64,000 nt of DNA from Mycolicibacterium sp. HK-90 (GTDB lineage Bacteria > Actinomycetota > Actinomycetes > Mycobacteriales > Mycobacteriaceae). Numbering within the stretch: the first letter of the stretch is position 1; every line of letters starts with the position of its first letter. The stretch spans positions 3,286,001 to 3,350,000 of the forward strand of contig NZ_CP129613.1 in the NCBI RefSeq assembly GCF_030486405.1, read 5' to 3'. The position numbers were made by a program, and so were the translations under genes. Of this stretch, positions 1-64,000 are shown piece by piece. Below the pieces are notes generated by a model. It saw nothing but the letters and a program-made list of their open reading frames with translations, did no database searches and was not told where the DNA came from.

Positions 1-477
1 CTCGTCGCGGGGAATGTCGATCCCGAGATGGCCGGGAGGGTCTCGGTCGCGTTGCCGGCCGATGCCGGCGGCGGGACACTGTGGGCGCCCGTGGCCCGAC
101 CCGTCGCGAGCATCGCGGACGAAGTGCCGGAGGTCGGGGCGGAGGTCCTCGTCGCGTTCGAAGCGGGCGACCCCGACCGCCCATTCGTGATCGGTATGGT
201 ACGGCACGATCCGCAGACGCCTGCCGTCCGGAACTTGAGGATGCGCAGTGGCTACGAGGTGGTGATCGACGAGCCCGGACAGCAACTGCGGCTGCTCCAT
301 TCCAACGGAACTGAATGCGTGCTGGCGGACGATGGGACTCTGACGATCACCGCACCGGTGCTCAATATCCACACGGGAACAGCACGATTCGACGGCATCA
401 TCATCTGCACGACCATGATCGCGACCACCGGCGTGATATCGCCGTCCTACACACCGGGCGTGGGCAACCTGATGTGA
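1..477 (+). CDS. Phage/contractile-injection spike protein (gpV/VgrG OB-fold type), 5' end outside window
   Basis: The reading frame is open from base 1, so the gene starts outside the window; the first ATG inside (28) lies within a typical NVDPEMAGRVSV stretch. The visible part has the OB-fold signature of baseplate protein V/VgrG (GRVSVALP, then PEVGAEVLVAF, then GDPDRPFVIGMV), followed by a short tail rich in T/I/V repeats (LTITAPVLNIHTG) like the start of a needle beta-helix, ending in GVGNLM. Known role of the family: trimeric tip under the tube of phage tails, type VI systems and extracellular contractile injection systems. Which of these applies cannot be decided because upstream genes are not visible. 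No effector domain follows the spike. Confidence 0.75.
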   Translation, partial: LVAGNVDPEMAGRVSVALPADAGGGTLWAPVARPVASIADEVPEVGAEVLVAFEAGDPDRPFVIGMVRHDPQTPAVRNLRMRSGYEVVIDEPGQQLRLLHSNGTECVLADDGTLTITAPVLNIHTGTARFDGIIICTTMIATTGVISPSYTPGVGNLM

Positions 478-528
478 CGACCTTCGTCACCACCAGAGTC
501 GCCTCATCCAGCCCTCGGCGGATTCCGG

Positions 529-1038
529 TCAGCTGAGAATATGGTTGACCAATTGGACAAGTCCCAGTGCGGCGAAGGTGACCGGGGTGGCCAGGACGGC
601 GGCCAGGGCCACATTGACCGACCAGGGCTGGCGCTCCTTGAGGCCTTGTTGGCGGGCCACCATGCGGATCAGGTCGCGGCCCTCTTTCGAGTTGAACCGG
701 TAATCGGCGACCGGTTCGATCCGGCCCCGGTCCGACAGTGCCCAGATCTTCTCCCGAGTGAGAGCAAAAATCCGGCCGCCCCGCATCTCCCAGGAAAGGG
801 CGAGCCGGGGGACGCCGGCTGACCACTTCATTCGCGTCTGCCGATCGGTAATCGTGTAGTAGGACGCGTGCTCACGGACTCGCCAGCGGAAGCTTGATTG
901 CAGGCCCGCCCGGTTGAACAGGCCCCACCATTGCGTGTTGACGATGTCGAGTTGGACATCGAATCCGCGCTTGGTGTTGACCACGGTGTACGGGGTGCCC
1001 TCGGCCGCGGCGGCCACAGCATCACGAAACGCGCTCAC
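529..1038 (-). CDS. Hypothetical protein with C-terminal membrane segment
   Basis: A 169-residue protein of no family I recognise. It begins MSAFRDAVAAAAEG and its soluble middle part is rich in W/R/F and contains paired beta-strand-like stretches (RWRVREHASYYTIT, LALSWEMRGGRIFAL). It ends with one hydrophobic helix (VNVALAAVLATPVTFAALGLVQLV, about residues 142-165), so it is probably a tail-anchored membrane protein. It is convergent with the spike gene across a gap of about 50 bases. The strong GC-rich codon pattern argues for a real gene, but function is unknown. Confidence 0.7.
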   Translation of the reverse strand: MSAFRDAVAAAAEGTPYTVVNTKRGFDVQLDIVNTQWWGLFNRAGLQSSFRWRVREHASYYTITDRQTRMKWSAGVPRLALSWEMRGGRIFALTREKIWALSDRGRIEPVADYRFNSKEGRDLIRMVARQQGLKERQPWSVNVALAAVLATPVTFAALGLVQLVNHILS

Positions 1039-1211
1039 CGCAGACCCGCCACGCCAGCGGGGCTGGAGCTGTACAGGGAGCAGAGGTGGCGAACCGGCTC
1101 ACCGGGTACGAGGCGCATGGATCCAACGTTAGTGCGCGCCGACGGCACAACTGCGCATCAATTTCGCTGGGAGGGTGTTGCGGCCGCAGTGATGGTGGGG
1201 TTGCGGGCGAT

Positions 1212-1547
1212 TCACGGGAAGGGGATAGGCGGAATCGCGGAAGGCAACTGAATCTGCGGAATCGCGGCGGGCAGCTCGACGTGCGGTACGTCTGCCGGAA
1301 GTGGCTCCCGCGGAATCTCATTGGGCAGTTGCACGGTCGGGATGGCGCTCGGCAACGGCACCGGCGGAATGTCGCTCGGCAACGGAGCGGGCGGAATGTT
1401 GGGTGGCACCGGTAGGATCGTCACGGCATCATCAGAGGCCATTGGACGCGTGGCATCGACACCGCAGCCGACCGCGACGACCGATATCGCAGCCGCCCAG
1501 GCCAACGACAGCACTTCTCGGCGCATCCATTCCGTTCGACGTGTCAT
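1212..1547 (-). CDS. Lipoprotein made of seven 9-residue proline repeats
   Basis: A 111-residue protein. Residues 1-28 form a lipoprotein signal: charged start (MTRRTEWMRR), hydrophobic stretch and a lipobox ending AVGC, so Cys28 is the expected acylated residue. From about residue 50 to the C-terminus the chain consists of roughly seven tandem 9-residue units of pattern xIPxxxLPx (NIPPAPLPS, DIPPVPLPS, AIPTVQLPN, EIPREPLPA, DVPHVELPA, AIPQIQLPS, AIPPIPFP). There is no enzymatic domain. Such a rod is likely an extended cell-wall spacer or surface segment (inference). A degenerate copy of this gene lies at about 4196-4400. Confidence 0.75.
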   Translation of the reverse strand: MTRRTEWMRREVLSLAWAAAISVVAVGCGVDATRPMASDDAVTILPVPPNIPPAPLPSDIPPVPLPSAIPTVQLPNEIPREPLPADVPHVELPAAIPQIQLPSAIPPIPFP

Positions 1548-1674
1548 CTGCCAACCCCTTGCGATTCACCAACGACGCTATCACCGCTACGACACATGGA
1601 GTCGGCGTCAACCGCGTAAACCGGGCCGGTTGTCCTCGCCGGTCGAGTGAGCGGCACTAGTGGGGTCAGCTCCG

Positions 1675-2178
1675 TCAGCGGGAGCGTCGATCTGGCGTAA
1701 TCTGTTGTGCGCCAGTGGTATCACCAGGTTCAGTTTCGAGTTGCAGTTTGAGATTGCGGAGCCCGGTCGTTGCCCGTCGACGTATCACCCGTGCAGCAAC
1801 GGGCAACACCATAAGGGTGGCGAGACGGTTCTCATTGCGACTCATCATCCGCCATCGCACTTCACAGGTGTCCGGTCCGGTGCGAAGAATATCCATTTCC
1901 ATACGTGGCAGCAGCGGGCGCAGATCGCCCTGGGTGGCGATGCAGTGGGGCGCCACGGCATCTGTCACTCGAATGGTGACCGACCGCGTTCCACGTAGCG
2001 GGACCGACACCGTTTCGGTGTACTCCTTTCCGATCGTCGCCGCGGGCGAATCGTCACCCGGCGCGATGCTCACAACGCCGGGGAACCAATTGGCGAAGTT
2101 CTCCAGGTTGGCCGCGTATTCGAACGCTCTCACGTGTGAGCACGCAACGCTGGTAACCACGTCGGCTAGCAGATACAT
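1675..2178 (-). CDS. SRPBCC (START/polyketide-cyclase fold) protein
   Basis: 167 residues with the N-terminal pattern of SRPBCC ligand-binding proteins: hydrophobic strand DVVTSVACSHVRAFEYAANLENFANWFPGV, then alternating beta-strands with WRMMSRNEN and a long C-terminal helix with a basic, R-rich end. The fold binds a hydrophobic ligand in a deep pocket; the ligand here is unknown. It is transcribed divergently from the MerR regulator at 2251, with a 20-bp palindrome in the 72-bp gap, so it is the probable target of that regulator. Confidence 0.75.
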   Translation of the reverse strand: MYLLADVVTSVACSHVRAFEYAANLENFANWFPGVVSIAPGDDSPAATIGKEYTETVSVPLRGTRSVTIRVTDAVAPHCIATQGDLRPLLPRMEMDILRTGPDTCEVRWRMMSRNENRLATLMVLPVAARVIRRRATTGLRNLKLQLETEPGDTTGAQQITPDRRSR

Positions 2179-2214
2179 ACATCCTCCTCATCAACAAGAT
2201 GGCAGAAGGCTAAG

Positions 2215-2234
2215 CTGTAGACCCAGGTCTACAG
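2215..2234. promoter_or_regulatory. Perfect 20-bp palindrome, probable MerR operator
   Basis: CTGTAGACCCAGGTCTACAG is a perfect 9-2-9 inverted repeat lying between divergent SRPBCC and MerR genes, 16 bases before the MerR ATG. Dyads of this size in the promoter spacer are typical MerR-family operators; the assignment to this regulator is inferred from position. Confidence 0.7.
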
Positions 2235-2250
2235 TCAAGTGAGAATGGCC

Positions 2251-2625
2251 ATGAAAATCAGTGAACTGGAAGCACATACGGGCGTCGGCCGCCACGCTCT
2301 GCGTTACTACGAACGCCAGGGTCTACTGGGCGAAGTGCAACGGACCACGGGTAATTACCGGGACTATCCCGAATCTCTGGTCAAACAGGTCCAATTGCTC
2401 AAGAGCATGCAAGCGCTTGGTTTCTCCCTGACCGAGATTCGGCAGGTGCTCGACGGACTCCGCTCGAGCGATATCGACTGCCTAGACGGAGCGCGTCTGT
2501 TGGCCGAAAAGCGTCAGCGCATCGAGGAGAACATCCGCAATCTTCGCGAGGTCAGCAGGACGTTGCATCAAGAGCAGAAGCGTCTGGAACGCAGAGCGCA
2601 ACGGCACGGAAAACGCCTGAACTAG
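2251..2625 (+). CDS. MerR-family transcriptional regulator
   Basis: 124 residues. Residues 1-70 are a classic MerR winged helix: MKISELEAHTGVGRHALRYYERQGLL, then YRDYPESLVKQVQLLKSMQALGFSLTEIRQVL. The remainder is one long charged coiled-coil helix for dimerisation (EKRQRIEENIRNLREVSRTLHQEQKRLERR). There are no Cys or ligand domain, so it is not a metal sensor. ATG 2251 is preferred over upstream GTG 2239 because the family starts at MKISEL. It probably controls itself and the divergent SRPBCC gene through the palindrome at 2215. Confidence 0.9.
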   Translation: MKISELEAHTGVGRHALRYYERQGLLGEVQRTTGNYRDYPESLVKQVQLLKSMQALGFSLTEIRQVLDGLRSSDIDCLDGARLLAEKRQRIEENIRNLREVSRTLHQEQKRLERRAQRHGKRLN

Positions 2626-2653
2626 TTGGCTCGGGGTTTTTGCGCCCTGTGCG

Positions 2654-4066
2654 TCACCTACGTAGCAGACCGGACACCTTGGTTGCTGCCAGGGTTTTCA
2701 ACAATGAGACGGCACCCTTTAGTCGTGCGAGGCCCGTCGGGTTGTTCACCTGCCCGAAGTCAACAATGCGCGTCGAACTCATCTGTCGGTAAAGCCGTGC
2801 GAAATTGTCCACCTGTCGGTGCAGTGTTGCGTTGTCGACCAGATCTGCCACGTTGTCGACTTTTTCGGCCAACAGATACTGCGGTGCGGTGACCAAGGAG
2901 ATCGCCGGAATCCCGGCATGCAACAGTGGCTCTCCCTCGCCGAAGTGGATGAGAGGGCTGGGCTTGGAGATGCGGGGGAGGGCACCGTTGTCGCTACGCC
3001 ACTCCTGCCGCGCAAGGTGGGCGAGTTCTGGTGTGGTTGCATACAGCAGTTCGGGTTCAATCCGTCCGGTCGCTCGTAGCTCATTGGCCTCAGGTTCGTC
3101 GACGAACTCTCGAGCGCCGAGGTGTTCGACCGCAAGGCCCGCAACGGCTCGCCGCTGGCCGACGCCACCGGCCCATACCTCGGGATGGTCACTCAGGAAG
3201 CGGGTAGTGGCCTGCCCCTTTGACGTCACGGCCGGGATCCGCATGTGACCTGAGGTGAAGACGAAGACAGCGGTGCGCTCGGGGGGATCGAGCGCCGCAG
3301 CGCGGGCCATGGCCACGGTTGCGATATGCCCGTTCTCCTCGACCGCGTTGACACCGTCGGTGTGGGTGACGATCAACACCGTCTCGTCGGGCCGGGAACT
3401 GCCTTCTACAGTCGTCCAGATGGTGCGCGTGGTGGCTTCGGGAATGAGTTCGTAGTCGAGGACGACACATGCCTGTTGCCCGTCGCGTGCGCCGGCGAGC
3501 ACTGCCTCGCCCGCCTTGCCGCTGACGAATATGGCCGGGATGCCCAGATAATCGAAAGTGAAGGGAATGTACTGGCCACGGGCATTGTCGTCGCTTATGT
3601 TGCGCCACACGAAGATTACCGCCTTGACGCCTGCTTTGAGGGCACGCGCCAGGCCTAGTCCGGCAAGCGACGAGGCGATCAGCGGGTTACGCATCACCGG
3701 CCACGGCGCATCATCGCCCCAGGTATCGATGACCGCCGAAAATGGGAAGGCGAAGTTCCGAACCTCGACCACAGCGACTTTTCCTTGTGCCTTCTTCCAC
3801 GTCGGCGCCGGCCCACGCAGTGACACCAATGCTCCGGTCGTTCCGTCTGGCCCGGTGATCCCGGAGTAGGGGAACACCGATGCGATGGGTATCTGCGTGC
3901 CGGCGATCTGCAGCCCCGAACTGATATCCCTCGACGGCGCCCACCGTGTGAACGACAGGGTGTCGCTGTGCACGTCGAGGCCCGCACCAGTGAGCTGGTC
4001 CTCGATGTGTGCGATGAGCCGCTCGTGTTCGGCAGTGCCCGTGACGCGACTCTTCAGCCGGCCCAA
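2654..4066 (-). CDS. M28-type peptidase with PA domain, apparently 5'-truncated
   Basis: About 470 residues from TTG 4066. Order: N-terminal cap helix (HERLIAHIEDQLTGAGLDVHSD), a PA-like insert, then a Zn-peptidase-like core with THTDGVNAVEENGHIATVAMA, which corresponds to the HxD and (D/E)EN metal region of M28 aminopeptidases (the usual DNASG is EENGH here), and LLHAGIPAISLV near the end. The frame stays open upstream to a TAG at 4201-4199 and reads LLGGAAGFAQ, which looks like the end of a Tat or Sec signal peptide, but there is no ATG/GTG/TTG upstream of 4066. An ATT at 4132 has a good GGGAGG upstream. Either a rare start is used or the gene lost its 5' end. Activity is uncertain. Confidence 0.75.
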   Translation of the reverse strand: MGRLKSRVTGTAEHERLIAHIEDQLTGAGLDVHSDTLSFTRWAPSRDISSGLQIAGTQIPIASVFPYSGITGPDGTTGALVSLRGPAPTWKKAQGKVAVVEVRNFAFPFSAVIDTWGDDAPWPVMRNPLIASSLAGLGLARALKAGVKAVIFVWRNISDDNARGQYIPFTFDYLGIPAIFVSGKAGEAVLAGARDGQQACVVLDYELIPEATTRTIWTTVEGSSRPDETVLIVTHTDGVNAVEENGHIATVAMARAAALDPPERTAVFVFTSGHMRIPAVTSKGQATTRFLSDHPEVWAGGVGQRRAVAGLAVEHLGAREFVDEPEANELRATGRIEPELLYATTPELAHLARQEWRSDNGALPRISKPSPLIHFGEGEPLLHAGIPAISLVTAPQYLLAEKVDNVADLVDNATLHRQVDNFARLYRQMSSTRIVDFGQVNNPTGLARLKGAVSLLKTLAATKVSGLLRR

Positions 4067-4182
4067 TAGCGCAAGCTCCTGCTCGATCTGTTCGGTCGTG
4101 ATGATGGACGCGGGCCGTGCACTATCAGAAATGTTCGATCCTCCCTGCAGTTGCGCGAAACCTGCTGCGCCACCTAATAATA

Positions 4183-4195
4183 CGTCACAGTGACG
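4183..4195. repeat. 13-bp palindrome, copy 1
   Basis: CGTCACAGTGACG is a 6-1-6 palindrome. An equivalent palindrome differing only in the central base (CGTCACTGTGACG) lies at 4458-4470; the two bracket the decayed lipoprotein fragment. They could be operators or scars of an insertion. Confidence 0.55.
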
Positions 4196-4400
4196 ATACT
4201 AGACGCGCAGGGGTGGGTTGCCCAGAGGAAGGGGGTAGGCGGAATTACTGAAGGTATTGAACCTGCGAAATCGCGGCGGCCAACTCGACGTGCGGTACTT
4301 CGGGATGGCGTTTCGGCAACGGATGCCGGCGGAGCGCTGGAGGGCTCCGGCAGGATTGCCACACCGCACGATCGGGGGCCATCGGCCGGTCTGCGCAAAG
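4196..4400 (-). pseudogene. Degenerate copy of the repeat-lipoprotein gene
   Basis: On the minus strand this stretch resembles the lipoprotein gene at 1212-1547. Shared pieces are GTAGGCGGAAT near the 3' end, GCAACTCGACGTGCGGTAC-like text and CGGCAACGG...GCCGGCGGA. Translated in pieces it gives VPHVELAAAISQVQ (compare VPHVELPAAIPQIQ) and, after a frameshift, SIPSVIPPTPF. Frameshifts and loss of the lipobox make it non-coding. It sits directly upstream of the M28 gene whose 5' end is missing, so the duplication or rearrangement that made it may also have broken that gene (inference). Confidence 0.6.
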
Positions 4401-4457
4401 TGTGAAAGCGCTTGTGGTGCAACCGAATCAGCATACCGCGGCCACCACGGTGCAAAA

Positions 4458-4470
4458 CGTCACTGTGACG
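4458..4470. repeat. 13-bp palindrome, copy 2
   Basis: CGTCACTGTGACG, the counterpart of the palindrome at 4183-4195, about 260 bases away on the other side of the decayed lipoprotein copy. Confidence 0.55.
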
Positions 4471-4949
4471 CAACTGGCGCTACGTGGGCCGGGGCACGGA
4501 CATCTATTGGGAGCGGTCGCGGCCGACTGACCGACGAGAGTACCGGCGCGCGTATCCCAGGCGCCGACGGGTCGCGACAGGATCCTTCGCGGCTAGACCG
4601 CGCCGCGACGCTTCTGCGGCTTGCGCATTGCGCAGCCGCGCCACGAGCGAGATGGATGGTGACTCGACACGGAGGCTCCTGGGAACGACTCCGCGGGAAG
4701 GCGAAGAGGTTGACTGCACTCCGCCGGACTGTGGTATCGCCGGGTCGTGTATCTACCGATAAGCTACATTATGTCAGGTTATGTGCTTCGTATTGCTTCA
4801 GATGAATCGTTGCCCGCCTTCTTCTTCTTGTCGCGGGCCACTACTCCTCCCGTCGTGTGGTTGCCGTGCAGCGCTTTCCGCTTTCCAGCCACCGTCAGCC
4901 GGCGCCCCGGGATGAACGGGCCAGCACCGTGCTGAACAAACACGACCCA
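4471..4949. other. No convincing gene
   Basis: Between the palindrome and the transposon's left target duplication I see only short overlapping frames without family signatures. On the minus strand a lysine-rich short frame (ending GGVVARDKKKKAGN) would have continued into the sequence right of the transposon before insertion, but it has no clear start. Best read as intergenic DNA. Confidence 0.5.
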
Positions 4950-4954
4950 GTCGA
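4950..4954. repeat. Target-site duplication, left copy (GTCGA)
   Basis: GTCGA directly precedes the left transposon end TGTCCG. The identical 5 bases follow the right end at 17413-17417. Five-base duplications are the hallmark of Tn7/Tn5053-type insertion. Confidence 0.9.
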
Positions 4955-4978
4955 TGTCCGTTCTCATTGAATCTGAGG
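4955..4978 (+). repeat. Left terminal inverted repeat containing 18-bp repeat L1
   Basis: Begins TGTCCG followed by TTCTCATTGAATCTGAGG (4961-4978), the reverse of the consensus CCCCAGATTCAGTGAGAA. The outer 12 bases are identical to the right end in inverted orientation. Confidence 0.9.
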
Positions 4979-5004
4979 CAAGTATTCGACCGTGACCCGA
5001 GGCA

Positions 5005-5022
5005 CCCCAGATTGAGTGAGAA
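5005..5022 (+). repeat. 18-bp end repeat L2 (CCCCAGATTGAGTGAGAA)
   Basis: Second internal copy at the left end. It is in the opposite orientation to L1 and L3, which is unusual since transposase sites at one end normally point the same way. Confidence 0.85.
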
Positions 5023-5037
5023 TTTGGTCCGCGCGTT

Positions 5038-5055
5038 TTCTCATCGAATCTGGGG
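5038..5055 (-). repeat. 18-bp end repeat L3 (TTCTCATCGAATCTGGGG)
   Basis: Third copy at the left end, same orientation as L1, ending 9 bases before the desaturase stop codon. Probable transposase (TniA/TnsB) binding site. Confidence 0.85.
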
Positions 5056-5064
5056 TAATTCGGG

Positions 5065-6156
5065 CTAGTTTTCTTTCCGCATTTTCCGCCGGTCATCTGG
5101 GAGTGCGAGCGTGAGAATGGTGCGCAGGGTGTGCCGGTACTGGCGTGTGAGCGGACCGGTTGTGTAGGGCAGGCCAAAGCGTGCGCATAGAGGTTGAACT
5201 TGCCGGGCGATCTGGGCGTAGCGGTTACTCGAAAGGTCGGGGAATAGGTGGTGCTCGATCTGGTAGCAGAGGTTTCCACTGAGGAATGCTAATACGGGTC
5301 CGGCGTGGAAGTTCGCGGTGCCCAGCATTTGTCGCAGGTACCATTCGGGTTTGGTCTCGTCCTGTAGGGCGGCGGGCGTGAATTTCTGTGTGCCGTCGGC
5401 GAAATGACCACAACAGATCACCACGTAGGCCCAGACGTTGCGCAGCAGGTTGGCGACCGCATTCGCGGTGAGGGTGCGGCGCCATCGTCGAAGACTCAGC
5501 GCGGGAAAGATCAGATAGTCCTTGCCGGCTTGGCGGGTGATCTTGCCGACCAGCGATCTGGTGAGAGCGGATTTCTCGGCGCGAGTCGCCGCGCTTCGCT
5601 GCTGGGATTCCCAGCCCTGCAGTGCGATGCCCCATTCGAACATGATGGCCAGCAGAATGTTTCGTAGGGGCTGCAGCAGATTGCTCAACCGCCACGGTTG
5701 GTCGGGGGTGACCCGCATGATGCCGTATCCGAGGTCGTCGTCCATGCCGATGACGTTGGTGAACATGTGGTGGCGGTAGTTGTGGGCGTAGCGCCATTGC
5801 GCGGAGACGCTGGCCATGTCCCATTCCCAGGTACTGGAGTGGATTTCCGGGTCGTTCATCCAGTCCCATTGACCGTGGCAGATGTTGTGGCCGAGTTCCA
5901 TGTTCTCGATGCTCTTGGCGGTGGCGAGCGCGGCGGTGCCGAGCGCGCAGCCGGTCTTGGTGCGGCTGGCGGCGATGATCAGCCGTGCGGTGACCTCCAG
6001 GCAGCGCTGAAACATGATGGCGCGCTGGATGTATGCCCTGTCTGAGGCGCCGCGCGAGTTCTCGATGTCGCGACGGATGGCTCCTAATGCGTCGCCGAGT
6101 GCCTCAAGGTCGGTCTTGCTGAGGTGGGCGTATTCGGCGACGTTGGTGATGGCCAT
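5065..6156 (-). CDS. Membrane fatty-acid desaturase (DesA3/acyl-CoA type), transposon cargo
   Basis: 363 residues from ATG 6156 (MAITNVAEYA). It carries all three histidine boxes of membrane di-iron desaturases: H90NICH94 (HxxxH), H125NYRHH130 and QIEHH at 299-303. Hydrophobic segments around residues 55-80, 160-180 and 235-250 fit an integral membrane enzyme that inserts a double bond into acyl chains, using reduced ferredoxin/NADPH partners. Mycobacterial DesA3 is longer (about 427). It is followed upstream by a TetR gene on the same strand, likely its regulator. Role inferred: membrane fluidity under cold or other stress. Confidence 0.9.
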   Translation of the reverse strand: MAITNVAEYAHLSKTDLEALGDALGAIRRDIENSRGASDRAYIQRAIMFQRCLEVTARLIIAASRTKTGCALGTAALATAKSIENMELGHNICHGQWDWMNDPEIHSSTWEWDMASVSAQWRYAHNYRHHMFTNVIGMDDDLGYGIMRVTPDQPWRLSNLLQPLRNILLAIMFEWGIALQGWESQQRSAATRAEKSALTRSLVGKITRQAGKDYLIFPALSLRRWRRTLTANAVANLLRNVWAYVVICCGHFADGTQKFTPAALQDETKPEWYLRQMLGTANFHAGPVLAFLSGNLCYQIEHHLFPDLSSNRYAQIARQVQPLCARFGLPYTTGPLTRQYRHTLRTILTLALPDDRRKMRKEN

Positions 6157-6278
6157 CGGTGTCTCACCGAGACTCAGTAGGCGCCGGCGGGGTGCCCTGG
6201 CGGCGTGCGGCTGTCGCAGCATGTGGGGTGTTTGGGCGGGTCATTGTGGTCACGTCGGTTTCAGGGTCCTGTGGGGGG

Positions 6279-7037
6279 TTATCCGGGTTCGGGTGCGCGC
6301 GTGGGCATACCACCAGGCATGTCGAGTCGGGTGGCCAGTCCGGTAAGCAGAATGTCGAGGCCGCGGTCGAGTTCGGCCAGGCCGTCGTAGGCGGCCCAGA
6401 TCGGGGCGAGGTCGCGGACGTGCGGGAATTCGCCGATCGGCAGCCGGTGCAGCCCGAGCCGCATCACGTGGTCGGTTTCCTCGGGGCGTTCGACGATCTC
6501 CTGCAATTCGGTGAGCACGTGGCCGTAGAGGAATCCGAACAATGTGCGGTATACGTGCAGTGCGTCGGGCCCGGTGAAGCCGCATCGGGTCAGCAGGGCG
6601 AGGATCTGTTCGAGGTGGCGCAGGATGCCCGGTGGCCGCATGCCGAGCGGTGTCGCCAGGGGGCGGGTGACCAGCAAGGGCACCACGTTGGGGTGGGCGC
6701 GTGCCAGGTTTCGGAAGTCGTGGCCCAGGCGGCGCAAGGCGGCGATCCAGTCCGGTGTTGTGGTGTCCAGGGAGAGTTGTTCGAAGATCATCTCGACCAC
6801 CCCGTCGAGCACGGCCGCCTTGTTCGGCACGTGCCGGTAGAGCGCCATCGGATCACGGCCGAGCGCTTCGCCGAGGCGTCGCATCGACAGCGCGTCGACG
6901 CCGTCGCGGTCGATGATGTCCAAGGCACCGGCCAGGACCGCTTCGCGGGTGATCGGCCGGTTCTGGCCGTTCTCGGTGGCGTCGGCGCTCGGGGCGCTAT
7001 CTCCCGGACCTGATGGACCCGCTGGTGGTTGGGTCAT
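6279..7037 (-). CDS. TetR-family regulator (TetR_C type), transposon cargo
   Basis: 252 residues from ATG 7037. A disordered start (MTQPPAGPSGPGDSAPSADA) precedes the HTH: ITREAVLAGALDIIDRDGVDALSMRRLGEALGRDPMALYRHVPNKAAVLDGVVEMIF. The C-terminal half matches the TetR tetracycline-repressor-like ligand domain (LDTTTPDWIAALRRLGHDFRNLARAHPN). It lies directly upstream of the desaturase on the same strand, a common regulator-desaturase arrangement. An inverted repeat at 7188-7210 in the gap to the divergent membrane gene is the likely operator. Confidence 0.9.
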   Translation of the reverse strand: MTQPPAGPSGPGDSAPSADATENGQNRPITREAVLAGALDIIDRDGVDALSMRRLGEALGRDPMALYRHVPNKAAVLDGVVEMIFEQLSLDTTTPDWIAALRRLGHDFRNLARAHPNVVPLLVTRPLATPLGMRPPGILRHLEQILALLTRCGFTGPDALHVYRTLFGFLYGHVLTELQEIVERPEETDHVMRLGLHRLPIGEFPHVRDLAPIWAAYDGLAELDRGLDILLTGLATRLDMPGGMPTRAPEPG

Positions 7038-7187
7038 GGACGAAGCACCACCTTCCGGTTGCGGCTGCGCTGATGTCTGCTCCGGGGAACCCCGCATGGC
7101 TGACATGTCGATCGCGGGCCAGCCGATACGGACGCGTGCGCTCGGTGCGCTCGGTGCACACGCATTTCTGCGTTCGACATCCACATC

Positions 7188-7210
7188 GTAGACCTATTCT
7201 GTATGTCTAC
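7188..7210. promoter_or_regulatory. Inverted repeat GTAGAC-N11-GTCTAC, probable TetR operator
   Basis: Half-sites GTAGACCTA and TATGTCTAC (8 of 9 positions symmetric) lie between the TetR gene and the divergent gene at 7270. Position and size fit TetR autoregulation and control of the cargo genes to the right. Confidence 0.6.
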
Positions 7211-7269
7211 AACGTTGACATTGGGGTGAATGCGGCGTGTACTGGACTTCTACAGATTGAAGTGTCGCC

Positions 7270-7767
7270 ATGCTCGTCATTGTTGGATTGGTTGTTCTGC
7301 TCGTCGCGGTGATCGTGGGATTCACCGGGGTGCTTTTCAATGCGGGGCCCGCGCACCCATTGACGGAGAACTTCGATGTCTTCGGCTATCACGTCACCGG
7401 GTCGACGGGCACGCTGTTCCTGTTCGGGATCGTCATCGGCGCGGTCGCGATGCTGGGATTGAGTGTGCTGCTGGCCGGCGCGCAGCGCAGCGCGGGACGC
7501 GGGCGAGCCGCCCGCCGTGAACTCGACAGGTCACGACGTGAGACCGCGTTTCTGAATCAGGAGCGCGATCGGCGGCTCGAACACGACCAGGACCACGCCG
7601 TCGCAGCCTCGGCGGTGCCCCCGCAGCGCGCCGTCCCCAGCCGCAGCAGAGATGCTCGGTTCGGCCGGTGGTGGCACGGTGGACAACCGGTGCGCGCCGC
7701 CGGAGTCGACACCGCCGGTAGGCCAACCCCGGCCGATACCTCCAGCCCGCGCTCGCGGGGGCGGTGA
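7270..7767 (+). CDS. Small membrane protein, two TM helices and basic tail
   Basis: 165 residues. TM1 is at the very start (LVIVGLVVLLVAVIVGFTGVLF) and TM2 at about residues 50-72 (LFLFGIVIGAVAMLGLSVLLAG), followed by a charged helix (RRELDRSRRETAFLNQERDRRLE) and a low-complexity basic tail. The layout resembles LapA-like membrane proteins found next to CsbD genes in mycobacteria. It heads a plus-strand row of small stress-type genes; function unknown. Confidence 0.75.
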   Translation: MLVIVGLVVLLVAVIVGFTGVLFNAGPAHPLTENFDVFGYHVTGSTGTLFLFGIVIGAVAMLGLSVLLAGAQRSAGRGRAARRELDRSRRETAFLNQERDRRLEHDQDHAVAASAVPPQRAVPSRSRDARFGRWWHGGQPVRAAGVDTAGRPTPADTSSPRSRGR

Positions 7768-7792
7768 ACACCGAAAACCAAGGAGCACGTAA

Positions 7793-7966
7793 ATGAGCGT
7801 CGGTAAGAAGATCGCCCACAAGGCCGAATCCGCCAAGGGCACGGTGAAAAAGCTCTTCGGTCGCGCCATCGGCAACACCCGCCTGCGTACTGAAGGACGC
7901 GCCGATCAGTTCAAGGGCAACACCAAACAGGCCGGCGCCAAGGTCAAAGACGCCTTCAAACACTGA
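7793..7966 (+). CDS. CsbD-family general stress protein
   Basis: 57 residues starting MSVGKKIAHKAESAKG and containing the CsbD pattern GRAIGNTRLRTEGRADQFKGNTKQAGAKVKDAFKH. CsbD proteins are small, hydrophilic helical proteins induced in general stress responses; the molecular role is not known. AAGGAG lies just upstream of the ATG. It lies 26 bases after the membrane-protein gene, probably in one operon. It is too short for ordinary ORF cut-offs, but the family match is clear. Confidence 0.9.
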   Translation: MSVGKKIAHKAESAKGTVKKLFGRAIGNTRLRTEGRADQFKGNTKQAGAKVKDAFKH

Positions 7967-8017
7967 TCTGAGCAACACCGTGCCCGGACACACCTACCCA
8001 GAAACTAGGCAACCGCC

Positions 8018-8197
8018 ATGATCGTCCTCGGAATCATCCTCATCGTTCTGGGGCTCCTGCTTCCCAGCCTCGTCCCCACGTTCGCGTTCGCCCACATAGT
8101 TTTGGTCGTCGGAGTCATCCTGCTGGTCGTCGGCCTGCTCATGATGCTCATGGGACGGATGGGTCACGCTGTCGGCGGCCGCCGCCACTACTACTGA
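8018..8197 (+). CDS. DUF6131-type two-helix membrane peptide
   Basis: 59 residues: two hydrophobic helices (MIVLGIILIVLGLLLP, then IVLVVGVILLVVGLLMMLMG) joined by a short FAFAH loop, ending in a conserved GGRRHYY tail. Small proteins of this form occur widely in mycobacteria; function unknown. A decayed second copy lacking the start is present at 9016-9173. Confidence 0.85.
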   Translation: MIVLGIILIVLGLLLPSLVPTFAFAHIVLVVGVILLVVGLLMMLMGRMGHAVGGRRHYY

Positions 8198-8343
8198 GCG
8201 ACCACCGTCAACGGCGGACGGCACAATCCCTGGCGGCCCCGCGGACTCCACCGCGCCGGCCACCCAGTACCTCACGCCGCCGAGAGCATTCCTTAGCCTC
8301 CGGCCACCAAAGTTTCACGCTCAACGAACCCCAAGGAGCCGAC

Positions 8344-8745
8344 ATGCCCACCAGCAGTATCGTTTTGATCGTCGTCATCGTCATCGCGGCCATCTTGCTT
8401 ATCGCCGCAATCGTGTGGGTGGCGCGTAACAAACGCAACGAACATCGTCACGTAGCAGCCGAAGAGATTCGCGAGGCCGCCAGGGACGAGACGCCGCAGG
8501 TTCGGCAGCGCGAGGCACGCGCCGACGAGACCGCCGCCCGGGCCCGCGCCGCTCAGGCTGAATCCGACGTCAAGGCAGCCCAAGCGTCCGGTCTGCAACA
8601 GCAGGCCGTCGCCTACCGCAGCGAGGCAGAGACCTCCCGCCACCAGCTCGACGAGCAGTGGGACCGCGCGGACACGATGGATCCGACCTCGCAAACACCC
8701 GAAACGCCCAGAACTGCCGACCGCAATGAACACCAAGCCCACTGA
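8344..8745 (+). CDS. Small single-pass membrane protein with coiled-coil tail
   Basis: 133 residues: one N-terminal TM helix (SSIVLIVVIVIAAILLIAAIVWVA), then an Ala/Glu/Arg-rich helix (EEIREAARDETPQVRQREARADETAARARAAQAESDV) and a polar tail containing HQLDEQWDRADTMDP. AAGGAG lies well placed before ATG. The cytoplasmic helix looks like a coiled coil. A paralogue with compensating frameshifts follows at 9331-9702. Confidence 0.8.
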   Translation: MPTSSIVLIVVIVIAAILLIAAIVWVARNKRNEHRHVAAEEIREAARDETPQVRQREARADETAARARAAQAESDVKAAQASGLQQQAVAYRSEAETSRHQLDEQWDRADTMDPTSQTPETPRTADRNEHQAH

Positions 8746-8922
8746 CCGTCGCCAGCTCAAACCTCGCACCCCGCCTGAAATCGCCACTCGCGCAACAACT
8801 TAACATCGCTGGACCGCAAAATTCACAGCCATCGGCGGTAGCTTGCGTACCCGCAACCCATCTGCGTGTCATCGCTGATCGCAGGATTAGGACCGGTTCA
8901 CGACCAAGACAGGAGCGTCGCC

Positions 8923-9173
8923 ATGACGCCACAACCGAGACGAAAAAACGATCAGAACTCGACCGTACCCGCGCGCACGCCGCGGCTTAGGCTGAAACCT
9001 AAGGCGCCGCACACCGGATCGTTCTGGGGCTCCTCCTTCCCAGCCTTGCCACCACATTCGCGTTCGCCCATATTGTCTTGGTCGTCGGCGTCATCCTGCT
9101 GGTCGTTGGCCTGCTCATGATGCTGATGGGGCGGACGGGTCACGCCATCGGCGGCCGGCGTCACTACTACTGA
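8923..9173 (+). pseudogene. Chimeric pseudogene: DUF5994 start fused to DUF6131 end
   Basis: The leader and first about 31 codons (MTPQPRRKNDQNSTVPARTP, then RLRLKPKAPHTG) copy the beginning of the DUF5994 gene at 11058. At about 9016-9021 the sequence switches to the coding sequence of the DUF6131 peptide (copy of 8041-8197), whose frame continues intact to TGA 9171-9173 (ending GGRRHYY), but that frame has a stop upstream and no start codon. The fused DUF5994 frame reads nonsense after the junction. Clear product of illegitimate recombination within the cargo. Confidence 0.8.
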
Positions 9174-9330
9174 CCGGTCCGCAACGCTGACCGGGTCGAT
9201 GCGGGTCGTGGCCGACTGACCCCGGACGCGCAACGACATACCCACTTCGACACTGGTCAGCGATGCAATGCCCTCAGCCATACCCCCTCACGCCAACAAA
9301 TTCATGTTTCAACAATCACAAGGAGCCGAT

Positions 9331-9702
9331 ATGGCTACCAGCAGTATCGTTTTCGTCGCCCTCGTCGTGTTCGCGACGACCATACCTATCGCTGCCTTCG
9401 CGTGGGTGGCGGGCAATAAACGCCAGAAAGATCCCTCTGCCACGCCCGACAACATCCAGCAATCCGTCAAAGCGGACCCACCGCAATTTCGGCGGCGCGA
9501 GGCGTGGGCTGACGAGGCCGCCGCCCGCAGCACTCCGCATGGCCAGAAGCCGACATCTGGGCGACCGCAGTATGGGGCCTGTGTCAACGGGACGGCGTCC
9601 GCCACAACGCGTCGCCGGATCCCGTTGAACAGCTCGACGACCCAGTGGGACCGAGCGGACACGAGGGATACCGTCCCACAGGCGCCCCATGAGCATGCGT
9701 GA
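9331..9702 (+). CDS. Degenerate paralogue of the small membrane protein at 8344
   Basis: 123 residues starting MATSSIVFVALVVFATTIPIAAFAWVAGNK, the same start and TM helix as the 8344 gene, and ending near TQWDRADTRDT. Between about residues 67 and 102 the frame is shifted: the +frame there reads ADIWATAVWGLCQRDGV...VEQLDD, matching the paralogue. So two compensating indels left the C-terminal helix scrambled. It is still open and may be expressed, but probably decaying. Its last codons overlap the start of the ligase gene. Confidence 0.6.
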   Translation: MATSSIVFVALVVFATTIPIAAFAWVAGNKRQKDPSATPDNIQQSVKADPPQFRRREAWADEAAARSTPHGQKPTSGRPQYGACVNGTASATTRRRIPLNSSTTQWDRADTRDTVPQAPHEHA

Positions 9703-10885
9703 ATGCCGATCACAAGAAGCGTCAGGACAATTGACATTCGCCAAGACGCCACGGACGGTCGGCATAGAGGAAGAGTTCCACCTTGTCGACCTCACAACCA
9801 GGCGGCTGGCAACGCGGGCACCAGAGCTGCTACCGCTGCTGCCTGACGGTTATGTGGCCGAATTGCAGAGCTGCGTGGTCGAGACCAACGGCAGTGTGGT
9901 CAGCACGCTTCCGGAATTGCGGGCTGATCTGACAGCGCGGCGTCGAGTCCTCGTCGATACCGCCGCCACACTCGGGTTGGGCGTGGTTGCCGCAGGCGCG
10001 GTTCCGCTGTCGGTGCCCAGCGAGATGCGAGTGACCCAGACTTCCCGTTATCAGCAGATGCTTGCCGACTATCAGCTGTTGGCGCGCGAACAACTGATCT
10101 GTGGAACCCAGATCCACGTTGGAATCGACGATCCTGATGAGTCTGTCCTAGTGGCCGGTCGGGTAGCCGCCTATGTTCCCACTTTGCTTGCGTTGAGCGC
10201 GAGTTCGCCGTTCTGGTCCGACGGATCTGACACCGGCTACAGCAGTGTCCGCACATTGGTTTGGCAGCGATGGCCGACCACTGGATTGGCGCCTCCGGCC
10301 ACGTCAGCCGCCGAGTACGACGCGTTGATCTCCGATCTGATTGCAACCGGGGTGATCACCGATGCGGGGATGTCGTATTTTGACGTCCGCCCCGCCTTGC
10401 GCACTCCCACCTTGGAGCTACGCGTGTGTGATAGCTGTCCACGCGCCGACACCATCGTGCTCATCACGGCGCTATTCCGCGCGCTCGTCGAACGCGAAAT
10501 CGAGGGACTACGTGCCGGGGTGCCTGCCGCCATAGTGGTCCCCCCGCTCGGCCGTGCCGCGCTGTGGCGAGCCGCCCGTTCAGGCCTGGAAGGCGACCTG
10601 GTGGACTTGATACATCCGGCGAGTCGCCCCGCGGGCGATGTGGTTACTGATTTGGTCCAGATGCTCCGTCCGCAGCTGGAGGCATCCCGAGATTGGCAGA
10701 CGGTCGAGGAGTTGGCACGCAGGGCACTGGCAGAGGGCAGCTCGGCGGCTCGGCAACGTCGCGCCATGCGCATGCGCAACAGCCTTCTCGACGTCGTAGA
10801 TCACCTCATCGCCGAGACCGCCGCCGTCGCGCCCGGCCCCCACGGTACGTTGGCAACCCGTCGTAATGGATCTGACGGGGGCTGA
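9689..10885 (+). CDS. GCS2-type carboxylate-amine ligase (YbdK family), transposon cargo
   Basis: 398 residues. Family signatures: GIEEEFHLVD (residues 25-34, the metal/ATP-binding EEEF region), ELQSCVVETNGSV, GTQIHVGID (HxH-like substrate region) and SYFDVRPALRTPTLELRVCDSCP. YbdK-type enzymes ligate glutamate to an amine or cysteine in ATP-dependent fashion, weakly acting as glutamate-cysteine ligase; mycobacteria use mycothiol rather than glutathione, so the true substrate is unknown. ATG 9689 overlaps the previous gene by 14 bases, implying coupled translation. Likely stress-linked, by context. Confidence 0.88.
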   Translation: MSMRECRSQEASGQLTFAKTPRTVGIEEEFHLVDLTTRRLATRAPELLPLLPDGYVAELQSCVVETNGSVVSTLPELRADLTARRRVLVDTAATLGLGVVAAGAVPLSVPSEMRVTQTSRYQQMLADYQLLAREQLICGTQIHVGIDDPDESVLVAGRVAAYVPTLLALSASSPFWSDGSDTGYSSVRTLVWQRWPTTGLAPPATSAAEYDALISDLIATGVITDAGMSYFDVRPALRTPTLELRVCDSCPRADTIVLITALFRALVEREIEGLRAGVPAAIVVPPLGRAALWRAARSGLEGDLVDLIHPASRPAGDVVTDLVQMLRPQLEASRDWQTVEELARRALAEGSSAARQRRAMRMRNSLLDVVDHLIAETAAVAPGPHGTLATRRNGSDGG

Positions 10886-11057
10886 GAGCCACCGTCGGCA
10901 CGGCGCAAACAAAGCGCTTGACCGCGGCCTCCATTCGGAGCTGGACCGGCGTAGGATCAACACCATCGGTGGCATTTGTACACACAGCCAGTTCGACTGT
11001 GGCATCGCTGATTCGAAGGATATGGCCGCATCACGCGGTCCAGATGGGAGCGTCGCC

Positions 11058-11603
11058 ATGACGCCACAGCAGACACGCAGAAACGATCAGAACACCATCG
11101 TGCCGGCGCGCACGCCGCGCCTACGGTTAAAACCCAAAGCACCCCAAAGCGGCTATGTCGATGGCGCCTGGTGGCCCCACAGCGATGACCTCAGCGCAGA
11201 GCTGCCAGACCTGTTGGCAGTGCTCTCGGTGCGCCTGGGCCGCATCGACCGAGTGCTATACCACCTGAACGCCTGGGCGGACGCGCCACGAAAGCTCGCC
11301 ACCGGAGGACGGGCGGTACGCCTAGACGGCTACCGGCTTCAGCCGATCAACACCATCGAAGTTCTCGGGCTCGACGGTGACCGACTCACGCTCCTGGTGA
11401 TTCCGCCCCACACCAATGCCAACGACGCCCACCGCACCATGATGACCGCGGCACAACCTCACAACGCCGCGACCGTCGACGGATTGCTCACGATCAGCCA
11501 GCGAGACCGGGACACACGCAACCAGGCCTCCACTGCTCAAGAACGCTGGGAATCAGAAGGCGGAACTACGGCTTCCCTACGGCTAGCGCAGCTCCCCGGC
11601 TGA
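11058..11603 (+). CDS. DUF5994 family protein, copy 1
   Basis: 181 residues: basic start (MTPQQTRRNDQN), conserved TPRLRLKPKAPQSGYVDGAWWPHSDDLSAELPDLLAVLS core, then repeated beta-strand pattern with RVLYHLNAW and LLVIPPHTNANDAHRTMM. Function unknown; the family is actinobacterial and in mycobacteria is often linked with CsbD-like genes. ATG 11058 follows GGGAGCGTCGCC, a leader shared with the other two DUF5994 starts in this element. Ends at a strong hairpin (11608-11637). Confidence 0.88.
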   Translation: MTPQQTRRNDQNTIVPARTPRLRLKPKAPQSGYVDGAWWPHSDDLSAELPDLLAVLSVRLGRIDRVLYHLNAWADAPRKLATGGRAVRLDGYRLQPINTIEVLGLDGDRLTLLVIPPHTNANDAHRTMMTAAQPHNAATVDGLLTISQRDRDTRNQASTAQERWESEGGTTASLRLAQLPG

Positions 11604-11607
11604 CGAA

Positions 11608-11637
11608 CTTTCCCGCGGCCCGGCACCCGCGGGAAAG
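11608..11637. terminator. Hairpin terminator after DUF5994 copy 1
   Basis: CTTTCCCGCGG and CCGCGGGAAAG form a perfect 11-bp stem with an 8-base loop directly after the stop codon, between convergent genes. No long T-tract, as is common in mycobacteria. Confidence 0.75.
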
Positions 11638-11661
11638 CGCGCTGGCACTATGTTCGTGCCA

Positions 11662-11865
11662 CTATGAGCGGTGACGAAATAGCCCGTGCGGCTTCCGCTT
11701 CTCATCGCCGGCCACCTCGGTCCAGCCCCCTGCAGGATAGGCCACAGGTTGCATTGTTCCGGCACGGACAACCTCCAACGACCCGTCGGCGTGCTTGATG
11801 TAGCGGTCACCGAAGCGCGCAAACTCATCAGTGAGGCCGTCGTTGCGGGTTACTTGTACAGTCAT
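11662..11865 (-). CDS. Small hypothetical protein
   Basis: 67 residues: MTVQVTRNDGLTDEFARFGDRYIKHADGSLEVVRAGTMQPVAYPAGGWTEVAGDEKRKPHGLF. Single beta-rich domain with a KHADGSLEVVR hairpin; no family recognised. It follows the second DUF5994 gene on the same strand at 60 bases distance, so probably co-transcribed. Confidence 0.6.
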   Translation of the reverse strand: MTVQVTRNDGLTDEFARFGDRYIKHADGSLEVVRAGTMQPVAYPAGGWTEVAGDEKRKPHGLFRHRS

Positions 11866-11925
11866 GGTTCAAATCCGATCCCTGACGCCATCGTCAGCGT
11901 GTTGTTCTTCACAAGCCGTCACCGG

Positions 11926-12459
11926 TTAGGTATTCGGTTGTGCACTGCGTGATTTCGGTATCTCAGATTCCCAGCGCTGCTGGGCAATGCTGGCTCGGTC
12001 CAAGGTGATTCGAACGCGCGGCTCGATGCCGAGAAGCTGGTCCACACTGGTCTCGTCGCTGGGATGTGCGGCCCGCATCATCGTCGCGTGCGCGTCGGAG
12101 GCGTCCGTGTGCACAGCCACGACCAGCAGATCGAGTCGACGGAATCCCGGTCCTAGCAGGCTGACGGTTGAGATCGGTTGGCGCTCATCTCCATCCAACC
12201 TGACCGGACCGCCACCAGCGTCGAGTTTTCGCGGCGCTGACTGCCAGTCAGACAATCGGTACAGTACCCGTTCGACATGCCCCAACCTGACGGACAACAC
12301 CGCTAGAAGGTCAGGAAGTTCAGCACTTAGGTCGTTACCGCGAGGCCACCACGCCCCATCGACAAAGCCGATACGTGGCGCCTTCGGTTTCAACCGCAAT
12401 CTCGGAGTACGGGACGGAATTTGCATCCGTTGCGAATTCTCGGCCGCTTGTAGCGTCAT
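11926..12459 (-). CDS. DUF5994 family protein, copy 2
   Basis: 177 residues from ATG 12459. Same core as copy 1 (PRLRLKPKAPRIGFVDGAWW, then DLSAELPDLLAVLSVRLGHVERVLYRLSDW) and similar C-terminal half (LLVVAVHTDASDAHATMM). Start chosen because the leader GGGAGCGTC next to ATGAC matches the other copies. It is on the opposite strand to copy 1, just left of the transposition genes. Function unknown. Confidence 0.87.
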   Translation of the reverse strand: MTLQAAENSQRMQIPSRTPRLRLKPKAPRIGFVDGAWWPRGNDLSAELPDLLAVLSVRLGHVERVLYRLSDWQSAPRKLDAGGGPVRLDGDERQPISTVSLLGPGFRRLDLLVVAVHTDASDAHATMMRAAHPSDETSVDQLLGIEPRVRITLDRASIAQQRWESEIPKSRSAQPNT

Positions 12460-12619
12460 GTGGACGCTCCCATCTGTGGTCGAGCCAATCGACCTATTGA
12501 TCGATGCTCCAAACCCGAATGGGCAAGCTGCATGACCGAACACCGACATGTTTAACGCTACTCGCAGTCACACAAATTTGCGACAGACGAGGCCGGCGTC
12601 TGTCAAGTAGCTGTTGGCG

Positions 12620-13465
12620 TCAGGAGCCGCGGTGTGGTCCGAGCAATCTGGTGATCGGCCCGGCGGGTCGGTGCATTGCCAGGCGTTGGTCGCATATCCA
12701 TTGGTCGAGGGCGCCGGTGCTCCCGCAGCGATCGGGGAAATCGGTCTCGATCCGTCGGTGAAGCGCGTCAAGGAGTTGGCCGCTGTGAGGATGGGTCGTG
12801 GCAATGTGGGGCCGATAGTCGGCAAGGATGACCGCCAAGGCGACGTGATCGCTGTAGGCGTCGAGGTATTCCTCCACCGTGATTTCTCGAAGCGACAGCA
12901 CGGGTGTGACGGTGCAGCCTTCACGCCACCAGCAATTCAGGATTCGGCGCGCATCACGCATAGCGAACGGAGCGAAATCCTTGTGCTGGTAGGCCATTCG
13001 CGCATGCCTGCGTGCTGCTGTGAGCACTGCCGGACGATGTTCGAGCGGTCGTTGATCGCCCCACCGGTGTGCTGGTGCGCCGATCCATCGGCGATGACGG
13101 AAACACACCGTGCGGTGTTCGGGCAGCCAGCAGTAGACCGGTTCATAGATTCCGCGGCGCGCCATACACAGTCGGCACCCGGGTCGTGACCTGCGCAGTT
13201 GTTCGGCGAAACCATGGCCTCGGGTGAGGCCTTTGAGCCGAATTTCCAGCAGATCAAGAGGGTAACCGCTGGCAGCTGCGAGCCATTCGGGCCGCGGCTG
13301 GTTGCTGACCGCTGTGCCCGACAGATAGGTGTGCAGCACCTTCAGGGGCAGGTGGTTGGCGTGGGCCAGTCGCATCGTGTAGGAATGCACCGTTTCGGTC
13401 TGCACCGGCCACACCCTGCGCGGCAACGCGTGTTGTGGTCCTTGCGGCCATGGTCTGGGATTCAA
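12620..13465 (-). CDS. tniQ: TniQ-type target-selection protein
   Basis: 281 residues. N-terminal TniQ pattern (RRVWPVQTETVHSYTMRLAHANHLPLKVLH) is followed by a zinc-ribbon arrangement (CRLCMARRG ... CWLPEHRTVCFRHRRWIG), as in TniQ/TnsD proteins that help choose the target. It is short compared with TnsD, closer to Tn5053 TniQ. Last gene of the operon, 6 bases after tniB. In related elements TniQ recruits the AAA+ ATPase to specific DNA; which site it recognises here is unknown. Confidence 0.9.
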   Translation of the reverse strand: MNPRPWPQGPQHALPRRVWPVQTETVHSYTMRLAHANHLPLKVLHTYLSGTAVSNQPRPEWLAAASGYPLDLLEIRLKGLTRGHGFAEQLRRSRPGCRLCMARRGIYEPVYCWLPEHRTVCFRHRRWIGAPAHRWGDQRPLEHRPAVLTAARRHARMAYQHKDFAPFAMRDARRILNCWWREGCTVTPVLSLREITVEEYLDAYSDHVALAVILADYRPHIATTHPHSGQLLDALHRRIETDFPDRCGSTGALDQWICDQRLAMHRPAGPITRLLGPHRGS

Positions 13466-13471
13466 GCCGGT

Positions 13472-14506
13472 TCAGCTGGCGGTGCGGGCGGCTGCGGTGT
13501 GAGCGGCATAGTCGATCAGCACGGTGTCCATCAGCGCTCGCGAGACCTGTTCGGTGCCATCCAGCATGGCCTGGATAGCTGCGGCGCGGATCAGATGGGC
13601 AAGGCTGCCGATCATGCCGCCGGTGCGGCGGTGCAGGTATCGCGCCTCGGCAACAAGGGATCCCGGTGGGTGGGAGTGCAGCCGCAAGGTGCCCTCCATC
13701 GCTGCCACGAGCTGACGCCATTCTTTAGCATCCGGGAACGCACTGGTGTGGATAACACCACAGCGCCCGGCAAGCTGGCGTCCGCGGGTGCCGGTGAACA
13801 GCCCGGAACGCTCCACGTCGATCCCGGCATACACAAACGTCGCAGGCAGGTGTTCGGTGAAGTATTTGAGGTGATCAGACAGTTCTTCCCCGGCGCGGGT
13901 ATCCAGGTTGAGGTTGTGGATCTCGTCGACCACCACGATGTCGGTCCTGGCGTCGATGAGCACTTGGCACACCGCGTCGGAGATATCGGTGACGTTCATC
14001 CGCGGGTTTAGCATGGGTAAGCCCAGAAACCGGGCGAATTCCATCGCGAGCTTGCGTGGTGAACCTTTCGGCGGTGCGGTCACATACACCACCGGTATGC
14101 GGTTGTCGTCGCCGGGGAACCGTGCCCTGGTACGCAGTTCGTGAAATCTGCCCAGTTGTTTGATCGCGGTGGTCTTGCCGGTCGCAGCGGCGCCGGAGAT
14201 GATCAGGCCACGTCGCGCGCCAATCTCGCGCTGATTGAGCAGGGTCAGCAGTCGGCCTTGGTTGGTGATCGATTCGATCGCCGATGTCGTGACCACCACC
14301 AACTCCGAGTGATGCGCTACGCGGGCCTCGTTGTAACGGGTCCGAGCATCGTCGTCTAACTGCGACCACGTCAGATCGTCGAGCAGTTCGAACTCGGGTG
14401 CATCGGCCTCAATGAAACGCCGCCAGCCCTCCAACGTGGTGGTGGGCTGGCGGCGATCCTCCAACTGGTTCACGGCCACTGTTTGCGGCTCGGTCACAGT
14501 CGCCAC
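13472..14506 (-). CDS. tniB: TniB/TnsC-type AAA+ transposition regulator
   Basis: 344 residues. Walker A GAAATGKT (105-112), Walker B VVVDEIHNL (191-199) and following sensor region (FVYAGIDVERSGLF) place it in the TniB/TnsC AAA+ family. Such ATPases form filaments on target DNA and activate the transposase, linking TniQ to TniA. Start overlaps the end of tniA by 13 bases, so translation is coupled. Confidence 0.92.
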   Translation of the reverse strand: MATVTEPQTVAVNQLEDRRQPTTTLEGWRRFIEADAPEFELLDDLTWSQLDDDARTRYNEARVAHHSELVVVTTSAIESITNQGRLLTLLNQREIGARRGLIISGAAATGKTTAIKQLGRFHELRTRARFPGDDNRIPVVYVTAPPKGSPRKLAMEFARFLGLPMLNPRMNVTDISDAVCQVLIDARTDIVVVDEIHNLNLDTRAGEELSDHLKYFTEHLPATFVYAGIDVERSGLFTGTRGRQLAGRCGVIHTSAFPDAKEWRQLVAAMEGTLRLHSHPPGSLVAEARYLHRRTGGMIGSLAHLIRAAAIQAMLDGTEQVSRALMDTVLIDYAAHTAAARTAS

Positions 14507-16569
14507 GATTGGGCCTCCTTGCGTGCATCGAACACCGGCAGAGGAATCACCTCGGCCACAACGTCTTCACCGTTTGCGTCGTCGGCTGTTTGATCGCTCG
14601 GCGACGCACCGTGCTCGGCCGGCGGCCCCGGCACGCCGGGCCAGCCGCGACCGGCGCTAGCAGCACTTGTCCGCCCAGTCACCCGTCGCTCCGCTTTCGT
14701 TCGGCCCTGGGGGCCCGCGGCGGCTCGGTCCATCAGATCCTCGGCAACGGCTGCAATCTCGGCTTCCTGCGCCTTCTGGATGCCTGTGCGGTTAGCCACC
14801 GTGCGCGCGTGACGCCACAGCATCTCGCCGAACGGCACCGGGGCGCTGCGCAGGTGCGTCCACGTCGCGCCCAGCCAGCCATCGTCGTGGTGATTGCGTA
14901 TCCAGATTCTCGACACGTCATAGGGGTCGTAATGGACCTCCCACTGTCCGTTGTGGGCATCGACCCCGGAATGCTGGCGGCGGTAAGGGTTGAGCGCCTT
15001 GGCGTCATAAGTACGATGATTGATCCGGATCCCGTAACTGTTGATGGTCCGCCACGCCACCGGCAGTAGCTCAACGTAATCGTCGGCGCCCAGCGGGACC
15101 GGCACATAGCCGGCGACTTCGACCAGCGCAGCGTATTTCTCGTTGGGGGTCAACGCTTTCCCTGGAGTCACCGGATCCCGCAGACCGTCGTGAGGCCGGT
15201 TCTGCCACACCGCGATGATCCACTCGTCCAACAGCGCCTGAAGTTCGATCATCGACCACACCGCATCGTCCTCGGCGTTCTTCCCGCGCCGTTCCACCGA
15301 CGACCCCACATACCCGGCAACATACTGCGCGAACAGGGTGCTCACAGACTGCAGCGTCCGTTCTACCTTCGGTTTGTCGGTCGGGCAGTCAGGATGAGCC
15401 GGTTGCAGATTGATCCCGAGAGTGCAGCACGCCTGCCGAAACGTTTGTGACAGATACGCTTTTCCGTGGTCACACACGACCGTCTCCGGAGCGATTACCG
15501 GCCGCGCCGCGGCATCGGCCAGGCGCTGATCAACACTGGTCAAACTGCGGTGCGGCAACACCGACCGCGACATCCGCAGCGCATCCGCCCATCCCGGACG
15601 CATTGGCTCCGGCGTCAACGCCCGCGCTAGCAACAACGACGCATCCACCGCCTTGGTCGTCGGCCGCAACACCGCCGCCGGAATCGAACGCGTCGCGTTG
15701 TCGACCATCCCGGTCAACTCGACCCGGTCCACCAGACCATCATCCAGAACCACCAGCACATCCAACGGCGTCGAATCGATCTCCACCATCTCCCCGGGCC
15801 GCACCACGGTGACCGACCCGAACGGGCCATCCGGCTGCTTGGACAACGACCGCCGCGTACGCGCCGACCCGAACGTATGCCGGCCCTCGGCGAGCCTCTT
15901 CACCAGCCGGTAGAACGTCGGCTGAGACGGCATCGCCGGTGCATCCTCGGGTCCATACGCCGCCGCCAACGACTTGGCAACTTGCCGCTGCAAGCGCTGC
16001 ACTGTCCCCGTCGACAGGTTGGTCTCGCCCTCGATTGCGTCACGCACCGCGGCGACCACACGCTCGTCCACCCGGCCGAACACGTGCCGGCGACGATTGT
16101 GTCGCCCATCCACGACGCCCAACAGCCCATCCCGCTCATAGGCGTAACGACGACGCTGCAATGCATTCCGGCTCACCTCATGGCCAGCAGCACGCAACTC
16201 GTCCAGCTTGGCCAACTCCCGTTGGCGCAGAGATCGTCTCGCCGTGTCATATTCCTGGCGGGGTCGAGAACCCGGAGCGGCCCCGGGCGGCCGGCCGGTC
16301 AGGATCTCGACGATATGTCGCTCCCACCAGCGCGCCAGCTCAACCGCTGCTTCCGGAATTCCCGCCAACATCTCCTCAGAACACAACGGTGGCCGCGACC
16401 CTGACACCAACTCCAACGCAGGGTCAACCAACAACTGCGACACCGGCACCACGATGTGCTCACCGACAGCGTCGACCAACCGGACCGACCCACCCGACAA
16501 GGCCACAACGGTGAAAACACCTGATGACAAACGGATCTCGTCTCCCGCGCGGACCACACCCGTTCGCAC
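14494..16569 (-). CDS. tniA: TniA/TnsB DDE transposase (Mu-type integrase)
   Basis: 691 residues. N-terminal winged-helix/helix-turn-helix DNA-binding part (about 1-240, with REGs such as LDELRAAGHEVSRNALQRRRYAYERDGLLGVVD), then a retroviral-integrase core with the catalytic triad D265 (VEIDSTPLD), D367 (VVCDHGKAYLS) and E403 (KPKVERTLQS); the D-E spacing of 35 is canonical. A Mu-transposase C-terminal domain follows, and a Pro/Gly-rich tail that would contact TniB. It performs 3'-end cleavage and strand transfer and should bind the 18-bp end repeats. Confidence 0.93.
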   Translation of the reverse strand: MRTGVVRAGDEIRLSSGVFTVVALSGGSVRLVDAVGEHIVVPVSQLLVDPALELVSGSRPPLCSEEMLAGIPEAAVELARWWERHIVEILTGRPPGAAPGSRPRQEYDTARRSLRQRELAKLDELRAAGHEVSRNALQRRRYAYERDGLLGVVDGRHNRRRHVFGRVDERVVAAVRDAIEGETNLSTGTVQRLQRQVAKSLAAAYGPEDAPAMPSQPTFYRLVKRLAEGRHTFGSARTRRSLSKQPDGPFGSVTVVRPGEMVEIDSTPLDVLVVLDDGLVDRVELTGMVDNATRSIPAAVLRPTTKAVDASLLLARALTPEPMRPGWADALRMSRSVLPHRSLTSVDQRLADAAARPVIAPETVVCDHGKAYLSQTFRQACCTLGINLQPAHPDCPTDKPKVERTLQSVSTLFAQYVAGYVGSSVERRGKNAEDDAVWSMIELQALLDEWIIAVWQNRPHDGLRDPVTPGKALTPNEKYAALVEVAGYVPVPLGADDYVELLPVAWRTINSYGIRINHRTYDAKALNPYRRQHSGVDAHNGQWEVHYDPYDVSRIWIRNHHDDGWLGATWTHLRSAPVPFGEMLWRHARTVANRTGIQKAQEAEIAAVAEDLMDRAAAGPQGRTKAERRVTGRTSAASAGRGWPGVPGPPAEHGASPSDQTADDANGEDVVAEVIPLPVFDARKEAQSWRL

Positions 16570-16575
16570 GCCAGC

Positions 16576-17316
16576 TCACCACCCAGCCCCGAGCCCGATC
16601 AGCGTGTCATCGCCAAGCGGCGCATCACGCAAATCGGCTGCCAGGCACCCTTGCCAAAGGAGATGAAACAGCACCGGCAGCACCACCAGGGGAGTGCCGA
16701 CGGCCCGTACTCCAGCCATCAAGGGACGGGCTCGGGTGAACACCTCAGTGAGCTGTTCAGCCAGGCCCACCCGCAGGACTCGTGGGTGTCGATAACCCGA
16801 CAACCACCGCAGGTTGGCCCGCAGCACCGGATTGAGTGCGCCGACCCGGCGATAATCCCAGCCCACCATCGCGCAGGCCGCCGCAGACCGATCGAACACC
16901 TTCTGATCGCCCACCGAGATTCGCTCGTCCTCACGAACATCAACCACCACGGCAGAGCCATCTCGATGACGCACGAAGTAATCCGGCGCGTGTCGAGATC
17001 CGTCGGGCCAGTGGAACCAAAACGGTTGCGACAGCACGCCAACCACATCTGGATCGGCATCCAGCGCCATCAGCTGATCACGTTCCACCCACGACTCGTG
17101 ACCGACGTGCGTACCCGTGGTGGCAAACCACCACAGACCAGGAAAGTTCCGTTGACCGCGAAAAGACGGGAAATTGCGCACCGGTGCGCAGTCCAGTTCA
17201 AACCGGACAGCAGCGCATCGCTCAAGTGAACGGCGCAAACGTCCCTCGCGTGTGTCGAACTCCAAGTCCACAACACCCGCTACAACCGGCCCTGCCGACA
17301 ACGCCGATGTCAGCAC
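16576..17316 (-). CDS. tnsA: TnsA-like transposase endonuclease subunit
   Basis: 246 residues from GTG 17316. The central part has a PD-(D/E)xK layout: E in HESWVERDQL (74/79), D112 in HAPDYF, and D126-V-R128 in VVVDVRED, where TnsA has QxK; so the usual Lys is Arg here. Flanking strands (FWFHWPDGSRHAPDYF) match TnsA-like heteromeric endonuclease subunits of actinobacteria. It would cut the 5' strands at the transposon ends, giving cut-and-paste movement. First gene of the operon; its promoter must overlap the right-end repeats, so transposase binding may autoregulate (inference). Confidence 0.85.
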   Translation of the reverse strand: MLTSALSAGPVVAGVVDLEFDTREGRLRRSLERCAAVRFELDCAPVRNFPSFRGQRNFPGLWWFATTGTHVGHESWVERDQLMALDADPDVVGVLSQPFWFHWPDGSRHAPDYFVRHRDGSAVVVDVREDERISVGDQKVFDRSAAACAMVGWDYRRVGALNPVLRANLRWLSGYRHPRVLRVGLAEQLTEVFTRARPLMAGVRAVGTPLVVLPVLFHLLWQGCLAADLRDAPLGDDTLIGLGAGW

Positions 17317-17337
17317 AAATAAACGTTAAGCCCGATG

Positions 17338-17355
17338 CCCCAGATGCAGTGAGAA
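17338..17355 (+). repeat. 18-bp end repeat R3 (CCCCAGATGCAGTGAGAA)
   Basis: Innermost copy at the right end, 21 bases before the tnsA start codon, 31 bases start-to-start from the next copy. Confidence 0.85.
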
Positions 17356-17368
17356 AGACACGCGGATA

Positions 17369-17386
17369 CCTCAGATTCAATGAGAA
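17369..17386 (+). repeat. 18-bp end repeat R2 (CCTCAGATTCAATGAGAA)
   Basis: Middle copy at the right end, an exact inverse match of L1 (4961-4978). Confidence 0.88.
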
Positions 17387-17388
17387 TG

Positions 17389-17412
17389 CCCCAAAATCCG
17401 TGAGAACGGACA
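17389..17412 (-). repeat. Right terminal inverted repeat containing 18-bp repeat R1
   Basis: CCCCAAAATCCGTGAGAA (17389-17406) followed by CGGACA, the exact inverse of the left tip TGTCCG. Outer 12 bases match the left end perfectly. Confidence 0.9.
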
Positions 17413-17417
17413 GTCGA
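17413..17417. repeat. Target-site duplication, right copy (GTCGA)
   Basis: Identical to 4950-4954. Removing the element and one copy restores CCCAGTCGATCTGG, which is a short dyad (CCAG-N5-CTGG) centred on the duplicated bases. Confidence 0.9.
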
Positions 17418-17486
17418 TCTGGAGGTAGCACGTGACAGTAACGAGGATGTTTGCGGTCGCAGTCAGTCGTTGGCGATAATGCGGCT

Positions 17487-17945
17487 GTGCTCCGTCGTGC
17501 GCCGTTTCCGCTCCTAGCGCAAGTGCCTGCGGTATTGCAGGACGTGATTCTGGACTTCCGCTGGGATATCGAGCGACTGCACACACTGGACCTACCCACG
17601 TGCACGGTCGCGGGCAGCGATCTGGCTTGGCATCTGGACCTGCCGTTCTGGTCGGCTCGCGGAGTTCCGTTCCAGATCTCTCCGAACGAGGTAGCAGCCA
17701 ACCCAGCTGCCCACCAAAAGCATTGGCAGCGGACGCTTGCCGCCGAACTGCGCTATCCTCTGGACGCCTATCTGCGCTGGGATGGTCAGATCGTTGTTCT
17801 GGATGGAATCCACCGACTCCTGAAAGCCTCACTCACGGACCGAACTGACATCCCAGTGCGCGTACTAACGCCGCATCGGTTCGACGCTATCGCCGTGCCC
17901 GCAGCAGCGCCGGTGACGGTCCAGTCGCGGGCGATCCCCAACTGA
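17487..17945 (+). CDS. ParB-like nuclease-fold hypothetical protein
   Basis: 152 residues from GTG 17487. It contains DAYLRWDGQIVVLDGIHRLLKASLTD, resembling the DGxHRxxA element of ParB/sulfiredoxin-fold N-terminal domains, preceded by PFQISPNEVAANPAAHQKHWQRTLAAEL. No ParB HTH follows, so it is not a full partition protein. It is the first chromosomal gene right of the transposon, which inserted about 70 bases before its start and may have separated it from its promoter. Confidence 0.65.
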   Translation: MLRRAPFPLLAQVPAVLQDVILDFRWDIERLHTLDLPTCTVAGSDLAWHLDLPFWSARGVPFQISPNEVAANPAAHQKHWQRTLAAELRYPLDAYLRWDGQIVVLDGIHRLLKASLTDRTDIPVRVLTPHRFDAIAVPAAAPVTVQSRAIPN

Positions 17946-18323
17946 GCCTGGTGACGTTGGTCCCCTCTTTCACCTCCTTGAGCTACCGGCGACCATGATC
18001 AAGCGCAGCTCTCTCTCCGGAGATCGGAGCGCTTCGCATTAGACCTGGCGGGCTGCGGTGTTTCTGCGGCTTCTCGATTCAGCAGCGCGAACGGTGGCCG
18101 ACGACACGGCTACCCCGCCGGCACTGAGGAGGGCGGAATGAGCGTCCGCCTGATGTCCCGGAATGTATGGTCCGTTTCGGACCAGATCATCCGAAACGGA
18201 CTGATAATTCTGCGCCGAGGAACGCCGCCGCCTGGTCACTACACATCACCGTGTAGATCGGCAGACCAGGATCAACGCAGCCAAACAGCCGCCAACGCCC
18301 CGGCGCGGCTGTAAGGTACCGCG
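17946..18323. promoter_or_regulatory. Non-coding gap with nested inverted repeats at 18169-18201
   Basis: No gene seen. GTCCGTTTCGG (18170-18180) and CCGAAACGGAC (18191-18201) are perfect 11-bp inverted repeats with a 10-base spacer. The left arm is itself inside a second palindrome, GGTCCG-TTT-CGGACC (18169-18183). Looks like a regulatory operator or attenuator; its regulator is not identified. Confidence 0.5.
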
Positions 18324-18650
18324 GTGAATCTCAAACGGACATCGGCCAAAGCCGCGTTGGCATTCGGCATCCTGTTCGTGATCGGGGTGGTTGCCCGGAT
18401 CCTCGGACCGCTTTTCGGTCCGGACTCATATGTCGGGCGCGACTTGGTGATATTCGGACCGACACTCGCCGGCCTGGGTCTCGTCGGCGTCTCCGTCAGC
18501 CTGCTCGTTTGGGCCGTCAAAAGCTCGTCTAACCGACAACCAACCGCGCCCGCCGGCTGGTATCCCGACCTCCACGACGCCACTCTGCTGCGCTACTTCG
18601 ACGGCGAGATATGGACTCAGCAAACCGCACCGCGCCTCCCCGGCCCGTAG
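18324..18650 (+). CDS. DUF2510 membrane protein
   Basis: 108 residues: two TM helices (ALAFGILFVIGVVARILGPLFG and LVIFGPTLAGLGLVGVSVSLLVWAV) followed by the DUF2510 motif PAGWYPDLHDATLLRYFDGEIWTQQTAP. DUF2510 is a short W-rich domain attached to many actinobacterial membrane proteins; function not known. No operon partner is evident. Confidence 0.82.
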   Translation: MNLKRTSAKAALAFGILFVIGVVARILGPLFGPDSYVGRDLVIFGPTLAGLGLVGVSVSLLVWAVKSSSNRQPTAPAGWYPDLHDATLLRYFDGEIWTQQTAPRLPGP

Positions 18651-18940
18651 TCGACGCGTCGCGATTGCCATCGCGATGTCGGCTCTCACCGCCTCTCCCC
18701 TGCCACACCTTCCGGATACGCAGCAGCGCCAGCCGGTTGTGTCATCCCCGGCCTACGTTGAATCACCGAAACGTCCGAGTGACCTCACCCGTCACGCTGG
18801 GTCATTTTGGCCACGGCTCCTCGACGCCAACGGCTACCGCAAGCTGCCCAAGCTCGTGGGCCCGTCCACGATTAGGGCGTGTCTGGCCCCTCGAAACGGC
18901 CCGACTGCCCGGGGGACACCACCAGGGTGGACACTATGGC

Positions 18941-19492
18941 GTGGCCCTTTCTGCAACAGTGTTCAAAGTAGAACTTGGCGTCTCCGATGTCGATCACGGC
19001 TACTACGCCGATCACACGCTGACCGTGGCCCGTCATCCCAGTGAGACCGATGAGCGGATGGTGGTGCGGCTGTTGGCGTTTGGCCTGCGCGCACACCGAC
19101 TCGGCGACGTCGACGGTGAGTTGGCATTCGGGGCGGGCCTGTTCACCCCTGGCGTACCGGACTTGCGGCTCGCCGATTACACGGGCCGAATCCTGGAGTG
19201 GATCAGTGTCGGCCAGCCCGACGAACGCGCCTTGGGCAAGGCTGCCGGCCAGGCCGACCAGGTGCTGCTTTTCCCGTTCGCCGCCGGCGTGGCCACCTGG
19301 TGGCGCACCGTCGGCCCCAAAGTGGCGGGGCTGGCGAACCTGTCGGTGCTGCAGATACCGCACGCTCCGGTGCAGCAACTGGCCCAGTCTGTCGATCGAC
19401 GGGTCTCGGCCCAGGTGATGGTGATCGAAGGTCAGGTGACGATGACCGTGGGCGGAGTAGACGTCACCTTCACGCCCGAGCCATTGCAGTGA
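18941..19492 (+). CDS. yaeQ: YaeQ family protein
   Basis: 183 residues starting at GTG 18941 (VALSATVFKVELGVSDVDHGYYADHTLTVARHPSETDERM). Matches YaeQ along its length, including VVRLLAFGLRAH, DYTGRILEWISVGQPDERALGKAAGQADQVLLFPF and a closing VTMTVGGVDVTF strand. YaeQ has a restriction-endonuclease-like fold; cellular role unsettled. The upstream open frame is not part of the family and was left out. Confidence 0.88.
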   Translation: MALSATVFKVELGVSDVDHGYYADHTLTVARHPSETDERMVVRLLAFGLRAHRLGDVDGELAFGAGLFTPGVPDLRLADYTGRILEWISVGQPDERALGKAAGQADQVLLFPFAAGVATWWRTVGPKVAGLANLSVLQIPHAPVQQLAQSVDRRVSAQVMVIEGQVTMTVGGVDVTFTPEPLQ

Positions 19493-19584
19493 ACGCCTGA
19501 GCCCGAGGTCCTAGTCCTGCCGGGCGGCACACATGCCTCGCGGCCCGCACGTCCGAGCGAAAGCCGTTGGCCCGGGGAACAATC

Positions 19585-20181
19585 CTACGATGTGAAGAGT
19601 TCGTCGAGGTGCTGATCGATGGCGGCGAGGGCCTCCCCGGGATTGATGACCTCCAGGTCGAGAAGGGGTGTCAGGCCGGTCAGCGCGAGGATGCGGTCGG
19701 TCTCGGTGTTCGCGTCGCGATCACGAGCAATCTGTCCCTCACTGATCGCTTGCGCGATAAGTACTTTGACACGCTCCCGCCCCTGGCGTAGGCCGTCGCG
19801 CGTATGATCGCGAATCGTGTTGTCGTGCAGTGCTTCGAGAACGTAGGCGGCATTCATTCGGCTCGTCGCACGCGCATCGTCGTGCAGCGGCAGCATTTCG
19901 ATGAGTATCAATCGCAGGACGTCTCGAGGATGCGGCGCCGCACCGAGCGCCTCCAGACCGCGCGCCACTCGCTGAGCAGTCTGCTCGGCAGCGAAGTCCA
20001 TCGCGAACGAAAGCAACTCCTGACGACTCGCGAAGTAGTGCTGGAGTTGGCCGTGTGACATCTCGGCCTCCTTCGCCACCTCACGCAGGCTCAGACGCAG
20101 AACCCCACGTTGATCCACCACGCGCCACAGGGCGCGAGCGATGGTTTCGCGACGTTCTCGATGGTCGACCTGTTTCGGCAA
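19585..20181 (-). CDS. TetR-family regulator
   Basis: 198 residues from TTG 20181, which has GAAGGGG upstream; ATG 20211 is an alternative. HTH: RRETIARALWRVVDQRGVLRLSLREVAKEAEMSHGQLQHYFASRQELLSFAMDF. The C-terminal domain is typical of TetR_C (RMNAAYVLEALHDNTIRDHTRDGLRQGRERVK). It is divergent from the alpha/beta hydrolase at 20375, its likely target. The gap contains AT-rich TGACATAATACAGTTGACAT, a plausible promoter/operator. Confidence 0.88.
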   Translation of the reverse strand: MPKQVDHRERRETIARALWRVVDQRGVLRLSLREVAKEAEMSHGQLQHYFASRQELLSFAMDFAAEQTAQRVARGLEALGAAPHPRDVLRLILIEMLPLHDDARATSRMNAAYVLEALHDNTIRDHTRDGLRQGRERVKVLIAQAISEGQIARDRDANTETDRILALTGLTPLLDLEVINPGEALAAIDQHLDELFTS

Positions 20182-20374
20182 CGCGCACCCCTTCCGCCTA
20201 TTACCATACATCTGACATAATACAGTTGACATGGAAAGGTGTGGGAATGACCGGTCGGTCGAGGAACGTCCAAGCACGCAGTGGGGACCGCGACCGGTCG
20301 AGCCGGGCGGTGGCTGACGCCGCACCGCACGTCCTCCCCCGAGGGCGCGGCCGTTTCGAGTTGGGGTGTGCGCG

Positions 20375-21241
20375 ATGACCGCATTCGCCGACCCTGAGCT
20401 GGAGGCGGCATATTTCGCGGCCTACGACGCGGTGATGGCGTCTTGGCCGGTGCCGGCCAAGACGGTAGATCTTTCGGGGCGGTACGGAACGACACGAGTC
20501 ACGTCCGCAGGCCCGACCGCGGCGCCGTCGCTGGTCCTGCTCCATGGATACAGTGGCACGGCCGGAATGTGGTACCCGGTAGTCGGTTCGATGGCCGAGG
20601 AGCATCACGTGCGGGCCGTGGACACCATAGGCGAGCCGGGCCGCAGTCGACACACCGGCGCTGCCTTGACCAGTATGGATGATCTCGTGGATTGGCTCGC
20701 GGAAACTTTCGATCTGCTCGAGCTACCCGCCGCCGATCTGTGCGGCCAGTCCCTGGGCGGGCACCTCGCGTTCCGGTTCGCGCTCGCCCATCCCGAACGG
20801 GTGCGGCGGCTGGTGCTGCTCGATCCGCCTCTGGTCTTCGCCGGGCTCAGCCCAGAATTCGAGGAGTTGGGCCGGAATCGCGACCCGCACCCGACTTTCG
20901 AGAATGCCCGCGCGATGCTGGCATCGGGCGCCCCCGGGAGCGGGCCTGCGCATCTCGAGGCCTACTTCGATCTGCTCGCTCGCGGGGCCGCTCACTTCCC
21001 GGCCTCGCCGATCGTTCATCCCCATCTGCCGGACGGGCTGACGCACCTGCCGGTCCCGACCCTCGTCGCTCTGGCTGGGGCGAGCCAGGTGCATGATTCA
21101 GACGCGGCCGCGGAAGTCGCGCGGCGTGCCGGGGCGCACACGGTGATTCTCCCCGGTGCGGGGCACGGCCTCCTGGCCGACGTCGAACCCGTCCGCAGTC
21201 TTGTCCTCGAACACCTCCGGCGGAAGGACTCGCCGACCTGA
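20375..21241 (+). CDS. Alpha/beta-fold hydrolase
   Basis: 288 residues. N-terminal strand followed by oxyanion motif LLHGYSGTAGMW, nucleophile elbow CGQSLGGH (Ser within GxSxG), acid D near HDSDAAAEV, and catalytic His in GAGHGLLAD near the end. Substrate unknown. ATG 20375 is preferred over GTG 20366 on spacing. Probably controlled by the divergent TetR. Confidence 0.88.
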   Translation: MTAFADPELEAAYFAAYDAVMASWPVPAKTVDLSGRYGTTRVTSAGPTAAPSLVLLHGYSGTAGMWYPVVGSMAEEHHVRAVDTIGEPGRSRHTGAALTSMDDLVDWLAETFDLLELPAADLCGQSLGGHLAFRFALAHPERVRRLVLLDPPLVFAGLSPEFEELGRNRDPHPTFENARAMLASGAPGSGPAHLEAYFDLLARGAAHFPASPIVHPHLPDGLTHLPVPTLVALAGASQVHDSDAAAEVARRAGAHTVILPGAGHGLLADVEPVRSLVLEHLRRKDSPT

Positions 21242-21353
21242 TTGCGGACGGTCCCCCCGTTGGTGGCTACGGGACGGATCTCGTTCGTCTTAGGTATACG
21301 AGCCCAAAACCACCCGGAAATGAGCGTCTCTCCCCCAACACATTTCGCCGCCG

Positions 21354-22157
21354 TCACCGGTCGCTCGTGTTTCGACCCAGCAGGTCGCGTTCCAGGAAAT
21401 CTCGGAAGATCTGCGCGAGATTCGTCGCGATGGGGTCGGAGTAATCACCGAGTCGGTTTCCGAGTTGAAAGGCCTCATTGACAACGGCCCGACGTGGCAG
21501 CTCAGCACGGACCTCGCCGCCGAATTCCGTCTGTACCCGTTCCCTGATCGACTGGTCGATGCCGTTTCTACGGTCGAAACCGGATAGAACTACACCACAC
21601 CACCTGAGTGGATGTGTTCGTTGGATACGCTCAACTCGGTCACGGGCCTCGCGGGCTTTGCGTACCGCATCAAGGGTCGGAGTGATCGGGGCGAACGCAA
21701 CATCACCTAGATGCATTGCCAAGGCTTCCAAGGAGCCAGTGCGACCACCGGTGTCGATCAAGACGACCTCATAGCGGCCAAAGATGCCGGCAGCGTCAAA
21801 GATGGCCCGCAACAATCCGGTGTCCGGTGCGCCGAAGCCTGCAACACGGCCTAAGGACGCACCTGCAGGTAGCAAATCGATGCCGGGCCACCTGGTTTCA
21901 ATGATCTCCTCATCGATTCGCTTCGCGCCCTTGTCGGGATTCCCCCAAAAACTGATATCGGCATCCTCAAGGACTGAACCCAAGCCGGTCGAATGCTGCG
22001 ACACTCCAAAGTGATTAGACAGATTTCGCTCTGGGTCTGCGTCGACCAACAATGCGGAGATCCCGGCCCGCGAGGCCTCCCCCGCCAGCATCATCTGCCA
22101 TAGCGTTTTCGCTGTTCCGCCCTTACCGGAAAGCACCAGCACCGAAACAGCTACCAT
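21354..22157 (-). CDS. Orphan ParA-family ATPase
   Basis: 267 residues. Deviant Walker A at residues 9-17 (SGKGGTAKT), DADPERNLSNHFG (Walker A' / switch), VLIDTGGRTG (Walker B region) and a C-terminal IATNLAQIFRDFLE. ParA/MinD ATPases dimerise on ATP and position DNA or protein cargo. No parB with its HTH and no plasmid genes are next to it, so it is an orphan, perhaps an old plasmid or phage remnant or a chromosomal positioning factor. Confidence 0.85.
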   Translation of the reverse strand: MVAVSVLVLSGKGGTAKTLWQMMLAGEASRAGISALLVDADPERNLSNHFGVSQHSTGLGSVLEDADISFWGNPDKGAKRIDEEIIETRWPGIDLLPAGASLGRVAGFGAPDTGLLRAIFDAAGIFGRYEVVLIDTGGRTGSLEALAMHLGDVAFAPITPTLDAVRKAREARDRVERIQRTHPLRWCGVVLSGFDRRNGIDQSIRERVQTEFGGEVRAELPRRAVVNEAFQLGNRLGDYSDPIATNLAQIFRDFLERDLLGRNTSDR

Positions 22158-22173
22158 CGCGAGCCTCTATGCA

Positions 22174-22485
22174 ATGCCTGACTCACCTCGCTGCATTCCC
22201 CCATCGTGGTCGCGTTGTTGCCAGACACCGCGCGCTCTCAGCCTATATGTCGAACAGCGGATCGAACTCCACCCGAGTCGACGTCTACAGGAATCGGGAT
22301 TGTCCGGGGCCGACTACGAGGTCCTGGCGGCTTTCATCGACCGGTTCACCCCAGCTGAGCTCGACAAGCTCGCAACCCTCAACGAACGAATCATGCATCA
22401 CTTGGATACCGGAGACTCCTCGGGCGAAGACGAGCCGTCATACACCAGCCGTCGCCCCCTCGACATCTACTACAGGACGTCGTAG
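22174..22485 (+). CDS. Internally deleted MarR-family remnant
   Basis: 103 residues. RRLQESGLSGADYEVLAAF matches the N-terminal part of MarR regulators (QLQRDSGLSxADYEVL), but it runs straight into IDRFTPAELDKLATLNERIMHHLD, which matches the C-terminal dimerisation helix. The whole winged helix (about 70 residues) is missing. The frame is intact, so a short dimer-only protein could be made, but it cannot bind DNA. It lies 9 bases before the FAD monooxygenase, whose regulator it probably was. Confidence 0.6.
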   Translation: MPDSPRCIPPSWSRCCQTPRALSLYVEQRIELHPSRRLQESGLSGADYEVLAAFIDRFTPAELDKLATLNERIMHHLDTGDSSGEDEPSYTSRRPLDIYYRTS

Positions 22486-22494
22486 CTTGAGGTG

Positions 22495-23589
22495 ATGAGG
22501 GTGGGGATCATCGGTGGCGGTTTCGCGGGATTGGCGGCGGCCATTGCATTTCGGCAAGTCGGTCACGACGTCTCGGTGTTCGAGAAATCCCTTGGACCAT
22601 CCGTTGCCGGCGGCGCTATCTCCCTCGCCCCGAATGCGCTCACTTGCTTGTCGATCCTCGGCGTTCGAGGACGTGTCGTGACTGAACCGTGGTCACGCAT
22701 GCCTGCCACCGTGCGCACTTCGGATGGTGCTGTACTCATCCGCCGAACGCTTGCGCAGCTCACCGGTGGAGATCGGTACGCCGCAGTGGCGCGCAGTCAG
22801 CTACTCAGCTGGTTGACCGAAAGGCTTCCGCCCGACTGTCTGCACTACTCCAGCATCGTGACTGGGGTGCGTACGGACGGTGTCGTGGTCATCGACGGGA
22901 GGGAACGCCGTTTTGATCTGGTCATCGGCGCGGACGGAACACGGGGCATTGTCAGAAAATCGCTCTGGCCGGACGCACCTCCACCGCACTCCACCGGAAT
23001 CACAGGATGGGCCTGGATCGTCGACCGGCAACTCGATGCCGGTTTCGGACCAATCTGGGGCCGTACAACAGATTTCGGGATCTTGCCCCTCGTCGATGGC
23101 CGTACCTACATCTACGGCGGAACCCGGGAAGACGGAACCGAACTGCACGCGTACCGCCGCTGGCCGGCACCACTCCCGACGCTTATCGACGCCGCGGATC
23201 CCAACCGCATGGTCGCCGTGGAAATTTTCGAAGCCCGACCACCGCGCCAACTCGTACGCGGCAAAGTCGCACTCATCGGCGATGCCGCCCACACGATGCG
23301 CCCGACGTTCGGCCAAGGCGCAGCACTGGCCATGGAAGACGCCGTCACTTTAGCCAAGGGTGGCGCCGAGGGCCTGGCCAAACGCAGGGCGCGAATCCTC
23401 ACGCTGTACACCGCCTCAAAGGCTGGATCGCATTTCGCAACCCCAGGCCTTCACACTGCGGAAACCGTCCGAAATCTGGCTTTACGGCTCACGCCTGACG
23501 CTATCTTCGGTCTCATGGCGGGGGCGGTCAGCCACTGGCGGCCGGCGGGAATGGGCATCGGCACGCTGGGCTCGCGCACCAATACCTGA
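22495..23589 (+). CDS. FAD-dependent aromatic-type monooxygenase
   Basis: 364 residues. FAD signatures: GIIGGGFAGLAAAIAFRQVGHDVSVFEK (GxGxxG), DLVIGADGTRGIVR (DG motif) and LIGDAAHTMRPTFGQGAALAMEDA (GD motif), the PHBH-like flavin monooxygenase set. NAD(P)H-dependent hydroxylation of an aromatic or similar ring is the family reaction; substrate unknown. It ends 6 bases before the convergent allantoinase gene. Confidence 0.9.
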   Translation: MRVGIIGGGFAGLAAAIAFRQVGHDVSVFEKSLGPSVAGGAISLAPNALTCLSILGVRGRVVTEPWSRMPATVRTSDGAVLIRRTLAQLTGGDRYAAVARSQLLSWLTERLPPDCLHYSSIVTGVRTDGVVVIDGRERRFDLVIGADGTRGIVRKSLWPDAPPPHSTGITGWAWIVDRQLDAGFGPIWGRTTDFGILPLVDGRTYIYGGTREDGTELHAYRRWPAPLPTLIDAADPNRMVAVEIFEARPPRQLVRGKVALIGDAAHTMRPTFGQGAALAMEDAVTLAKGGAEGLAKRRARILTLYTASKAGSHFATPGLHTAETVRNLALRLTPDAIFGLMAGAVSHWRPAGMGIGTLGSRTNT

Positions 23590-23595
23590 GCTGCG

Positions 23596-24963
23596 CTACA
23601 CGCCGCCGCGGCGCAGCATCCGACCCTGCGCGGTCTGGAAGTCAATCTTCTTGCCGCGCAACCAGGTACCCCGCACCACACCGGCCAGTGCCCGTCCGTC
23701 ATACGGGCTGATCGGGTTCTTGTGGTGCAGCTTGTGCACGTCGACCACCTGTGCGGACTCGGGCTCGAAGATCGCGAAATCGGCGTCGTAGCCCAGCGCG
23801 ATCTTGCCCTTGGTGTTCAACCCGGCAAGTGCGGCGGGCTTGGCCGCCATCCAGTCGATCACCTGCGTGAGAGCTATCCCCCGACGCTTGGCTTCGGTCC
23901 AGATCAACGACAGACCCAGCTGCAGCGACGCGACACCGCCCCAGGCGACGCCGAAGTCGCCGTTCTCGACGTCCTTCAGATCGACCGTCGACGGTGAGTG
24001 GTCGGAGACGATGCAGTCGATCGTGCCGTCGAGAAGGCCCTGCCACAGCAGCTCACGATTCGACGCCTCACGGATCGGCGGGCAGCACTTGAATGCCGTT
24101 GCGCCGTTGGGGATCTCCTCGGCGAGCAGCGTCAAGTAGTGCGGACACGTCTCGACAGAGATCTTGACGCCGTCACGCTTTGCGGTCGCCAGCATCGGCA
24201 GTGCGTCCGAGGACGACAGGTGCAGGATATGCGCGCGGGCGCCGGTCCACCGAGCACGCTCGATCACCTCGGCGATCGCCACGTTCTCGGCGCCGCGCGG
24301 CCGCGACGCGAGGAAGCGTTCGTACCGGTCCCCCTCGGCTGTGGGGGCATGGTCGATGGCGCGAGAGTCCTCGGCGTGCACGATCATCATGGAGTCGAAG
24401 TCGGCCAGCACGGCCATGTCCTTCTCCATCTCATCCGCGTCGAGATGCGGGAACTCGTCGACGCCGGAGTGCAGCAGGAAGCATTTGAAGCCGAACACGC
24501 CTTCGTCATGCAGACCGCGCAGATCGTCGGTGTTGCCCGGAATCGCGCCGCCCCAGAACCCGACATCGATGTGCGTCTTGCCCGATGCCGCCGCACGCTT
24601 GGCATTCAGTGCTTCGACGTTGACCGTCGGCGGGATCGAGTTCAGCGGCATGTCGATCAGCGTGGTCACACCGCCCGCCGCCGCCGCGCGGGTAGCGGAG
24701 TCGAACCCCTCCCACTCCGTGCGGCCCGGCTCGTTGACGTGCACGTGCGTATCGACCAGGCCGGGGATCATGACCTGCGCGTCGGTCAGTTCGATGATCT
24801 CCGCGCCGGTGAGGCCGCTGCCCAGCGGCTCGATCGCGACGACGCGACCGTCGCGGATGCCGATTTCGCGGGCGACGATTCCCGCCGTCGTCAGCGTGCG
24901 CTCGCCGCGGACCACCAGGTCGAAATCGGGTTGGTTGGACCGGTCCCCTGCGTCGGCGGTCAT
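23596..24963 (-). CDS. allB: Allantoinase
   Basis: 455 residues from ATG 24963. Amidohydrolase fold with metal-binding VDTHVHVNEPGRTEWEGF, the cyclic amidohydrolase Lys in GFKCFLLHSGV (carboxylated-Lys position), VHAEDS and HILHLSSSDA, and Asp in CIVSDHSPST. These fit allantoinase (hydrolysis of allantoin to allantoate) rather than dihydroorotase, also by neighbours. It faces the NCS1 permease across a promoter region with two IclR/AllR-type palindromes. Confidence 0.92.
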   Translation of the reverse strand: MTADAGDRSNQPDFDLVVRGERTLTTAGIVAREIGIRDGRVVAIEPLGSGLTGAEIIELTDAQVMIPGLVDTHVHVNEPGRTEWEGFDSATRAAAAGGVTTLIDMPLNSIPPTVNVEALNAKRAAASGKTHIDVGFWGGAIPGNTDDLRGLHDEGVFGFKCFLLHSGVDEFPHLDADEMEKDMAVLADFDSMMIVHAEDSRAIDHAPTAEGDRYERFLASRPRGAENVAIAEVIERARWTGARAHILHLSSSDALPMLATAKRDGVKISVETCPHYLTLLAEEIPNGATAFKCCPPIREASNRELLWQGLLDGTIDCIVSDHSPSTVDLKDVENGDFGVAWGGVASLQLGLSLIWTEAKRRGIALTQVIDWMAAKPAALAGLNTKGKIALGYDADFAIFEPESAQVVDVHKLHHKNPISPYDGRALAGVVRGTWLRGKKIDFQTAQGRMLRRGGV

Positions 24964-25012
24964 CGGCAGCTCTCCATGGCTACGAGCATAATTCCTCATC
25001 GTGGAAATGAAA

Positions 25013-25027
25013 CTCCATACTGTGGCC
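25013..25027. promoter_or_regulatory. AllR-type site 1 (CTCCATACTGTGGCC)
   Basis: Weaker member of the family TTCCAyAnnGyGGAA, about 50 bases before allB. It matches sites at 25123, 29628 and 29696. Confidence 0.55.
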
Positions 25028-25122
25028 GACACTAGATGTGAGCGCCGACACAGTCAATCGTGCCAAAAGCTTGACAGGTGATGTGCAGATACGACTTACT
25101 TACTGAATCCGTGGAATATTAC

Positions 25123-25137
25123 TTCCACAGAGTGGAA
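25123..25137. promoter_or_regulatory. AllR-type site 2 (TTCCACAGAGTGGAA)
   Basis: Perfect 6-3-6 palindrome 50 bases before the permease ATG. An overlapping TGGAA-N6-TTCCA dyad starts at 25112. Likely operator of the IclR regulator at 29764. Confidence 0.75.
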
Positions 25138-25186
25138 TGTTTGCGACGGCGTCGATGTCGTCGCTCCGACCGTGACAGGCGTATCC

Positions 25187-26692
25187 ATGACCACTGAGTC
25201 CACCGGGCTGATCGGCGACTCCAACCGCACCGATGCCACCCCGTTCGCCGACGTGAGTCCGCATCTGTACAACCCCGATCTCGCGCCTACCAAGCGTGAA
25301 GGTCGGCGTTGGGGCGCGTACAACATCTTCACGTTGTGGGCCAACGACGTGCACAGCCTGGGCAACTATTCGTTCGCCATCGGACTGTTCGCCCTCGGCC
25401 TCGGTGGGTGGCAGATCCTGGTGGCGCTCGGACTCGGCGGCGCCTTCCTCTTCTTACTGCTCAACCTGTCCGGGTTCATGGGAGAGAAGACCGGTGTCCC
25501 GTTCCCGGTGATGAGCCGCATCGCCTTCGGCATCCGCGGAGCGCAGATCCCCGCCATCATCCGCGGTGCGGTCGCGATCGCATGGTTCGGCATCCAGACC
25601 TACCTCGCGTCGGTGGTGCTGCGCATCCTGATCATCGCGCTCGCACCGTCGGCGGCGACCCTCGACTCGAACAGCTTCTTGGGGCTGTCGACGCTCGGCT
25701 GGATCTCGTTCGTCGCACTGTGGGCGATCCAGGTGGTCATCGTCAGCTACGGCATGGAAATGATCCGCAAGTACGAGGCCTTCGCCGGTCCGGTCATTCT
25801 GATCACGATGGTCGCGCTCGCGATCTGGATGCTCAACAACGCCGACTGGTCCATCGCGTGGACGACGCCCGACTCGCTGACCGGCGTCGACATGTGGCTG
25901 AAGATCATCGGCGGCGCCAGCTTGTGGGTCGCGATCTACGGCACGTTCGTCCTCAACTTCTGCGACTTCACCCGTAACGCGACGTCGAAGCGGGCGATCG
26001 TGAAAGGCAACTTCTGGGGCATCCCGCTCAACATGCTGGTGTTCGGCGGCATCGTCATCACGCTGGCCGGCGCTCAGTTCCGCATCGACGGACGCATCAT
26101 CGACGCACCCGCCGACATCGTCAAGGAAGTCCCGAACACCCTGCTGCTGGTGCTCGCCGCACTCGCGCTGCTGATCCTGACGGTGGCCGTGAACATGATG
26201 GCCAACTTCGTCGCACCGATCTATGCGCTCAACAACCTGTTCCCGAAGCACCTGAACTTCCGTCGCGCAGCACTCATCTCGGCCGTCATCGGCCTGGTGA
26301 TCCTGCCGTGGAACCTGTACAACTCCCCTGCCGTCATCAACTACTTCCTCGGTGGCCTCGGCGCGATCCTCGGGCCGCTGTTCGGCATCATCATGGCCGA
26401 CTACTGGCTGGTGCGTCGCTCCAACATCAATGTTCTGGCCCTGTTCACGACCGACGCCAATGGCGAATACCACTACGCAAAGGGCATCAATGTGCGTGCC
26501 GTGGTCGCCCTCGTCATCACGGCGGTTGTGGCACTTCTGCTCGCGTTCGTTCCGGCGTTCAAGGTCGTCTCGGAGTTCTCCTGGTTCATCGGCGCGGGAC
26601 TGGGTGCGATCGTGTACCTGGTGGTCGCAGACCGCCGGGGCCCGTTCAACGATGTCTCCGGCGAACCGATCGCCGTGGCCAGCACGCACTAG
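25187..26692 (+). CDS. NCS1-family permease (allantoin/hydantoin/purine)
   Basis: 501 residues, about 12 TM helices. Typical NCS1 start: HLYNPDLAPTKREGRRWGAYNIFTLWANDVHSLGNYSFAIG, then GVPFPVMSRIAFGIRGAQIPAIIRG. Family members import allantoin, hydantoins, uracil or cytosine with Na+ or H+. Position between allantoinase and racemase makes allantoin the best guess. It is followed by the racemase after 10 bases, so they share an operon. Confidence 0.9.
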   Translation: MTTESTGLIGDSNRTDATPFADVSPHLYNPDLAPTKREGRRWGAYNIFTLWANDVHSLGNYSFAIGLFALGLGGWQILVALGLGGAFLFLLLNLSGFMGEKTGVPFPVMSRIAFGIRGAQIPAIIRGAVAIAWFGIQTYLASVVLRILIIALAPSAATLDSNSFLGLSTLGWISFVALWAIQVVIVSYGMEMIRKYEAFAGPVILITMVALAIWMLNNADWSIAWTTPDSLTGVDMWLKIIGGASLWVAIYGTFVLNFCDFTRNATSKRAIVKGNFWGIPLNMLVFGGIVITLAGAQFRIDGRIIDAPADIVKEVPNTLLLVLAALALLILTVAVNMMANFVAPIYALNNLFPKHLNFRRAALISAVIGLVILPWNLYNSPAVINYFLGGLGAILGPLFGIIMADYWLVRRSNINVLALFTTDANGEYHYAKGINVRAVVALVITAVVALLLAFVPAFKVVSEFSWFIGAGLGAIVYLVVADRRGPFNDVSGEPIAVASTH

Positions 26693-26702
26693 TAGGGATG
26701 CC

Positions 26703-27425
26703 ATGAGAATCCTCGTAGCCAACGTCAACACGACGGTCTCGATGACCGATGCGATCGCCGAGTCGGCGCGCGGCGTCGCGTCGCCGGGTACCGAGATCGT
26801 CGGCATCACACCGCGTTTCGGGGCGGACTCGTGCGAAGGAAACTTCGAGAGCTATCTCGCGGCGATCGCAGTCATGGACGCGATCACGTCATACACCGAG
26901 CCGTTCGACGCGGTGATCCAGGCCGGCTACGGCGAGCACGGTCGGGAAGGTCTGCAGGAGTTGCTCGACGTCCCGGTCGTGGACATCACCGAGGCGGCCG
27001 CGTCGACGGCGATGTACCTCGGGCACAAGTATTCGGTCGTCACCACGCTCGACCGCACCGTCCCGCTGATCGAAGACCGCCTCAAGCTCGCCGGCCTCGA
27101 CGCACGGTGCGCGTCGGTGCGGGCGTCGGGACTGGGTGTGCTCGAACTCGAGTCGGATCCGGAACGGGCCGTCGAAGCGATCGTCCGCCAGTCGCGAGAG
27201 GCGGTCGAGAACGATCACGCCGAAGTGATCTGTCTCGGCTGTGGTGGTATGGCCGAACTCGAGGCGAAGGTCAGGGCCGCGACCGGCGTCCCGATCGTCG
27301 ACGGGGTCCGCTCGGCGGTCACCATCGCCGAAGGTCTGGTCCGCATGGGCTTGTCCACCTCGAAGGTGCGCACCTACGCGACGCCGCGGCAGAAGAAGGT
27401 CATCGGCTGGCCATTCCAGTTGTAG
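26703..27425 (+). CDS. Asp/Glu/hydantoin racemase family, probable allantoin racemase
   Basis: 240 residues starting MRILVANVNTTVSMTDAIAE, typical of the hydantoin/allantoin racemase family. The second catalytic Cys is present (VICLGCGGMAEL), but where the family normally has ACFGDPG the sequence is QAGYGEHGREG (residues 73-83), so the first Cys is Gly75. Racemisation by two Cys would be affected; it may act with one acid or do another step. Operon with the permease; ends at a strong hairpin. Confidence 0.85.
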   Translation: MRILVANVNTTVSMTDAIAESARGVASPGTEIVGITPRFGADSCEGNFESYLAAIAVMDAITSYTEPFDAVIQAGYGEHGREGLQELLDVPVVDITEAAASTAMYLGHKYSVVTTLDRTVPLIEDRLKLAGLDARCASVRASGLGVLELESDPERAVEAIVRQSREAVENDHAEVICLGCGGMAELEAKVRAATGVPIVDGVRSAVTIAEGLVRMGLSTSKVRTYATPRQKKVIGWPFQL

Positions 27426-27433
27426 GCCAACCA

Positions 27434-27481
27434 CATACGACGAGGCCGGGCACCTGATCGGGTGCCCGGCCTCGTCGTATG
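27434..27481. terminator. Bidirectional terminator with perfect 21-bp stem
   Basis: Arms 27434-27454 and 27461-27481 are perfectly complementary (starting CATACGACGAGG, loop TGATCG). It sits between convergent racemase and allE genes, overlapping neither coding region, and can stop transcription in both directions. Confidence 0.9.
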
Positions 27482-28309
27482 TCAGAGCCTGATCTGTCGG
27501 TTGACGTCCTTGTACAACAGGTAGCGGAAGTTCGACGGCCCGCCCGCGTAGCACGCCTGCGGGCAGAACGCGCGCAGCGAGAGGAAGTCGCCCGCCTGGA
27601 CTTCGACCCAGTCTCCGTTGAGGTGATAGACGGCCTTGCCTTCGAGCATCAGGAGGCCGTGTTCCATGACGTGGGTCTCGGCGAACGGAATGGTCGCGCC
27701 GGGTTCGAAGGTGACGATGTTGACGTGCATGTCGTACGCCAGGTCCTGCGGGTCGAGCATGCGCGTGGTGCGCCACTTGCCGTCGGTCCCGGGCATGGCT
27801 GACGGCTCGATGTCCTGCTCGTTGCCGAACTTGACTGATGGAGTGCGACCGTCGATGGCCTCGTACCGCTTGCGGATCCACACGAAAGTCGCGTCGGCGT
27901 CGCCGTTGTTGTGGGCCGACCAGTCGGTGCCCGCCGGAAGGTAGGCAAAACCGCCCTCGGTGAGTACCTGCGACTGGCCCGCCGCGTCGACGGTGAGCGC
28001 ACCGGACGTGACGAACAGGAAGCTCTGCACCTCGGGCTGCGGCTCGGGGCGCTGCGCCCCGCCGCCCGGCTTGACCTCGACGATCGCCTGGTAATACGTC
28101 GTCGCACCACCGGCGACCGGTCGGTTGATGATCCAGGCGCGCGTATCGGTCCACTCCGGGAACACCGAGGTGACGATGTCGGAGAGGACGCCGCGCGGGA
28201 TGACCGTGTAGGCCTCGGTGACGATGGCGCGGTCGGTCAGCAGATCGGTCTGCGGGGGCAGGCCGCCGCGGGGCGTGTAGTACGACGCTTCGGTCCTTGG
28301 GGGGGTCAC
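27482..28309 (-). CDS. allE: (S)-ureidoglycine aminohydrolase
   Basis: 275 residues from GTG 28309 (AGGAGCAATCA before it). Bicupin protein: first cupin with QSFLFVTSGALTV and LPAGTDWSAHNN, second with ETHVMEHGLLMLEGKAVYHLNGDWVEVQAGDFL, where the His/Glu residues bind Mn. Ends FRYLLYKDVNRQIRL. Closely follows the known AllE pattern. It removes ammonia from ureidoglycine in allantoin breakdown. Start overlaps the stop of the upstream aldolase gene, so the two are translationally coupled. Confidence 0.92.
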   Translation of the reverse strand: MTPPRTEASYYTPRGGLPPQTDLLTDRAIVTEAYTVIPRGVLSDIVTSVFPEWTDTRAWIINRPVAGGATTYYQAIVEVKPGGGAQRPEPQPEVQSFLFVTSGALTVDAAGQSQVLTEGGFAYLPAGTDWSAHNNGDADATFVWIRKRYEAIDGRTPSVKFGNEQDIEPSAMPGTDGKWRTTRMLDPQDLAYDMHVNIVTFEPGATIPFAETHVMEHGLLMLEGKAVYHLNGDWVEVQAGDFLSLRAFCPQACYAGGPSNFRYLLYKDVNRQIRL

Positions 28310-29583
28310 TGATTGCTCCTGGTTGTGCGGCCGAGCGCGATGTCGCGCACGGTGGAGGTGGGGAGATCGGTGGCAATCTCGATCTCGTCGGCGGTGAGGG
28401 CGCCGCACACGCTGCCGCGATGGATCACGTTCGCGAGTGCGCGGGCGGTGGCCGGCTCGTCCATGACGGTCGAGTCGAGTCGGTGGACGTAGTTGCGCAG
28501 GCGCGTCGCGGCGGGCGCGAAGGCACCGCGATAGAACGCGTAGGTCGCCAGGTATCGGGTGACGAGTTGAGCGGGGTGCATGTCCCAGCCCTGGTAGATG
28601 CCCCGTTCGAGGTGGCGCCGGACGAGGCGCGCGTGCAGCTTCCATGCCATGGCGACGTTGTCGGGGTCGCCGACCGGCAGGATATTGGTCGAGCCGTCGG
28701 ACAGGTGGACACCCGTACCCGCGACGGCGAGTTGCATGACGTTCTTGGCGTGATCTGCCGCCGGGTGTTCCATCGACTGGTAAGCGGCGGCGATTCCGAG
28801 GGAGGCCGAGTAGTCGTAGGTCCCGTAGTGCAGCGAGCTGACGCGGCCCTGGCCGGCGTGGATGAACTGGGCGACGGGTGCGCGGCCGTCGGCGCCGAGG
28901 ATCGCCTGCGGTGTCTCGACCTGCACCTCGAAGCGGATGCGGCCGGCCGGCAGTTCGTTCGCAGCCTCGAGCGCGCTCGCGACGACGACTATCGCCTCGA
29001 CCTGGTCGACGGACGTCACCTTGGGGAGGGTGAGGGTGAGGCCGTCGGGTAGGCCGCCGGATTCGACGAGTCCGCTGACGAACATGTCGAGCGTGCGCAG
29101 GCCGCGCGCCCGGGTGCCCGCCTCGAAGCACTTGAAGCGGGTGCCGACGAACGGCGTCGAGGTACCCGCGTCGAGCGCGATCCGCAGTGCGGCGATCGCC
29201 TGCGCGACATCGGCGTCCTCCGTCGCGTCGTCGAAAGTGCCGTAGCCGTCCTCGAAGTCGATGCGGAGGTCTTCGATCGGCTCGGTGGCGAGCTTGTGCT
29301 CGACGAGGGTTGCGAGCGTGTCGGGCGCACAGTCGGTTCCGCTGCTCGCGCCGACGAGTGCGGCCACCGCGTCGAGCCCGCCGGCGTCCTTCGCGGCCGC
29401 GAGGGCGGTAGATCCCCAGTCGGCAGGCATGGTCGCCGTGTACCGGTTGCCCGGGATGTAGACGGTGTGGACCGGCTGTCGACGGCCGTCATCACCGGGG
29501 TATTGGTTCACCAGTTGTGAGTCGGCGGCCGAGAGACGGCGATCGACGTCTGCCAGCACCGCATCGTCGAGGCGTCGTGTCAC
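28306..29583 (-). CDS. DUF6986 citrate-lyase-like aldolase (HpcH/HpaI fold)
   Basis: 425 residues. TIM-barrel C-C lyase features: LRIDFEDGYG (metal/phosphate site), LPKVTSVDQVEAIV, FEVQVETPQAILG (metal-binding Glu) and SLHYGTYDYSASLGIAAAYQ. It is related to the citrate-lyase beta, malyl-CoA lyase and malate-synthase group. In this ureide operon, upstream of and overlapping allE, a role in using glyoxylate set free at the end of the pathway is plausible (inference). Its promoter region contains AllR-type palindromes. Confidence 0.85.
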   Translation of the reverse strand: MTRRLDDAVLADVDRRLSAADSQLVNQYPGDDGRRQPVHTVYIPGNRYTATMPADWGSTALAAAKDAGGLDAVAALVGASSGTDCAPDTLATLVEHKLATEPIEDLRIDFEDGYGTFDDATEDADVAQAIAALRIALDAGTSTPFVGTRFKCFEAGTRARGLRTLDMFVSGLVESGGLPDGLTLTLPKVTSVDQVEAIVVVASALEAANELPAGRIRFEVQVETPQAILGADGRAPVAQFIHAGQGRVSSLHYGTYDYSASLGIAAAYQSMEHPAADHAKNVMQLAVAGTGVHLSDGSTNILPVGDPDNVAMAWKLHARLVRRHLERGIYQGWDMHPAQLVTRYLATYAFYRGAFAPAATRLRNYVHRLDSTVMDEPATARALANVIHRGSVCGALTADEIEIATDLPTSTVRDIALGRTTRSNQ

Positions 29584-29627
29584 AGGTGTCCCCTCCTCCC
29601 CTGTCGGAAGTTTCCGTCAAAACAGAA

Positions 29628-29642
29628 TTCCACATTGTGGAG
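29628..29642. promoter_or_regulatory. AllR-type site 3 (TTCCACATTGTGGAG)
   Basis: Palindrome 45 bases before the DUF6986 gene start, same family as sites near allB and the permease. Confidence 0.7.
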
Positions 29643-29695
29643 TTTAACGCGAGTGTAATGGGCGCACGATGTGCGTTTCTTCGCCGAAACACTTT

Positions 29696-29710
29696 TTCCA
29701 TATTGCGGAA
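29696..29710. promoter_or_regulatory. AllR-type site 4 (TTCCATATTGCGGAA)
   Basis: Nearly perfect palindrome 54 bases before the regulator's ATG, suggesting autoregulation. Confidence 0.7.
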
Positions 29711-29763
29711 ACTATGCTGTGCATGTTGGATGGAACGAAAATCATCGATCGGAAGTGGACTGT

Positions 29764-30525
29764 ATGGCTGAGAAGTCGGGTGGCGTGCAGTCGGTGGAGC
29801 GCGCCTTCGAGTTGATGGAACTGATCGGACGTGCCGGAGGAGAGTGCTCGCTCACGGAGTTGTCGGCAGAGTCTCCGTTGCCGCCACCGACGATTCACCG
29901 TCTCCTGCGCACGTTGGTCGGCATCGGTTACGTGCGTCAACTGCCCAATCGCCGCTACGCGCTGGGGCCGAGATTGATTCGGCTCGGTGAAGTGGCGAAC
30001 CGCCAGCTGGGCGCGGTCGCCGCTCCGGTGCTGCAGTCGTTGGTCGACGAACTGTCGGAGACGGCGAGTCTCGCAGTGCTCGACGGCGACATGGTGATCT
30101 ACACCGGACAGGTTCTGCCTCCGACGCTGGCGCGGGCCAACAGTGAGGTAGGCAAGCGCGTCGGTCTGCACACAACCGGTGTGGGCAAGGCGGTCCTGGG
30201 TGAGTTGGACGACGCACGCATTCTGAAACTGGTCACGCAGTCTGGATTTCCCGCACCGACCGAGAACAGTGCGTCGACCCTTTCTGCGGTGTTCGCCAAC
30301 GTCGAACGCGTGCGCGTCGACGGCTATGCGATCGACAACGAGGAGTTCGAGATCGGTGTTCGCTCCGTCGCGATGGCGGTGCCCGGCGCTCCGACACCGA
30401 TGGCGATCGGCATCTCCGGGCCCACGGCTCAAGTCAGTGAGGAGTTGATCGCTCGAGCCGTTCCGGCACTGAAGAAGGCGACCGGCGTAATCTCAGAAGC
30501 CTTGATCGGGGCAAGGGAGCGGTAA
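29764..30525 (+). CDS. IclR-family regulator of the ureide locus (AllR-like)
   Basis: 253 residues from ATG 29764. N-terminal winged helix GVQSVERAFELMELIGRAGGECSLTELSAESPLPPPTIHRLLRTLVGIGYVRQ, and a C-terminal IclR effector domain (GLHTTGVGKAVLGEL, GYAIDNEEFEIGVRSVAMAVPG). E. coli AllR is of this family and responds to glyoxylate. It is divergent from the DUF6986-allE operon; four matching palindromes at both promoter regions suggest it controls the locus. Confidence 0.92.
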   Translation: MAEKSGGVQSVERAFELMELIGRAGGECSLTELSAESPLPPPTIHRLLRTLVGIGYVRQLPNRRYALGPRLIRLGEVANRQLGAVAAPVLQSLVDELSETASLAVLDGDMVIYTGQVLPPTLARANSEVGKRVGLHTTGVGKAVLGELDDARILKLVTQSGFPAPTENSASTLSAVFANVERVRVDGYAIDNEEFEIGVRSVAMAVPGAPTPMAIGISGPTAQVSEELIARAVPALKKATGVISEALIGARER

Positions 30526-30574
30526 ACCTCATTCGCCGCGCCGCACATTGGTTTCTGATGTCGTCCACCGTATT

Positions 30575-31246
30575 TCACCGGTCGTGTGCCGGAAACGGGC
30601 CAAGGACTCCGCGCTCCCGCAGCGCCGGCGCCCAGCGCCCGACAGCCGTAGTGATTTCGCGGTCGAAGATCGACCAACGATCTTGGCCCCCGAAGCAATC
30701 GTGCAACGTCGATACGTATTCCGTCAGCGTGTCGATATCGTCGATGGCGGCCAGGTATCGACAGGTCTTGTCGTATTCGATCAGCAAGTTGTGGTTGACG
30801 GCGTATCGCACCAACTGCTTTGTGGTGCTTGTTCGTTCCATCTCGGTCAGCACCAGATCTAAGCCGTCGCAGAGCGCGGCAGCGAATTGCCGCATATCGG
30901 TGCGATGATCGAAACGCACCTCGTGGGGCAGATCGGATACCAAATGCTCCCAACGACGTTGCAGTAGCGAACCTTTGAGTGGGTGCTCCACCCGCTCGTA
31001 TCCAGGGCACGCGGTGTCGACCTCAGCCGAACCGATACCCACGTTGACAAAGAATCCATGCCACGACATCGTGCCGTTGTGCCGGTCGGCTTGAAAGTTG
31101 AGCACGTCGTAGAGCGGTCCCCGTTCCCGCTCGAAGCTGGACCCGGATACGTCGAAACCGCGCGCTCGCAGGAAGGGGCCGACATCGGCGGAAACCATTG
31201 TTGCGTACGCACGTTGCAATGAACCATCGGCTGTCCCCCCACCCAT
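30575..31246 (-). CDS. DUF4304-like hypothetical protein
   Basis: 223 residues. The N-terminal half follows DUF4304 (FLRARGFDVSGSSFERERGPLYDVLNFQADRHNGTMSWHGFFVNVGIG, a strand-rich domain), followed by a helical C-terminal half. It is a cytoplasmic protein without TM segments; function unknown. Isolated gene, convergent with the IclR gene. Confidence 0.7.
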   Translation of the reverse strand: MGGGTADGSLQRAYATMVSADVGPFLRARGFDVSGSSFERERGPLYDVLNFQADRHNGTMSWHGFFVNVGIGSAEVDTACPGYERVEHPLKGSLLQRRWEHLVSDLPHEVRFDHRTDMRQFAAALCDGLDLVLTEMERTSTTKQLVRYAVNHNLLIEYDKTCRYLAAIDDIDTLTEYVSTLHDCFGGQDRWSIFDREITTAVGRWAPALRERGVLGPFPAHDR

Positions 31247-31330
31247 GATCCCAAGGGTAAGTCGCCGACACAGTCGTTCCGTACACCAATTTTCGGGCGC
31301 CGGTCGTGATGCGCAGGGACGGGCCGACGG

Positions 31331-31990
31331 TCAGAACCGGCGACGCGGATCCCGGCCGTTCCAGGCGACGAGGCGGTCGATGGCGGGGGCATCATCGGGG
31401 ATCGGGACGGCCTCGGCGAACGGGACGGCGACCTCGTCGAAACCCCGCGCCGCCGAGATCTCCTCATAGAGGTCTCGGCGGTTCTCGGCCGGGAGAATCT
31501 GACGTGCCCCGTCGAACGCCGCGGCCACGACCGTGTCGTCCCAGTCGGGCTGCCGGCCGGTCGCTGTCGCAAGATCCCATGTGTGGACGGTCAGCTCGGA
31601 AAAGTAGGACGCCAGCACCTCGGCGCCGTTCCCTGCGATCCACGGCAGAGCCATGGGTCGTACGAGGACGGCGTCGTCGCTCCAGGCAGCCGCGGCCCGT
31701 CTCCCCGACTCTCGCCACGCATCGGTCCAGCGATCGTCGGCGACAGCGGTTTCGGTGACTGCGAATGGATCGTCGCCGCGGCCGAGCGCGGTAATTCGGT
31801 CAAGCACACCGACGAGGTGGGCGAGCAAGGCTCGCACATCCATCTCTGTGCATGGCGTCGGATCCGTGAGTTGCGATGGCTGGACGCCGGCGATGACGGC
31901 CGCGCCGGTGGCGATGGCACGGTCGAGGATGAGCCGGGGATCCTGGAGGTAGCCCGTTTGGGAACCGGTCGGGGTGATCATGGCGTTCAT
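31331..31990 (-). CDS. TIGR03086-type maleylpyruvate-isomerase-fold protein
   Basis: 219 residues. DinB/mycothiol-dependent fold signature: PTPCTEMDVRALLAHLVGVLDR (metal-ligand His in LLAHLVG), then SELTVHTWDLATATGRQPDWDD with the conserved TVHTWDLA motif. Such proteins use mycothiol in isomerisation or detoxification. It is divergent from a WYL regulator with a 25-bp dyad between them, so probably regulated by it. Confidence 0.83.
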   Translation of the reverse strand: MNAMITPTGSQTGYLQDPRLILDRAIATGAAVIAGVQPSQLTDPTPCTEMDVRALLAHLVGVLDRITALGRGDDPFAVTETAVADDRWTDAWRESGRRAAAAWSDDAVLVRPMALPWIAGNGAEVLASYFSELTVHTWDLATATGRQPDWDDTVVAAAFDGARQILPAENRRDLYEEISAARGFDEVAVPFAEAVPIPDDAPAIDRLVAWNGRDPRRRF

Positions 31991-32001
31991 TGTGCGGACC
32001 G

Positions 32002-32026
32002 AAACCGGTCACCTAGTGGCCGGTTT
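32002..32026. promoter_or_regulatory. 25-bp inverted repeat between MPI-fold gene and WYL regulator
   Basis: AAACCGG-T-CAC-CTA-GTG-G-CCGGTTT: outer and inner arms are symmetric with one mismatched pair. Located 12 bases before the MPI-fold start and 17 bases before the regulator start; likely operator for both. Confidence 0.65.
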
Positions 32027-32043
32027 GATGGAAGTGTGATCGG

Positions 32044-33018
32044 GTGCGAGCAGACCGGTTAGTGGCCATCCTCCTGCTGCTCCAACAACGCGAGCAGGTC
32101 ACAGCTTCGGAGGTCGCTCTGGAGTTGGAGGTTTCCGAACGGACCGCCCGCCGCGACCTCGAAGCGTTGTCCGTTGCCGGGCTGCCGGTGTACTCCGTGC
32201 AGGGCCGAGGGGGCGGGTGGCGCCTCCTGGGCGGCGCTCGCACCGACCTCTCGGGGCTGACGGCGGGCGAGGCTCGGGCTCTGTTTCTGGTAGCCGGACC
32301 GGCGTCGACGGCACCCCCGGGCGTGAAGACCGCGCTGCGCAAGCTCGTACGCGCGCTCCCCGAGCCCTTCCGGGAGCAGGCCGAGGCGGCCGCGACATCA
32401 CTCGTCGTAGACCCAGGACATTGGGGATCCAGCCGGCACGAGCCCCGACGACCCCGGTTCCTCGATGAACTGCAAGAGGCGGTGATCCGCGGCGTCCAGG
32501 TACGGCTCGGCTACGTCGACCGCAAGGGCTCCGAGACCGAGCGGACCGTCCACCCACTGGGCATCGTCGCCAAGGGCTCAACGTGGTATCTGGTCTCCAC
32601 GACGGAGGCCGGTCGACGGACCTTCCGGATCGACCGTGTCTCATCGGTCGAGTTGACAGACGATTCCGTCCAACGACCCGAGGGATTCGACCTCGCCGAG
32701 AGCTGGCGCGAGATCGCCGACGAGGTCGACCGAAAGCGCACCCCCTTCGAGGCCCAAGCCACGTGTGCTCCCGACGCGCTCGGCTTGCTCCGGATGGCAC
32801 TTGGGGTTCGTCTCGAAGTTGGCGGTTCCGCGCCCGACGGTCGGATCGAGATCGTCATCCGGGGCCGCGACGAGTACACCCTCGCAGGCGAACTCGCCGG
32901 GCTGAACGATTGGCTCGAAGTCACCGGTCCGCAAGGGGTGCGCGACCATCTCGCTTCGATCGGCCTCGCGCTTGTGGCGCGGTACCGACACCAACCTCGA
33001 CGTGCCGGTCCGGAATAA
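32044..33018 (+). CDS. YafY-type WYL-domain regulator
   Basis: 324 residues from GTG 32044. N-terminal HTH (RADRLVAILLLLQQREQVTASEVALELEVSERTARRDLEAL), then the WYL domain (LDELQEAVIRGVQVRLGYVDRKGSETERTVHPLGIVAKGSTWYLVS) and a C-terminal WCX extension (EVTGPQGVRDHLASIGLALVARY). WYL domains sense nucleotides or other small ligands. Probably acts on the divergent MPI-fold gene. Confidence 0.9.
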   Translation: MRADRLVAILLLLQQREQVTASEVALELEVSERTARRDLEALSVAGLPVYSVQGRGGGWRLLGGARTDLSGLTAGEARALFLVAGPASTAPPGVKTALRKLVRALPEPFREQAEAAATSLVVDPGHWGSSRHEPRRPRFLDELQEAVIRGVQVRLGYVDRKGSETERTVHPLGIVAKGSTWYLVSTTEAGRRTFRIDRVSSVELTDDSVQRPEGFDLAESWREIADEVDRKRTPFEAQATCAPDALGLLRMALGVRLEVGGSAPDGRIEIVIRGRDEYTLAGELAGLNDWLEVTGPQGVRDHLASIGLALVARYRHQPRRAGPE

Positions 33019-33077
33019 AGTTCGCACCTAGGCCACTTGGCTCAGGAGTCGCACTTCCCCGACTCAGGAGCTTCCAC

Positions 33078-33887
33078 ATGACCCGTCCCGTTCGCGTCGC
33101 AGTGCAGATCCAGCCCGGTGGCACGCCCGACTACCGCACCTGGCGCGACGCCGTTCTGGCCGCCGACGACCTCGGTGCTGACGTGATCTTCGGTTACGAC
33201 CACTTCCACCGCCCGGCGATGCAGGCCCTCGTCGACGGCAAGCCCATCCTGTTCGACGAGCAGCCCGACGTTTCCAACTTCGAGGGCTGGACCGCGCTCG
33301 CGTCGTGGGGTGAGATCACCTCGCACGCCGAGATCGGGCTCCTCGTCACCGGCGTCGGTTACCGCAACCCGGACCTGCTTGCCGACATGGCACGCACCGT
33401 CGACCACATCAGCGGCGGCCGGCTCATCCTCGGGCTCGGCGCCGGCTGGTACGAAAAGGATTACACCACCTACGGTTACGACTTCGGCACCTTCGGCTCC
33501 CGCTTCGATCTGTTCGACGAGAGCCTGATCCGCATCGAGAACCGGCTGGCCGCGCTGATCCCGCCGCCGGTGCGCAAGCTGCCGATTCTCATCGGCGGCA
33601 CGGGGCCCAAGCGTTCGCTGCCCGCCGTTGCCCGGCACGCCGACATCTGGCACGCCTTCCAAGACCTCGACGCGTTCCGCAGGTACAGCGACCGCGTCGA
33701 CGAGCTGGCAGCGGCATTCGGCCGCAACGGCGCCGACATCGAACGCTCGACGCTGTGGCAGAACGCCGACAGTGCCGATGCCTTCCGCGAAGCCGGCGTC
33801 ACGTTGTTCCAGACCGAGCTCACCTCCGACGACGGGTACGACCTCACGTCTCTCAAACAGGTGCTCACCTGGCGCGACAACGGGTGA
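33078..33887 (+). CDS. LLM-class F420-dependent oxidoreductase
   Basis: 269 residues from ATG 33078 (MTRPVRVAVQIQPGGTPDYRTWRDAVLAADDLGADVIFGYDHF). Luciferase-like TIM barrel with typical GVGYRNPDLLADMARTVDHISGGRLILGLGAGWYEKDYTTYGYDFG and PILIGGTGPKRSLPAVARHADIW, the F420-binding set in actinobacteria. Hydride transfer to an unknown substrate. Its 3' end overlaps the convergent TetR gene by 23 bases. Confidence 0.9.
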   Translation: MTRPVRVAVQIQPGGTPDYRTWRDAVLAADDLGADVIFGYDHFHRPAMQALVDGKPILFDEQPDVSNFEGWTALASWGEITSHAEIGLLVTGVGYRNPDLLADMARTVDHISGGRLILGLGAGWYEKDYTTYGYDFGTFGSRFDLFDESLIRIENRLAALIPPPVRKLPILIGGTGPKRSLPAVARHADIWHAFQDLDAFRRYSDRVDELAAAFGRNGADIERSTLWQNADSADAFREAGVTLFQTELTSDDGYDLTSLKQVLTWRDNG

Positions 33888-34509
33888 CGGTAGTCGATTC
33901 GCGCCGAGGAGGAGAACGGGCGGCGTGGCGCTGCGCACAGTCGTCGGCTCGGCTCATACGCAGGATCAAGGCGACCGCGTCTTCCGAGTGGAGTGCCGGA
34001 GTCAGAACTTTCTGCAAGAGCAGGCCACGAATCGCGGCAGTAGCGACGGTGGCCATGTCCAGCGCTTCCGTGGCGTCGTGCCCGTCGCGTTCCGCGAGTG
34101 AGGCCAGCGTCGCGGTCAGGTCGTCGAGCGAATCGATGAACTCACGAAAGTCTTCTGGGCTGTAAGCGGCGAGCCCCACGACGTGAAAGAAGCCGCGGAT
34201 GCGTGACAGCTGCGCGGGCCGCGTGTAGGTCCGCCAGATCGCCACGACGAGGTCGCCAAAGGTGCCCTGCTGAGCGGTCTTGAAAAGCGCCTCGTTGTCA
34301 CGAGATCGCTGCACCGTGAGCATGGCCGCCAAAACGCCCGACAGTGACCCGAAGTGGTACCGCAGCAGGGCGTGGCTGGTCCCAGCTCGAGTGGCGACCT
34401 CCCGCAGCGACACCTCCGGCGAGGGAAGTTCCCCCTCGAAGGCGTCGAGAAGCCGAGCCAGGAGCCGGTCGCGTGCACCGACGTTGAGTTCCTCGCTTGA
34501 CAGCGCCAT
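33865..34509 (-). CDS. TetR-family regulator
   Basis: 214 residues. HTH: ARDRLLARLLDAFEGELPSPEVSLREVATRAGTSHALLRYHFGSLSGVLAAML. C-terminal ligand domain has the all-helical TetR form. A 35-base perfect operator lies just before its start (34518-34552), between it and the divergent esterase at 34605, so it most likely represses both. Confidence 0.9.
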   Translation of the reverse strand: MALSSEELNVGARDRLLARLLDAFEGELPSPEVSLREVATRAGTSHALLRYHFGSLSGVLAAMLTVQRSRDNEALFKTAQQGTFGDLVVAIWRTYTRPAQLSRIRGFFHVVGLAAYSPEDFREFIDSLDDLTATLASLAERDGHDATEALDMATVATAAIRGLLLQKVLTPALHSEDAVALILRMSRADDCAQRHAARSPPRRESTTVTRCRAR

Positions 34510-34517
34510 TCCCGCAG

Positions 34518-34552
34518 TTTATCCATTGGATAAGAGTTATCCAATGGATAAA
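34518..34552. promoter_or_regulatory. Tandem 15-bp palindromes, TetR operator
   Basis: TTATCCATTGGATAA and TTATCCAATGGATAA are each perfect 7-1-7 palindromes, centred 19 bases apart, and together form one larger palindrome. Two dimers bound side by side is the usual reading. They sit in the gap between the TetR gene and the divergent esterase. Confidence 0.85.
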
Positions 34553-34604
34553 CATCACTGAGGGCGCCGCGCTGCGAGGCCCGCCGAGTTGCGAAGGACC
34601 TTTG

Positions 34605-35459
34605 ATGAGCTCCATGTGGCACGGCTGTCTCGCCGACACCGACTATTTCGAGATGCGCTCCAGGGGTGGGCAGGACTACGGCGTGTGGGTGACCACGCCG
34701 CCCGGCTACAACCGCGCCACGGCGCGAGTGCCCGTTGTGTACGTGCTCGACGGGAACTGGGCCGTGGGCCTGACGGCTCCGCTCATCGTCACCCAGATGG
34801 ACCCGATGCAGCGGATCCAGCCCTACATCCAAGTCAGCGTCGGCTACGCGGGCGAGCAGGCACAAGACTGGGATCGGCTGCGCAACCGAGACTTCGTGCC
34901 ACCGGGCGAGCCCATCGCCAAGGAACTTATCGATGCCGTCGAGATGGGGTTGGAGACCGGTGCGAGAACCCGAGAGGAATCCGACGCCTACCTGGCCGAA
35001 TTACGCGACACTCATGCCGACGTGTTCCTGAGCTTCCTCACTTCCGAACTGCACCCGCGGATCGAACACGACTATCACACAGCCGCAAGCGGTCACGGCC
35101 TTTTCGGCTACTCCTACGGTGGACTTTTCAGTCTCTACACCTGGCTCACCGGCAGCACCGTCTTCGAGAGCATCGCAGCGGGCAGCCCAGGCATCATCTC
35201 CGAAGACAGTCAGATCTTCGCCCAGCTCGACGAGTTGGGCGAAGACCGGCGTGGCACCAAACTTCACGTAACTCTCAACGACAGAGAGCTTCTCGGAGAC
35301 CTGGCCGTCTACCAAAGCCTCGCGAAGAACACGGCCACCGTCCTCCATCGCCTCAAGTCTCGCAACGAAGCCGTCACCAGCGAGATCCTGCGCGAAACGC
35401 ACGTGACTGGCGTGCAGGCCTCGTTCCTCAGTTACCTCAGGACCTGTCGGCCTCTGTGA
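34605..35459 (+). CDS. IroE/Fes-type alpha/beta hydrolase (esterase)
   Basis: 284 residues from ATG 34605. Esterase fold: YGVWVTTPPGYNRATARVPVVYVLDGNWAVG, nucleophile elbow GYSYGGLFSLY (Ser in GxSxG), followed by ESIAAGSPGI and a terminal His in REEHV-like position (ETHVTGVQASFLSYL). Resembles IroE-type trilactone/siderophore esterases, but the substrate is not shown by sequence. Divergent from its probable TetR repressor. Confidence 0.83.
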   Translation: MSSMWHGCLADTDYFEMRSRGGQDYGVWVTTPPGYNRATARVPVVYVLDGNWAVGLTAPLIVTQMDPMQRIQPYIQVSVGYAGEQAQDWDRLRNRDFVPPGEPIAKELIDAVEMGLETGARTREESDAYLAELRDTHADVFLSFLTSELHPRIEHDYHTAASGHGLFGYSYGGLFSLYTWLTGSTVFESIAAGSPGIISEDSQIFAQLDELGEDRRGTKLHVTLNDRELLGDLAVYQSLAKNTATVLHRLKSRNEAVTSEILRETHVTGVQASFLSYLRTCRPL

Positions 35460-35506
35460 GTGCGATATCGGCCCAAACACGGTGGGCCCAGGTGGACAAT
35501 GGCTAT

Positions 35507-35665
35507 ATGTCCACTGCGCTCTGGATCCTGGTCGCGGTCCTTGCCGTCGGCATCATCGCCGGCGGCTTGCTGCGGATACGGGCCTGGTTGCAGCGGCCGG
35601 CCCCGCCCGAGATCATCGAGGCCGCGCGCCGGCGCAACGAGCAGGACGATCGCTCCCCCGATTGA
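35507..35665 (+). CDS. Small single-pass membrane protein
   Basis: 52 residues: one TM helix at the start (ALWILVAVLAVGIIAGGLLRI), then a short charged helix (RPAPPEIIEAARRRNEQDD). No family recognised. It follows the esterase closely and precedes the GMC oxidoreductase; co-transcription with the esterase is likely. Confidence 0.55.
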   Translation: MSTALWILVAVLAVGIIAGGLLRIRAWLQRPAPPEIIEAARRRNEQDDRSPD

Positions 35666-35811
35666 CATATCTGGGTCTGGACGGTTGCTCGCCGAGAACT
35701 CACAACGGATCAACTTTTTCCTCAGCTGGTTTCAGCATGGGAACCTGTGGGCGCCCGACGGTCAGCCACACTAGGACACGCACCCGACGCGATGGAGGAA
35801 CGATTCCGGAT

Positions 35812-37506
35812 ATGAGCCGCAGCCTCAGCGCCGCCGAATTCGATTTCATCATCGTGGGAGCAGGGAGTGCGGGTTGCCTGCTCGCCAATCGGCTGAGCGC
35901 GAACCCTGATCACCGCGTGCTCTTGATCGAGGCCGGCGGCAAAGACAACTGGTTCTGGATCAAGGTGCCGGTGGGCTATCTGTACACAATCGCCAACCCC
36001 CGCACCGACTGGTGCTTCACGACTGAGGCCGATCCAGGTCTGGCCGGCCGCAGCATTCACTACGCGCGGGGCCGCGTGATCGGCGGCTGTTCATCGATCA
36101 ACGCCATGATCCACATGCGCGGCCAGGCAAGCGATTACGCCCTGTGGGCACAAGCCACCGGTGATGACCGCTGGCTGTGGGGCGGCCCGGACGGTCCCGG
36201 CGAGACACTCACGATCTACAAAGAGTTGGAGGACTACTTCGGCGGAGCCGACGAGTGGCACGGCGCCGGTGGAGAGATCCGCGTCGAGCAACCGCGGGTG
36301 CGCTGGAAGATCTTGGATGCCTGGCAGGCCGCCGCTGCCCAGGTGGGCATTGCCCCGATCGACGAATTCAACCGGGGCGACAACTCCGGCAGCGCCTACT
36401 TTCACGTCAACCAACGACGGGGCCGCCGCTGGTCGATGGCCGATGCTTTCCTGCATCCCATCGCTCACCGACGCAATCTCACCGTCTACACCCAGACCCA
36501 GGCCTTGGGGCTGCTGATGGATGAGCAGGTCCGCGACGATCAGCGACGCGGTGCCTGGACCACCGCTCAGCACCGCGTCACCGGCCTGCGGCTGCTCAAG
36601 GACGGCCAGTGTATCGACGTCCACGCCCGCCGGGAGGTGATCCTGAGCGCTGGATCCATCGGGTCGCCACATCTCATGCAGACCTCGGGTCTGGGACCGG
36701 CCGAGCTGCTCACCCGGCATCAGGTGCCGGTGGTCGTCGATCTGCCGGGAGTGGGCGAAAACCTCCAGGACCATCTGCAGCTGCGAACGGTCTACCGCGT
36801 CCAGGGCGCCCGGACCGTCAACACGCTGTACCGAAACTGGATCACCCGTGGCGGCATGGGACTTCAGTATCTGACGCTGCGATCAGGACCCATGACCATG
36901 CCACCCTCCACGCTGGGGGCTTTCGCGAAAAGCGATCCGGCGCTGGCCAGTCCCGATCTGGAATGGCACGTGCAGCCGTTGTCGTTGCCCAAGTTCGGCG
37001 AACCGCTACACCGTTACGCGGCGATCACTCCCTCGGTCTGCAACCTTCGACCCAGCTCGCGCGGCCACGTGCGCATGGCCAGTGCAGATCCGCTGACCAA
37101 CCCGAAGATCTCCTGCAACTACCTGTCGACTGACGCCGATCGTCAGATCGCCGTGCGCGGCCTCCGGATGACCCGGGAGATCATGGCGGCGCCGGCCCTG
37201 GCGCGCTACCGTCCGGAAGAGCTGCTTCCCGGCCCGCAACTGGTGAGTGACAACGATTTGCAGCAGGCGGCCAGTGAACTCGGAACAACGATCTTCCACC
37301 CGGTGGGTACCTGTGCGATGGGATCCTTTGATACACAAGGCATCCCGACGTCCGCTGCTGCGGTGCTCGACACCGACTGTCGCGTGTATCGCGTCGCCGG
37401 CCTTCGCGTGGTTGACGCATCGGCGATGCCCACCATCACGTCCGGGAACACCAACGCGCCGGTCATGCTGATCGCAGAGCGCGCAGCGCGGGCGATCCTG
37501 AGCTGA
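35812..37506 (+). CDS. GMC oxidoreductase (choline-dehydrogenase type)
   Basis: 564 residues from ATG 35812. FAD fold FDFIIVGAGSAGCLLANRLS, then YARGRVIGGCSSINAMIHMRG (GMC signature 1), SAGSIGSPHLMQTSGLGP (signature 2), and active-site His/Asn region HPVGTCAMGSFDTQG ... VVDASAMPTITSGNTNAPVMLIAERAA. Oxidises an alcohol to aldehyde with FAD; the alcohol is unknown. Gap of about 150 bases after the small membrane gene. Confidence 0.92.
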   Translation: MSRSLSAAEFDFIIVGAGSAGCLLANRLSANPDHRVLLIEAGGKDNWFWIKVPVGYLYTIANPRTDWCFTTEADPGLAGRSIHYARGRVIGGCSSINAMIHMRGQASDYALWAQATGDDRWLWGGPDGPGETLTIYKELEDYFGGADEWHGAGGEIRVEQPRVRWKILDAWQAAAAQVGIAPIDEFNRGDNSGSAYFHVNQRRGRRWSMADAFLHPIAHRRNLTVYTQTQALGLLMDEQVRDDQRRGAWTTAQHRVTGLRLLKDGQCIDVHARREVILSAGSIGSPHLMQTSGLGPAELLTRHQVPVVVDLPGVGENLQDHLQLRTVYRVQGARTVNTLYRNWITRGGMGLQYLTLRSGPMTMPPSTLGAFAKSDPALASPDLEWHVQPLSLPKFGEPLHRYAAITPSVCNLRPSSRGHVRMASADPLTNPKISCNYLSTDADRQIAVRGLRMTREIMAAPALARYRPEELLPGPQLVSDNDLQQAASELGTTIFHPVGTCAMGSFDTQGIPTSAAAVLDTDCRVYRVAGLRVVDASAMPTITSGNTNAPVMLIAERAARAILS

Positions 37507-37712
37507 ACCGTCGCAACCGAGTGGTTCCCGGCACAGCGAACGAACGCATCGACACGCCGGTCAGGAATAAACCCTGCGCCTGTTGACTAACCGAGACCTG
37601 CCGTCCGACGGACTACGGCCAGGATCTCGCTAAACCTGGCGGGGCGTCATCCAAGGTCGTCTCACGTCTGAAGTGACGAGGTCGGTCCGTTCGTTCCCCG
37701 CAGTGCCAGCGT

Positions 37713-38621
37713 CTAGGCGCGCCACGTGATGAAAATGTCTTCGAGTACCCGCGGTCGGCCGGTGCGCTGCGCGGTCGTTCGTGAAGCGTGGTTGTGTCGG
37801 TCGATCGTGCCGATCAACAGTTGGTCGACGTCGACGGCCATACAGCGGGCCCATGCGGTTTGGGCTGAGGCAGCGTATCCCTGGCCCGCGTGGGGCTCGC
37901 TGATGACCTCCTCGTGGATTTCCTCGCCGGAGATCCATCCGATTGCACTGGGTACTACGGCCAGGGCTCCGATGGTCGTGTTGTGCGCCCGTATCGCGCG
38001 TAGTTGATCGCTGAAGTGCCAACGCCGCAGATCTTCCGGTGCAGCTACGGAGAGATTGTTGGCCAACGTTGGGTCGGTGGCAGCGAGTTCGGCGTATCGG
38101 GCGTTGACGAGTGAGATCGCGTCGTCGGGGTCGCCGAATGGGTGGAGCCTGACCCGGCCGTCGGCAGGTGCCATGTCCCGATATGGAGCGACGTGAATGG
38201 TTCGGTCGAGGATGACATCGGGGCGGTCGGCGAAAAGCCCGGGCGCCGTGCGTAGACGGAGATAGCGGGCGTTGAAGCCTGCCCATTCGCGGACAACGCA
38301 TTCGGTGAGGTCGTCGATGTCGTGGAAGTTGTGGGCGAGGACGTCGACGAAGGGGCGTGCGGTGTTGCGTGAGTAGAACCGAATCCCACCGAGTAACTGT
38401 CCATGTCTGGTCCGCACGTGCCGGTGGGCGTAGTCGAGGACCGCAATGCCGGGCAGCCGCAGCTGGGCCGCGAATTGCTGGGCAAACTCGACGTCGTCGA
38501 CGAGGTTCCTCTGCTCAGCAAGCCAATTAGCCACCTTCTGCTCACCGATCGTCGAGCCGAACAACTCATTCGCCAATTTGACCTGGTCGCTCAACGACGA
38601 CCACTGACTGAGGGGCTGCAT
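37713..38621 (-). CDS. Hypothetical protein, possible acetyltransferase fold at C-terminus
   Basis: 302 residues from ATG 38621 (MQPLSQWSSLSDQVKL). N-terminal half helical, unknown. The C-terminal part has IRAHNTTIGALAVVPSAIGWISGEEIHEEVISEPHAGQGYAASAQTAWA, which resembles the acetyl-CoA-binding turn of GNATs (HAGQGYA...A in place of R/QxxGxG/A). Probably a GNAT-like protein; substrate unknown. Confidence 0.6.
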   Translation of the reverse strand: MQPLSQWSSLSDQVKLANELFGSTIGEQKVANWLAEQRNLVDDVEFAQQFAAQLRLPGIAVLDYAHRHVRTRHGQLLGGIRFYSRNTARPFVDVLAHNFHDIDDLTECVVREWAGFNARYLRLRTAPGLFADRPDVILDRTIHVAPYRDMAPADGRVRLHPFGDPDDAISLVNARYAELAATDPTLANNLSVAAPEDLRRWHFSDQLRAIRAHNTTIGALAVVPSAIGWISGEEIHEEVISEPHAGQGYAASAQTAWARCMAVDVDQLLIGTIDRHNHASRTTAQRTGRPRVLEDIFITWRA

Positions 38622-38760
38622 CCCCACTAGCATCCGCACCCAGCCAGGTCTGGCCAACTGTTTTACGGGGCTTCATGTCTCGCTTCTAAATGGAAGCGGT
38701 CAGATGCCGTCTCCTCTTGGTGCCCGCCGGGATGGGTTTCGAGTGCCGGCCGTGGATCGG

Positions 38761-39438
38761 TCAGCCCGGTTCTGGTGTTCGGTCGCGAAGGATTGCCGGA
38801 TGGTCGAAGTTGTTGTTGTCGATCAGGATGTGTGCCCGCCGTTGGGGATCGCATTGGCGGAAATACTCACGTTGTCCCTCGATGTATCGACGCATGCGCG
38901 GGTCTTCGGGGTCGGACGGTGTCCCGTCCCGCAGCGCCATACGCTTGGCGGTCTCGGTGAACGTGACGTCGAGGAAGACGGTGAGATCCCACTGGGCGCG
39001 GAGTTCGACGCGCTGCAAGAAGATGCCGTCAACCAGCAGTACCGCTGTGGGCTCAGCGATCTCAGGGTCCGGGTAGAGGATTTCGTCGGTTTCATGACTG
39101 TAACCGGCACGCCGGAAACGCCGGGAGCCTCCGGACGAGAACGGTTCCAACACATCACGGCGAAATCGGTCGTAGTTGTAGGAATCTGCCCAAAACCCCA
39201 GCGGGGAGTCGCGTCCTTGCCGATAGCGCACTGCGCGGCTGTTGTGGAAGTCGTCCACGGAGATGCGCACCGTGGCTCGGCGATGCCTGCTCCGCAGAAC
39301 GACGGCGAGCTGGTCGGCGAAATGGGTTTTGCCGGCACCGTCGGGGCCATCGATGGCCACCCTGGGACCGGGTAGCGGCATCGCCGCGATGCGGTCGGCC
39401 ACTTGATTCACCACGTACGAGGCCGGGCTGAGCGTCAT
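38761..39438 (-). CDS. Uridine-kinase-like P-loop kinase
   Basis: 225 residues. Walker A in VAIDGPDGAGKTHFADQLA (residues 31-38), VRISVDDFHNSRAVRYRQGRDSPLGFWADSYNYDRFRRDVL (the uridine-kinase DxxF and YDxF elements) and LLVDGIFLQRVELRAQWDLTVFLDVTFTETAKRMALRD. It likely phosphorylates a nucleoside or related small molecule. Isolated gene. Confidence 0.88.
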   Translation of the reverse strand: MTLSPASYVVNQVADRIAAMPLPGPRVAIDGPDGAGKTHFADQLAVVLRSRHRRATVRISVDDFHNSRAVRYRQGRDSPLGFWADSYNYDRFRRDVLEPFSSGGSRRFRRAGYSHETDEILYPDPEIAEPTAVLLVDGIFLQRVELRAQWDLTVFLDVTFTETAKRMALRDGTPSDPEDPRMRRYIEGQREYFRQCDPQRRAHILIDNNNFDHPAILRDRTPEPG

Positions 39439-39700
39439 GGGTCGATGACCAGATTCGACATCAGACCATCATCCGACAGGCTCGGCGCCGACGAAGCCAA
39501 TTGAAATGGTCGTCACCGACCAGTGTGTGAGCTCCGGCCGTTGCGCCCGCCCTAGATTCGAGCGCTGCACTCGATCAATTCGGCTGTCCCGAAACCCAAA
39601 TCGGTCATTGCGACCAGATGGACTCCGGTGGAATCCCAACCGAGGTGGTCGGCGAACAAATCCGGTTGACTCGCGCCGACCGTGTCATAAGGATGCAGCG

Positions 39701-40180
39701 ATGCCCACGAACAACGATGACGTCGTCCTGCGAGCGGCTCGCAGACCTGACGACTACCCCCGGCTGGTCGAGATCTGGCGAAGCGCCGTACATGCGACGC
39801 ACGATTTCCTCGACGAGTCCGACTTCCAGCGCATCGAAAGCAATCTCGCCTCCGCATACTTCCCCGCCGTGACGCTGACCGTCGCCGAACGCGACGGACT
39901 GGCCGTCGGTTTCGCGGGCACCGCGGACGGCAACCTCGAGATGCTGTTCGTCTCAGACGAAGTGCGCGGCAGCGGAATCGGAAGCCTGCTGCTCGCCGAG
40001 ACGATCGAGAAGGACAACGTCACCAAGGTCGACGTGAACGAGCAGAATTCGGGAGCGCACGGCTTCTATCTGAGCCGCGGGTTCACCCAGGTCGGTCGCA
40101 GTGAACTTGATGGCGACGGCAGGCCGTATCCGATTCTTCATCTTGCCCTGCCTGCGCGCGTGAAAGTGAGCAGCGACTGA
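39701..40180 (+). CDS. GNAT acetyltransferase
   Basis: 159 residues from ATG 39701. GNAT core: RAARRPDDYPRLVEIWRSAVHATHDFL, FVSDEVRGSGIGSLLLAE (acetyl-CoA RxxGxG site) and NSGAHGFYLSRGFTQVGRSE. Substrate unknown. Confidence 0.88.
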   Translation: MPTNNDDVVLRAARRPDDYPRLVEIWRSAVHATHDFLDESDFQRIESNLASAYFPAVTLTVAERDGLAVGFAGTADGNLEMLFVSDEVRGSGIGSLLLAETIEKDNVTKVDVNEQNSGAHGFYLSRGFTQVGRSELDGDGRPYPILHLALPARVKVSSD

Positions 40181-40487
40181 CTCGCCCATAACCTGTCACA
40201 CCCGCCTGCAATACGGGCGCCACGTCCGCGACCAGGACCTCAGCCATCGCCCGTGACGAGCTGTGGCCCACGACCAACCGGCGGTGCCATCGGGCGGGAT
40301 TCACGTGATCCGGCACGAAAGCGGTTGTGAGATAACCGAATCGAGGATTATCGCGGTAGTGCGCCGCTGCCGGACAACAGCGCCCCGCCCCTCGTCCAGA
40401 TCCCAACCGTGGCGCTGATGGCAATCGAGGCCGTCGGTATCCATCACCAGATGCTGGCCGGCCACAGGTCTTTGGTGATCGACTGGT
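40181..40487. other. No convincing gene
   Basis: About 300 bases between the acetyltransferase and the LGFP lipoprotein. Only short frames without family signatures; no clear hairpin was seen. Confidence 0.5.
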
Positions 40488-41096
40488 CTACAGACCGGAC
40501 GGCACGACCTTACCGTTGATCGTCACCTCGACCTCACCGGTCTTCGTGTTGTACGAGACCTTTCCGTGCTCGAACGTCTCCACGAGCAGATCGTCGACGG
40601 CGTTCTCGTCGCTGGTCGGGGCGCCCAACGGACCCACCGACCCGTTTTCGCCGGTGACCGCAGGCACGCCGTCCGCATCGCGCGGGACGTTCCAGGCCTC
40701 CCGGATCTTGCCCCAGGTGATATACCCCGGCGTGCCGGCGTCGCCGTTCTTGGCGGTGATCACGCCACCCTGGAACTGTTGGAAGAGCACACCGCTCTCC
40801 CGCGCTCCGGCGTTGCGGTCACCCGTCAGTGGCTTGCCGAGGGCGTCCTTCTGGCTCTGGGTTGCCGACGCGTACTTGGCGGCGATTGGGCCCGTGAGTG
40901 TCACCTCAACGTCGCGCTCCCCGATGAGCTTTACCTCGGCGGGCTGCCCTGGAGTTTCAACCGTAGAGGTGACGATCAACGAGACCTGGGGCGACATCGG
41001 CGAATCGACAGTCTGATCATTGCTGCAGCCCACCGTCATCAGCGCGACGGCGGCCAGGCCGACCAGTGCTGTGTGGCGGTGTGTCTTCGTCCCCAT
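40488..41096 (-). CDS. LGFP-repeat lipoprotein
   Basis: 202 residues from ATG 41096 (GAGAGGG upstream). Signal: RHTALVGLAAVALMTVGC, lipobox ending TVGC. The mature part contains LGFP-like repeats (LGKPLTGDRNAGARESGVLFQQFQGGVITAKNGDAGTPGYITWGKIREAW; VGPLGAPTSDENAV). LGFP repeats bind cell-wall or mycolate-layer polymers in corynebacteria and mycobacteria. Similar to known mycobacterial LGFP lipoproteins; anchored outside the membrane. Confidence 0.88.
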   Translation of the reverse strand: MGTKTHRHTALVGLAAVALMTVGCSNDQTVDSPMSPQVSLIVTSTVETPGQPAEVKLIGERDVEVTLTGPIAAKYASATQSQKDALGKPLTGDRNAGARESGVLFQQFQGGVITAKNGDAGTPGYITWGKIREAWNVPRDADGVPAVTGENGSVGPLGAPTSDENAVDDLLVETFEHGKVSYNTKTGEVEVTINGKVVPSGL

Positions 41097-41243
41097 GAAT
41101 TCCCTCTCGCGGCGTCGTCTGGCGGTCACGTTGCGGCTGTACCCCGCCCGGCCGGACTATAACCGAACCACTTGAGTGGCGCAGGCGATCGTCGTCCAGT
41201 CGCCTGTTCTACCTGAGTCAGTGGATCTCGAAAGCTGTCGTCT

Positions 41244-41672
41244 CTAGGTGCACGGATATTGCCCATTGAGTACGCAATTCGCGGGTGGCGAGTAGAAGCC
41301 GCTCAGCACGCCTCTCATGCCGCCTTTGGCCGTACCGCCAGGCGCAATGATGCGATTCCAGTTCGCGGGGGTGAGAACATAGTGCGTGCCGTAGCGAGTA
41401 AAGTTGCTGCTCCACGTGTGCGAGATGGATTCTCCTGCCGGCAAGTCGAATTCGAGCCGCCAATCCGTCATCGGAACCGCGCTCGCATTGACGATGGTGA
41501 AGTGGGCGATGAAGCCGGTCTGCCACGTCGAGGACACCGACAGCCTCGCCGCGGCCGCCGCGGCATGAGCGACCGGGATGTTGACGAGTCCGGAGGTGGC
41601 AACCGTCAACGCCGCCAGCATTGCGTAAAGCGCTGCGCTCCAGCGCTTCACGAAGTTGTCCCGTCGAGCCAC
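41244..41672 (-). CDS. Secreted stand-alone CBM2 (cellulose-binding) protein
   Basis: 142 residues. Sec signal (MARRDNFVKRWSAALYAMLAALTVATSGLVNIPVAHA) followed by one CBM2 domain: LSVSSTWQTGFIAHFTIVNASAVPMTDWRLEFDLPAGESISHTWSSNFTRYGTHYVLTPANWNRIIAPGG and two Cys close to the end (ANCVLNGQYPC) for a disulfide. The same length and layout as M. tuberculosis Rv1987. There is no catalytic domain; it would bind cellulose or related glycans. Confidence 0.88.
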   Translation of the reverse strand: MARRDNFVKRWSAALYAMLAALTVATSGLVNIPVAHAAAAAARLSVSSTWQTGFIAHFTIVNASAVPMTDWRLEFDLPAGESISHTWSSNFTRYGTHYVLTPANWNRIIAPGGTAKGGMRGVLSGFYSPPANCVLNGQYPCT

Positions 41673-41869
41673 AGCAGCAAACCCTAAAGCCGTGTCATCG
41701 ACAAGGGCGCCCGCGTCGCCGATACGCTGCGCTACCTTTGCTCAACTGAAACCGTCCCGATACCTTGGCCTTCACGTCGCGAACCCGGCAGCGAACGAGT
41801 GGCCGGACGCAGGACGCGGATAGTGAGGCTCGAATCGCCGGAAACGCCACGACCACCCGCGGCCCTGCG

Positions 41870-42535
41870 GTGACACTGTTGGACGTGACGATCGCTGAGG
41901 ACGTCAAGGCCGAACGGGCCGCATTCGTGGAGTTGCTGATCGACGTGGGCCCGTCGGCTCCCACCGGGTGCGGAGGCTGGACTGCACTGGATCTCGCAGC
42001 TCACCTGGCTGGTGAGGAGCGCAATGGTGGACTGACGACCTTCATCGCCCGGTCGCTGGTGGCCCGTGGGGTTCGGATGCCGGCCGCACCGAGGCTGGTC
42101 GGCACGGCAATGTGCTTGGAGCGACGCCACGGGTTCAGCGCATTGGTGAACCGGCTGCGCCGGCCCATTCCGCGGCTCCTTCTGCGGCCGCACGTGGCCC
42201 CACTGACCCTGTTCGAGTACTGGACGCATCACGACGATCTCGTCCGCGACAACACCGGAGCCCACGCCATGCCGCCGGCGCTGACCGAGGCGATTCCCCT
42301 CGTACTGCGTTATCAACTCAAGAAACTGCCCGCCGGTGTCCGGGTGACCCTCGGCACCAACGATGACCTCTACCGATGGTCGGTCGGGCCGAAGTCGGGT
42401 CCAGAAGTCACTTTGGCCGGCTCTCCCCCGGACCTGGTCCGGTGGCTGTCGGGGCGTTTGGCACCAGGCGAGATCGCGATGGCCGGACCCGATATCGCCG
42501 TACAGGCAGTCCGTGCGTTCACGGGGCACGTGTGA
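41870..42535 (+). CDS. TIGR03085-type maleylpyruvate-isomerase-fold protein
   Basis: 221 residues from GTG 41870. DinB/MDMPI fold: TGCGGWTALDLAAHLAGEERNGG (His metal ligand), FEYWTHHDDLVRDNTG (HHxD pattern), then a C-terminal domain LRYQLKKLPAGVRVTLGTNDDLYRWSVG. Mycothiol-dependent enzyme family; substrate unknown. Codons before 41870 do not match the family. Confidence 0.85.
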   Translation: MTLLDVTIAEDVKAERAAFVELLIDVGPSAPTGCGGWTALDLAAHLAGEERNGGLTTFIARSLVARGVRMPAAPRLVGTAMCLERRHGFSALVNRLRRPIPRLLLRPHVAPLTLFEYWTHHDDLVRDNTGAHAMPPALTEAIPLVLRYQLKKLPAGVRVTLGTNDDLYRWSVGPKSGPEVTLAGSPPDLVRWLSGRLAPGEIAMAGPDIAVQAVRAFTGHV

Positions 42536-42614
42536 CCGCGGGAGGCGATCGCCGAGACCGTGGCCCCCACAGGGGCTGGCGGGCCGAGTTTCCAGTAGAC
42601 CCGGACCCCGGGCG

Positions 42615-43292
42615 TCAGGTTGCCGGGTGCACCGTGGCGCCGGCGGCCCGGCTGTACAAGTCTGCGGCCGCACTCATCGATGCCTTGACGGTGTTGTAGT
42701 AGTGCGTTCCGACCCCGCCGCGGTACTTGCGCAGCTGCGGGTTCTGCGCAAGCGTGGCTGCCAGCACGGTGTCGCTGGTGATGCCGTACTTCTTGAAAGC
42801 TTCGGTGAATCGGGCGATGAACCGGGCGATCGCCTTGTTGGGGTCTTGGCGGTCGGCCACCGTGCCGAAGCTGGCCTTCTCCTGGAACAGGCCGATGACC
42901 TCATCGGCAGCGCTTCCCGGGCCGCCGTAGGCCTGGATACCGCCGGACGCGGTCGGGCGGAAACTGGACTCGATGTTGGCAGTCGCGATGACGGTCTTGA
43001 TCTGGTCCTCACTCAGCCGGGCCGCCCGGCCCTGGCTCACGATGGCTCTCACGATGTCCTGAGCGTTGGAGTCTTTGGTCACGACCACCGGTGCGGGGAT
43101 GATCGCCGCAGCCGGTCTCGTGGCGGTTTCGCCGGCCGGCGGATGCTCCAGTGCGACCGCCGGCTGCGGGTGCGCCGGCTGAGAAAGCAGAGTGGCCCCG
43201 CCCAGGCCACTGGCGACCAGAAGGGTGGCGGTGATCGTCTTTGCGCGTTCCCGTTTTCCGAACGTCTCTGCCGGTCGGTCTATTTTCGGCAT
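42615..43292 (-). CDS. Secreted lysozyme/transglycosylase-like protein
   Basis: 225 residues from ATG 43292. Signal-anchor-like region GKRERAKTITATLLVASGLGGATLLSQP, a Pro/Ala linker, then a catalytic-like domain: SEDQIKTVIATANIESSFRPTASGGIQAYGGPGSAADEVIGLFQEKASFG, with ANIESSF as the probable catalytic Glu. It resembles peptidoglycan lytic transglycosylase-type domains of mycobacterial cell-wall proteins. Cell-wall cleavage is the likely job. Confidence 0.72.
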   Translation of the reverse strand: MPKIDRPAETFGKRERAKTITATLLVASGLGGATLLSQPAHPQPAVALEHPPAGETATRPAAAIIPAPVVVTKDSNAQDIVRAIVSQGRAARLSEDQIKTVIATANIESSFRPTASGGIQAYGGPGSAADEVIGLFQEKASFGTVADRQDPNKAIARFIARFTEAFKKYGITSDTVLAATLAQNPQLRKYRGGVGTHYYNTVKASMSAAADLYSRAAGATVHPAT

Positions 43293-43874
43293 GGTCGTGC
43301 CCTCCTCTGTGGGGGTTTGAACTTGTGGATTCGTGTGGCGGACACGAACACCCCCCTCCAACCCCGCGTGTCAGCGCGAAACCAGGGTTGAACTGCGCAC
43401 CAGGCACTACGCGGAGAAACACCGCCCGACCAGATGCACGCCAGCAAGAGTTTGCTGTTGGGATACAGCTGCTGCGGTACAGGAACCAGCCTGCCGCCGA
43501 CATGTCACGTTTGTGGCAACCACCACCCCTGTTGCCACACTGTGATTCATGCCACTCTGCCAGGTACTACGGCATCGTAGTTATTAGCCACGAACTGTAT
43601 GGGAACATTCGCAAACTGGCAAAACCCACTATCGTCGGGGCCACTGGAAGCGTGATCACATATGACCAACGATTGACTCTCCGTTTGCCATCCGACTTGG
43701 CTTCGTGACCGAAGGCTCCAGGCGTCCTTCGCTCGGATGAGACCATCGCAATGTGGCCGATCTAGAACTTCCTTCGGGCGTACGGGCACTCGTCTTCGAC
43801 GTCGGCGATCGGCCGCGGGCCCTGGGGCTACCTCCATGCCCGACTTCCAGAGGCCAAAATCGCTGACCTGCAAC
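43293..43874. other. No convincing gene (580 bases)
   Basis: Large gap between the transglycosylase-like gene and the next hypothetical protein. Base composition is less GC-rich in places (ATAGTAGCCACGAAC-like and AACATTCGCAAACTGGCAAAAC stretches), but no frame shows a start with ribosome site plus family features. Possibly promoter DNA for both neighbours or an unrecognised small gene. Confidence 0.5.
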
Positions 43875-44357
43875 TCAATTCACTTGCCGAACTGACGGAC
43901 GCCCTAGGTCGTCGCGCAACGCCCCGATCGGCGACACCACACGGTCACTGTGGTCCACCCAAACAGCGTCACTGCCCCTGAGCGTGGGGACAAGCAACCG
44001 CCGACCGTCCGAAGGCCACTGCACGAACTCGTAGCCGGCCAGTTGGTCCTGCACCACGGACGCGACCCACACCATGGCCTGCGCGGGAGTGGTGTCGAGT
44101 GCGAATCCCCGACCAGCCGAGAACGAGCCCAGGTCTGCGTCGTCGGTCAACGCCGTCAGTCCGATCGACACCCGACGATCCGGAAACACGCTGAGTGCCC
44201 ATTCGACACCGTCGAGGCCGACGGTTCTCCCCTGCCGCCGACAACCAAGATCACTCGCAACTGCGGCTAACGCCGCGACCCATTCACCTGGTACGCCAGC
44301 TGCCGCCTCACCGACCAACGACACCCGCCACTCGCGGACGGCGCCCGGGACCATCAT
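43875..44357 (-). CDS. Hypothetical soluble protein
   Basis: 160 residues: MMVPGAVREWRVSLVGEAAAGVPGEWVAALAAVASDLG, alternating strands (VEWALSVFPDRRVSIGLTALTDD), then AQAMVWVASVVQDQLAGYEFVQWPSDGRRLLVPTLRGSDAVWVD. A compact alpha/beta domain with no match I recognise. Isolated gene. Confidence 0.6.
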   Translation of the reverse strand: MMVPGAVREWRVSLVGEAAAGVPGEWVAALAAVASDLGCRRQGRTVGLDGVEWALSVFPDRRVSIGLTALTDDADLGSFSAGRGFALDTTPAQAMVWVASVVQDQLAGYEFVQWPSDGRRLLVPTLRGSDAVWVDHSDRVVSPIGALRDDLGRPSVRQVN

Positions 44358-44491
44358 GTTCCTACTGTGTCAGAGTCAAATGTCTTGCTGCACATAGAAC
44401 CGGGCAGGTTTGAAGTCCCGCCGTTTGGCTACCCGGAAAGACCGAACGCAATCACTCCTGGACAACAGGAGAATCGCGGAGGGAGTTCGAC

Positions 44492-44944
44492 GTGGCATTC
44501 ACGCAGATCGCATTGAAAACAACGGTAGCCGCTGCCGGGATCGCGGTGGCCGGAGCCTTGGCACCACCGGCATTCGCCGATCCGGAAACCCTGCAGTTCG
44601 GCCAAACGGCAGAAGTTCCCAGCCTGAACGGCGCCATCGATTACACCGTGAGTAACTTGCAACCCAGCGGCCACAACGACGGGATCTGGTACTCGGACGT
44701 CACGGCTCGGGCCGTGAGTGGGTTCCCGACTCGAAACATCGCCGATTTCAACGCGCGGGCGGTGAACAGCTCTACGTACGCGAACATGAAGGGCAACCAG
44801 ACGGACGGGCTGCCCAACCAGCCGATCGCTATGGGCACACAAACAAGCGGGCGGGTTTACTTCGACGTACGTGGCGGCACCGCGCCCGACAGTGTTGTTT
44901 ATCGAGATGCCGCAGGCACCGAGAAGGTGGTCTGGAAGGGCTGA
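44492..44944 (+). CDS. MPT63-like secreted antigen (DUF1942)
   Basis: 150 residues from GTG 44492 with GGAGGGAG upstream. Signal peptide ending APPAFA-D, then the MPT63 beta-sandwich: ETLQFGQTAEVPSLNGAIDYTVSNLQPSGHNDGIWYSDVTARAVSG, NFNARA-like strand and TSGRVYFDVRGGTAPDSVVYRD. MPT63 is a small secreted antigen with an immunoglobulin-like fold, specific to mycobacteria. It strongly supports the genus assignment. Confidence 0.92.
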   Translation: MAFTQIALKTTVAAAGIAVAGALAPPAFADPETLQFGQTAEVPSLNGAIDYTVSNLQPSGHNDGIWYSDVTARAVSGFPTRNIADFNARAVNSSTYANMKGNQTDGLPNQPIAMGTQTSGRVYFDVRGGTAPDSVVYRDAAGTEKVVWKG

Positions 44945-45109
44945 TCGCAGTCGCTACCACCTCCCGCGCATCATCCCCGATCATGGTGCGACACAGGCCG
45001 ATGATTTTCGCGGCAAGTTCGAGTCGTCATCACCAGGGCATACGTACGGGAAAGATCCACGGTCGCCATATCGATTGGTCACGCATGCCTCACCGGCAAG
45101 GGAGGGGCG

Positions 45110-45631
45110 ATGTTGGACAGTGAACCGGATGCGGTGCTGGGGCCGTTCTCGTCACCTGATGCCCATGTGACGCCGTGGGCGTCGGCATTGGCGGTGCTCG
45201 GTGAGGCGCAGGTCTTTTGGCTTTCCACGGTGCGACCCGACGGGCGACCGCACGTGACCCCGTTACTGGCGACGTGGAGTCTCGGTGGGATGTGTTTCAC
45301 GACCGGCGATCAGGAACGCAAGGCGCGCAACCTCGCCAACAATCCGCACTGTGTGCTGACCACGGGCACGAACGCCCTGACGGGTGTCGACGTCGTCATC
45401 GAGGGTGTCGCCTCCGCGGTGGATGACCGCTCCGAGCGTGAGCGTGCCGTCACGGACTTCGAACGAAAATATGGCGCGCACCTGACCAGTCCCGAGGGCA
45501 CCTGGTATCGGCTGGGCGAGGCCGTGATCGCCGGCGCTGTCAGGCTGTTTCGAGTGGCCCCGACTGTCGGCTTCGCGTTCGGCAAGCTGCCCACGTCCAG
45601 CCAAACTCGCTATACGTGGCCGAGCCGGTGA
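45110..45631 (+). CDS. PNPOx-fold flavin/F420 reductase
   Basis: 173 residues. Split-barrel fold: QVFWLSTVRPDGRPHVTPLLATWSLGGMCFTTGDQERKARNLANNPHCVLTTGTNALTGVDVVIEGVA. The pattern LxTVRPDGxPHVxPL is that of mycobacterial PNPOx-like flavin or F420-binding reductases. Its last codons overlap the following hydrolase by 16 bases, so the two are co-translated. Confidence 0.88.
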   Translation: MLDSEPDAVLGPFSSPDAHVTPWASALAVLGEAQVFWLSTVRPDGRPHVTPLLATWSLGGMCFTTGDQERKARNLANNPHCVLTTGTNALTGVDVVIEGVASAVDDRSERERAVTDFERKYGAHLTSPEGTWYRLGEAVIAGAVRLFRVAPTVGFAFGKLPTSSQTRYTWPSR

Positions 45632-46722
45632 CGCCGATGCCCGCGTTGCAGGAGAAAGTCCAAAGCGTCCTCGACGAACTCATCGCTACCGGTGCCGAAA
45701 CCGGCTTGCAGGTTGCCGTGTATCGCTACGGCGCGCTGGTGGTCGATGCTGTCGCCGGACTCGCCGACAGCCAGACCGAACGCCCGGTGACGTCGCAGAC
45801 GCCGTTCTTCAGCTTCTCGGCCGGCAAGGTCATGACGGCGACGGTCGCTCACCTGCTCGTCAGAATTGGTGCCCTCCGATATGACACGCCATTGGTCGAT
45901 CTTTGGCCGGAGTTCGGTGCCCACGGCAAGGCGACGGCGACGCTTCGCCACGTCCTCACCCACTCGGTCGGTGTGCCGGCGATGCCTCGCGTCATCGGCC
46001 CCGCCGATCTGGCCGACTGGTCGCGGGTCTGCGGCGCGATCGCCGACGCCGAACCGCGGTGGCGACCTGGGACCAGGACGGGCTATCACGCGTTCACCTT
46101 CGGCTTCCTCGTCGGCGAGGCCGCACGCCGGGCCACCGGCGAACCGATGCGGCACCTCCTGCACAAGTGGGTCAGCGATCCCCTGGGCCTCGACGGTGAT
46201 CTCTTCTTCGGTGTGTCCCGGACCGACCTGGCCCGGCTGGCGCGACTCGAGGACTCCGCACCGCCGGCCGCCGCATCTGACGCCGCTGGCGTTCTTGCGC
46301 CGTGGGAACGGCAACCGATCGCGGCCATGGGCAACAGTGCCGACATCCTGCAAGCCGATATCCCGTCGGTCGGCACCTTCACCGCACGCGGAATCGCGGC
46401 GATGAACGCGGCGGTCCTCGACGGTCGACTCATCGATGCGGATCAGCTCGCAGAGCTGACCTCGCCGGCCTTCGAGGGCACCGATCAGGTTTTCGGTAAC
46501 CATACGAGGTTGGCTCTCGGTTATCCGCTGGGTCGCATCGGCACTCGGCCGGAGGAGACACCGACCACGTTCGGCTGGGTCGGAGGCGGTGGCAGCTACG
46601 TCTACGCCGACACCGCCACCGGTACCTCGTTCGCGATGACCAAGACGCGGCTCACGCCCCACTTCAACACCGCACAACGACTCGCAGACCTGGTCGCCGC
46701 CGAATTGCGCATCGACACCTAG
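45616..46722 (+). CDS. Beta-lactamase-family serine hydrolase/esterase
   Basis: 368 residues from GTG 45616. SxxK motif in FFSFSAGKVMTATVAHLLV (catalytic Ser), Tyr in TRTGYHAFTFGFLVGEAARR (YxN replaced by YHA), and a C-terminal FGWVGGGGSYVYADTATGTSFAMTKTRL in place of the KTG motif (WVGGGG). Typical of mycobacterial LipE/class C-like esterases, which hydrolyse lipids rather than beta-lactams. Co-operonic with the PNPOx gene. Confidence 0.9.
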   Translation: MAEPVTPMPALQEKVQSVLDELIATGAETGLQVAVYRYGALVVDAVAGLADSQTERPVTSQTPFFSFSAGKVMTATVAHLLVRIGALRYDTPLVDLWPEFGAHGKATATLRHVLTHSVGVPAMPRVIGPADLADWSRVCGAIADAEPRWRPGTRTGYHAFTFGFLVGEAARRATGEPMRHLLHKWVSDPLGLDGDLFFGVSRTDLARLARLEDSAPPAAASDAAGVLAPWERQPIAAMGNSADILQADIPSVGTFTARGIAAMNAAVLDGRLIDADQLAELTSPAFEGTDQVFGNHTRLALGYPLGRIGTRPEETPTTFGWVGGGGSYVYADTATGTSFAMTKTRLTPHFNTAQRLADLVAAELRIDT

Positions 46723-46748
46723 GAGGCCCTCGTGAAAAGGTTGCGGCG

Positions 46749-47624
46749 GTGACCGTCGAAGACGACCTCGACTCGCTCTATGCCCTTCGGCCCGAAGAGT
46801 TCACTGCGCGGCGCAACGAGCTCGCTGCGGCCGCGCGGAAACGCGGTGACGCGGACGCGGCCAAGGAGATCGCCGGGGCTCGACGACCGACCGTTGCGGC
46901 GTGGGTGGTGAACCGGCTGGCCCTGACCGACCAAACGGTACGCCCGAGAGTGGCCGAGCTACACGATGCCCTGCGCGCCGCGCACCAAGCCATGGACGGG
47001 CAGCGCATCCGCGAACTGTCCACGGTGCAGCGGCGGCTCGTGCAGGAACTGGCCCGCGCCGGATTCGCCGCCGCGGGCGTGCGGGATCCGGCGGCGGCGG
47101 TGCGCGACGACGTCACCGGCACGCTGCAGGCGGCAGTCGCCGATCCCGAGGTCGCAGCACGCCTGGGCCGGCTGTCCAGACCGGAAGAGTGGTCGGGCTT
47201 CGGGGACTTCGGAGCGTCCTCCGCGGTGGTCACGCGTGCGCGGTCCGACCCTGGGCCGGCGACGCGCACTTCCCCACCGCCGTCGAAAAAGAAGCGGACA
47301 CAGCCGGACACCGGTGTGATCGAAGAGGCGCAACATGCCCGCGATTCCGCGGCGTCCGAAGCCGACGCCGCGCGCGCTGCGCTCGACGATGCACTCGCCA
47401 CGGTGTCCGAGCGCCGGGCCACGGTCACGACCGCACGCCGACGCTACGAGAAACTGCTCGAAACGCTTGCCGCCGCAGAACGTGATGTCGATGCAGCCGC
47501 CACGCAGCTGGACGAAGCAGAACGGGCGGCGCGTGCACGCCGGCGCGACATGCAGACTGCCGAAGCGGCTCTCAAACAAGCAGATTCGAGGCTCGACCGA
47601 CTCGGCGGCGGTGCGACCGGCTGA
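46749..47624 (+). CDS. Hypothetical coiled-coil protein
   Basis: 291 residues from GTG 46749. N-terminal helical domain (MTVEDDLDSLYALRPEEFTARRNELAAAARKRGDADAAKEIAGARRPTVAAWVVNRLA), a Pro-rich linker (TRTSPPPSKKKRTQPDTG), then a 100-residue Ala/Arg/Glu coiled coil. Widely found in mycobacteria as a conserved hypothetical; function unknown. 26 bases after the hydrolase, probably same transcript. Confidence 0.75.
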   Translation: MTVEDDLDSLYALRPEEFTARRNELAAAARKRGDADAAKEIAGARRPTVAAWVVNRLALTDQTVRPRVAELHDALRAAHQAMDGQRIRELSTVQRRLVQELARAGFAAAGVRDPAAAVRDDVTGTLQAAVADPEVAARLGRLSRPEEWSGFGDFGASSAVVTRARSDPGPATRTSPPPSKKKRTQPDTGVIEEAQHARDSAASEADAARAALDDALATVSERRATVTTARRRYEKLLETLAAAERDVDAAATQLDEAERAARARRRDMQTAEAALKQADSRLDRLGGGATG

Positions 47625-47668
47625 ATACTTAGCCCTTGCGCTAAGTATTGTCCTGATGGATACTTAGC
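47625..47668. promoter_or_regulatory. Three half-sites ATACTTAGC, ArsR operator
   Basis: ATACTTAGC (47625-47633) and GCTAAGTAT (47640-47648) form a 9-6-9 inverted repeat. A third ATACTTAGC lies at 47660-47668, three bases before the ArsR GTG. Likely autoregulation. Confidence 0.7.
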
Positions 47669-47671
47669 CTC

Positions 47672-48007
47672 GTGGCACAGTATTCGGTTGAACTCGACGA
47701 GGTCTTCCTGGCGCTTGCCGACCCGACCCGGCGGGCGGTGATCCACCGGCTCGGGCGCGGGCCGGCGAGTGTGGGTGACCTGGCCGGCGAGGCCACGATG
47801 ACACTCCCGTCGTTCATGAAGCACGTGCGGATGCTCGAGTCGACGGGACTGATCGACACCGCGAAGGTCGGCCGCGTGCGCACCTGCAAGCTAAATCGGG
47901 AACGGCTCACGGTCGTCGAAGACTGGCTGACCGAGCAGCGGCGCATCTGGGAGGAACGCACCGACCGGCTGGAGCAGTTCGTCACCAAGCCCAAGAAAGG
48001 AACATGA
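47672..48007 (+). CDS. ArsR-family HTH regulator
   Basis: 111 residues from GTG 47672. HTH: LDEVFLALADPTRRAVIHRLGRGPASVGDLAGEATMTLPSFMKHVRMLESTGLIDTAKVGRVRTCKLN. It has no Cys metal site, unlike metal sensors; such ArsR proteins often pair with an SRPBCC protein, as here (1 base gap). Likely autoregulated through the ATACTTAGC sites. Confidence 0.9.
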   Translation: MAQYSVELDEVFLALADPTRRAVIHRLGRGPASVGDLAGEATMTLPSFMKHVRMLESTGLIDTAKVGRVRTCKLNRERLTVVEDWLTEQRRIWEERTDRLEQFVTKPKKGT

Positions 48008-48008
48008 C

Positions 48009-48479
48009 ATGAACCCTGAACTCGACCTCATCATCGAGCGGATCATCCACGCGCCGCGCAAGGCCGTCTGGGAGGCCTGGACCGACCCGGACAGCTTGGC
48101 GCAGTGGTGGATCCCAGCGCCGACGTTGTGCCGTGTCGAGCGTTTGGAGGTGCGCCCCGGCGGCGCGTTTGTCACGCGGATGAGCGACGACGGCGCCCAG
48201 TTCGTGCCGCATCTGGATGCCTGCTTTCTGCGGGTGGACGAATTCGAGCGGTTGGTGTTCACCAACGCCGTGGACAGTGAGTGGCGTCCGGCCATCCCGG
48301 CTCCCATCGCGATGACGGCCGAAATCACCATGTTCGACCACGCCGACGGCACCGATTACCGCATCGTCGCGCGCCACGGTGACTCGGCCGCCCGGAACCG
48401 CCACGCCGAACTGGGGTTCGCCGAGGGATGGGGCACGGTCGCCGATCAACTCGCGCGATTTGCCGAGAGCGCGCGGTGA
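48009..48479 (+). CDS. SRPBCC/AHSA1-like protein
   Basis: 156 residues. START/AHSA1 fold: LDLIIERIIHAPRKAVWEAWTDPDSLAQWWIPAPTLC, GGAFVTRMSDDGAQFVPHLDACFLRVDEFERLVFTNA, LGFAEGWGTVADQLARFAES. Binds a hydrophobic ligand or helps another protein; cotranscribed with the ArsR gene, a common pair in actinobacteria. Confidence 0.9.
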   Translation: MNPELDLIIERIIHAPRKAVWEAWTDPDSLAQWWIPAPTLCRVERLEVRPGGAFVTRMSDDGAQFVPHLDACFLRVDEFERLVFTNAVDSEWRPAIPAPIAMTAEITMFDHADGTDYRIVARHGDSAARNRHAELGFAEGWGTVADQLARFAESAR

Positions 48480-48567
48480 AAATGCCCAAAATGCAGAGGT
48501 GTCAGAATATTTGGTGAACCACCGGCCTGGCACGCGGCCGGGGACTGCCACGCTCGTCTGCGTGAAA

Positions 48568-49113
48568 CTACTGCGGCTCGTACCTCATCGCCACCGCCCC
48601 GGACCCGAACTCCCGCCGGCCCACGAGCCTTAAGTCGACATACTTCGACAACCCGGCGAACAGCGTCCGCCCATGGCCCACCAACCTGGGATGCACGACG
48701 AACTCGTACTCGTCGATCAATCCCAGCTCTGCCAACGCCATCGGAAGCGTCACACCGCCGACGTACAGTCCGGTACCCGGCTGCTGCTTGAGCTGTGTCA
48801 CCGCAGCGGCCAGGTCGCCGCGCACGAGTTCCGCGTTCCAATCCACGTGCTCCAAGGTGCTCGAGACGACGTATTTCTTCATCGCATCGATCGTCCGGGC
48901 GAAGGGCTCCATCCACTCGGGCCTGGTCCCCGGCTGTGCCGGCGACCGCCACGCGTCCTCCATCATCTGGTACGTCACCCGGCCGAAGAGAAGGGCATCG
49001 GCTCTGTCGAACATCTCGATCGCGTGACGGTGCATGTCCGCATTCGGGGCGAGCGCGCGGTGGTCGCAGCATCCGTCCAGCGTGACGTTGATGGAATACC
49101 GAAGAGGTCTCAT
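48568..49113 (-). CDS. Dihydrofolate-reductase-like (RibD C-terminal) protein
   Basis: 181 residues. RibD-C/DHFR fold: LRYSINVTLDGCCDHRALAPNADMHRHAIEMFDRADALLFGRVTYQMMEDAW, KKYVVSSTLEHVDWNAELV and LYVGGVTLPMALAELGLIDEYEFVVHPRLVGHGRTLF. NADPH-dependent reductase of unknown substrate; common in actinobacteria. Single gene. Confidence 0.9.
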   Translation of the reverse strand: MRPLRYSINVTLDGCCDHRALAPNADMHRHAIEMFDRADALLFGRVTYQMMEDAWRSPAQPGTRPEWMEPFARTIDAMKKYVVSSTLEHVDWNAELVRGDLAAAVTQLKQQPGTGLYVGGVTLPMALAELGLIDEYEFVVHPRLVGHGRTLFAGLSKYVDLRLVGRREFGSGAVAMRYEPQ

Positions 49114-49191
49114 TGCGCTCCTGACGCCCGGCCAAACACGTAGGGTATCGCCGCTGCAGCTGATGGATCATGCCGATTGGCACCGAAATCG

Positions 49192-49710
49192 TCAGACGCC
49201 GAAGGCCTCCGCATAGGCGATCTCACCGCGTGGCGTGGCGTTGTCAGGATTGAGCGCAAGGGCCAGGAAGTTCTGATCCGGCGCCTCGAAGGGCGCGGTG
49301 ACGCCGAGGCGCGACGCCGGTTCGAACCCGAAACGCGGATAGTATTCGGCGTGGCCGAGTACCACCACCAGGTTCTCCCCCTGGCGTCGCGCCTGCTCCA
49401 GCCCGGCTCGAATCGCCGCGGAACCAGCGCCGGTGCGCTGGGCTTCGGGCGTGACAGCGCAGGGACCGAGTGCCAGTGCGGGCTGACCGCCCACGGTGCA
49501 TCGCGTGAGTAACGCATACCCCACGATCGCGCCGCCCGAATCGAGCGTGACGATCGACAGCCCGTTGATCCAGGCAGTCGGGTCTCCACGGAGTGCGTCG
49601 ACGAGGTCGGCTTCGAGTTCGGTGGGGAACGCCGCCGCGTTCACCGCGTGAATGGGTCCGATGTCCTCCGGGCGTTCGGCTCGGGTACGCCACGTGTCCA
49701 ACCTGCTCAT
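49192..49710 (-). CDS. GNAT acetyltransferase
   Basis: 172 residues from ATG 49710. GNAT of the broad PhnO/YhbS type: RAERPEDIGPIHAVNAAAFPTELEADLVDALRG, ALGPCAVTPEAQRTGAGSAAIRAGLEQARRQGENLVVVLGHAEYYPRFGFEPASRLGV, the LGHxxYYPRFGF element being typical. Substrate unknown. The long upstream open frame lacks family similarity. Confidence 0.9.
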   Translation of the reverse strand: MSRLDTWRTRAERPEDIGPIHAVNAAAFPTELEADLVDALRGDPTAWINGLSIVTLDSGGAIVGYALLTRCTVGGQPALALGPCAVTPEAQRTGAGSAAIRAGLEQARRQGENLVVVLGHAEYYPRFGFEPASRLGVTAPFEAPDQNFLALALNPDNATPRGEIAYAEAFGV

Positions 49711-49962
49711 CTCCCCCGCTTCCGTGCCACGCTCGAATAGTATGGTGGCCGGCACCTGGGCATCCAGCGAGTTTTTCGCCCTCGAAGCCAGGCCCGTTCG
49801 CGGTGTGATCCCCCGGGCGCGCCTTCGTCGTCCTGGCCATTCCTGTCCCCCGGACGTATCGCACTTCCCCGAAATCGGTTTCCGCACCCGCCACGCTGCG
49901 GCGATGCCGCCTTGATCTGTACAGCACCGTCCCGTCCTTGATGCAGAATGGAGTGAAAACAT

Positions 49963-50487
49963 ATGGGCACCAACAGAATCACCGCCGGATCCGAGCGAAC
50001 CCTCCTCGAGAACATGTTGGATCGCAACCGCGAGGCGCTCATCGAAACCGCCCGCGGCCTGTCTGACGAGGACGCGCGCCGACGACTCGTGGCGTCGTTG
50101 ACGACACCCATCTCGTTGCTCAAACATGCCGCCGCCGCGGAACGGATCTGGTTCCAACGCTTTTGGGCGGATCTCGACAAGTCCGAATGCGACGGATACT
50201 CCGAGCGTGACGAGGGCACGTTCGCCGTCGGCGACGACGAGTCGCTTGCCGACGTCATCGCCGAGTTCGAGCGCGCGAGCCGGCGGTCACGCGAGATCTC
50301 CTCCCGCTTCGATCTTGATGACACCAAGGACAATCCGCGCGAAGGTACGGTCAGCATGCGCTGGACGCTGCTCGCGATGATCGAAGAGTTCGCCCGCCAT
50401 GCGGGCCACGGTGACATCCTCCGCGAACAGATTGACAACACCATTCCCCCGGTCACGGACGGGATCAGCCGATCGGCACCTTTTTGA
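49963..50487 (+). CDS. DinB/DUF664 family protein
   Basis: 174 residues. Four-helix DinB fold with three-His metal site: ISLLKHAAAAERIWFQRFWADLD, and EEFARHAGHGDILREQIDN near the end. DUF664 proteins in actinobacteria are mycothiol-related transferases or detoxifiers. Function not established here. Confidence 0.88.
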   Translation: MGTNRITAGSERTLLENMLDRNREALIETARGLSDEDARRRLVASLTTPISLLKHAAAAERIWFQRFWADLDKSECDGYSERDEGTFAVGDDESLADVIAEFERASRRSREISSRFDLDDTKDNPREGTVSMRWTLLAMIEEFARHAGHGDILREQIDNTIPPVTDGISRSAPF

Positions 50488-50644
50488 CCTATGCGTCAAA
50501 ACCCAAGAGCCCCACGGTTTATCGCCGGCGAAGTTCTCGTTTCAGCCCGCGATCCCCGGTGACCTGCGAGCATGGCTGCTGACGTACCAGCCAAGAGCAA
50601 ACAGTCGTGGCGACTGTCTGGATCCCGGGACGAAGGAGCGACAG

Positions 50645-50995
50645 ATGAGGTGGGTGATCACTTTGATCGCGCGGGCCACGGCAACCGGAATGACGGTGGC
50701 AGCGGGAATTCTGAGCGCAACGGTGCTGGTTGCGGCGACTCCGGCGAGTGCAACGCCAGTGGAGGAGGCAGGCGCCGCGGACGCCCCCGCCGCGGTCGGT
50801 CCGTTCATTCAGAATGACCCGGGGTGCGACATGTTCGGGTGGCGGCATCCGCTCTGCGCCGGTGGAGCGTTCGACACGCCGCCTGACGACGGTATACCGG
50901 GCGACAACGCCGCCGAGGGCGGGATTCCCGCCCCGGCGATGGTGCCGAACGTCGACGGCTCACTGAGCCCACCCGGCACTCCCGGGGCGATCTAA
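50645..50995 (+). CDS. Small secreted protein
   Basis: 116 residues. Signal peptide (RWVITLIARATATGMTVAAGILSATVLVAATPASA) then an acidic, Pro/Gly-rich mature part with one Cys pair (GCDMFGWRHPLCAGG). No catalytic domain; secreted mycobacterial protein of unknown function. Its stop overlaps the convergent hypothetical by 4 bases. Confidence 0.7.
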   Translation: MRWVITLIARATATGMTVAAGILSATVLVAATPASATPVEEAGAADAPAAVGPFIQNDPGCDMFGWRHPLCAGGAFDTPPDDGIPGDNAAEGGIPAPAMVPNVDGSLSPPGTPGAI

Positions 50996-51429
50996 CCGCT
51001 GTCCTGACCGGCGCCTGCTGCGGTCTCCCCGTGGCGTCCCAGCGCCCGGGCGCGAAACCGGTGCCATTCGGCCAGCGCGGCCTCGGCGTTGCCGGGCTCA
51101 AGAAACTCACCGCTCGCCAGAGCCCGGGCATCGAACCGCTCGGCGAGAGCCATCGCGACGAACGGCGCATCTCCCCCGCCGCGAAACATCAGCGTGACCC
51201 CGTTGGTGGGTGCGTCGTCGGGGTCGGTCAACGGCACCTCCACGGTGAAGCCGTCCCCGGTCCCCTGGCCCCAGCCCGTGGCATCCCACACCATGTCGGG
51301 AACGAGTTCTCCGAGGGCGGCCCGCACGGCTCCGACCGTCCCGATGTTCTCCGGATCCCAAGAGTCGGGGATCTCATCCGATGCCTTGATGCCGGCGGGA
51401 AATCGCATGACGAACACGTCCCAGCTCAT
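50992..51429 (-). CDS. Hypothetical protein
   Basis: 145 residues: MSWDVFVMRFPAGIKASDEIPDSWDPENIGTVGAVRAAL, a domain with alternating strands (FTVEVPLTDPDDAPTNGVTLMFRGGGDAPFVAMALAERF), ending in a helical tail. The MSWDVFVMRFP start with a following acidic domain recurs in actinobacterial conserved hypotheticals; function unknown. Confidence 0.68.
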   Translation of the reverse strand: MSWDVFVMRFPAGIKASDEIPDSWDPENIGTVGAVRAALGELVPDMVWDATGWGQGTGDGFTVEVPLTDPDDAPTNGVTLMFRGGGDAPFVAMALAERFDARALASGEFLEPGNAEAALAEWHRFRARALGRHGETAAGAGQDSG

Positions 51430-51574
51430 GCCATCACGCTAATGGCAGCGGCCCGCCCAACCGTGCACCAATTTCGCTTCGACGGTCGTGATGCCAGGCC
51501 CCTGGATAGTTCCGGCCGGGCGACGGCGTTTACGGGATCGGCAGGTCATTTCCACAGCCCTCAGGAGGAGAAGC

Positions 51575-52489
51575 ATGAGCTTGGACAATCTTTCACACCT
51601 CGGTAGCCGGGGCGTCGACGAATTGGTTCCGTCGCGCTACGCCGTACAGGTCGGTGATATCGAGGTGCTGGTGATCAGCGATGGGGTGCTGCCCATCACC
51701 GCATCGACACTGGCCACCAATGCCGAGTCGACCAAACTGGCAGGCTGGTTGGGCGATAACTTCCTGCCGCCCGAGGTGGTCGATTGGCCGCTGAACGTGG
51801 TGGTGGTACGCAGCGGGGACCAGACGATCCTTGTCGATGCCGGCCTGGGTCTGGAGTTCCCGGACTTCCCGCGGGCGGGGCAGACCGTCCAACGCCTCGA
51901 AGCTGCCGGTGTCGATCTGGGGTCCGTGACCGACGTGGTACTCACCCACATGCACATGGACCACGTTGGCGGGTTGATCACTGACGGGGTCAAGGAAAAG
52001 CTGCGTCCGGACCTGCGAGTCCACGCTGCGACCGCAGAGGCCGAGTTCTGGGAGGCGCCCGACTTCTCCCAAACCGTGATGCCGCAGCCCATTCCGGACG
52101 TGCTTCGCAGAGTCGCCTCGCAATTCCTGGACGACTACCGCGGCCAACTGCGGACATTCGAAAACGAGTATGAGGTGGCACCGGGGGTCCTCATCTCCCG
52201 CACCGGCGGCCACACACCCGGCCACAGCGTGGTCCGCTTGGCGTCCGGCGGTGAGGGGCTGACGTTCGCCGGCGACGCCGTGTTCCAGGTCGGCTTCGAC
52301 AATCCCGAGTGGCACAACGGCTTTGAACATGATCCCGAAGAATCCGTCCGAGTCCGGGTCGATCTGCTGACCGAGCTGGCGGCGACGGGCGAGGCTCTGG
52401 TGGCCACCCACCTGCCCTTCCCGTCCGTCTGCAGAGTAGCCGTCGCCGGGGATGCCTTCCGGTGTGTGCCGGACGTCTGGGATTACTGA
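51575..52489 (+). CDS. Metallo-beta-lactamase-fold hydrolase
   Basis: 304 residues from ATG 51575 (AGGAGGAG upstream). Metal motif THMHMDHVGG (HxHxDH), followed by GHTPGHSVVRLASGGEGLTFAGDAVF and ATHLPFPSVCRV near the end supplying the third His. It resembles AHL-lactonase/quorum-quenching-like lactonases and other MBL hydrolases; substrate unknown. Confidence 0.9.
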   Translation: MSLDNLSHLGSRGVDELVPSRYAVQVGDIEVLVISDGVLPITASTLATNAESTKLAGWLGDNFLPPEVVDWPLNVVVVRSGDQTILVDAGLGLEFPDFPRAGQTVQRLEAAGVDLGSVTDVVLTHMHMDHVGGLITDGVKEKLRPDLRVHAATAEAEFWEAPDFSQTVMPQPIPDVLRRVASQFLDDYRGQLRTFENEYEVAPGVLISRTGGHTPGHSVVRLASGGEGLTFAGDAVFQVGFDNPEWHNGFEHDPEESVRVRVDLLTELAATGEALVATHLPFPSVCRVAVAGDAFRCVPDVWDY

Positions 52490-52525
52490 ACCTGTCCTCG
52501 ACCTGTCCGGGCCCATCCTTGCCGC

Positions 52526-52564
52526 CGGGCCGGCCGTCTCACCTCTTCGGTGGGCCGGCCGGCT
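52526..52564. terminator. Hairpin after the MBL gene
   Basis: A GC-rich stem made of GGGCCGGCCG...CACC and GGTGGGCCGGCC, with a TCTTC loop and one mismatch, lies about 40 bases after the MBL stop and between convergent genes. Confidence 0.6.
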
Positions 52565-52634
52565 CTGGCTACATCGACACGAAGTTGCCGAACCACCAGA
52601 AACCCCAACGCTCGATGGCCGGGATCTTGGTCGG

Positions 52635-54230
52635 TCATCCACCTGCCTGCCGCGTCGCCATGACGACCAGCCCGTATGCCACCGCAAAGCGATGCCCCAG
52701 TTTCGCGCCCACGTTGCCCCGCCCGACGCTGACCTCAGGTCCTAGTTGTTCGCTGACCGCCCGGACCAATTCGTCGTCGCCGGCTCCGCCACCGACCAGC
52801 AGAACGCCGGTTGCCCCGGGTGCCACCTGCTTCAGACCCCTCATCACGTTGCCGCCGATCACCAGCCGCTTGGCCGCGAGTCGCCAACTACGCCACTCGG
52901 TTCCGGACATCCGCGATGTGAACGGCAGTAGCCCACTGGGAGCCGGGGTCAGGAGCCAGCCGGTGCATCGCCCGTTGATCGGCTTGTCGAGAAACTGGCG
53001 CCGGCCATGCTCGTCCTCGATGAGCTGGACCGTCACGGCGGTGACGGCCTCGGCCCGCTTCGCGTACTCCGCTGCGCTTCTTGAGATGTCGAGCGCGCAG
53101 GCCGTGGCGGTGGTGAGCAGCTGGCCGGCGCCCGGTAGCACGACACGGGCACCATCGGTCACGACGTCGACGGTGCCTCCTCCCACGTCGACGGCCACGA
53201 CGTCAGAGGTGACGCCCGGAGTGCTCAACGCGCCGACGCGGGCGGCAGCAGCCTCCGATTCGATGTGTGTCACCGCGGCGCCGAGTGCCTGCTCGAGCTC
53301 ATCGGCGGAGGCAGGCAATGCGTCCGTGCCACCCATGGTGGCTCTCACCAAACTGTCGACCGCAACCGATCCTCGTCGCGAATTGGCCTGGTGGGCAATG
53401 TCGGCCAGGTGGATCACATGAGCCTGCCCGGCCTCCTCGTGCGCCAGCGCGGCTGGTTCGGGTAGCCGCTGTCCCGATGTAGCGGGAACCGCTCTGCAGT
53501 CGTCGAGGGACACGACGGCACAGGCACTATCGAACAGCTGGTCCGCGATCATCCGCGCGTCGGCTCGTTCCTCGTCACGGAGACCGAAGACGTCGGCGAG
53601 CCAGAACGGGTCGGTCAAACGCTGCAGCGGCGCCGTCCCCTGACGGACCTCGACCGCCACCAGTGTCGCCGAAAACAGTTGCCGCACATCGATGTCGTCG
53701 ACGACCGGCAGGGCGAGCCCGAGCCGGTTCGACACCAGCACCGCCTCGTCGTTCTCGGTCAGCACCGCGACGACGTTCCGGCCCTGCTCGACCGCGGCGG
53801 CCACCGCGCCGGCCACGTCCTGGTAACCCCAGTCAGAGGTCGCGCAGGCGACGACCGGCCGGCCCGGGGCGATCGTGTCGAGGTGTTCGACCGGAACGGG
53901 GGCACCGACGCCCACCGAGTCACCGGCGGTCGTCGCCGCCGAGCGGGTGGCGATGATGAGTCGCCCGGTGCGGCGGGTCTCCAGCTTGACCCGTTCGACG
54001 GAGGAATGAACGGGCGGCGTCGGGGCGAACGCGGCCTGTTCGATCACCAACCCGTGGGTATCGGCGAGCCGTCGGGCCAACTGCGCGGCGCCCTCGACCG
54101 CACGCAGTGATCCTTTCCCGCCGCGGGTCGGTGTGCGTGCGCTGGCCAGCACGTCGAGTTCGGTTCCCGCCCGGCACAGAACGACCTCGGTGGTGGCGTT
54201 GCCGATATCGATGCCGGCCCAGATGGTCAT
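52635..54230 (-). CDS. Diol/glycerol dehydratase reactivase, large subunit type
   Basis: 531 residues. ATPase fold with IWAGIDIGNATTEVVLCRAG (phosphate 1), VAVDVGGGTVDVVTDGARVV (phosphate 2), and late GVLLVGGGAGDDELVRAVSEQLG. Reactivases release damaged cobalamin from B12-dependent diol dehydratase. Shorter than the about 605 residues usual for PduG/DdrA. Start overlaps the stop of the small subunit by 4 bases. Confidence 0.88.
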   Translation of the reverse strand: MTIWAGIDIGNATTEVVLCRAGTELDVLASARTPTRGGKGSLRAVEGAAQLARRLADTHGLVIEQAAFAPTPPVHSSVERVKLETRRTGRLIIATRSAATTAGDSVGVGAPVPVEHLDTIAPGRPVVACATSDWGYQDVAGAVAAAVEQGRNVVAVLTENDEAVLVSNRLGLALPVVDDIDVRQLFSATLVAVEVRQGTAPLQRLTDPFWLADVFGLRDEERADARMIADQLFDSACAVVSLDDCRAVPATSGQRLPEPAALAHEEAGQAHVIHLADIAHQANSRRGSVAVDSLVRATMGGTDALPASADELEQALGAAVTHIESEAAAARVGALSTPGVTSDVVAVDVGGGTVDVVTDGARVVLPGAGQLLTTATACALDISRSAAEYAKRAEAVTAVTVQLIEDEHGRRQFLDKPINGRCTGWLLTPAPSGLLPFTSRMSGTEWRSWRLAAKRLVIGGNVMRGLKQVAPGATGVLLVGGGAGDDELVRAVSEQLGPEVSVGRGNVGAKLGHRFAVAYGLVVMATRQAGG

Positions 54231-54586
54231 CGCAGCAGGCCGCGCCGCCGGTAGACGCCGGCGGCCTCGCGGACGAAGCCGGCGCAGATCGGGGCGTCCT
54301 GCTCGGCCAGTCGCTCGGCAAGATCCATGAGCTCGGGAAATGTGGACCGTCCCGGCCGCAGCGCCTCGTATGCCGACAACATGTCCTCGGCGCTCAGGGC
54401 GGTCATCTCGGCCGCCCGTCGCAGATTCATCGCCAGCTGCACCGACCCGGTGCGTTCGGCGGTACCCGCCTGTGCCAGCAGGGTTTCCCGACTGATCCGG
54501 ATGTCATCGAGGGCCAGGTCGCCGCTGCGGGCAGCCTCGACGGTCACCTCCGCGAGACTACGGCCGGAATGTGAAGACGTGGTCAT
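54227..54586 (-). CDS. Diol/glycerol dehydratase small subunit
   Basis: 119 residues from ATG 54586. Matches PduE-type small subunits: SLAEVTVEAARSGDLALDDIRISRETLLAQAGTAERTGSVQLAMNLRRAAEMTALSAEDMLSAYEALRPGRSTFPELMDLAERLAEQDAPICAGFVREAAGVYRRR. Stop and start overlaps (ATGA) on both sides show translational coupling in a three-gene operon. Confidence 0.9.
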   Translation of the reverse strand: MTTSSHSGRSLAEVTVEAARSGDLALDDIRISRETLLAQAGTAERTGSVQLAMNLRRAAEMTALSAEDMLSAYEALRPGRSTFPELMDLAERLAEQDAPICAGFVREAAGVYRRRGLLR

Positions 54587-56862
54587 GACCTGAGCTCCAG
54601 TTCGATCTGGGTGCGGGTGGTTTCGTCGCATCGTTCGGACTGTTCCCGTTCGATGGCGACCATGGAGACCACCTGGGTGTGATACCGCGCGGTGATGGCC
54701 TCTTCGGTGTAGGCGTTGCGCATCGGGGCCGGCGTCGCGCCCTTGGCGTGCCGGCCGGCGTTGATCCCGATCAGCCGGTACATCTGCGGGGTGATCAGCG
54801 GTGCGACGCTGAGCAATTCGAGGTTGGACAACGGGGTGAGGTCCCGACGATGGATGATCGTGGTGCCTTTGGCCTGCAACCCGACCGCGATCCCGGATCC
54901 GGACAGCTGCGCGGCGGACTTCCCGATGGCGCCGAGGTCGATGGTGTCGGTGATGCGGACCAGCCGCGGCACGCACTGCTCCTCTTCGAGCCCGGCCAAG
55001 ATCTGTTCCAACACCTCATAGATGGTCAGACCGGACAGGGTGCGAAACAGCTTGGTACCGAACGCCGGCGACACACCGATCACGACCTCACGCGGATCGT
55101 CGCCGACCTGGGCGGGACCGACCGGCATCAGGCGGTCGGGTTGGGCGAAGGTCGCCTGCTCCTTGGCCAGATCGGCCACCGACCGGGCCTGCCGCACGGC
55201 ATCGATCTGGGCCTGGCGCTCGGCCGTCGGCCGGTAACCTGTTCCGGGCCCACGGTAGTCGTTCGGATCCTGCAGTGCCGACAGGACGTTCATCTCCTCG
55301 TCGAAGATGGCGGCGGTCTGCAGATAGTCGCCGGTGACCCTGGCCTTGGCCATGCCGAGCACGCGGTCGGCGAGGTCGGTGAAACCGGTCTCGGCAAGCG
55401 CGGTGACGACATCGAGCACGGTGAGTCCCGACTGGTCGATCATCCTGGCGGCGCTGAGGACCTTGACCCCGTCGGTCTCCGGAAGATCCTTGGAACCTTG
55501 CGCCCCCACAACGGCTTCCACGTGGTCGTCGTCGAAGTCGGCGAGGCCGAGGTACTCGAAGACCGCACGGGTGGCTTCGGCGGCCATCCGTCGCATGGCC
55601 TCCAGCGTCGTCGGGTCGACCGACCGCAGTCCCCCGTCGACGCCCCAGTCCCGCTGCAGAACCAGGTAGTCATCGAGATCGTCGGCATTGAAGTTCGACG
55701 GGCCGAACATGTTGTCGTAGGCCGACACGGACCCAAAGCCGGAGAAGATGAAATCCGACCCGGACAGCAACACCGGCAACGTCCGGCTGGTTCGGCGCAT
55801 CGTCGACTCGGACATCAAACTGTCGTTGCCACTGCACGACTCCAGCCCGCGCAGCATGACCATCAGGTTCTCGGCGATCAGTTCGCGGACGCCTCCCGGC
55901 ACCGAGGCCGTGATGCCGGCACCGTCGATCCCGCCGTTCTGCACGCCCTGGGCGCCGATGCCCTTGGCCAGGGCCACACAGCGAGACTCCAGATAGTTCA
56001 TGGACTTTCGCTCGGCCTGCCCCATGAGCACCTCGGAGCCCGCCCCACTCGACAGCCGCATCTTGATGCCGCGCGAGGCGTACGACGAGGTCAGGAACGC
56101 CTTGGACCACGGGGTGTCGTCGCCATCGGTGAAGACCTGCTCGGTGCCGTAGACCGACACCGTCTCGGCGTAGGAAACCAGACCGCGCACACCCATCTCG
56201 AGCTCGCGGGCCTCCTCGACGGAGCACTGGGTCAGGGCGCCGGGTGCGGGCACCTGGGAACCGATCAACAACCCGACGGCGACGGCCGGGGCATCGTCGA
56301 GCACCGGAACCGTCGCCTCCAGCTCCCGGAAGCCGTACACCACCGCGGTGGCGGCGTCCGCGGCGATCAGCAGCGGATCGTCGAGCCGATTGGTGACATG
56401 CGCCTGATTCGCCGGCGTCCGGCGCGCGCGCATCTTCATCATCGCCATCTGGATCTCGACCGGCTGCAACATCGCGACGACGCGAGCCATCTTGGCCGGG
56501 GTCAGCCCCGAGCACACCCGCAGCACCTGCTCCCGGGGCACACTCGAGTCCACGATCATCCGGGCCAGGTCGGAATCGTCCATCGCCATCGATCGGGGCG
56601 CCTCGGAGTGGTCGACGGCGTACCGCACGATGAACTCGTCGATCGTGTCGAAGCCGGCCGCCGGCGTCGAGTCCATCTCCAACACGGTCCCGTCATCGGC
56701 CACCACCCAGGACGGTTCCGGATCGTGGGGCGACCGGTGCGAGATCATCCCCAATTCGGGGTCGGCCTCGGCAAACCCGTCGAGGTTGACGCGCTGTTCG
56801 TCCAGCAGCCGAATACGTCCCAACCGATGGTCCTGATCGATCTCCGAGCTGTTCAGGTGCAT
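54583..56862 (-). CDS. Diol/glycerol dehydratase, fused large and medium subunits
   Basis: 759 residues from ATG 56862. The first about 560 residues are the large catalytic subunit (LMGQAERKSMNYLESRCVALAKGIGAQGVQNGGIDGAGI; LSGSDFIFSGFGSVSAYDNMFGPSNFNADDLDDYLVLQRD); a linker (DYRGPGTGYRPTAERQ) leads to a medium subunit (VVIGVSPAFGTKLFRTLSG; GSGIAVGLQAKGTTIIHRRDLTPLSNLELLS). Adenosylcobalamin-dependent dehydration of a 1,2-diol or glycerol to an aldehyde. No microcompartment or alcohol/aldehyde dehydrogenase is adjacent. A 4-bp overlap to the small subunit. Confidence 0.92.
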   Translation of the reverse strand: MHLNSSEIDQDHRLGRIRLLDEQRVNLDGFAEADPELGMISHRSPHDPEPSWVVADDGTVLEMDSTPAAGFDTIDEFIVRYAVDHSEAPRSMAMDDSDLARMIVDSSVPREQVLRVCSGLTPAKMARVVAMLQPVEIQMAMMKMRARRTPANQAHVTNRLDDPLLIAADAATAVVYGFRELEATVPVLDDAPAVAVGLLIGSQVPAPGALTQCSVEEARELEMGVRGLVSYAETVSVYGTEQVFTDGDDTPWSKAFLTSSYASRGIKMRLSSGAGSEVLMGQAERKSMNYLESRCVALAKGIGAQGVQNGGIDGAGITASVPGGVRELIAENLMVMLRGLESCSGNDSLMSESTMRRTSRTLPVLLSGSDFIFSGFGSVSAYDNMFGPSNFNADDLDDYLVLQRDWGVDGGLRSVDPTTLEAMRRMAAEATRAVFEYLGLADFDDDHVEAVVGAQGSKDLPETDGVKVLSAARMIDQSGLTVLDVVTALAETGFTDLADRVLGMAKARVTGDYLQTAAIFDEEMNVLSALQDPNDYRGPGTGYRPTAERQAQIDAVRQARSVADLAKEQATFAQPDRLMPVGPAQVGDDPREVVIGVSPAFGTKLFRTLSGLTIYEVLEQILAGLEEEQCVPRLVRITDTIDLGAIGKSAAQLSGSGIAVGLQAKGTTIIHRRDLTPLSNLELLSVAPLITPQMYRLIGINAGRHAKGATPAPMRNAYTEEAITARYHTQVVSMVAIEREQSERCDETTRTQIELELRS

Positions 56863-56944
56863 GGCGCTCGCCGTACCTCTCTTCTCGCGTGATGGGCACA
56901 GCATTGACCGGCCGCCGAGCGCGGAACAACGTCGCGCGCCGACC

Positions 56945-56958
56945 TTCCAACACGTTGT
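56945..56958 (+). promoter_or_regulatory. Site TTCCAACACGTTGT (half of an inverted pair)
   Basis: Inverted partner of ACAAGGTGTTGGAA at 57004-57017. They flank the centre of the divergent gap between the dehydratase and permease promoters; likely bound by the PucR protein at 58728 (inference). Confidence 0.6.
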
Positions 56959-57003
56959 GTGATGCGGCGGGCACATCCGGCGTCCCGTGTGACCTGGCCT
57001 ACA

Positions 57004-57017
57004 ACAAGGTGTTGGAA
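57004..57017 (-). promoter_or_regulatory. Site ACAAGGTGTTGGAA (half of an inverted pair)
   Basis: Inverse complement TTCCAACACCTTGT matches the site at 56945 in 13 of 14 positions, centre to centre 59 bases. Confidence 0.6.
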
Positions 57018-57122
57018 AGAGCCCGTGCGCCTCTGGCCGAAGGCTTGCGGTTCTCGCACACTTCATCCCCAGAACTCGACGGAATCCGCGGTCTGCGGCT
57101 CCGGTGACAGAGGAGGTTGCCC

Positions 57123-58553
57123 ATGTCCCAGGTCGTCGACGCAGACGACACGCGTAGGCGCGAAACATCGTCGGATGGCCGGCCCGCCAAGTTGCGCGGC
57201 AGCCTCGGCGTCCCCGCCATCGTCCTGATGGTGGTCGCCGCCGCGGCGCCACTGTCGACGATCGGCGGCAACGTGCCGATCGCGATGGTGCTCGGAAACA
57301 CGACGGGCATCCCGGTCGCGTTCCTCGTGGCCGGAGCGGTGTTCCTGCTCTTTGCAGCCAGTTTCGTCGCGATGTCGAAGTACGTCACCAAGCCGGGCGC
57401 CTTCTACGCGTACATCCAGATGGCCCTTGGCCGCGCAGCCGGTGCCGGGGCCGCGGTGCTCGCGCTTCCGGCATACATGGCGACACTGCTCGGCGTGGCC
57501 GCCTACGACGGCGTCATCCTCGCCGGGCTCATCGAGCGTTTCGGCGGACCCGACATCCCGTGGTGGCTGTTGACCGCGCTGGTGCTGGCGGCGGTCGCGT
57601 GGCTGGGTTACCGCGACATCGATCTCAGCGCCAAGGTCCTCGGCATCTTCCTGGTGTCCGAGGTGGCGATCCTGGTCGTGCTCGATCTGGTCATCGTTCT
57701 GCAAGGCGGTGAAAAGGGCCTGACGGGTGACTCTTTCACCCCGCAGGGCCTGGCCGGCGGTGTGGGCATCGCGCTGTTGTACGCGCTGTGGGGCTTCGTG
57801 GGCGTCGAAGCGACCGCGGTCTTCCGCGACGAGGCCAAGGATCCGGACCGCACGGTTCCGCGGGCCACCTACTGGGCCGTCGGAATCGTGGCGACCTTCT
57901 ACGCCTTCTCGAGCTGGGCCCTGATCGAGGGCAACGGTGGTCCCGACGCCATCGCGGCCGCCGAGGCCGATCCCGACAACTTCATGGTGAACACCGCGCA
58001 GCAATACCTCGGCATGCTGGGCCGTGACCTGACCACCGGCTTCTGGTTCATCAGCGTCTTCGCCTGCGCCCTGGCGTTCCACAACATCGCCTCCAGATAC
58101 GCCTTCGCGTTGGGCCAGAGCGGCGTTTTCTCGAAGCGTCTCGGCGAGGTGCACGGCCGCCACGGCGCCCCGTCGAACGCCTCGCTGGCCATCACCGTGG
58201 CGTCGTTCGTGACCATGGGCATCTTCGCGGCGCTCCAACTGGACCCGGTGCTGCAGATCTTCGGGCCCCTCGGCGGCCTCGGCATCTACGCGCTGGCGAT
58301 CCTGTGGCTGTTGACCACGATCTCGGTGGTGATCTTCTTCAGCCGCCGCGGCGACTCGACCCGCAAGGTGGTGTTGGGCTCGGCCGCCACGCTCGCCCTG
58401 GCCGGCGCCCTGGTGCTGGTCGTGTCGAATCTGACCCTGATCGTCGGTGGCAGCTCCACTCTCGCGCTGATCTTCGGCGCGATGCCGCTGGTGTTCTTCG
58501 GGGTTGGCATGCTGCTGAGCCGACGGTCGACCGCGGACCTGTCCTCGGTGTGA
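57123..58553 (+). CDS. APC-family amino-acid/amine permease
   Basis: 476 residues, 12 predicted TM helices. Start LRGSLGVPAIVLMVVAAAAPLSTIGGNVPIAMVLGNTTGIPVAFLVAG and VGVEATAVFRDEAKDPDRTVPRATYWAVG are standard APC features. In this locus it may take up the dehydratase substrate or a related amine such as ethanolamine; substrate not shown. ATG 57123 has GAGGAGG before it. Ends at a strong hairpin. Confidence 0.9.
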   Translation: MSQVVDADDTRRRETSSDGRPAKLRGSLGVPAIVLMVVAAAAPLSTIGGNVPIAMVLGNTTGIPVAFLVAGAVFLLFAASFVAMSKYVTKPGAFYAYIQMALGRAAGAGAAVLALPAYMATLLGVAAYDGVILAGLIERFGGPDIPWWLLTALVLAAVAWLGYRDIDLSAKVLGIFLVSEVAILVVLDLVIVLQGGEKGLTGDSFTPQGLAGGVGIALLYALWGFVGVEATAVFRDEAKDPDRTVPRATYWAVGIVATFYAFSSWALIEGNGGPDAIAAAEADPDNFMVNTAQQYLGMLGRDLTTGFWFISVFACALAFHNIASRYAFALGQSGVFSKRLGEVHGRHGAPSNASLAITVASFVTMGIFAALQLDPVLQIFGPLGGLGIYALAILWLLTTISVVIFFSRRGDSTRKVVLGSAATLALAGALVLVVSNLTLIVGGSSTLALIFGAMPLVFFGVGMLLSRRSTADLSSV

Positions 58554-58560
58554 TCGGTGA

Positions 58561-58600
58561 GGGCATGCTCGGCGACTGTCCGCAGTCGCCGAGCATGCCC
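58561..58600. terminator. Perfect 18-bp stem terminator after the permease
   Basis: Arms 58561-58578 (GGGCATGCTCGGCGACTG) and 58583-58600 are perfectly complementary, with loop TCCG, eight bases after the permease stop. Confidence 0.9.
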
Positions 58601-58727
58601 TGTCGTGCTGCGAGAACACCCCCGCTGCGCTGGTACCGTCGTGCCCGGGGGTGTGGGTGTGCCGCCGCGGTCTCGCCGACAGCAACAGGAACACGGGGGC
58701 CGACGGTAGATCAGGAGAACGCGCGAC

Positions 58728-59807
58728 ATGTCTCGGGAATCGTCGCTGAGCGTGGCGGAGGCCTTGACTGTGGCGCCGTTGGACCGTGGTTCGGTGGTCG
58801 CCGGTCATCGCGGTCTGACCCGTGAGGTCGCCTGGGTGGACATCATCCATGCTCCCGCCGAGTCCTTCATCCGCCCCGGCGACCTCGTGCTGTGCACCGG
58901 AGCCGATATCCGGCAGCCGGGCAACCGGGAGTTCCTGACCTATCTCGTGTCCTCTCCCGCGGCGGGGCTGATATTGAGCCCACCCCCGGAAATCACCGTC
59001 CGCGAACTGCTCAACTCGCTGGTCCCGCTGGCCGATCGTCACGAGTTCCCCGTGGTGATCCTGCCGTGGGAGATCGCCTTCGCCGACGTGCAGAAGAACC
59101 TGTTCCCGCTGTTGAGCCCCGGGGCTCCCGGCGCACACGTGGAGATGGCCATCGGCCGACGCCAGCGTGACGACGCCGGCTGGAACGACCTTGCCGCCGC
59201 CTTCGCCGAAGCCCTCGACGAACTGGCACTCTCGGCCGGCGTGGCCGTGCATACCTCGGTAACCGACGACCTCGTGATGTGTCACTTCTCCTCGGCCCCG
59301 TCGACGTCCACCGTCTCCGTGTTGGTCGCGTCCGCCCAGCGGCTCAGCTCGCTTCCCGAGGAGCTCGTCAGTTGGGCGCTGCTTCCTCCCGTCCACGGGC
59401 AGTCCGCCCCGATGACGGCATCGGTGCCCCCGGCGCTGCCCGGCCGGCCGGCCGGTTCACGCCAGTTCGCCGAGGTGCTGCGCCAGGATCCACAGTCCAT
59501 GGCGACGATCCTCGAGACGTTGCAGCCGCTGATCGACTACGACAAGACGCGTCGTGGGCAACTCGTCCATACGTTGGAGATCCTCCTCAACGAGGCCACC
59601 AACATCAGCGCGGCCGCGCGTGCGCTCTACCTCAACCGGCACTCCCTGATGTACCGGATCAAACTCATCGAAGAGCTCACGGGCCTGTCGCTCAAAGACC
59701 CCGCCGACCGCTTCCAGTTGGAGGTCAGCGTGCGCGTCCATCAGATCAACGAGGCACGCATCGACGGGCCCGGCCACGGATCCGTCACCACCGCCTGCTT
59801 GCCTTGA
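58728..59807 (+). CDS. PucR-family regulator of the dehydratase locus
   Basis: 359 residues. N-terminal PucR domain (LSVAEALTVAPLDRGSVVAGHRGLTREVAWVDIIHAPAESFIRPGDLVLCTGADI) and C-terminal HTH_30: LVHTLEILLNEATNISAAARALYLNRHSLMYRIKLIEELTGLSLKDPADRFQLEVSVRVH. PucR regulators control purine and amine utilisation. It follows the permease and terminator; likely controls the divergent dehydratase and permease genes. Confidence 0.92.
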   Translation: MSRESSLSVAEALTVAPLDRGSVVAGHRGLTREVAWVDIIHAPAESFIRPGDLVLCTGADIRQPGNREFLTYLVSSPAAGLILSPPPEITVRELLNSLVPLADRHEFPVVILPWEIAFADVQKNLFPLLSPGAPGAHVEMAIGRRQRDDAGWNDLAAAFAEALDELALSAGVAVHTSVTDDLVMCHFSSAPSTSTVSVLVASAQRLSSLPEELVSWALLPPVHGQSAPMTASVPPALPGRPAGSRQFAEVLRQDPQSMATILETLQPLIDYDKTRRGQLVHTLEILLNEATNISAAARALYLNRHSLMYRIKLIEELTGLSLKDPADRFQLEVSVRVHQINEARIDGPGHGSVTTACLP

Positions 59808-59850
59808 AACGCTGCTCGAGGCGACCGCCCTTCGTCCGGCGAGGCAATGG

Positions 59851-59866
59851 TTCAGCATTTTCTGAA
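59851..59866. promoter_or_regulatory. Palindrome TTCAG-N6-CTGAA, ArsR operator
   Basis: TTCAGCATTTTCTGAA lies 6 bases before the CmtR-like ATG, in the position and shape of a CmtR/SmtB operator. Confidence 0.6.
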
Positions 59867-59872
59867 TACACG

Positions 59873-60223
59873 ATGAGATGTACTGTCGTGCGGGTGGAGA
59901 CACTCACCCAGGTCGAAGTACTGGCCCGATTCGGTCACGCGCTCTCGGACCAGACGCGGTCCACGATCCTGCTGGCCCTCAAGGATTCCCCCGCATACCC
60001 GGCAGATCTGGCCGAGGCGGCCGGAGTGTCCCGGCAGAGCATGTCCAATCACCTTGCCTGCCTGCGTGGTTGCGGTCTGGTGGTGGCAGTACCGGAGGGG
60101 CGCCGCACCCGCTACGAACTCGCCGACCCCAAGCTGGCCCATGCCTTGAACGATCTGCTGCAGGTCGTGCCGGCCACCGACCCCGCGCAGTGTGCCGACG
60201 CCGCATCCGAGGGGTGCTGCTGA
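59873..60223 (+). CDS. CmtR-like metal-sensing ArsR regulator
   Basis: 116 residues. HTH with the CmtR metal pair: SDQTRSTILLALKDSPAYPADLAEAAGVSRQSMSNHLACLRGCGLVVAVPEG (HLACLRGCG matches M. tuberculosis CmtR HLSCLRGCG), and C-terminal Cys (QCADAASEGCC). CmtR senses Cd/Pb and represses an exporter. The following CDF gene starts within its stop codon. Confidence 0.9.
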   Translation: MRCTVVRVETLTQVEVLARFGHALSDQTRSTILLALKDSPAYPADLAEAAGVSRQSMSNHLACLRGCGLVVAVPEGRRTRYELADPKLAHALNDLLQVVPATDPAQCADAASEGCC

Positions 60224-60906
60224 TGGACGGCGCCGTCGGCAGACCTCCCGCAGCTCTGGCGCCGGCCCGCCGGGCACTCTTGCAGCGGCGGATCCGATGG
60301 TTCGTCGGTGCCACCATCGCCTACAACATCGTCGAGGCGATCATCGCAATCAGCGAAGGCACCCGGGTGTCCTCCACGGCTCTGGTCGGCTTCGGGTTGG
60401 ACTCGGTGATCGAGGTGTCCTCCGCCGCCGCGGTCGCCTGGCAGTTCTCCGGCCCCGACCCGGAGGCCAGGGAGAAGATCGCCCTGCGGATCATTGCGGT
60501 GTCGTTCTTCGCGCTCGCCGGTTACGTCACCATCGAATCGATCCGCTCACTGACCGGGGCTGCCGAGGCTCGTCACTCGTCGGTCGGCATCGCATTGACG
60601 GCGGCCAGCCTGGTCATCATGCCCGTACTGTCCTGGGCCCAGCGTCGCGCCGGGCGCGAACTCGGCTCCCGCTCGGCAGTGGCGGACTCCAAGCAAACAC
60701 TGTTGTGCACCTACCTGTCCGGGGTGGTGCTCGCGGGCCTCGTGCTCAACGCCGCCTTCGGCTGGGGCTGGGCCGATCCGATCGCCGCACTCGTCCTCGC
60801 CGGCGTGGCGGTCAACGAAGGGCGCGAAGCGTGGCGCGGCGAAACCTGTTGCAATACCGCCCGTCTCGATACCGACGAGTGCGCTGATGGTTGCCCCGAT
60901 CGATGA
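60223..60906 (+). CDS. CDF-type cation exporter
   Basis: 227 residues, about 5-6 TM helices: FVGATIAYNIVEAIIAISEGTRVSSTALVGFGLDSVIEVSSAAAVAWQF (with the D in GFGLDS as metal site), LRIIAVSFFALAGYVTIES and a Cys-rich tail (GETCCNTARLDTDECADGC). TGATG overlap with the regulator: one operon. Likely exports Cd, Zn or Pb under control of the CmtR-like sensor. Confidence 0.88.
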   Translation: MDGAVGRPPAALAPARRALLQRRIRWFVGATIAYNIVEAIIAISEGTRVSSTALVGFGLDSVIEVSSAAAVAWQFSGPDPEAREKIALRIIAVSFFALAGYVTIESIRSLTGAAEARHSSVGIALTAASLVIMPVLSWAQRRAGRELGSRSAVADSKQTLLCTYLSGVVLAGLVLNAAFGWGWADPIAALVLAGVAVNEGREAWRGETCCNTARLDTDECADGCPDR

Positions 60907-60923
60907 GGTGATGAGGCCGCTCG

Positions 60924-62378
60924 TCAGGCCTGCTGCGTCCCGAGGGTGACGTCGAGGGTGTGCGACGAGCCCGACGGATCCTCGTAGGTCAACGTGACGG
61001 TGTCTCCCGGCGCCTTGGACCGCACGGCCGCGACCAGGGCGTCGGGACCGTCGATCACCTGGTTGTCGAGCTTGGTGATCACGGCGCCCTCTGGCAGGCC
61101 GGCGGCGGCGGCCGCGCCACCGTCGACGACTCCTGCGACCGCTGCACCGTGGCTGTCATCCCCGGCGAGCTGGACACCGAGCGACGCATGCCGGACGGTG
61201 CCGGTCGAAACCAGTTCGTCGGCAATCCGTTTGGCCTGGTCCACCGGAATGGCGAAACCCAGGCCGATGGATCCGGCGGGTCCGCCTTGCGAACCCTGGC
61301 CACCGCCCAACGAGGCGATCGCCGAGTTCACCCCGATGAGGTCACCGTTCATGTCCACCAGTGCACCGCCGGAGTTGCCCGGATTGATCGCCGCGTCGGT
61401 CTGGATCGCATTCATCACCGACTGCTGGCCGGTCTGGGCGTCGCCGGTGGCGACCGGGCGATCCAGCGCGCTGATGATGCCGGTCGTCACGGTGCCCTGC
61501 AGCCCGAGCGGCGAGCCGATCGCGACGACGTTCTGCCCCACCTTCAGGTCTTTCGACGAACCGAGCGTGATCGGGGTGAGCCCCGAGACGTTCTGAGCCT
61601 TCACGACGGCAAGATCGTCGGCGGGGTCGGTGCCGATGACGGTGAACGGCGCCGTGGTGCCGTCGGACATGGTCACGGTCGCCCGCACGGCGCCGCCCGT
61701 CCGGCCCGACGGACTGCTCGACGGACCGTCGGGCGAGTACTGATCCTCGCCGGGGAACAATCCGCGCGGCAGACCGGGGAACCGGCGGTCGGGTGCAGCC
61801 TCGGCAGACAGCGGCCCTCGGTCGGCCGAGCTGCTGGCAGCGTCGGCGACGACATGGTTGTTGGTGAGGATCAGGCCGTCCTCGCTGAGGACGATGCCCG
61901 ACCCCTCCGCGCGCCCCTGCCCGGTCTCGACCTGAAGCTTCACCACGCTGGGCAACACCTTGGCCGACACCTGCTCGACCGACCCGGCCGGAGCACTGTT
62001 TCTCGGCTGGCTGGGAACAGAACCCATTGTCGGCGAAGGCTTTCCGGCCGGTGCGCTGGCCGGAGCCTGGGCGGCGGGCGTGGATTGGCCGGAGTTGTCC
62101 ACCAGCGCGACCGCCGTTGCGGCACCGGTCGCCATCGCCACCACTGCCGTGCCGGCAACCAGCACGCCGACACGGGACTTCTTCTTCGGCTGCGCATTCT
62201 GCTCGGCCACCTGCGGCTCCAAGGTCTGGGTCATCTCAGGATGCAAGCCGTAGGGAGGGGACGGCTGCCGGTATCCGGACCGACTCCACGGACTCGGATT
62301 CTGCTGTTCCGTGGCCCGATTCACATCCCTGCCCCAGTTGTTGCTATCTTGCGACGACTGCCCCGACCACTGATTCAC
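60924..62378 (-). CDS. pepD: PepD/HtrA-like PDZ serine protease
   Basis: 484 residues. Cytoplasmic Pro/Gln-rich region, TM helix VGVLVAGTAVVAMATGAATAVALV (about 75-98), Ser/Pro-rich linker, trypsin fold with triad His in LILTNNHVVADA, Asp in DPADDLAVVK and Ser in DAAINPGNSGGALVDM, then a C-terminal PDZ domain (ASLGVQLAGDDSHGAAVAGVVDGGAAAAAGLPEGAVITKLDNQVIDG). Closely matches M. tuberculosis PepD (Rv0983), a stress-induced envelope protease. The mprAB genes that usually adjoin it are not here. Confidence 0.92.
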   Translation of the reverse strand: MNQWSGQSSQDSNNWGRDVNRATEQQNPSPWSRSGYRQPSPPYGLHPEMTQTLEPQVAEQNAQPKKKSRVGVLVAGTAVVAMATGAATAVALVDNSGQSTPAAQAPASAPAGKPSPTMGSVPSQPRNSAPAGSVEQVSAKVLPSVVKLQVETGQGRAEGSGIVLSEDGLILTNNHVVADAASSSADRGPLSAEAAPDRRFPGLPRGLFPGEDQYSPDGPSSSPSGRTGGAVRATVTMSDGTTAPFTVIGTDPADDLAVVKAQNVSGLTPITLGSSKDLKVGQNVVAIGSPLGLQGTVTTGIISALDRPVATGDAQTGQQSVMNAIQTDAAINPGNSGGALVDMNGDLIGVNSAIASLGGGQGSQGGPAGSIGLGFAIPVDQAKRIADELVSTGTVRHASLGVQLAGDDSHGAAVAGVVDGGAAAAAGLPEGAVITKLDNQVIDGPDALVAAVRSKAPGDTVTLTYEDPSGSSHTLDVTLGTQQA

Positions 62379-62622
62379 TGCGCATGCCTCTTTCGTTGCG
62401 ACACCGAGATATATGCGCCGCGTCGGCGCTCACCTAGATATTGCAGCCACCTACTGAGGGTTTGCTGAGAATGAGTTCTGCGCTGGCCAAGACTTTTTCA
62501 CCGCGACGAGAACGTCGCCAGCCGAGCCGTAGCCAACACCTGTTCGGCGTCGAATTGCTCGAACGTCCCCCCATGTGCGTCAGAGAGTACGGACGTCAGG
62601 CGTCGGCGGCTCGAAATGTGTT

Positions 62623-63432
<810 letters not shown>

Positions 63433-64000
63433 TTACAGAACGCTACTCAGGGCGGCAGGCCGCAGCCGGGCGATGATTCCGTCGAGATCGCGAAGGAACA
63501 TCTCCGGCCGGAAGATGTGGCCGCCCGGGACCTCATGAGCTTCGTGCGGTATCCCGGCCTGACGGAGCCGGTCACGGAACTCCCGCTGGCCGGCCAGCAC
63601 CTGGGTCTCGTTGACGCTGTCGAACCAGTTGAGTGGATCCGGACTGGTGCCGGCGACCAGGAAGATCCGCTTGTTGCGGTAGCTCTCGATCCGCTCGACC
63701 GGGTTGTCCGCGCTGACCCTGGCCTGATCCCAGAACGGAGCGCCGTAGACCGTGCCACCACCCAGGTCCAGAACCGCCGAGGTGATATTCGCCCAGTGCA
63801 CCACCAGGCCGAAGTCACGACGCAGGCTGGCCGGGCCGGAATGGGCGCTTACCGAGGCGAAGTGGCCGTAGTACTTGGCGGCGTACTTCAGCGCGCCGAA
63901 ACCTCCCATCGAGAACCCACCGACCCCGCGGCCGTCGTATTCGGCATAGGTGCGGAAGTTCGCCTCGATCCAGGGCAGCAGCTGTGCGATGTGGAACGTC
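63433..64000 (-). CDS. Ag85/esterase-D-type esterase, start outside window
   Basis: The frame continues past base 64000. Visible part: LLPWIEANFRTYAEYDGRGVGGFSMGGFGALKYAAKYYGHFASVSAHSGP, with the nucleophile Ser in GFSMGG, later LNWFDSVNETQVLAGQREFRDRL (acid region) and His in VPGGHIF. This is the putative-esterase/mycolyltransferase fold (antigen 85 or esterase D group). The usual Ag85 signals lie upstream and cannot be seen, so secretion is not proved. Confidence 0.85.
   Translation of the reverse strand, partial: TFHIAQLLPWIEANFRTYAEYDGRGVGGFSMGGFGALKYAAKYYGHFASVSAHSGPASLRRDFGLVVHWANITSAVLDLGGGTVYGAPFWDQARVSADNPVERIESYRNKRIFLVAGTSPDPLNWFDSVNETQVLAGQREFRDRLRQAGIPHEAHEVPGGHIFRPEMFLRDLDGIIARLRPAALSSVL

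Follow-up and report, generated by a model that had tools for sequence, protein, structure and literature searches.

Target choice is a central question for Tn7-like transposons. In Tn7, TnsE senses replication termination or fork structure. The att sites of TnsD/TniQ in Tn7 and Tn7-like elements include glmS, comM, yhiN, and parE, as given in the relevant part of PMC10201428. In Tn6022-like elements, TnsF is described, in the portion of PMC10293859 that concerns it, as an inactivated tyrosine-recombinase protein aiming at comM. Tn5053/Tn402 move replicatively and carry their own res-TniR, according to the sections of PMC7765201 on this group. For the actinobacteria-rich clade, Benler 2021 (PMC8649781) states, in its passage on the clade, that no element has been characterized experimentally.

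Here, we describe a transposon of 12,458 bp at positions 4955–17412 of the window, the whole 64-kb stretch of DNA analyzed. It lies next to dif, at which joined bacterial chromosomes are separated. We conclude with considerable confidence that this is a complete TnsA–TnsB(TniA)–TnsC(TniB)–TniQ actinobacterial Tn7-like transposon that inserts beside dif and beside some plasmid dif-like Xer sites. Its gene set is not unusual, being that of a known actinobacterial group with an NF033179 TnsA; by host and genes, not by a position on the published tree, we assign it to clade 2 of Benler 2021 (PMC8649781).

Ends, duplications, and mobility

The element starts with TGTCCGTTCTCA at 4955 and finishes with the exact inverse at 17412, making up 12-bp inverted ends, and is bracketed by a verified pair of GTCGA target-site duplications (4950–4954 and 17413–17417); the TGT/ACA ends and the perfect 5-bp duplication of the preliminary description are thereby confirmed to the base. 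The left, cargo-side end (4955–5055, plus strand) combines a TGTCCG tip with three transposase-site repeats at 4961–4978 (+), 5005–5022 (−), and 5038–5055 (+). The right, tns-side end (17338–17412, minus strand) has a tip and three repeats at 17389–17406, 17369–17386, and 17338–17355, all in the same direction. These 18-bp repeats, three per end, score 25–32 against a matrix derived from the six themselves, and the next best match in the 64-kb window scores 14.1. Because the matrix was built from the same six repeats, only the score gap and recurrence in relatives count, and the left-end layout (7F/51R/84F) is indeed found again in relatives. On both counts, the end structure exceeds chance. 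Transposase-site arrays at both ends, TGT/ACA tips, and a 5-bp duplication are the features of actinobacterial Tn7-like elements.

Copies elsewhere document movement. Mycobacterial relatives were expected to hold other copies with different flanks, and M. porcinum carries the same element (98.65% identity over 12,464 columns, identical boundaries) at a different site with a different duplication, AGTGA/TCACT. The same left end occurs in M. agri within different flanking DNA; the match there ends at 17,236, 76 bp short of the contig end. A 10.3-kb relative shows 99.8–99.99% identity between locus L024 and five other genomes. The 24 verified insertions in the element's clade have 24 different 5-bp duplications. 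The idea that insertion follows a fixed local sequence was rejected, as 21 verified sites share no consensus except a weak G at duplication positions 1 and 4.

An empty site occurs in a related genome (G231), where CCCAGCCGATCTGG stands in place of the predicted CCCAGTCGATCTGG; the expectation of a site restored by deletion of the element is borne out with one difference, located within the duplication. The right flank of this site aligns at 92% over 231 bp, which is good support, and the left flank aligns closely only for ~20 junction bases and the dif motif, which is also present there. At the level of DNA comparison, the ends, duplications, mobility, empty site, and position at dif are established.

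Transposition genes and cargo

The enclosed tnsA, tniA, tniB, and tniQ genes reported earlier were all identified, as a single minus-strand run inside the element. The tniA/tnsB gene (14494–16569, minus strand) encodes a DDE transposase with a Mu-transpos_C domain, whose best solved chains are TnsB and whose catalytic residues D265, D367, and E403 are present in 56/57, 55/57, and 57/57 aligned rows, respectively. It is followed by tniB/tnsC (13472–14506, minus strand), a TnsC/TniB-type AAA+ ATPase (PF05621), and by tniQ (12620–13465, minus strand), whose 281-residue product is the proposed target selector. TniQ has residues C97/C100/C121/H124 in its TniQ domain and a helical C-terminal part besides. 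PF06527 was found in 15 of 19 TniQ homologs, placing the protein in the TniQ/TnsD family of selectors; the window TniQ alone matches it at E 0.0033, under the curated cut-off. A TniQ profile matches ShTniQ at E 0.02, and the best fold match is the ShCAST TniQ (probability 0.97, E 0.08).

The tnsA-like gene (16576–17316, minus strand) encodes a putative endonuclease of the actinobacterial subfamily NF033179 (293.6 bits, cut-off 110); against solved structures, this protein gave chance-level matches only. Its presence upholds the distinction from Tn5053, since Tn5053/Tn402 are not known to carry TnsA. The PD-(D/E)xK-type motif terminates in arginine (D126-x-R128), without the usual catalytic lysine, and R128 is present in 36/36 distinct sequences. 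This replacement raises the possibility, unlikely in our judgment, that TnsA is inactive and the element moves by replicative transposition. However, the tnsA gene is kept, many other residues are just as invariant in the 36 sequences, no resolvase or recombinase family was detected among the ORFs scanned for protein families, and the host genome holds a single copy of the element. We infer cut-and-paste chemistry.

Among the ORFs scanned for protein families, none gave a TnsE, TnsF-type, or Cas family. With one short TniQ and no TnsE family among these ORFs, the element differs from Tn7 as had been proposed, and it adjoins dif rather than the glmS attTn7 of Tn7 proper. A guide RNA or tRNA target was rejected because the window has no Rfam or tRNA match; with no Cas family in the scanned ORFs and no Rfam match in the window, the element does not look like a CRISPR-associated transposon, which would combine a Cas effector with a CRISPR array. 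Protein families, ends, and duplications together bear out its placement in the Tn7 group as an intact TnsABC+TniQ transposon.

The cargo measures ~7.5 kb, close to the ~7.4 kb first estimated. It begins with a fatty-acid desaturase (5065–6222, minus strand; PF00487; 82% to an M. branderi plasmid protein) and a TetR-family regulator (6279–7184, minus strand), followed by a CsbD-family small protein (7799–7966, plus strand). Next is a duplicated block (8042–9705, plus strand) with DUF6131-like and small membrane ORFs, whose copies at 8042–8682 and 9018–9669 are ~70% identical. The remaining genes encode a GCS2/YbdK glutamate-cysteine ligase family protein (9689–10885, plus strand) and two DUF5994 proteins (11058–11603, plus strand, with an ORF that may start at 10866, and 11926–12549, minus strand). 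To judge from these gene families, the cargo may be adaptive, as the preliminary description called it. A role for the cargo in the machinery was rejected, as the M. branderi plasmid has the same block without annotated tns genes in the 30-kb stretch examined.

Insertion beside dif in the clade and its relatives

The dif (XerCD) core CCGATAAGCTACATTATGTCA lies outside the transposon at 4756–4776 (plus strand) and is the proposed target. It is the sole match in the host genome at one mismatch or fewer and sits at 50.7% of the chromosome (origin not mapped). An earlier reading of the window overlooked dif, 178 bp from the left end and well within the 2 kb that delimits the proposed dif-targeted group. 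The motif was found in 237 of 248 genomes of the genus, nearly always once, and a reversed-pattern control found none. The yaeQ gene also lies nearby, ~1.5 kb away here, at a distance that varies; it was matched in 84/248 genomes, leaving 164/248 without a match at E 1e-30. As a target, yaeQ was rejected, since its distance varies and a match is often absent; dif accounts better for the clustering.

Among the 24 verified insertions in the element's clade, 15 lie 178–1890 bp from dif and three more beside dif-like sites, at 274, 613, and 664 bp. Two of these three are on plasmids, pP4-4a and pJCM15296, each with one dif-like site 664 and 274 bp away, respectively. The set of 24 consists of 21 of 22 pairs found, the L025 pair (2468 bp) having been dropped because it is a chance pair within another element, and of three additions (L034, L035, and G087) chosen by family-like tips from lists that also hold chance pairs; G102, with two copies and swapped duplications, was excluded. 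Gaps for L034, L035, G087, and G102, and distances outside the genus, were taken by hand from coordinates. Counting against dif, six of the 24 have no dif or dif-like site nearby: two on M. chimaera plasmids, neither with a dif-like site; one in G153, 148 kb from dif; L028, with dif on a different contig; L037, in whose genome dif shares its contig with a different element (L055); and L027, whose contig stops 98 bp past the tns end. The CCGATAA side of dif holds 17/18 clade insertions; that the window copy lies on the side opposite to the other 17, and that clade spacing is not fixed, also count against targeting.

A wider tally gave a similar picture. TniA relatives of at least 42% identity lie within 10 kb of dif in 25 of the 32 cases on a dif contig; the other seven, more than 10 kb away, count against dif, and of all 45 places, 13 lie either on a contig other than that of dif or in a genome lacking the dif motif. 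This tally left out four broken-copy pieces (two from G087, one each from G153 and G018) and kept two other broken copies, scored as misses. On dif contigs of the same genomes, IS256 lies within 10 kb of dif in 1/80 cases among the matches listed (Fisher p = 1.3e-17 for 25/32 vs. this 1/80 among the matches listed). It is highly improbable, in our view, that the dif neighborhood simply tolerates or collects foreign DNA without targeting. Different Tn7-like elements around one dif (G156, G002, and G037) and the patchy yaeQ beside it would fit such a neighborhood, but the lone IS256 copy near dif among the matches listed itself adjoins an element, TniA relatives below 33% identity are near dif in 0/7 cases (within 10 kb), and other relatives keep a spacing of ~50 bp. 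Outside the genus, eight of 13 genomes could be scored, five with the element near dif and three with it far away, and this mixed outcome also counts against dif.

The near-fixed spacing is seen in deeper lineages, some of other genera, with insertion 41–79 bp from dif. Gaps with paired duplications measure 50, 51, and 51 bp for three genomes within the same genus, and three genomes from two further genera have gaps of 52, 53, and 79 bp; six further loci, one in Kribbella, give one-ended gaps of 41–54 bp, their duplications not verified. The pair finder also yields chance pairs with 8–9/12 matching bases, 106–1935 bp from dif. Since the L141 and L161 pairs match at only 8/12 and 9/12 bases, these two loci rest on their 51- and 52-bp positions and family-like tips. 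Random points at six of these loci fell 40–80 bp from a pair in 82/12,000 trials. L162 gave no convincing pair, and at L159 (G124) a candidate pair with a 49-bp gap to dif belongs to no TniA hit and was excluded from the count. The idea that spacing goes with TniQ length was rejected, as the lengths overlap.

Could dif be a mere marker of the terminus, with the element sensing replication termination or fork structure? The position of dif at about half of the host chromosome is compatible with this, yet the peak lies less than 2 kb from dif, is one-sided in the clade, narrows to ~50 bp in relatives, and is repeated at dif-like sites on two plasmids. The ORFs scanned also gave no match to a TnsE family, and we consider such sensing quite improbable.

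A proposed selector for dif and its described counterparts

Most likely, by analogy with the res-site hunters that go to resolvase sites, TniQ steers the transposase to dif, either bare or recombinase-bound. TniA would bind at the F-R-F and F-F-F repeat arrays of the ends and join these to the target at positions staggered by 5 bp, TnsA would release the 5′ strands, and TniB would bridge the transposase and TniQ. TniQ, as the presumed selector, would recognize dif DNA or recombinase-bound dif, so that the element would be placed alongside with dif kept whole. The spacing is ~50 bp in several relatives and looser, at 178–1890 bp, in the element's own clade. Counted against dif targeting is the identity of only 42% between TniQ of two copy sets, both including dif insertions.

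Xer proteins may take part in this step. It is conceivable, with somewhat less than an even chance, that the selector recognizes the XerC/XerD(-FtsK) complex on dif and not dif DNA, as Tn5053-type hunters use the resolvase belonging to their target res site. A flexible contact with the Xer complex would lead to loose spacing, and every plasmid Xer site in use would be a suitable target; the 178–1890 bp range in the clade, and plasmid dif-like sites that differ in sequence from dif and are nevertheless adjoined, are consistent with this. The res-site hunters are mechanistic kin, sharing TniA, TniB, TniQ, and 5-bp duplications (PMC7765201, in its part on these elements). On the other side, a TniQ that reads the DNA directly would account just as well for the 41–54 bp spacing of several lineages.

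A dif landing site would account for the clustering of these elements there in mycobacteria. If true, it would tie transposition to the resolution of chromosome dimers, open chromosome and plasmids alike to a single selector, and provide a natural landing site, single-copy and non-coding, where large inserts could be placed in actinobacteria. We judge the odds to be even that a broad actinobacterial Tn7-like clade uses dif and plasmid Xer sites as its general attachment site, with one TniQ that reads the XerCD–dif complex and replaces the two-pathway TnsD plus TnsE scheme of Tn7; the complex would then be both a chromosomal safe harbor and a door to plasmids.

In the literature searched, we found no account of such transposons landing at dif. 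The whole word dif is absent from the main text of PMC8649781, and no mention of it was found in the portion of PMC12915292 that treats Tn7706 of Rhodococcus erythropolis NI86/21. The actinobacterial clade 2 elements and Tn7706 share with this element tnsA, tnsB, tniB, tniQ, inverted ends, repeat arrays in general, and plasmid and chromosome copies; the TniA at the pRhX5 place that PMC12915292, in that portion, gives for Tn7706 is 52.8% identical. Their cargo differs, and no dif-like site is present in the pRhX5 record, which counts against dif as the target.

Among systems outside this clade, Tn5053/Tn402 share TniA, TniB, TniQ, 5-bp duplications, and the use of a site-specific recombination site as target (PMC7765201, same part), but the target here is dif, a tyrosine-recombinase site, not res; the element has TnsA, and no recombinase family that could stand for TniR appeared in the ORFs scanned. 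Tn6022-like elements with TnsF share a modular target selector and a tyrosine-recombinase link, as far as PMC10293859 describes them in its TnsF section. Finally, Tn7-type att-site elements share the TnsABC core and, in the fixed-spacing relatives, a near-constant distance to a conserved site, whereas the target here is a non-coding recombination site approached with one short TniQ and no TnsE family.

The element and its copies

The preliminary description of a Tn7-like transposon with intact ends and a 5-bp target duplication was borne out, with TGTCCGTTCTCA at 4955, its inverse ending at 17412 and GTCGA outside each. The inverted ends share 12 identical bases. The genes tnsA, tniA, tniB and tniQ form a single run on the minus strand and were assigned by family matches: TnsA to NF033179 (293.6 bits), TniB to PF05621, and TniA to Mu-transpos_C, with TnsB as the best matches among solved chains. 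TniQ on its own falls under the Pfam cut-off (E 0.0033), and 15 of 19 homologs match PF06527; ShCAST TniQ is the top fold match to the AlphaFold model of this protein (mean pLDDT 88.8; 16 rows), with probability 0.97 and E 0.08. TniA occurs once in the host genome, a single contig of 6,488,666 bp of which the window covers 3,286,001-3,350,000.

Three repeats (forward/reverse/forward) lie 7, 51, and 84 from the tip of the left end, and three same-direction repeats lie at 7, 27, and 58 in the right end. Scanning 21 verified elements with a matrix built from these six repeats recovered the left-end layout in 20 (in three of these the third site is at 85, in one at 94), the exception being the related element L019, which has the first site only. 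The right-end layout was complete in 14, with two of the three sites in four elements and one in three.

There is ample evidence of movement. M. porcinum carries the entire element at 98.65% identity, with the same two boundaries, different flanks, and the duplication AGTGA/TCACT; M. agri also has it, in a match that ends at 17,236, close to the contig end. The compared genome G231 has an empty site, reading ...ACACGACCCAGCCGATCTGGAGGTAGCAC in place of the window's ...ACACGACCCAGTCGA[element]GTCGATCTGGAGGTAGCAC, and the left flanks of the two align poorly from the junction to dif. A relative of 11,965 bp is present in identical form on two M. chimaera plasmids, where its duplications are GAAGT and GCCGG, and an M. 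avium plasmid holds a 17,017-bp version with GTGAC. Apart from a ~5 kb internal stretch that they lack, probably through deletion, the M. chimaera copies correspond to the M. avium metal-gene element L009. Another relative, of 10.3 kb (locus L024), was compared with its copies in five other genomes and shares 99.8–99.99% identity with them, the value for L019 being computed over the aligned 10,264 bp. The 24 verified duplications in the window's clade are all different, and the insertions are therefore independent of each other.

Within the cargo, the window copy differs from those of M. porcinum and M. agri by more than 110 bases at 10455-11455 and by few elsewhere. The same interval is 94% identical to a block on the M. 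branderi plasmid, versus 86% alongside, so this patch was probably swapped by recombination. The cargo block is shared with that plasmid, pJCM12687 (L006 12001-18274), which also has a solitary TGTCTGTTCTCATCGAATCTGGGG end at L006 25573; no tns genes are annotated in the 30-kb stretch around the block.

Insertions near dif

The left-side stretch common to the window and G231, TACCGATAAGCTACATTATGTCAGG, we take to be dif. The motif is found at no more than one mismatch in 237 of 248 genus genomes, as a single copy in nearly all, versus 0 for a reversed control; in the host, it lies at 50.7% of chromosome length (origin position unmapped). TACCGATAAGCTACATTATGTCAGG agrees with the layout of two 11-bp arms flanking a 6-bp centre described for dif in PMC12907356.

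A gap of 178 bp separates the dif core (4756-4776) from the element's left end. In the window's clade, 15 of the 24 verified insertions lie 178–1890 bp from dif (median 342), three lie near dif-like cores that mismatch at two of 18 fixed bases (L023, 613 bp; L009, 664 bp; G157, 274 bp), and six have neither close by. With insertions spread at random, at least 15 of 24 would fall no more than 2 kb from a single site in 5 Mb with a probability of about 5e-41. The clade's insertions also favour one side: 17 of 18 are on the CCGATAA side of dif (binomial p 1.4e-4), the window copy being the single exception. A yaeQ homolog at 18883-19502, close to dif, is present once in the host, matched in just 84 of 248 genus genomes, and found near several other insertions; at the left edge of the window, 28-477 is a Type VI/phage baseplate OB-domain ORF.

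Dif-like sites recur on plasmids. At ≤2 mismatches, pP4-4a (112,641 bp) and pJCM15296 (266,447 bp) each have exactly one, with the element 664 and 274 bp away, respectively; a search of both M. chimaera plasmids and pRhX5 found none. In M. vulneris (L023), the element is near its dif-like site, and the exact dif is on a different contig. Genome G102 has two direct transposon copies ~181 kb apart (G102:C1:2311000-2503100) whose duplications are exchanged: CTATC/CTATC on the outside and TCTCG/TCTCG on the inside. This pattern would arise by recombination between a chromosomal copy and a copy on a circle. Distances are 212 bp to dif for the outer (chromosomal) site and ~172 bp to a dif-like site with two mismatches for the inner one.

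Relatives and target selection

TniA relatives are present in 77 of the 248 genus genomes. Counting places on the dif contig, those within 10 kb of dif number 14 of 19 at TniA identity of at least 69%, 11 of 13 at 42–53%, 7 of 14 at 33–38%, and 0 of 7 below 33%. For IS256 transposases in the same 77 genomes, 1 of 80 among the matches listed is within 10 kb of dif, and it adjoins an element (G196).

Several relatives lie near 50 bp from dif. In the 42–45% group, elements with paired duplications have the tns end 51 (G088), 51 (G060), and 50 bp (G114) away from the dif core, the G088 tips agreeing at just 8 of 12 positions, and one-ended cases have it at 48 (G002) and 42 bp (G156). Three genomes of two other genera have gaps of 52 (G283), 53 (G376), and 79 bp (G386) with paired duplications; further one-ended gaps are 54 (Kribbella), 41 (G172), 48 (G204), and 51 bp (G083). 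A separate search, run after the dif idea arose, covered 13 non-genus genomes with a TniA match at E 1e-100, allowing ≤2 mismatches in dif. TniA is within 5 kb of dif in five (~0.95–1.04 kb in G322, G283, G376, and G386; 5.0 kb in G361), on the same contig and distant in three (24 kb away on a plasmid in G473, 56 kb away in G511, megabases away in G460), and on a separate contig in five. In a 41-row TniA tree, midpoint-rooted for drawing only and carrying a long-branch warning for L161, L010, and L061, the near-50-bp rows fall in three parts with unclassified rows between, and the window's looser-spaced clade is one group (support 100/100); the placement of Kribbella close to it is weakly supported (87/83 and 91/85). 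We infer that dif proximity is old and the looser spacing derived.

According to PMC8649781, TnsB cuts the 3' strands in this family, TnsA cuts the 5' strands, and TnsC connects to the target selector. Here, all 36 distinct TnsA proteins of the actinobacterial subfamily that were compared (16576-17316 and relatives) have arginine in place of the motif lysine, leaving 5'-strand cleavage putative. The selector is probably TniQ, the sole protein of that type seen in the element. In relatives with 88% TniA identity, TnsA, TniA, and TniB are 83–88% identical to the window's and TniQ 42%, with DNA similarity stopping at 13,435, about the tniQ start; by this sequence comparison, TniQ is a swapped module. 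Both TniQ sets have dif insertions, so dif reading would need either to have survived this divergence or to go via a shared partner, for which the Xer complex is a candidate.

Comparison with known systems

In the literature searched, with supplements and most subscription papers outside its coverage, dif was not found described as a target of Tn7-like elements. The whole word dif is absent from the main text of PMC8649781 and PMC10293859, and the examined papers naming Tn7 or Tn7-like elements together with dif treat other matters in the portions available. The window element belongs to the actinobacterial Tn7-like group. Tn5053 transposons are described as res-site hunters in PMC7765201; the window element is similar to them in target choice, yet not itself one.
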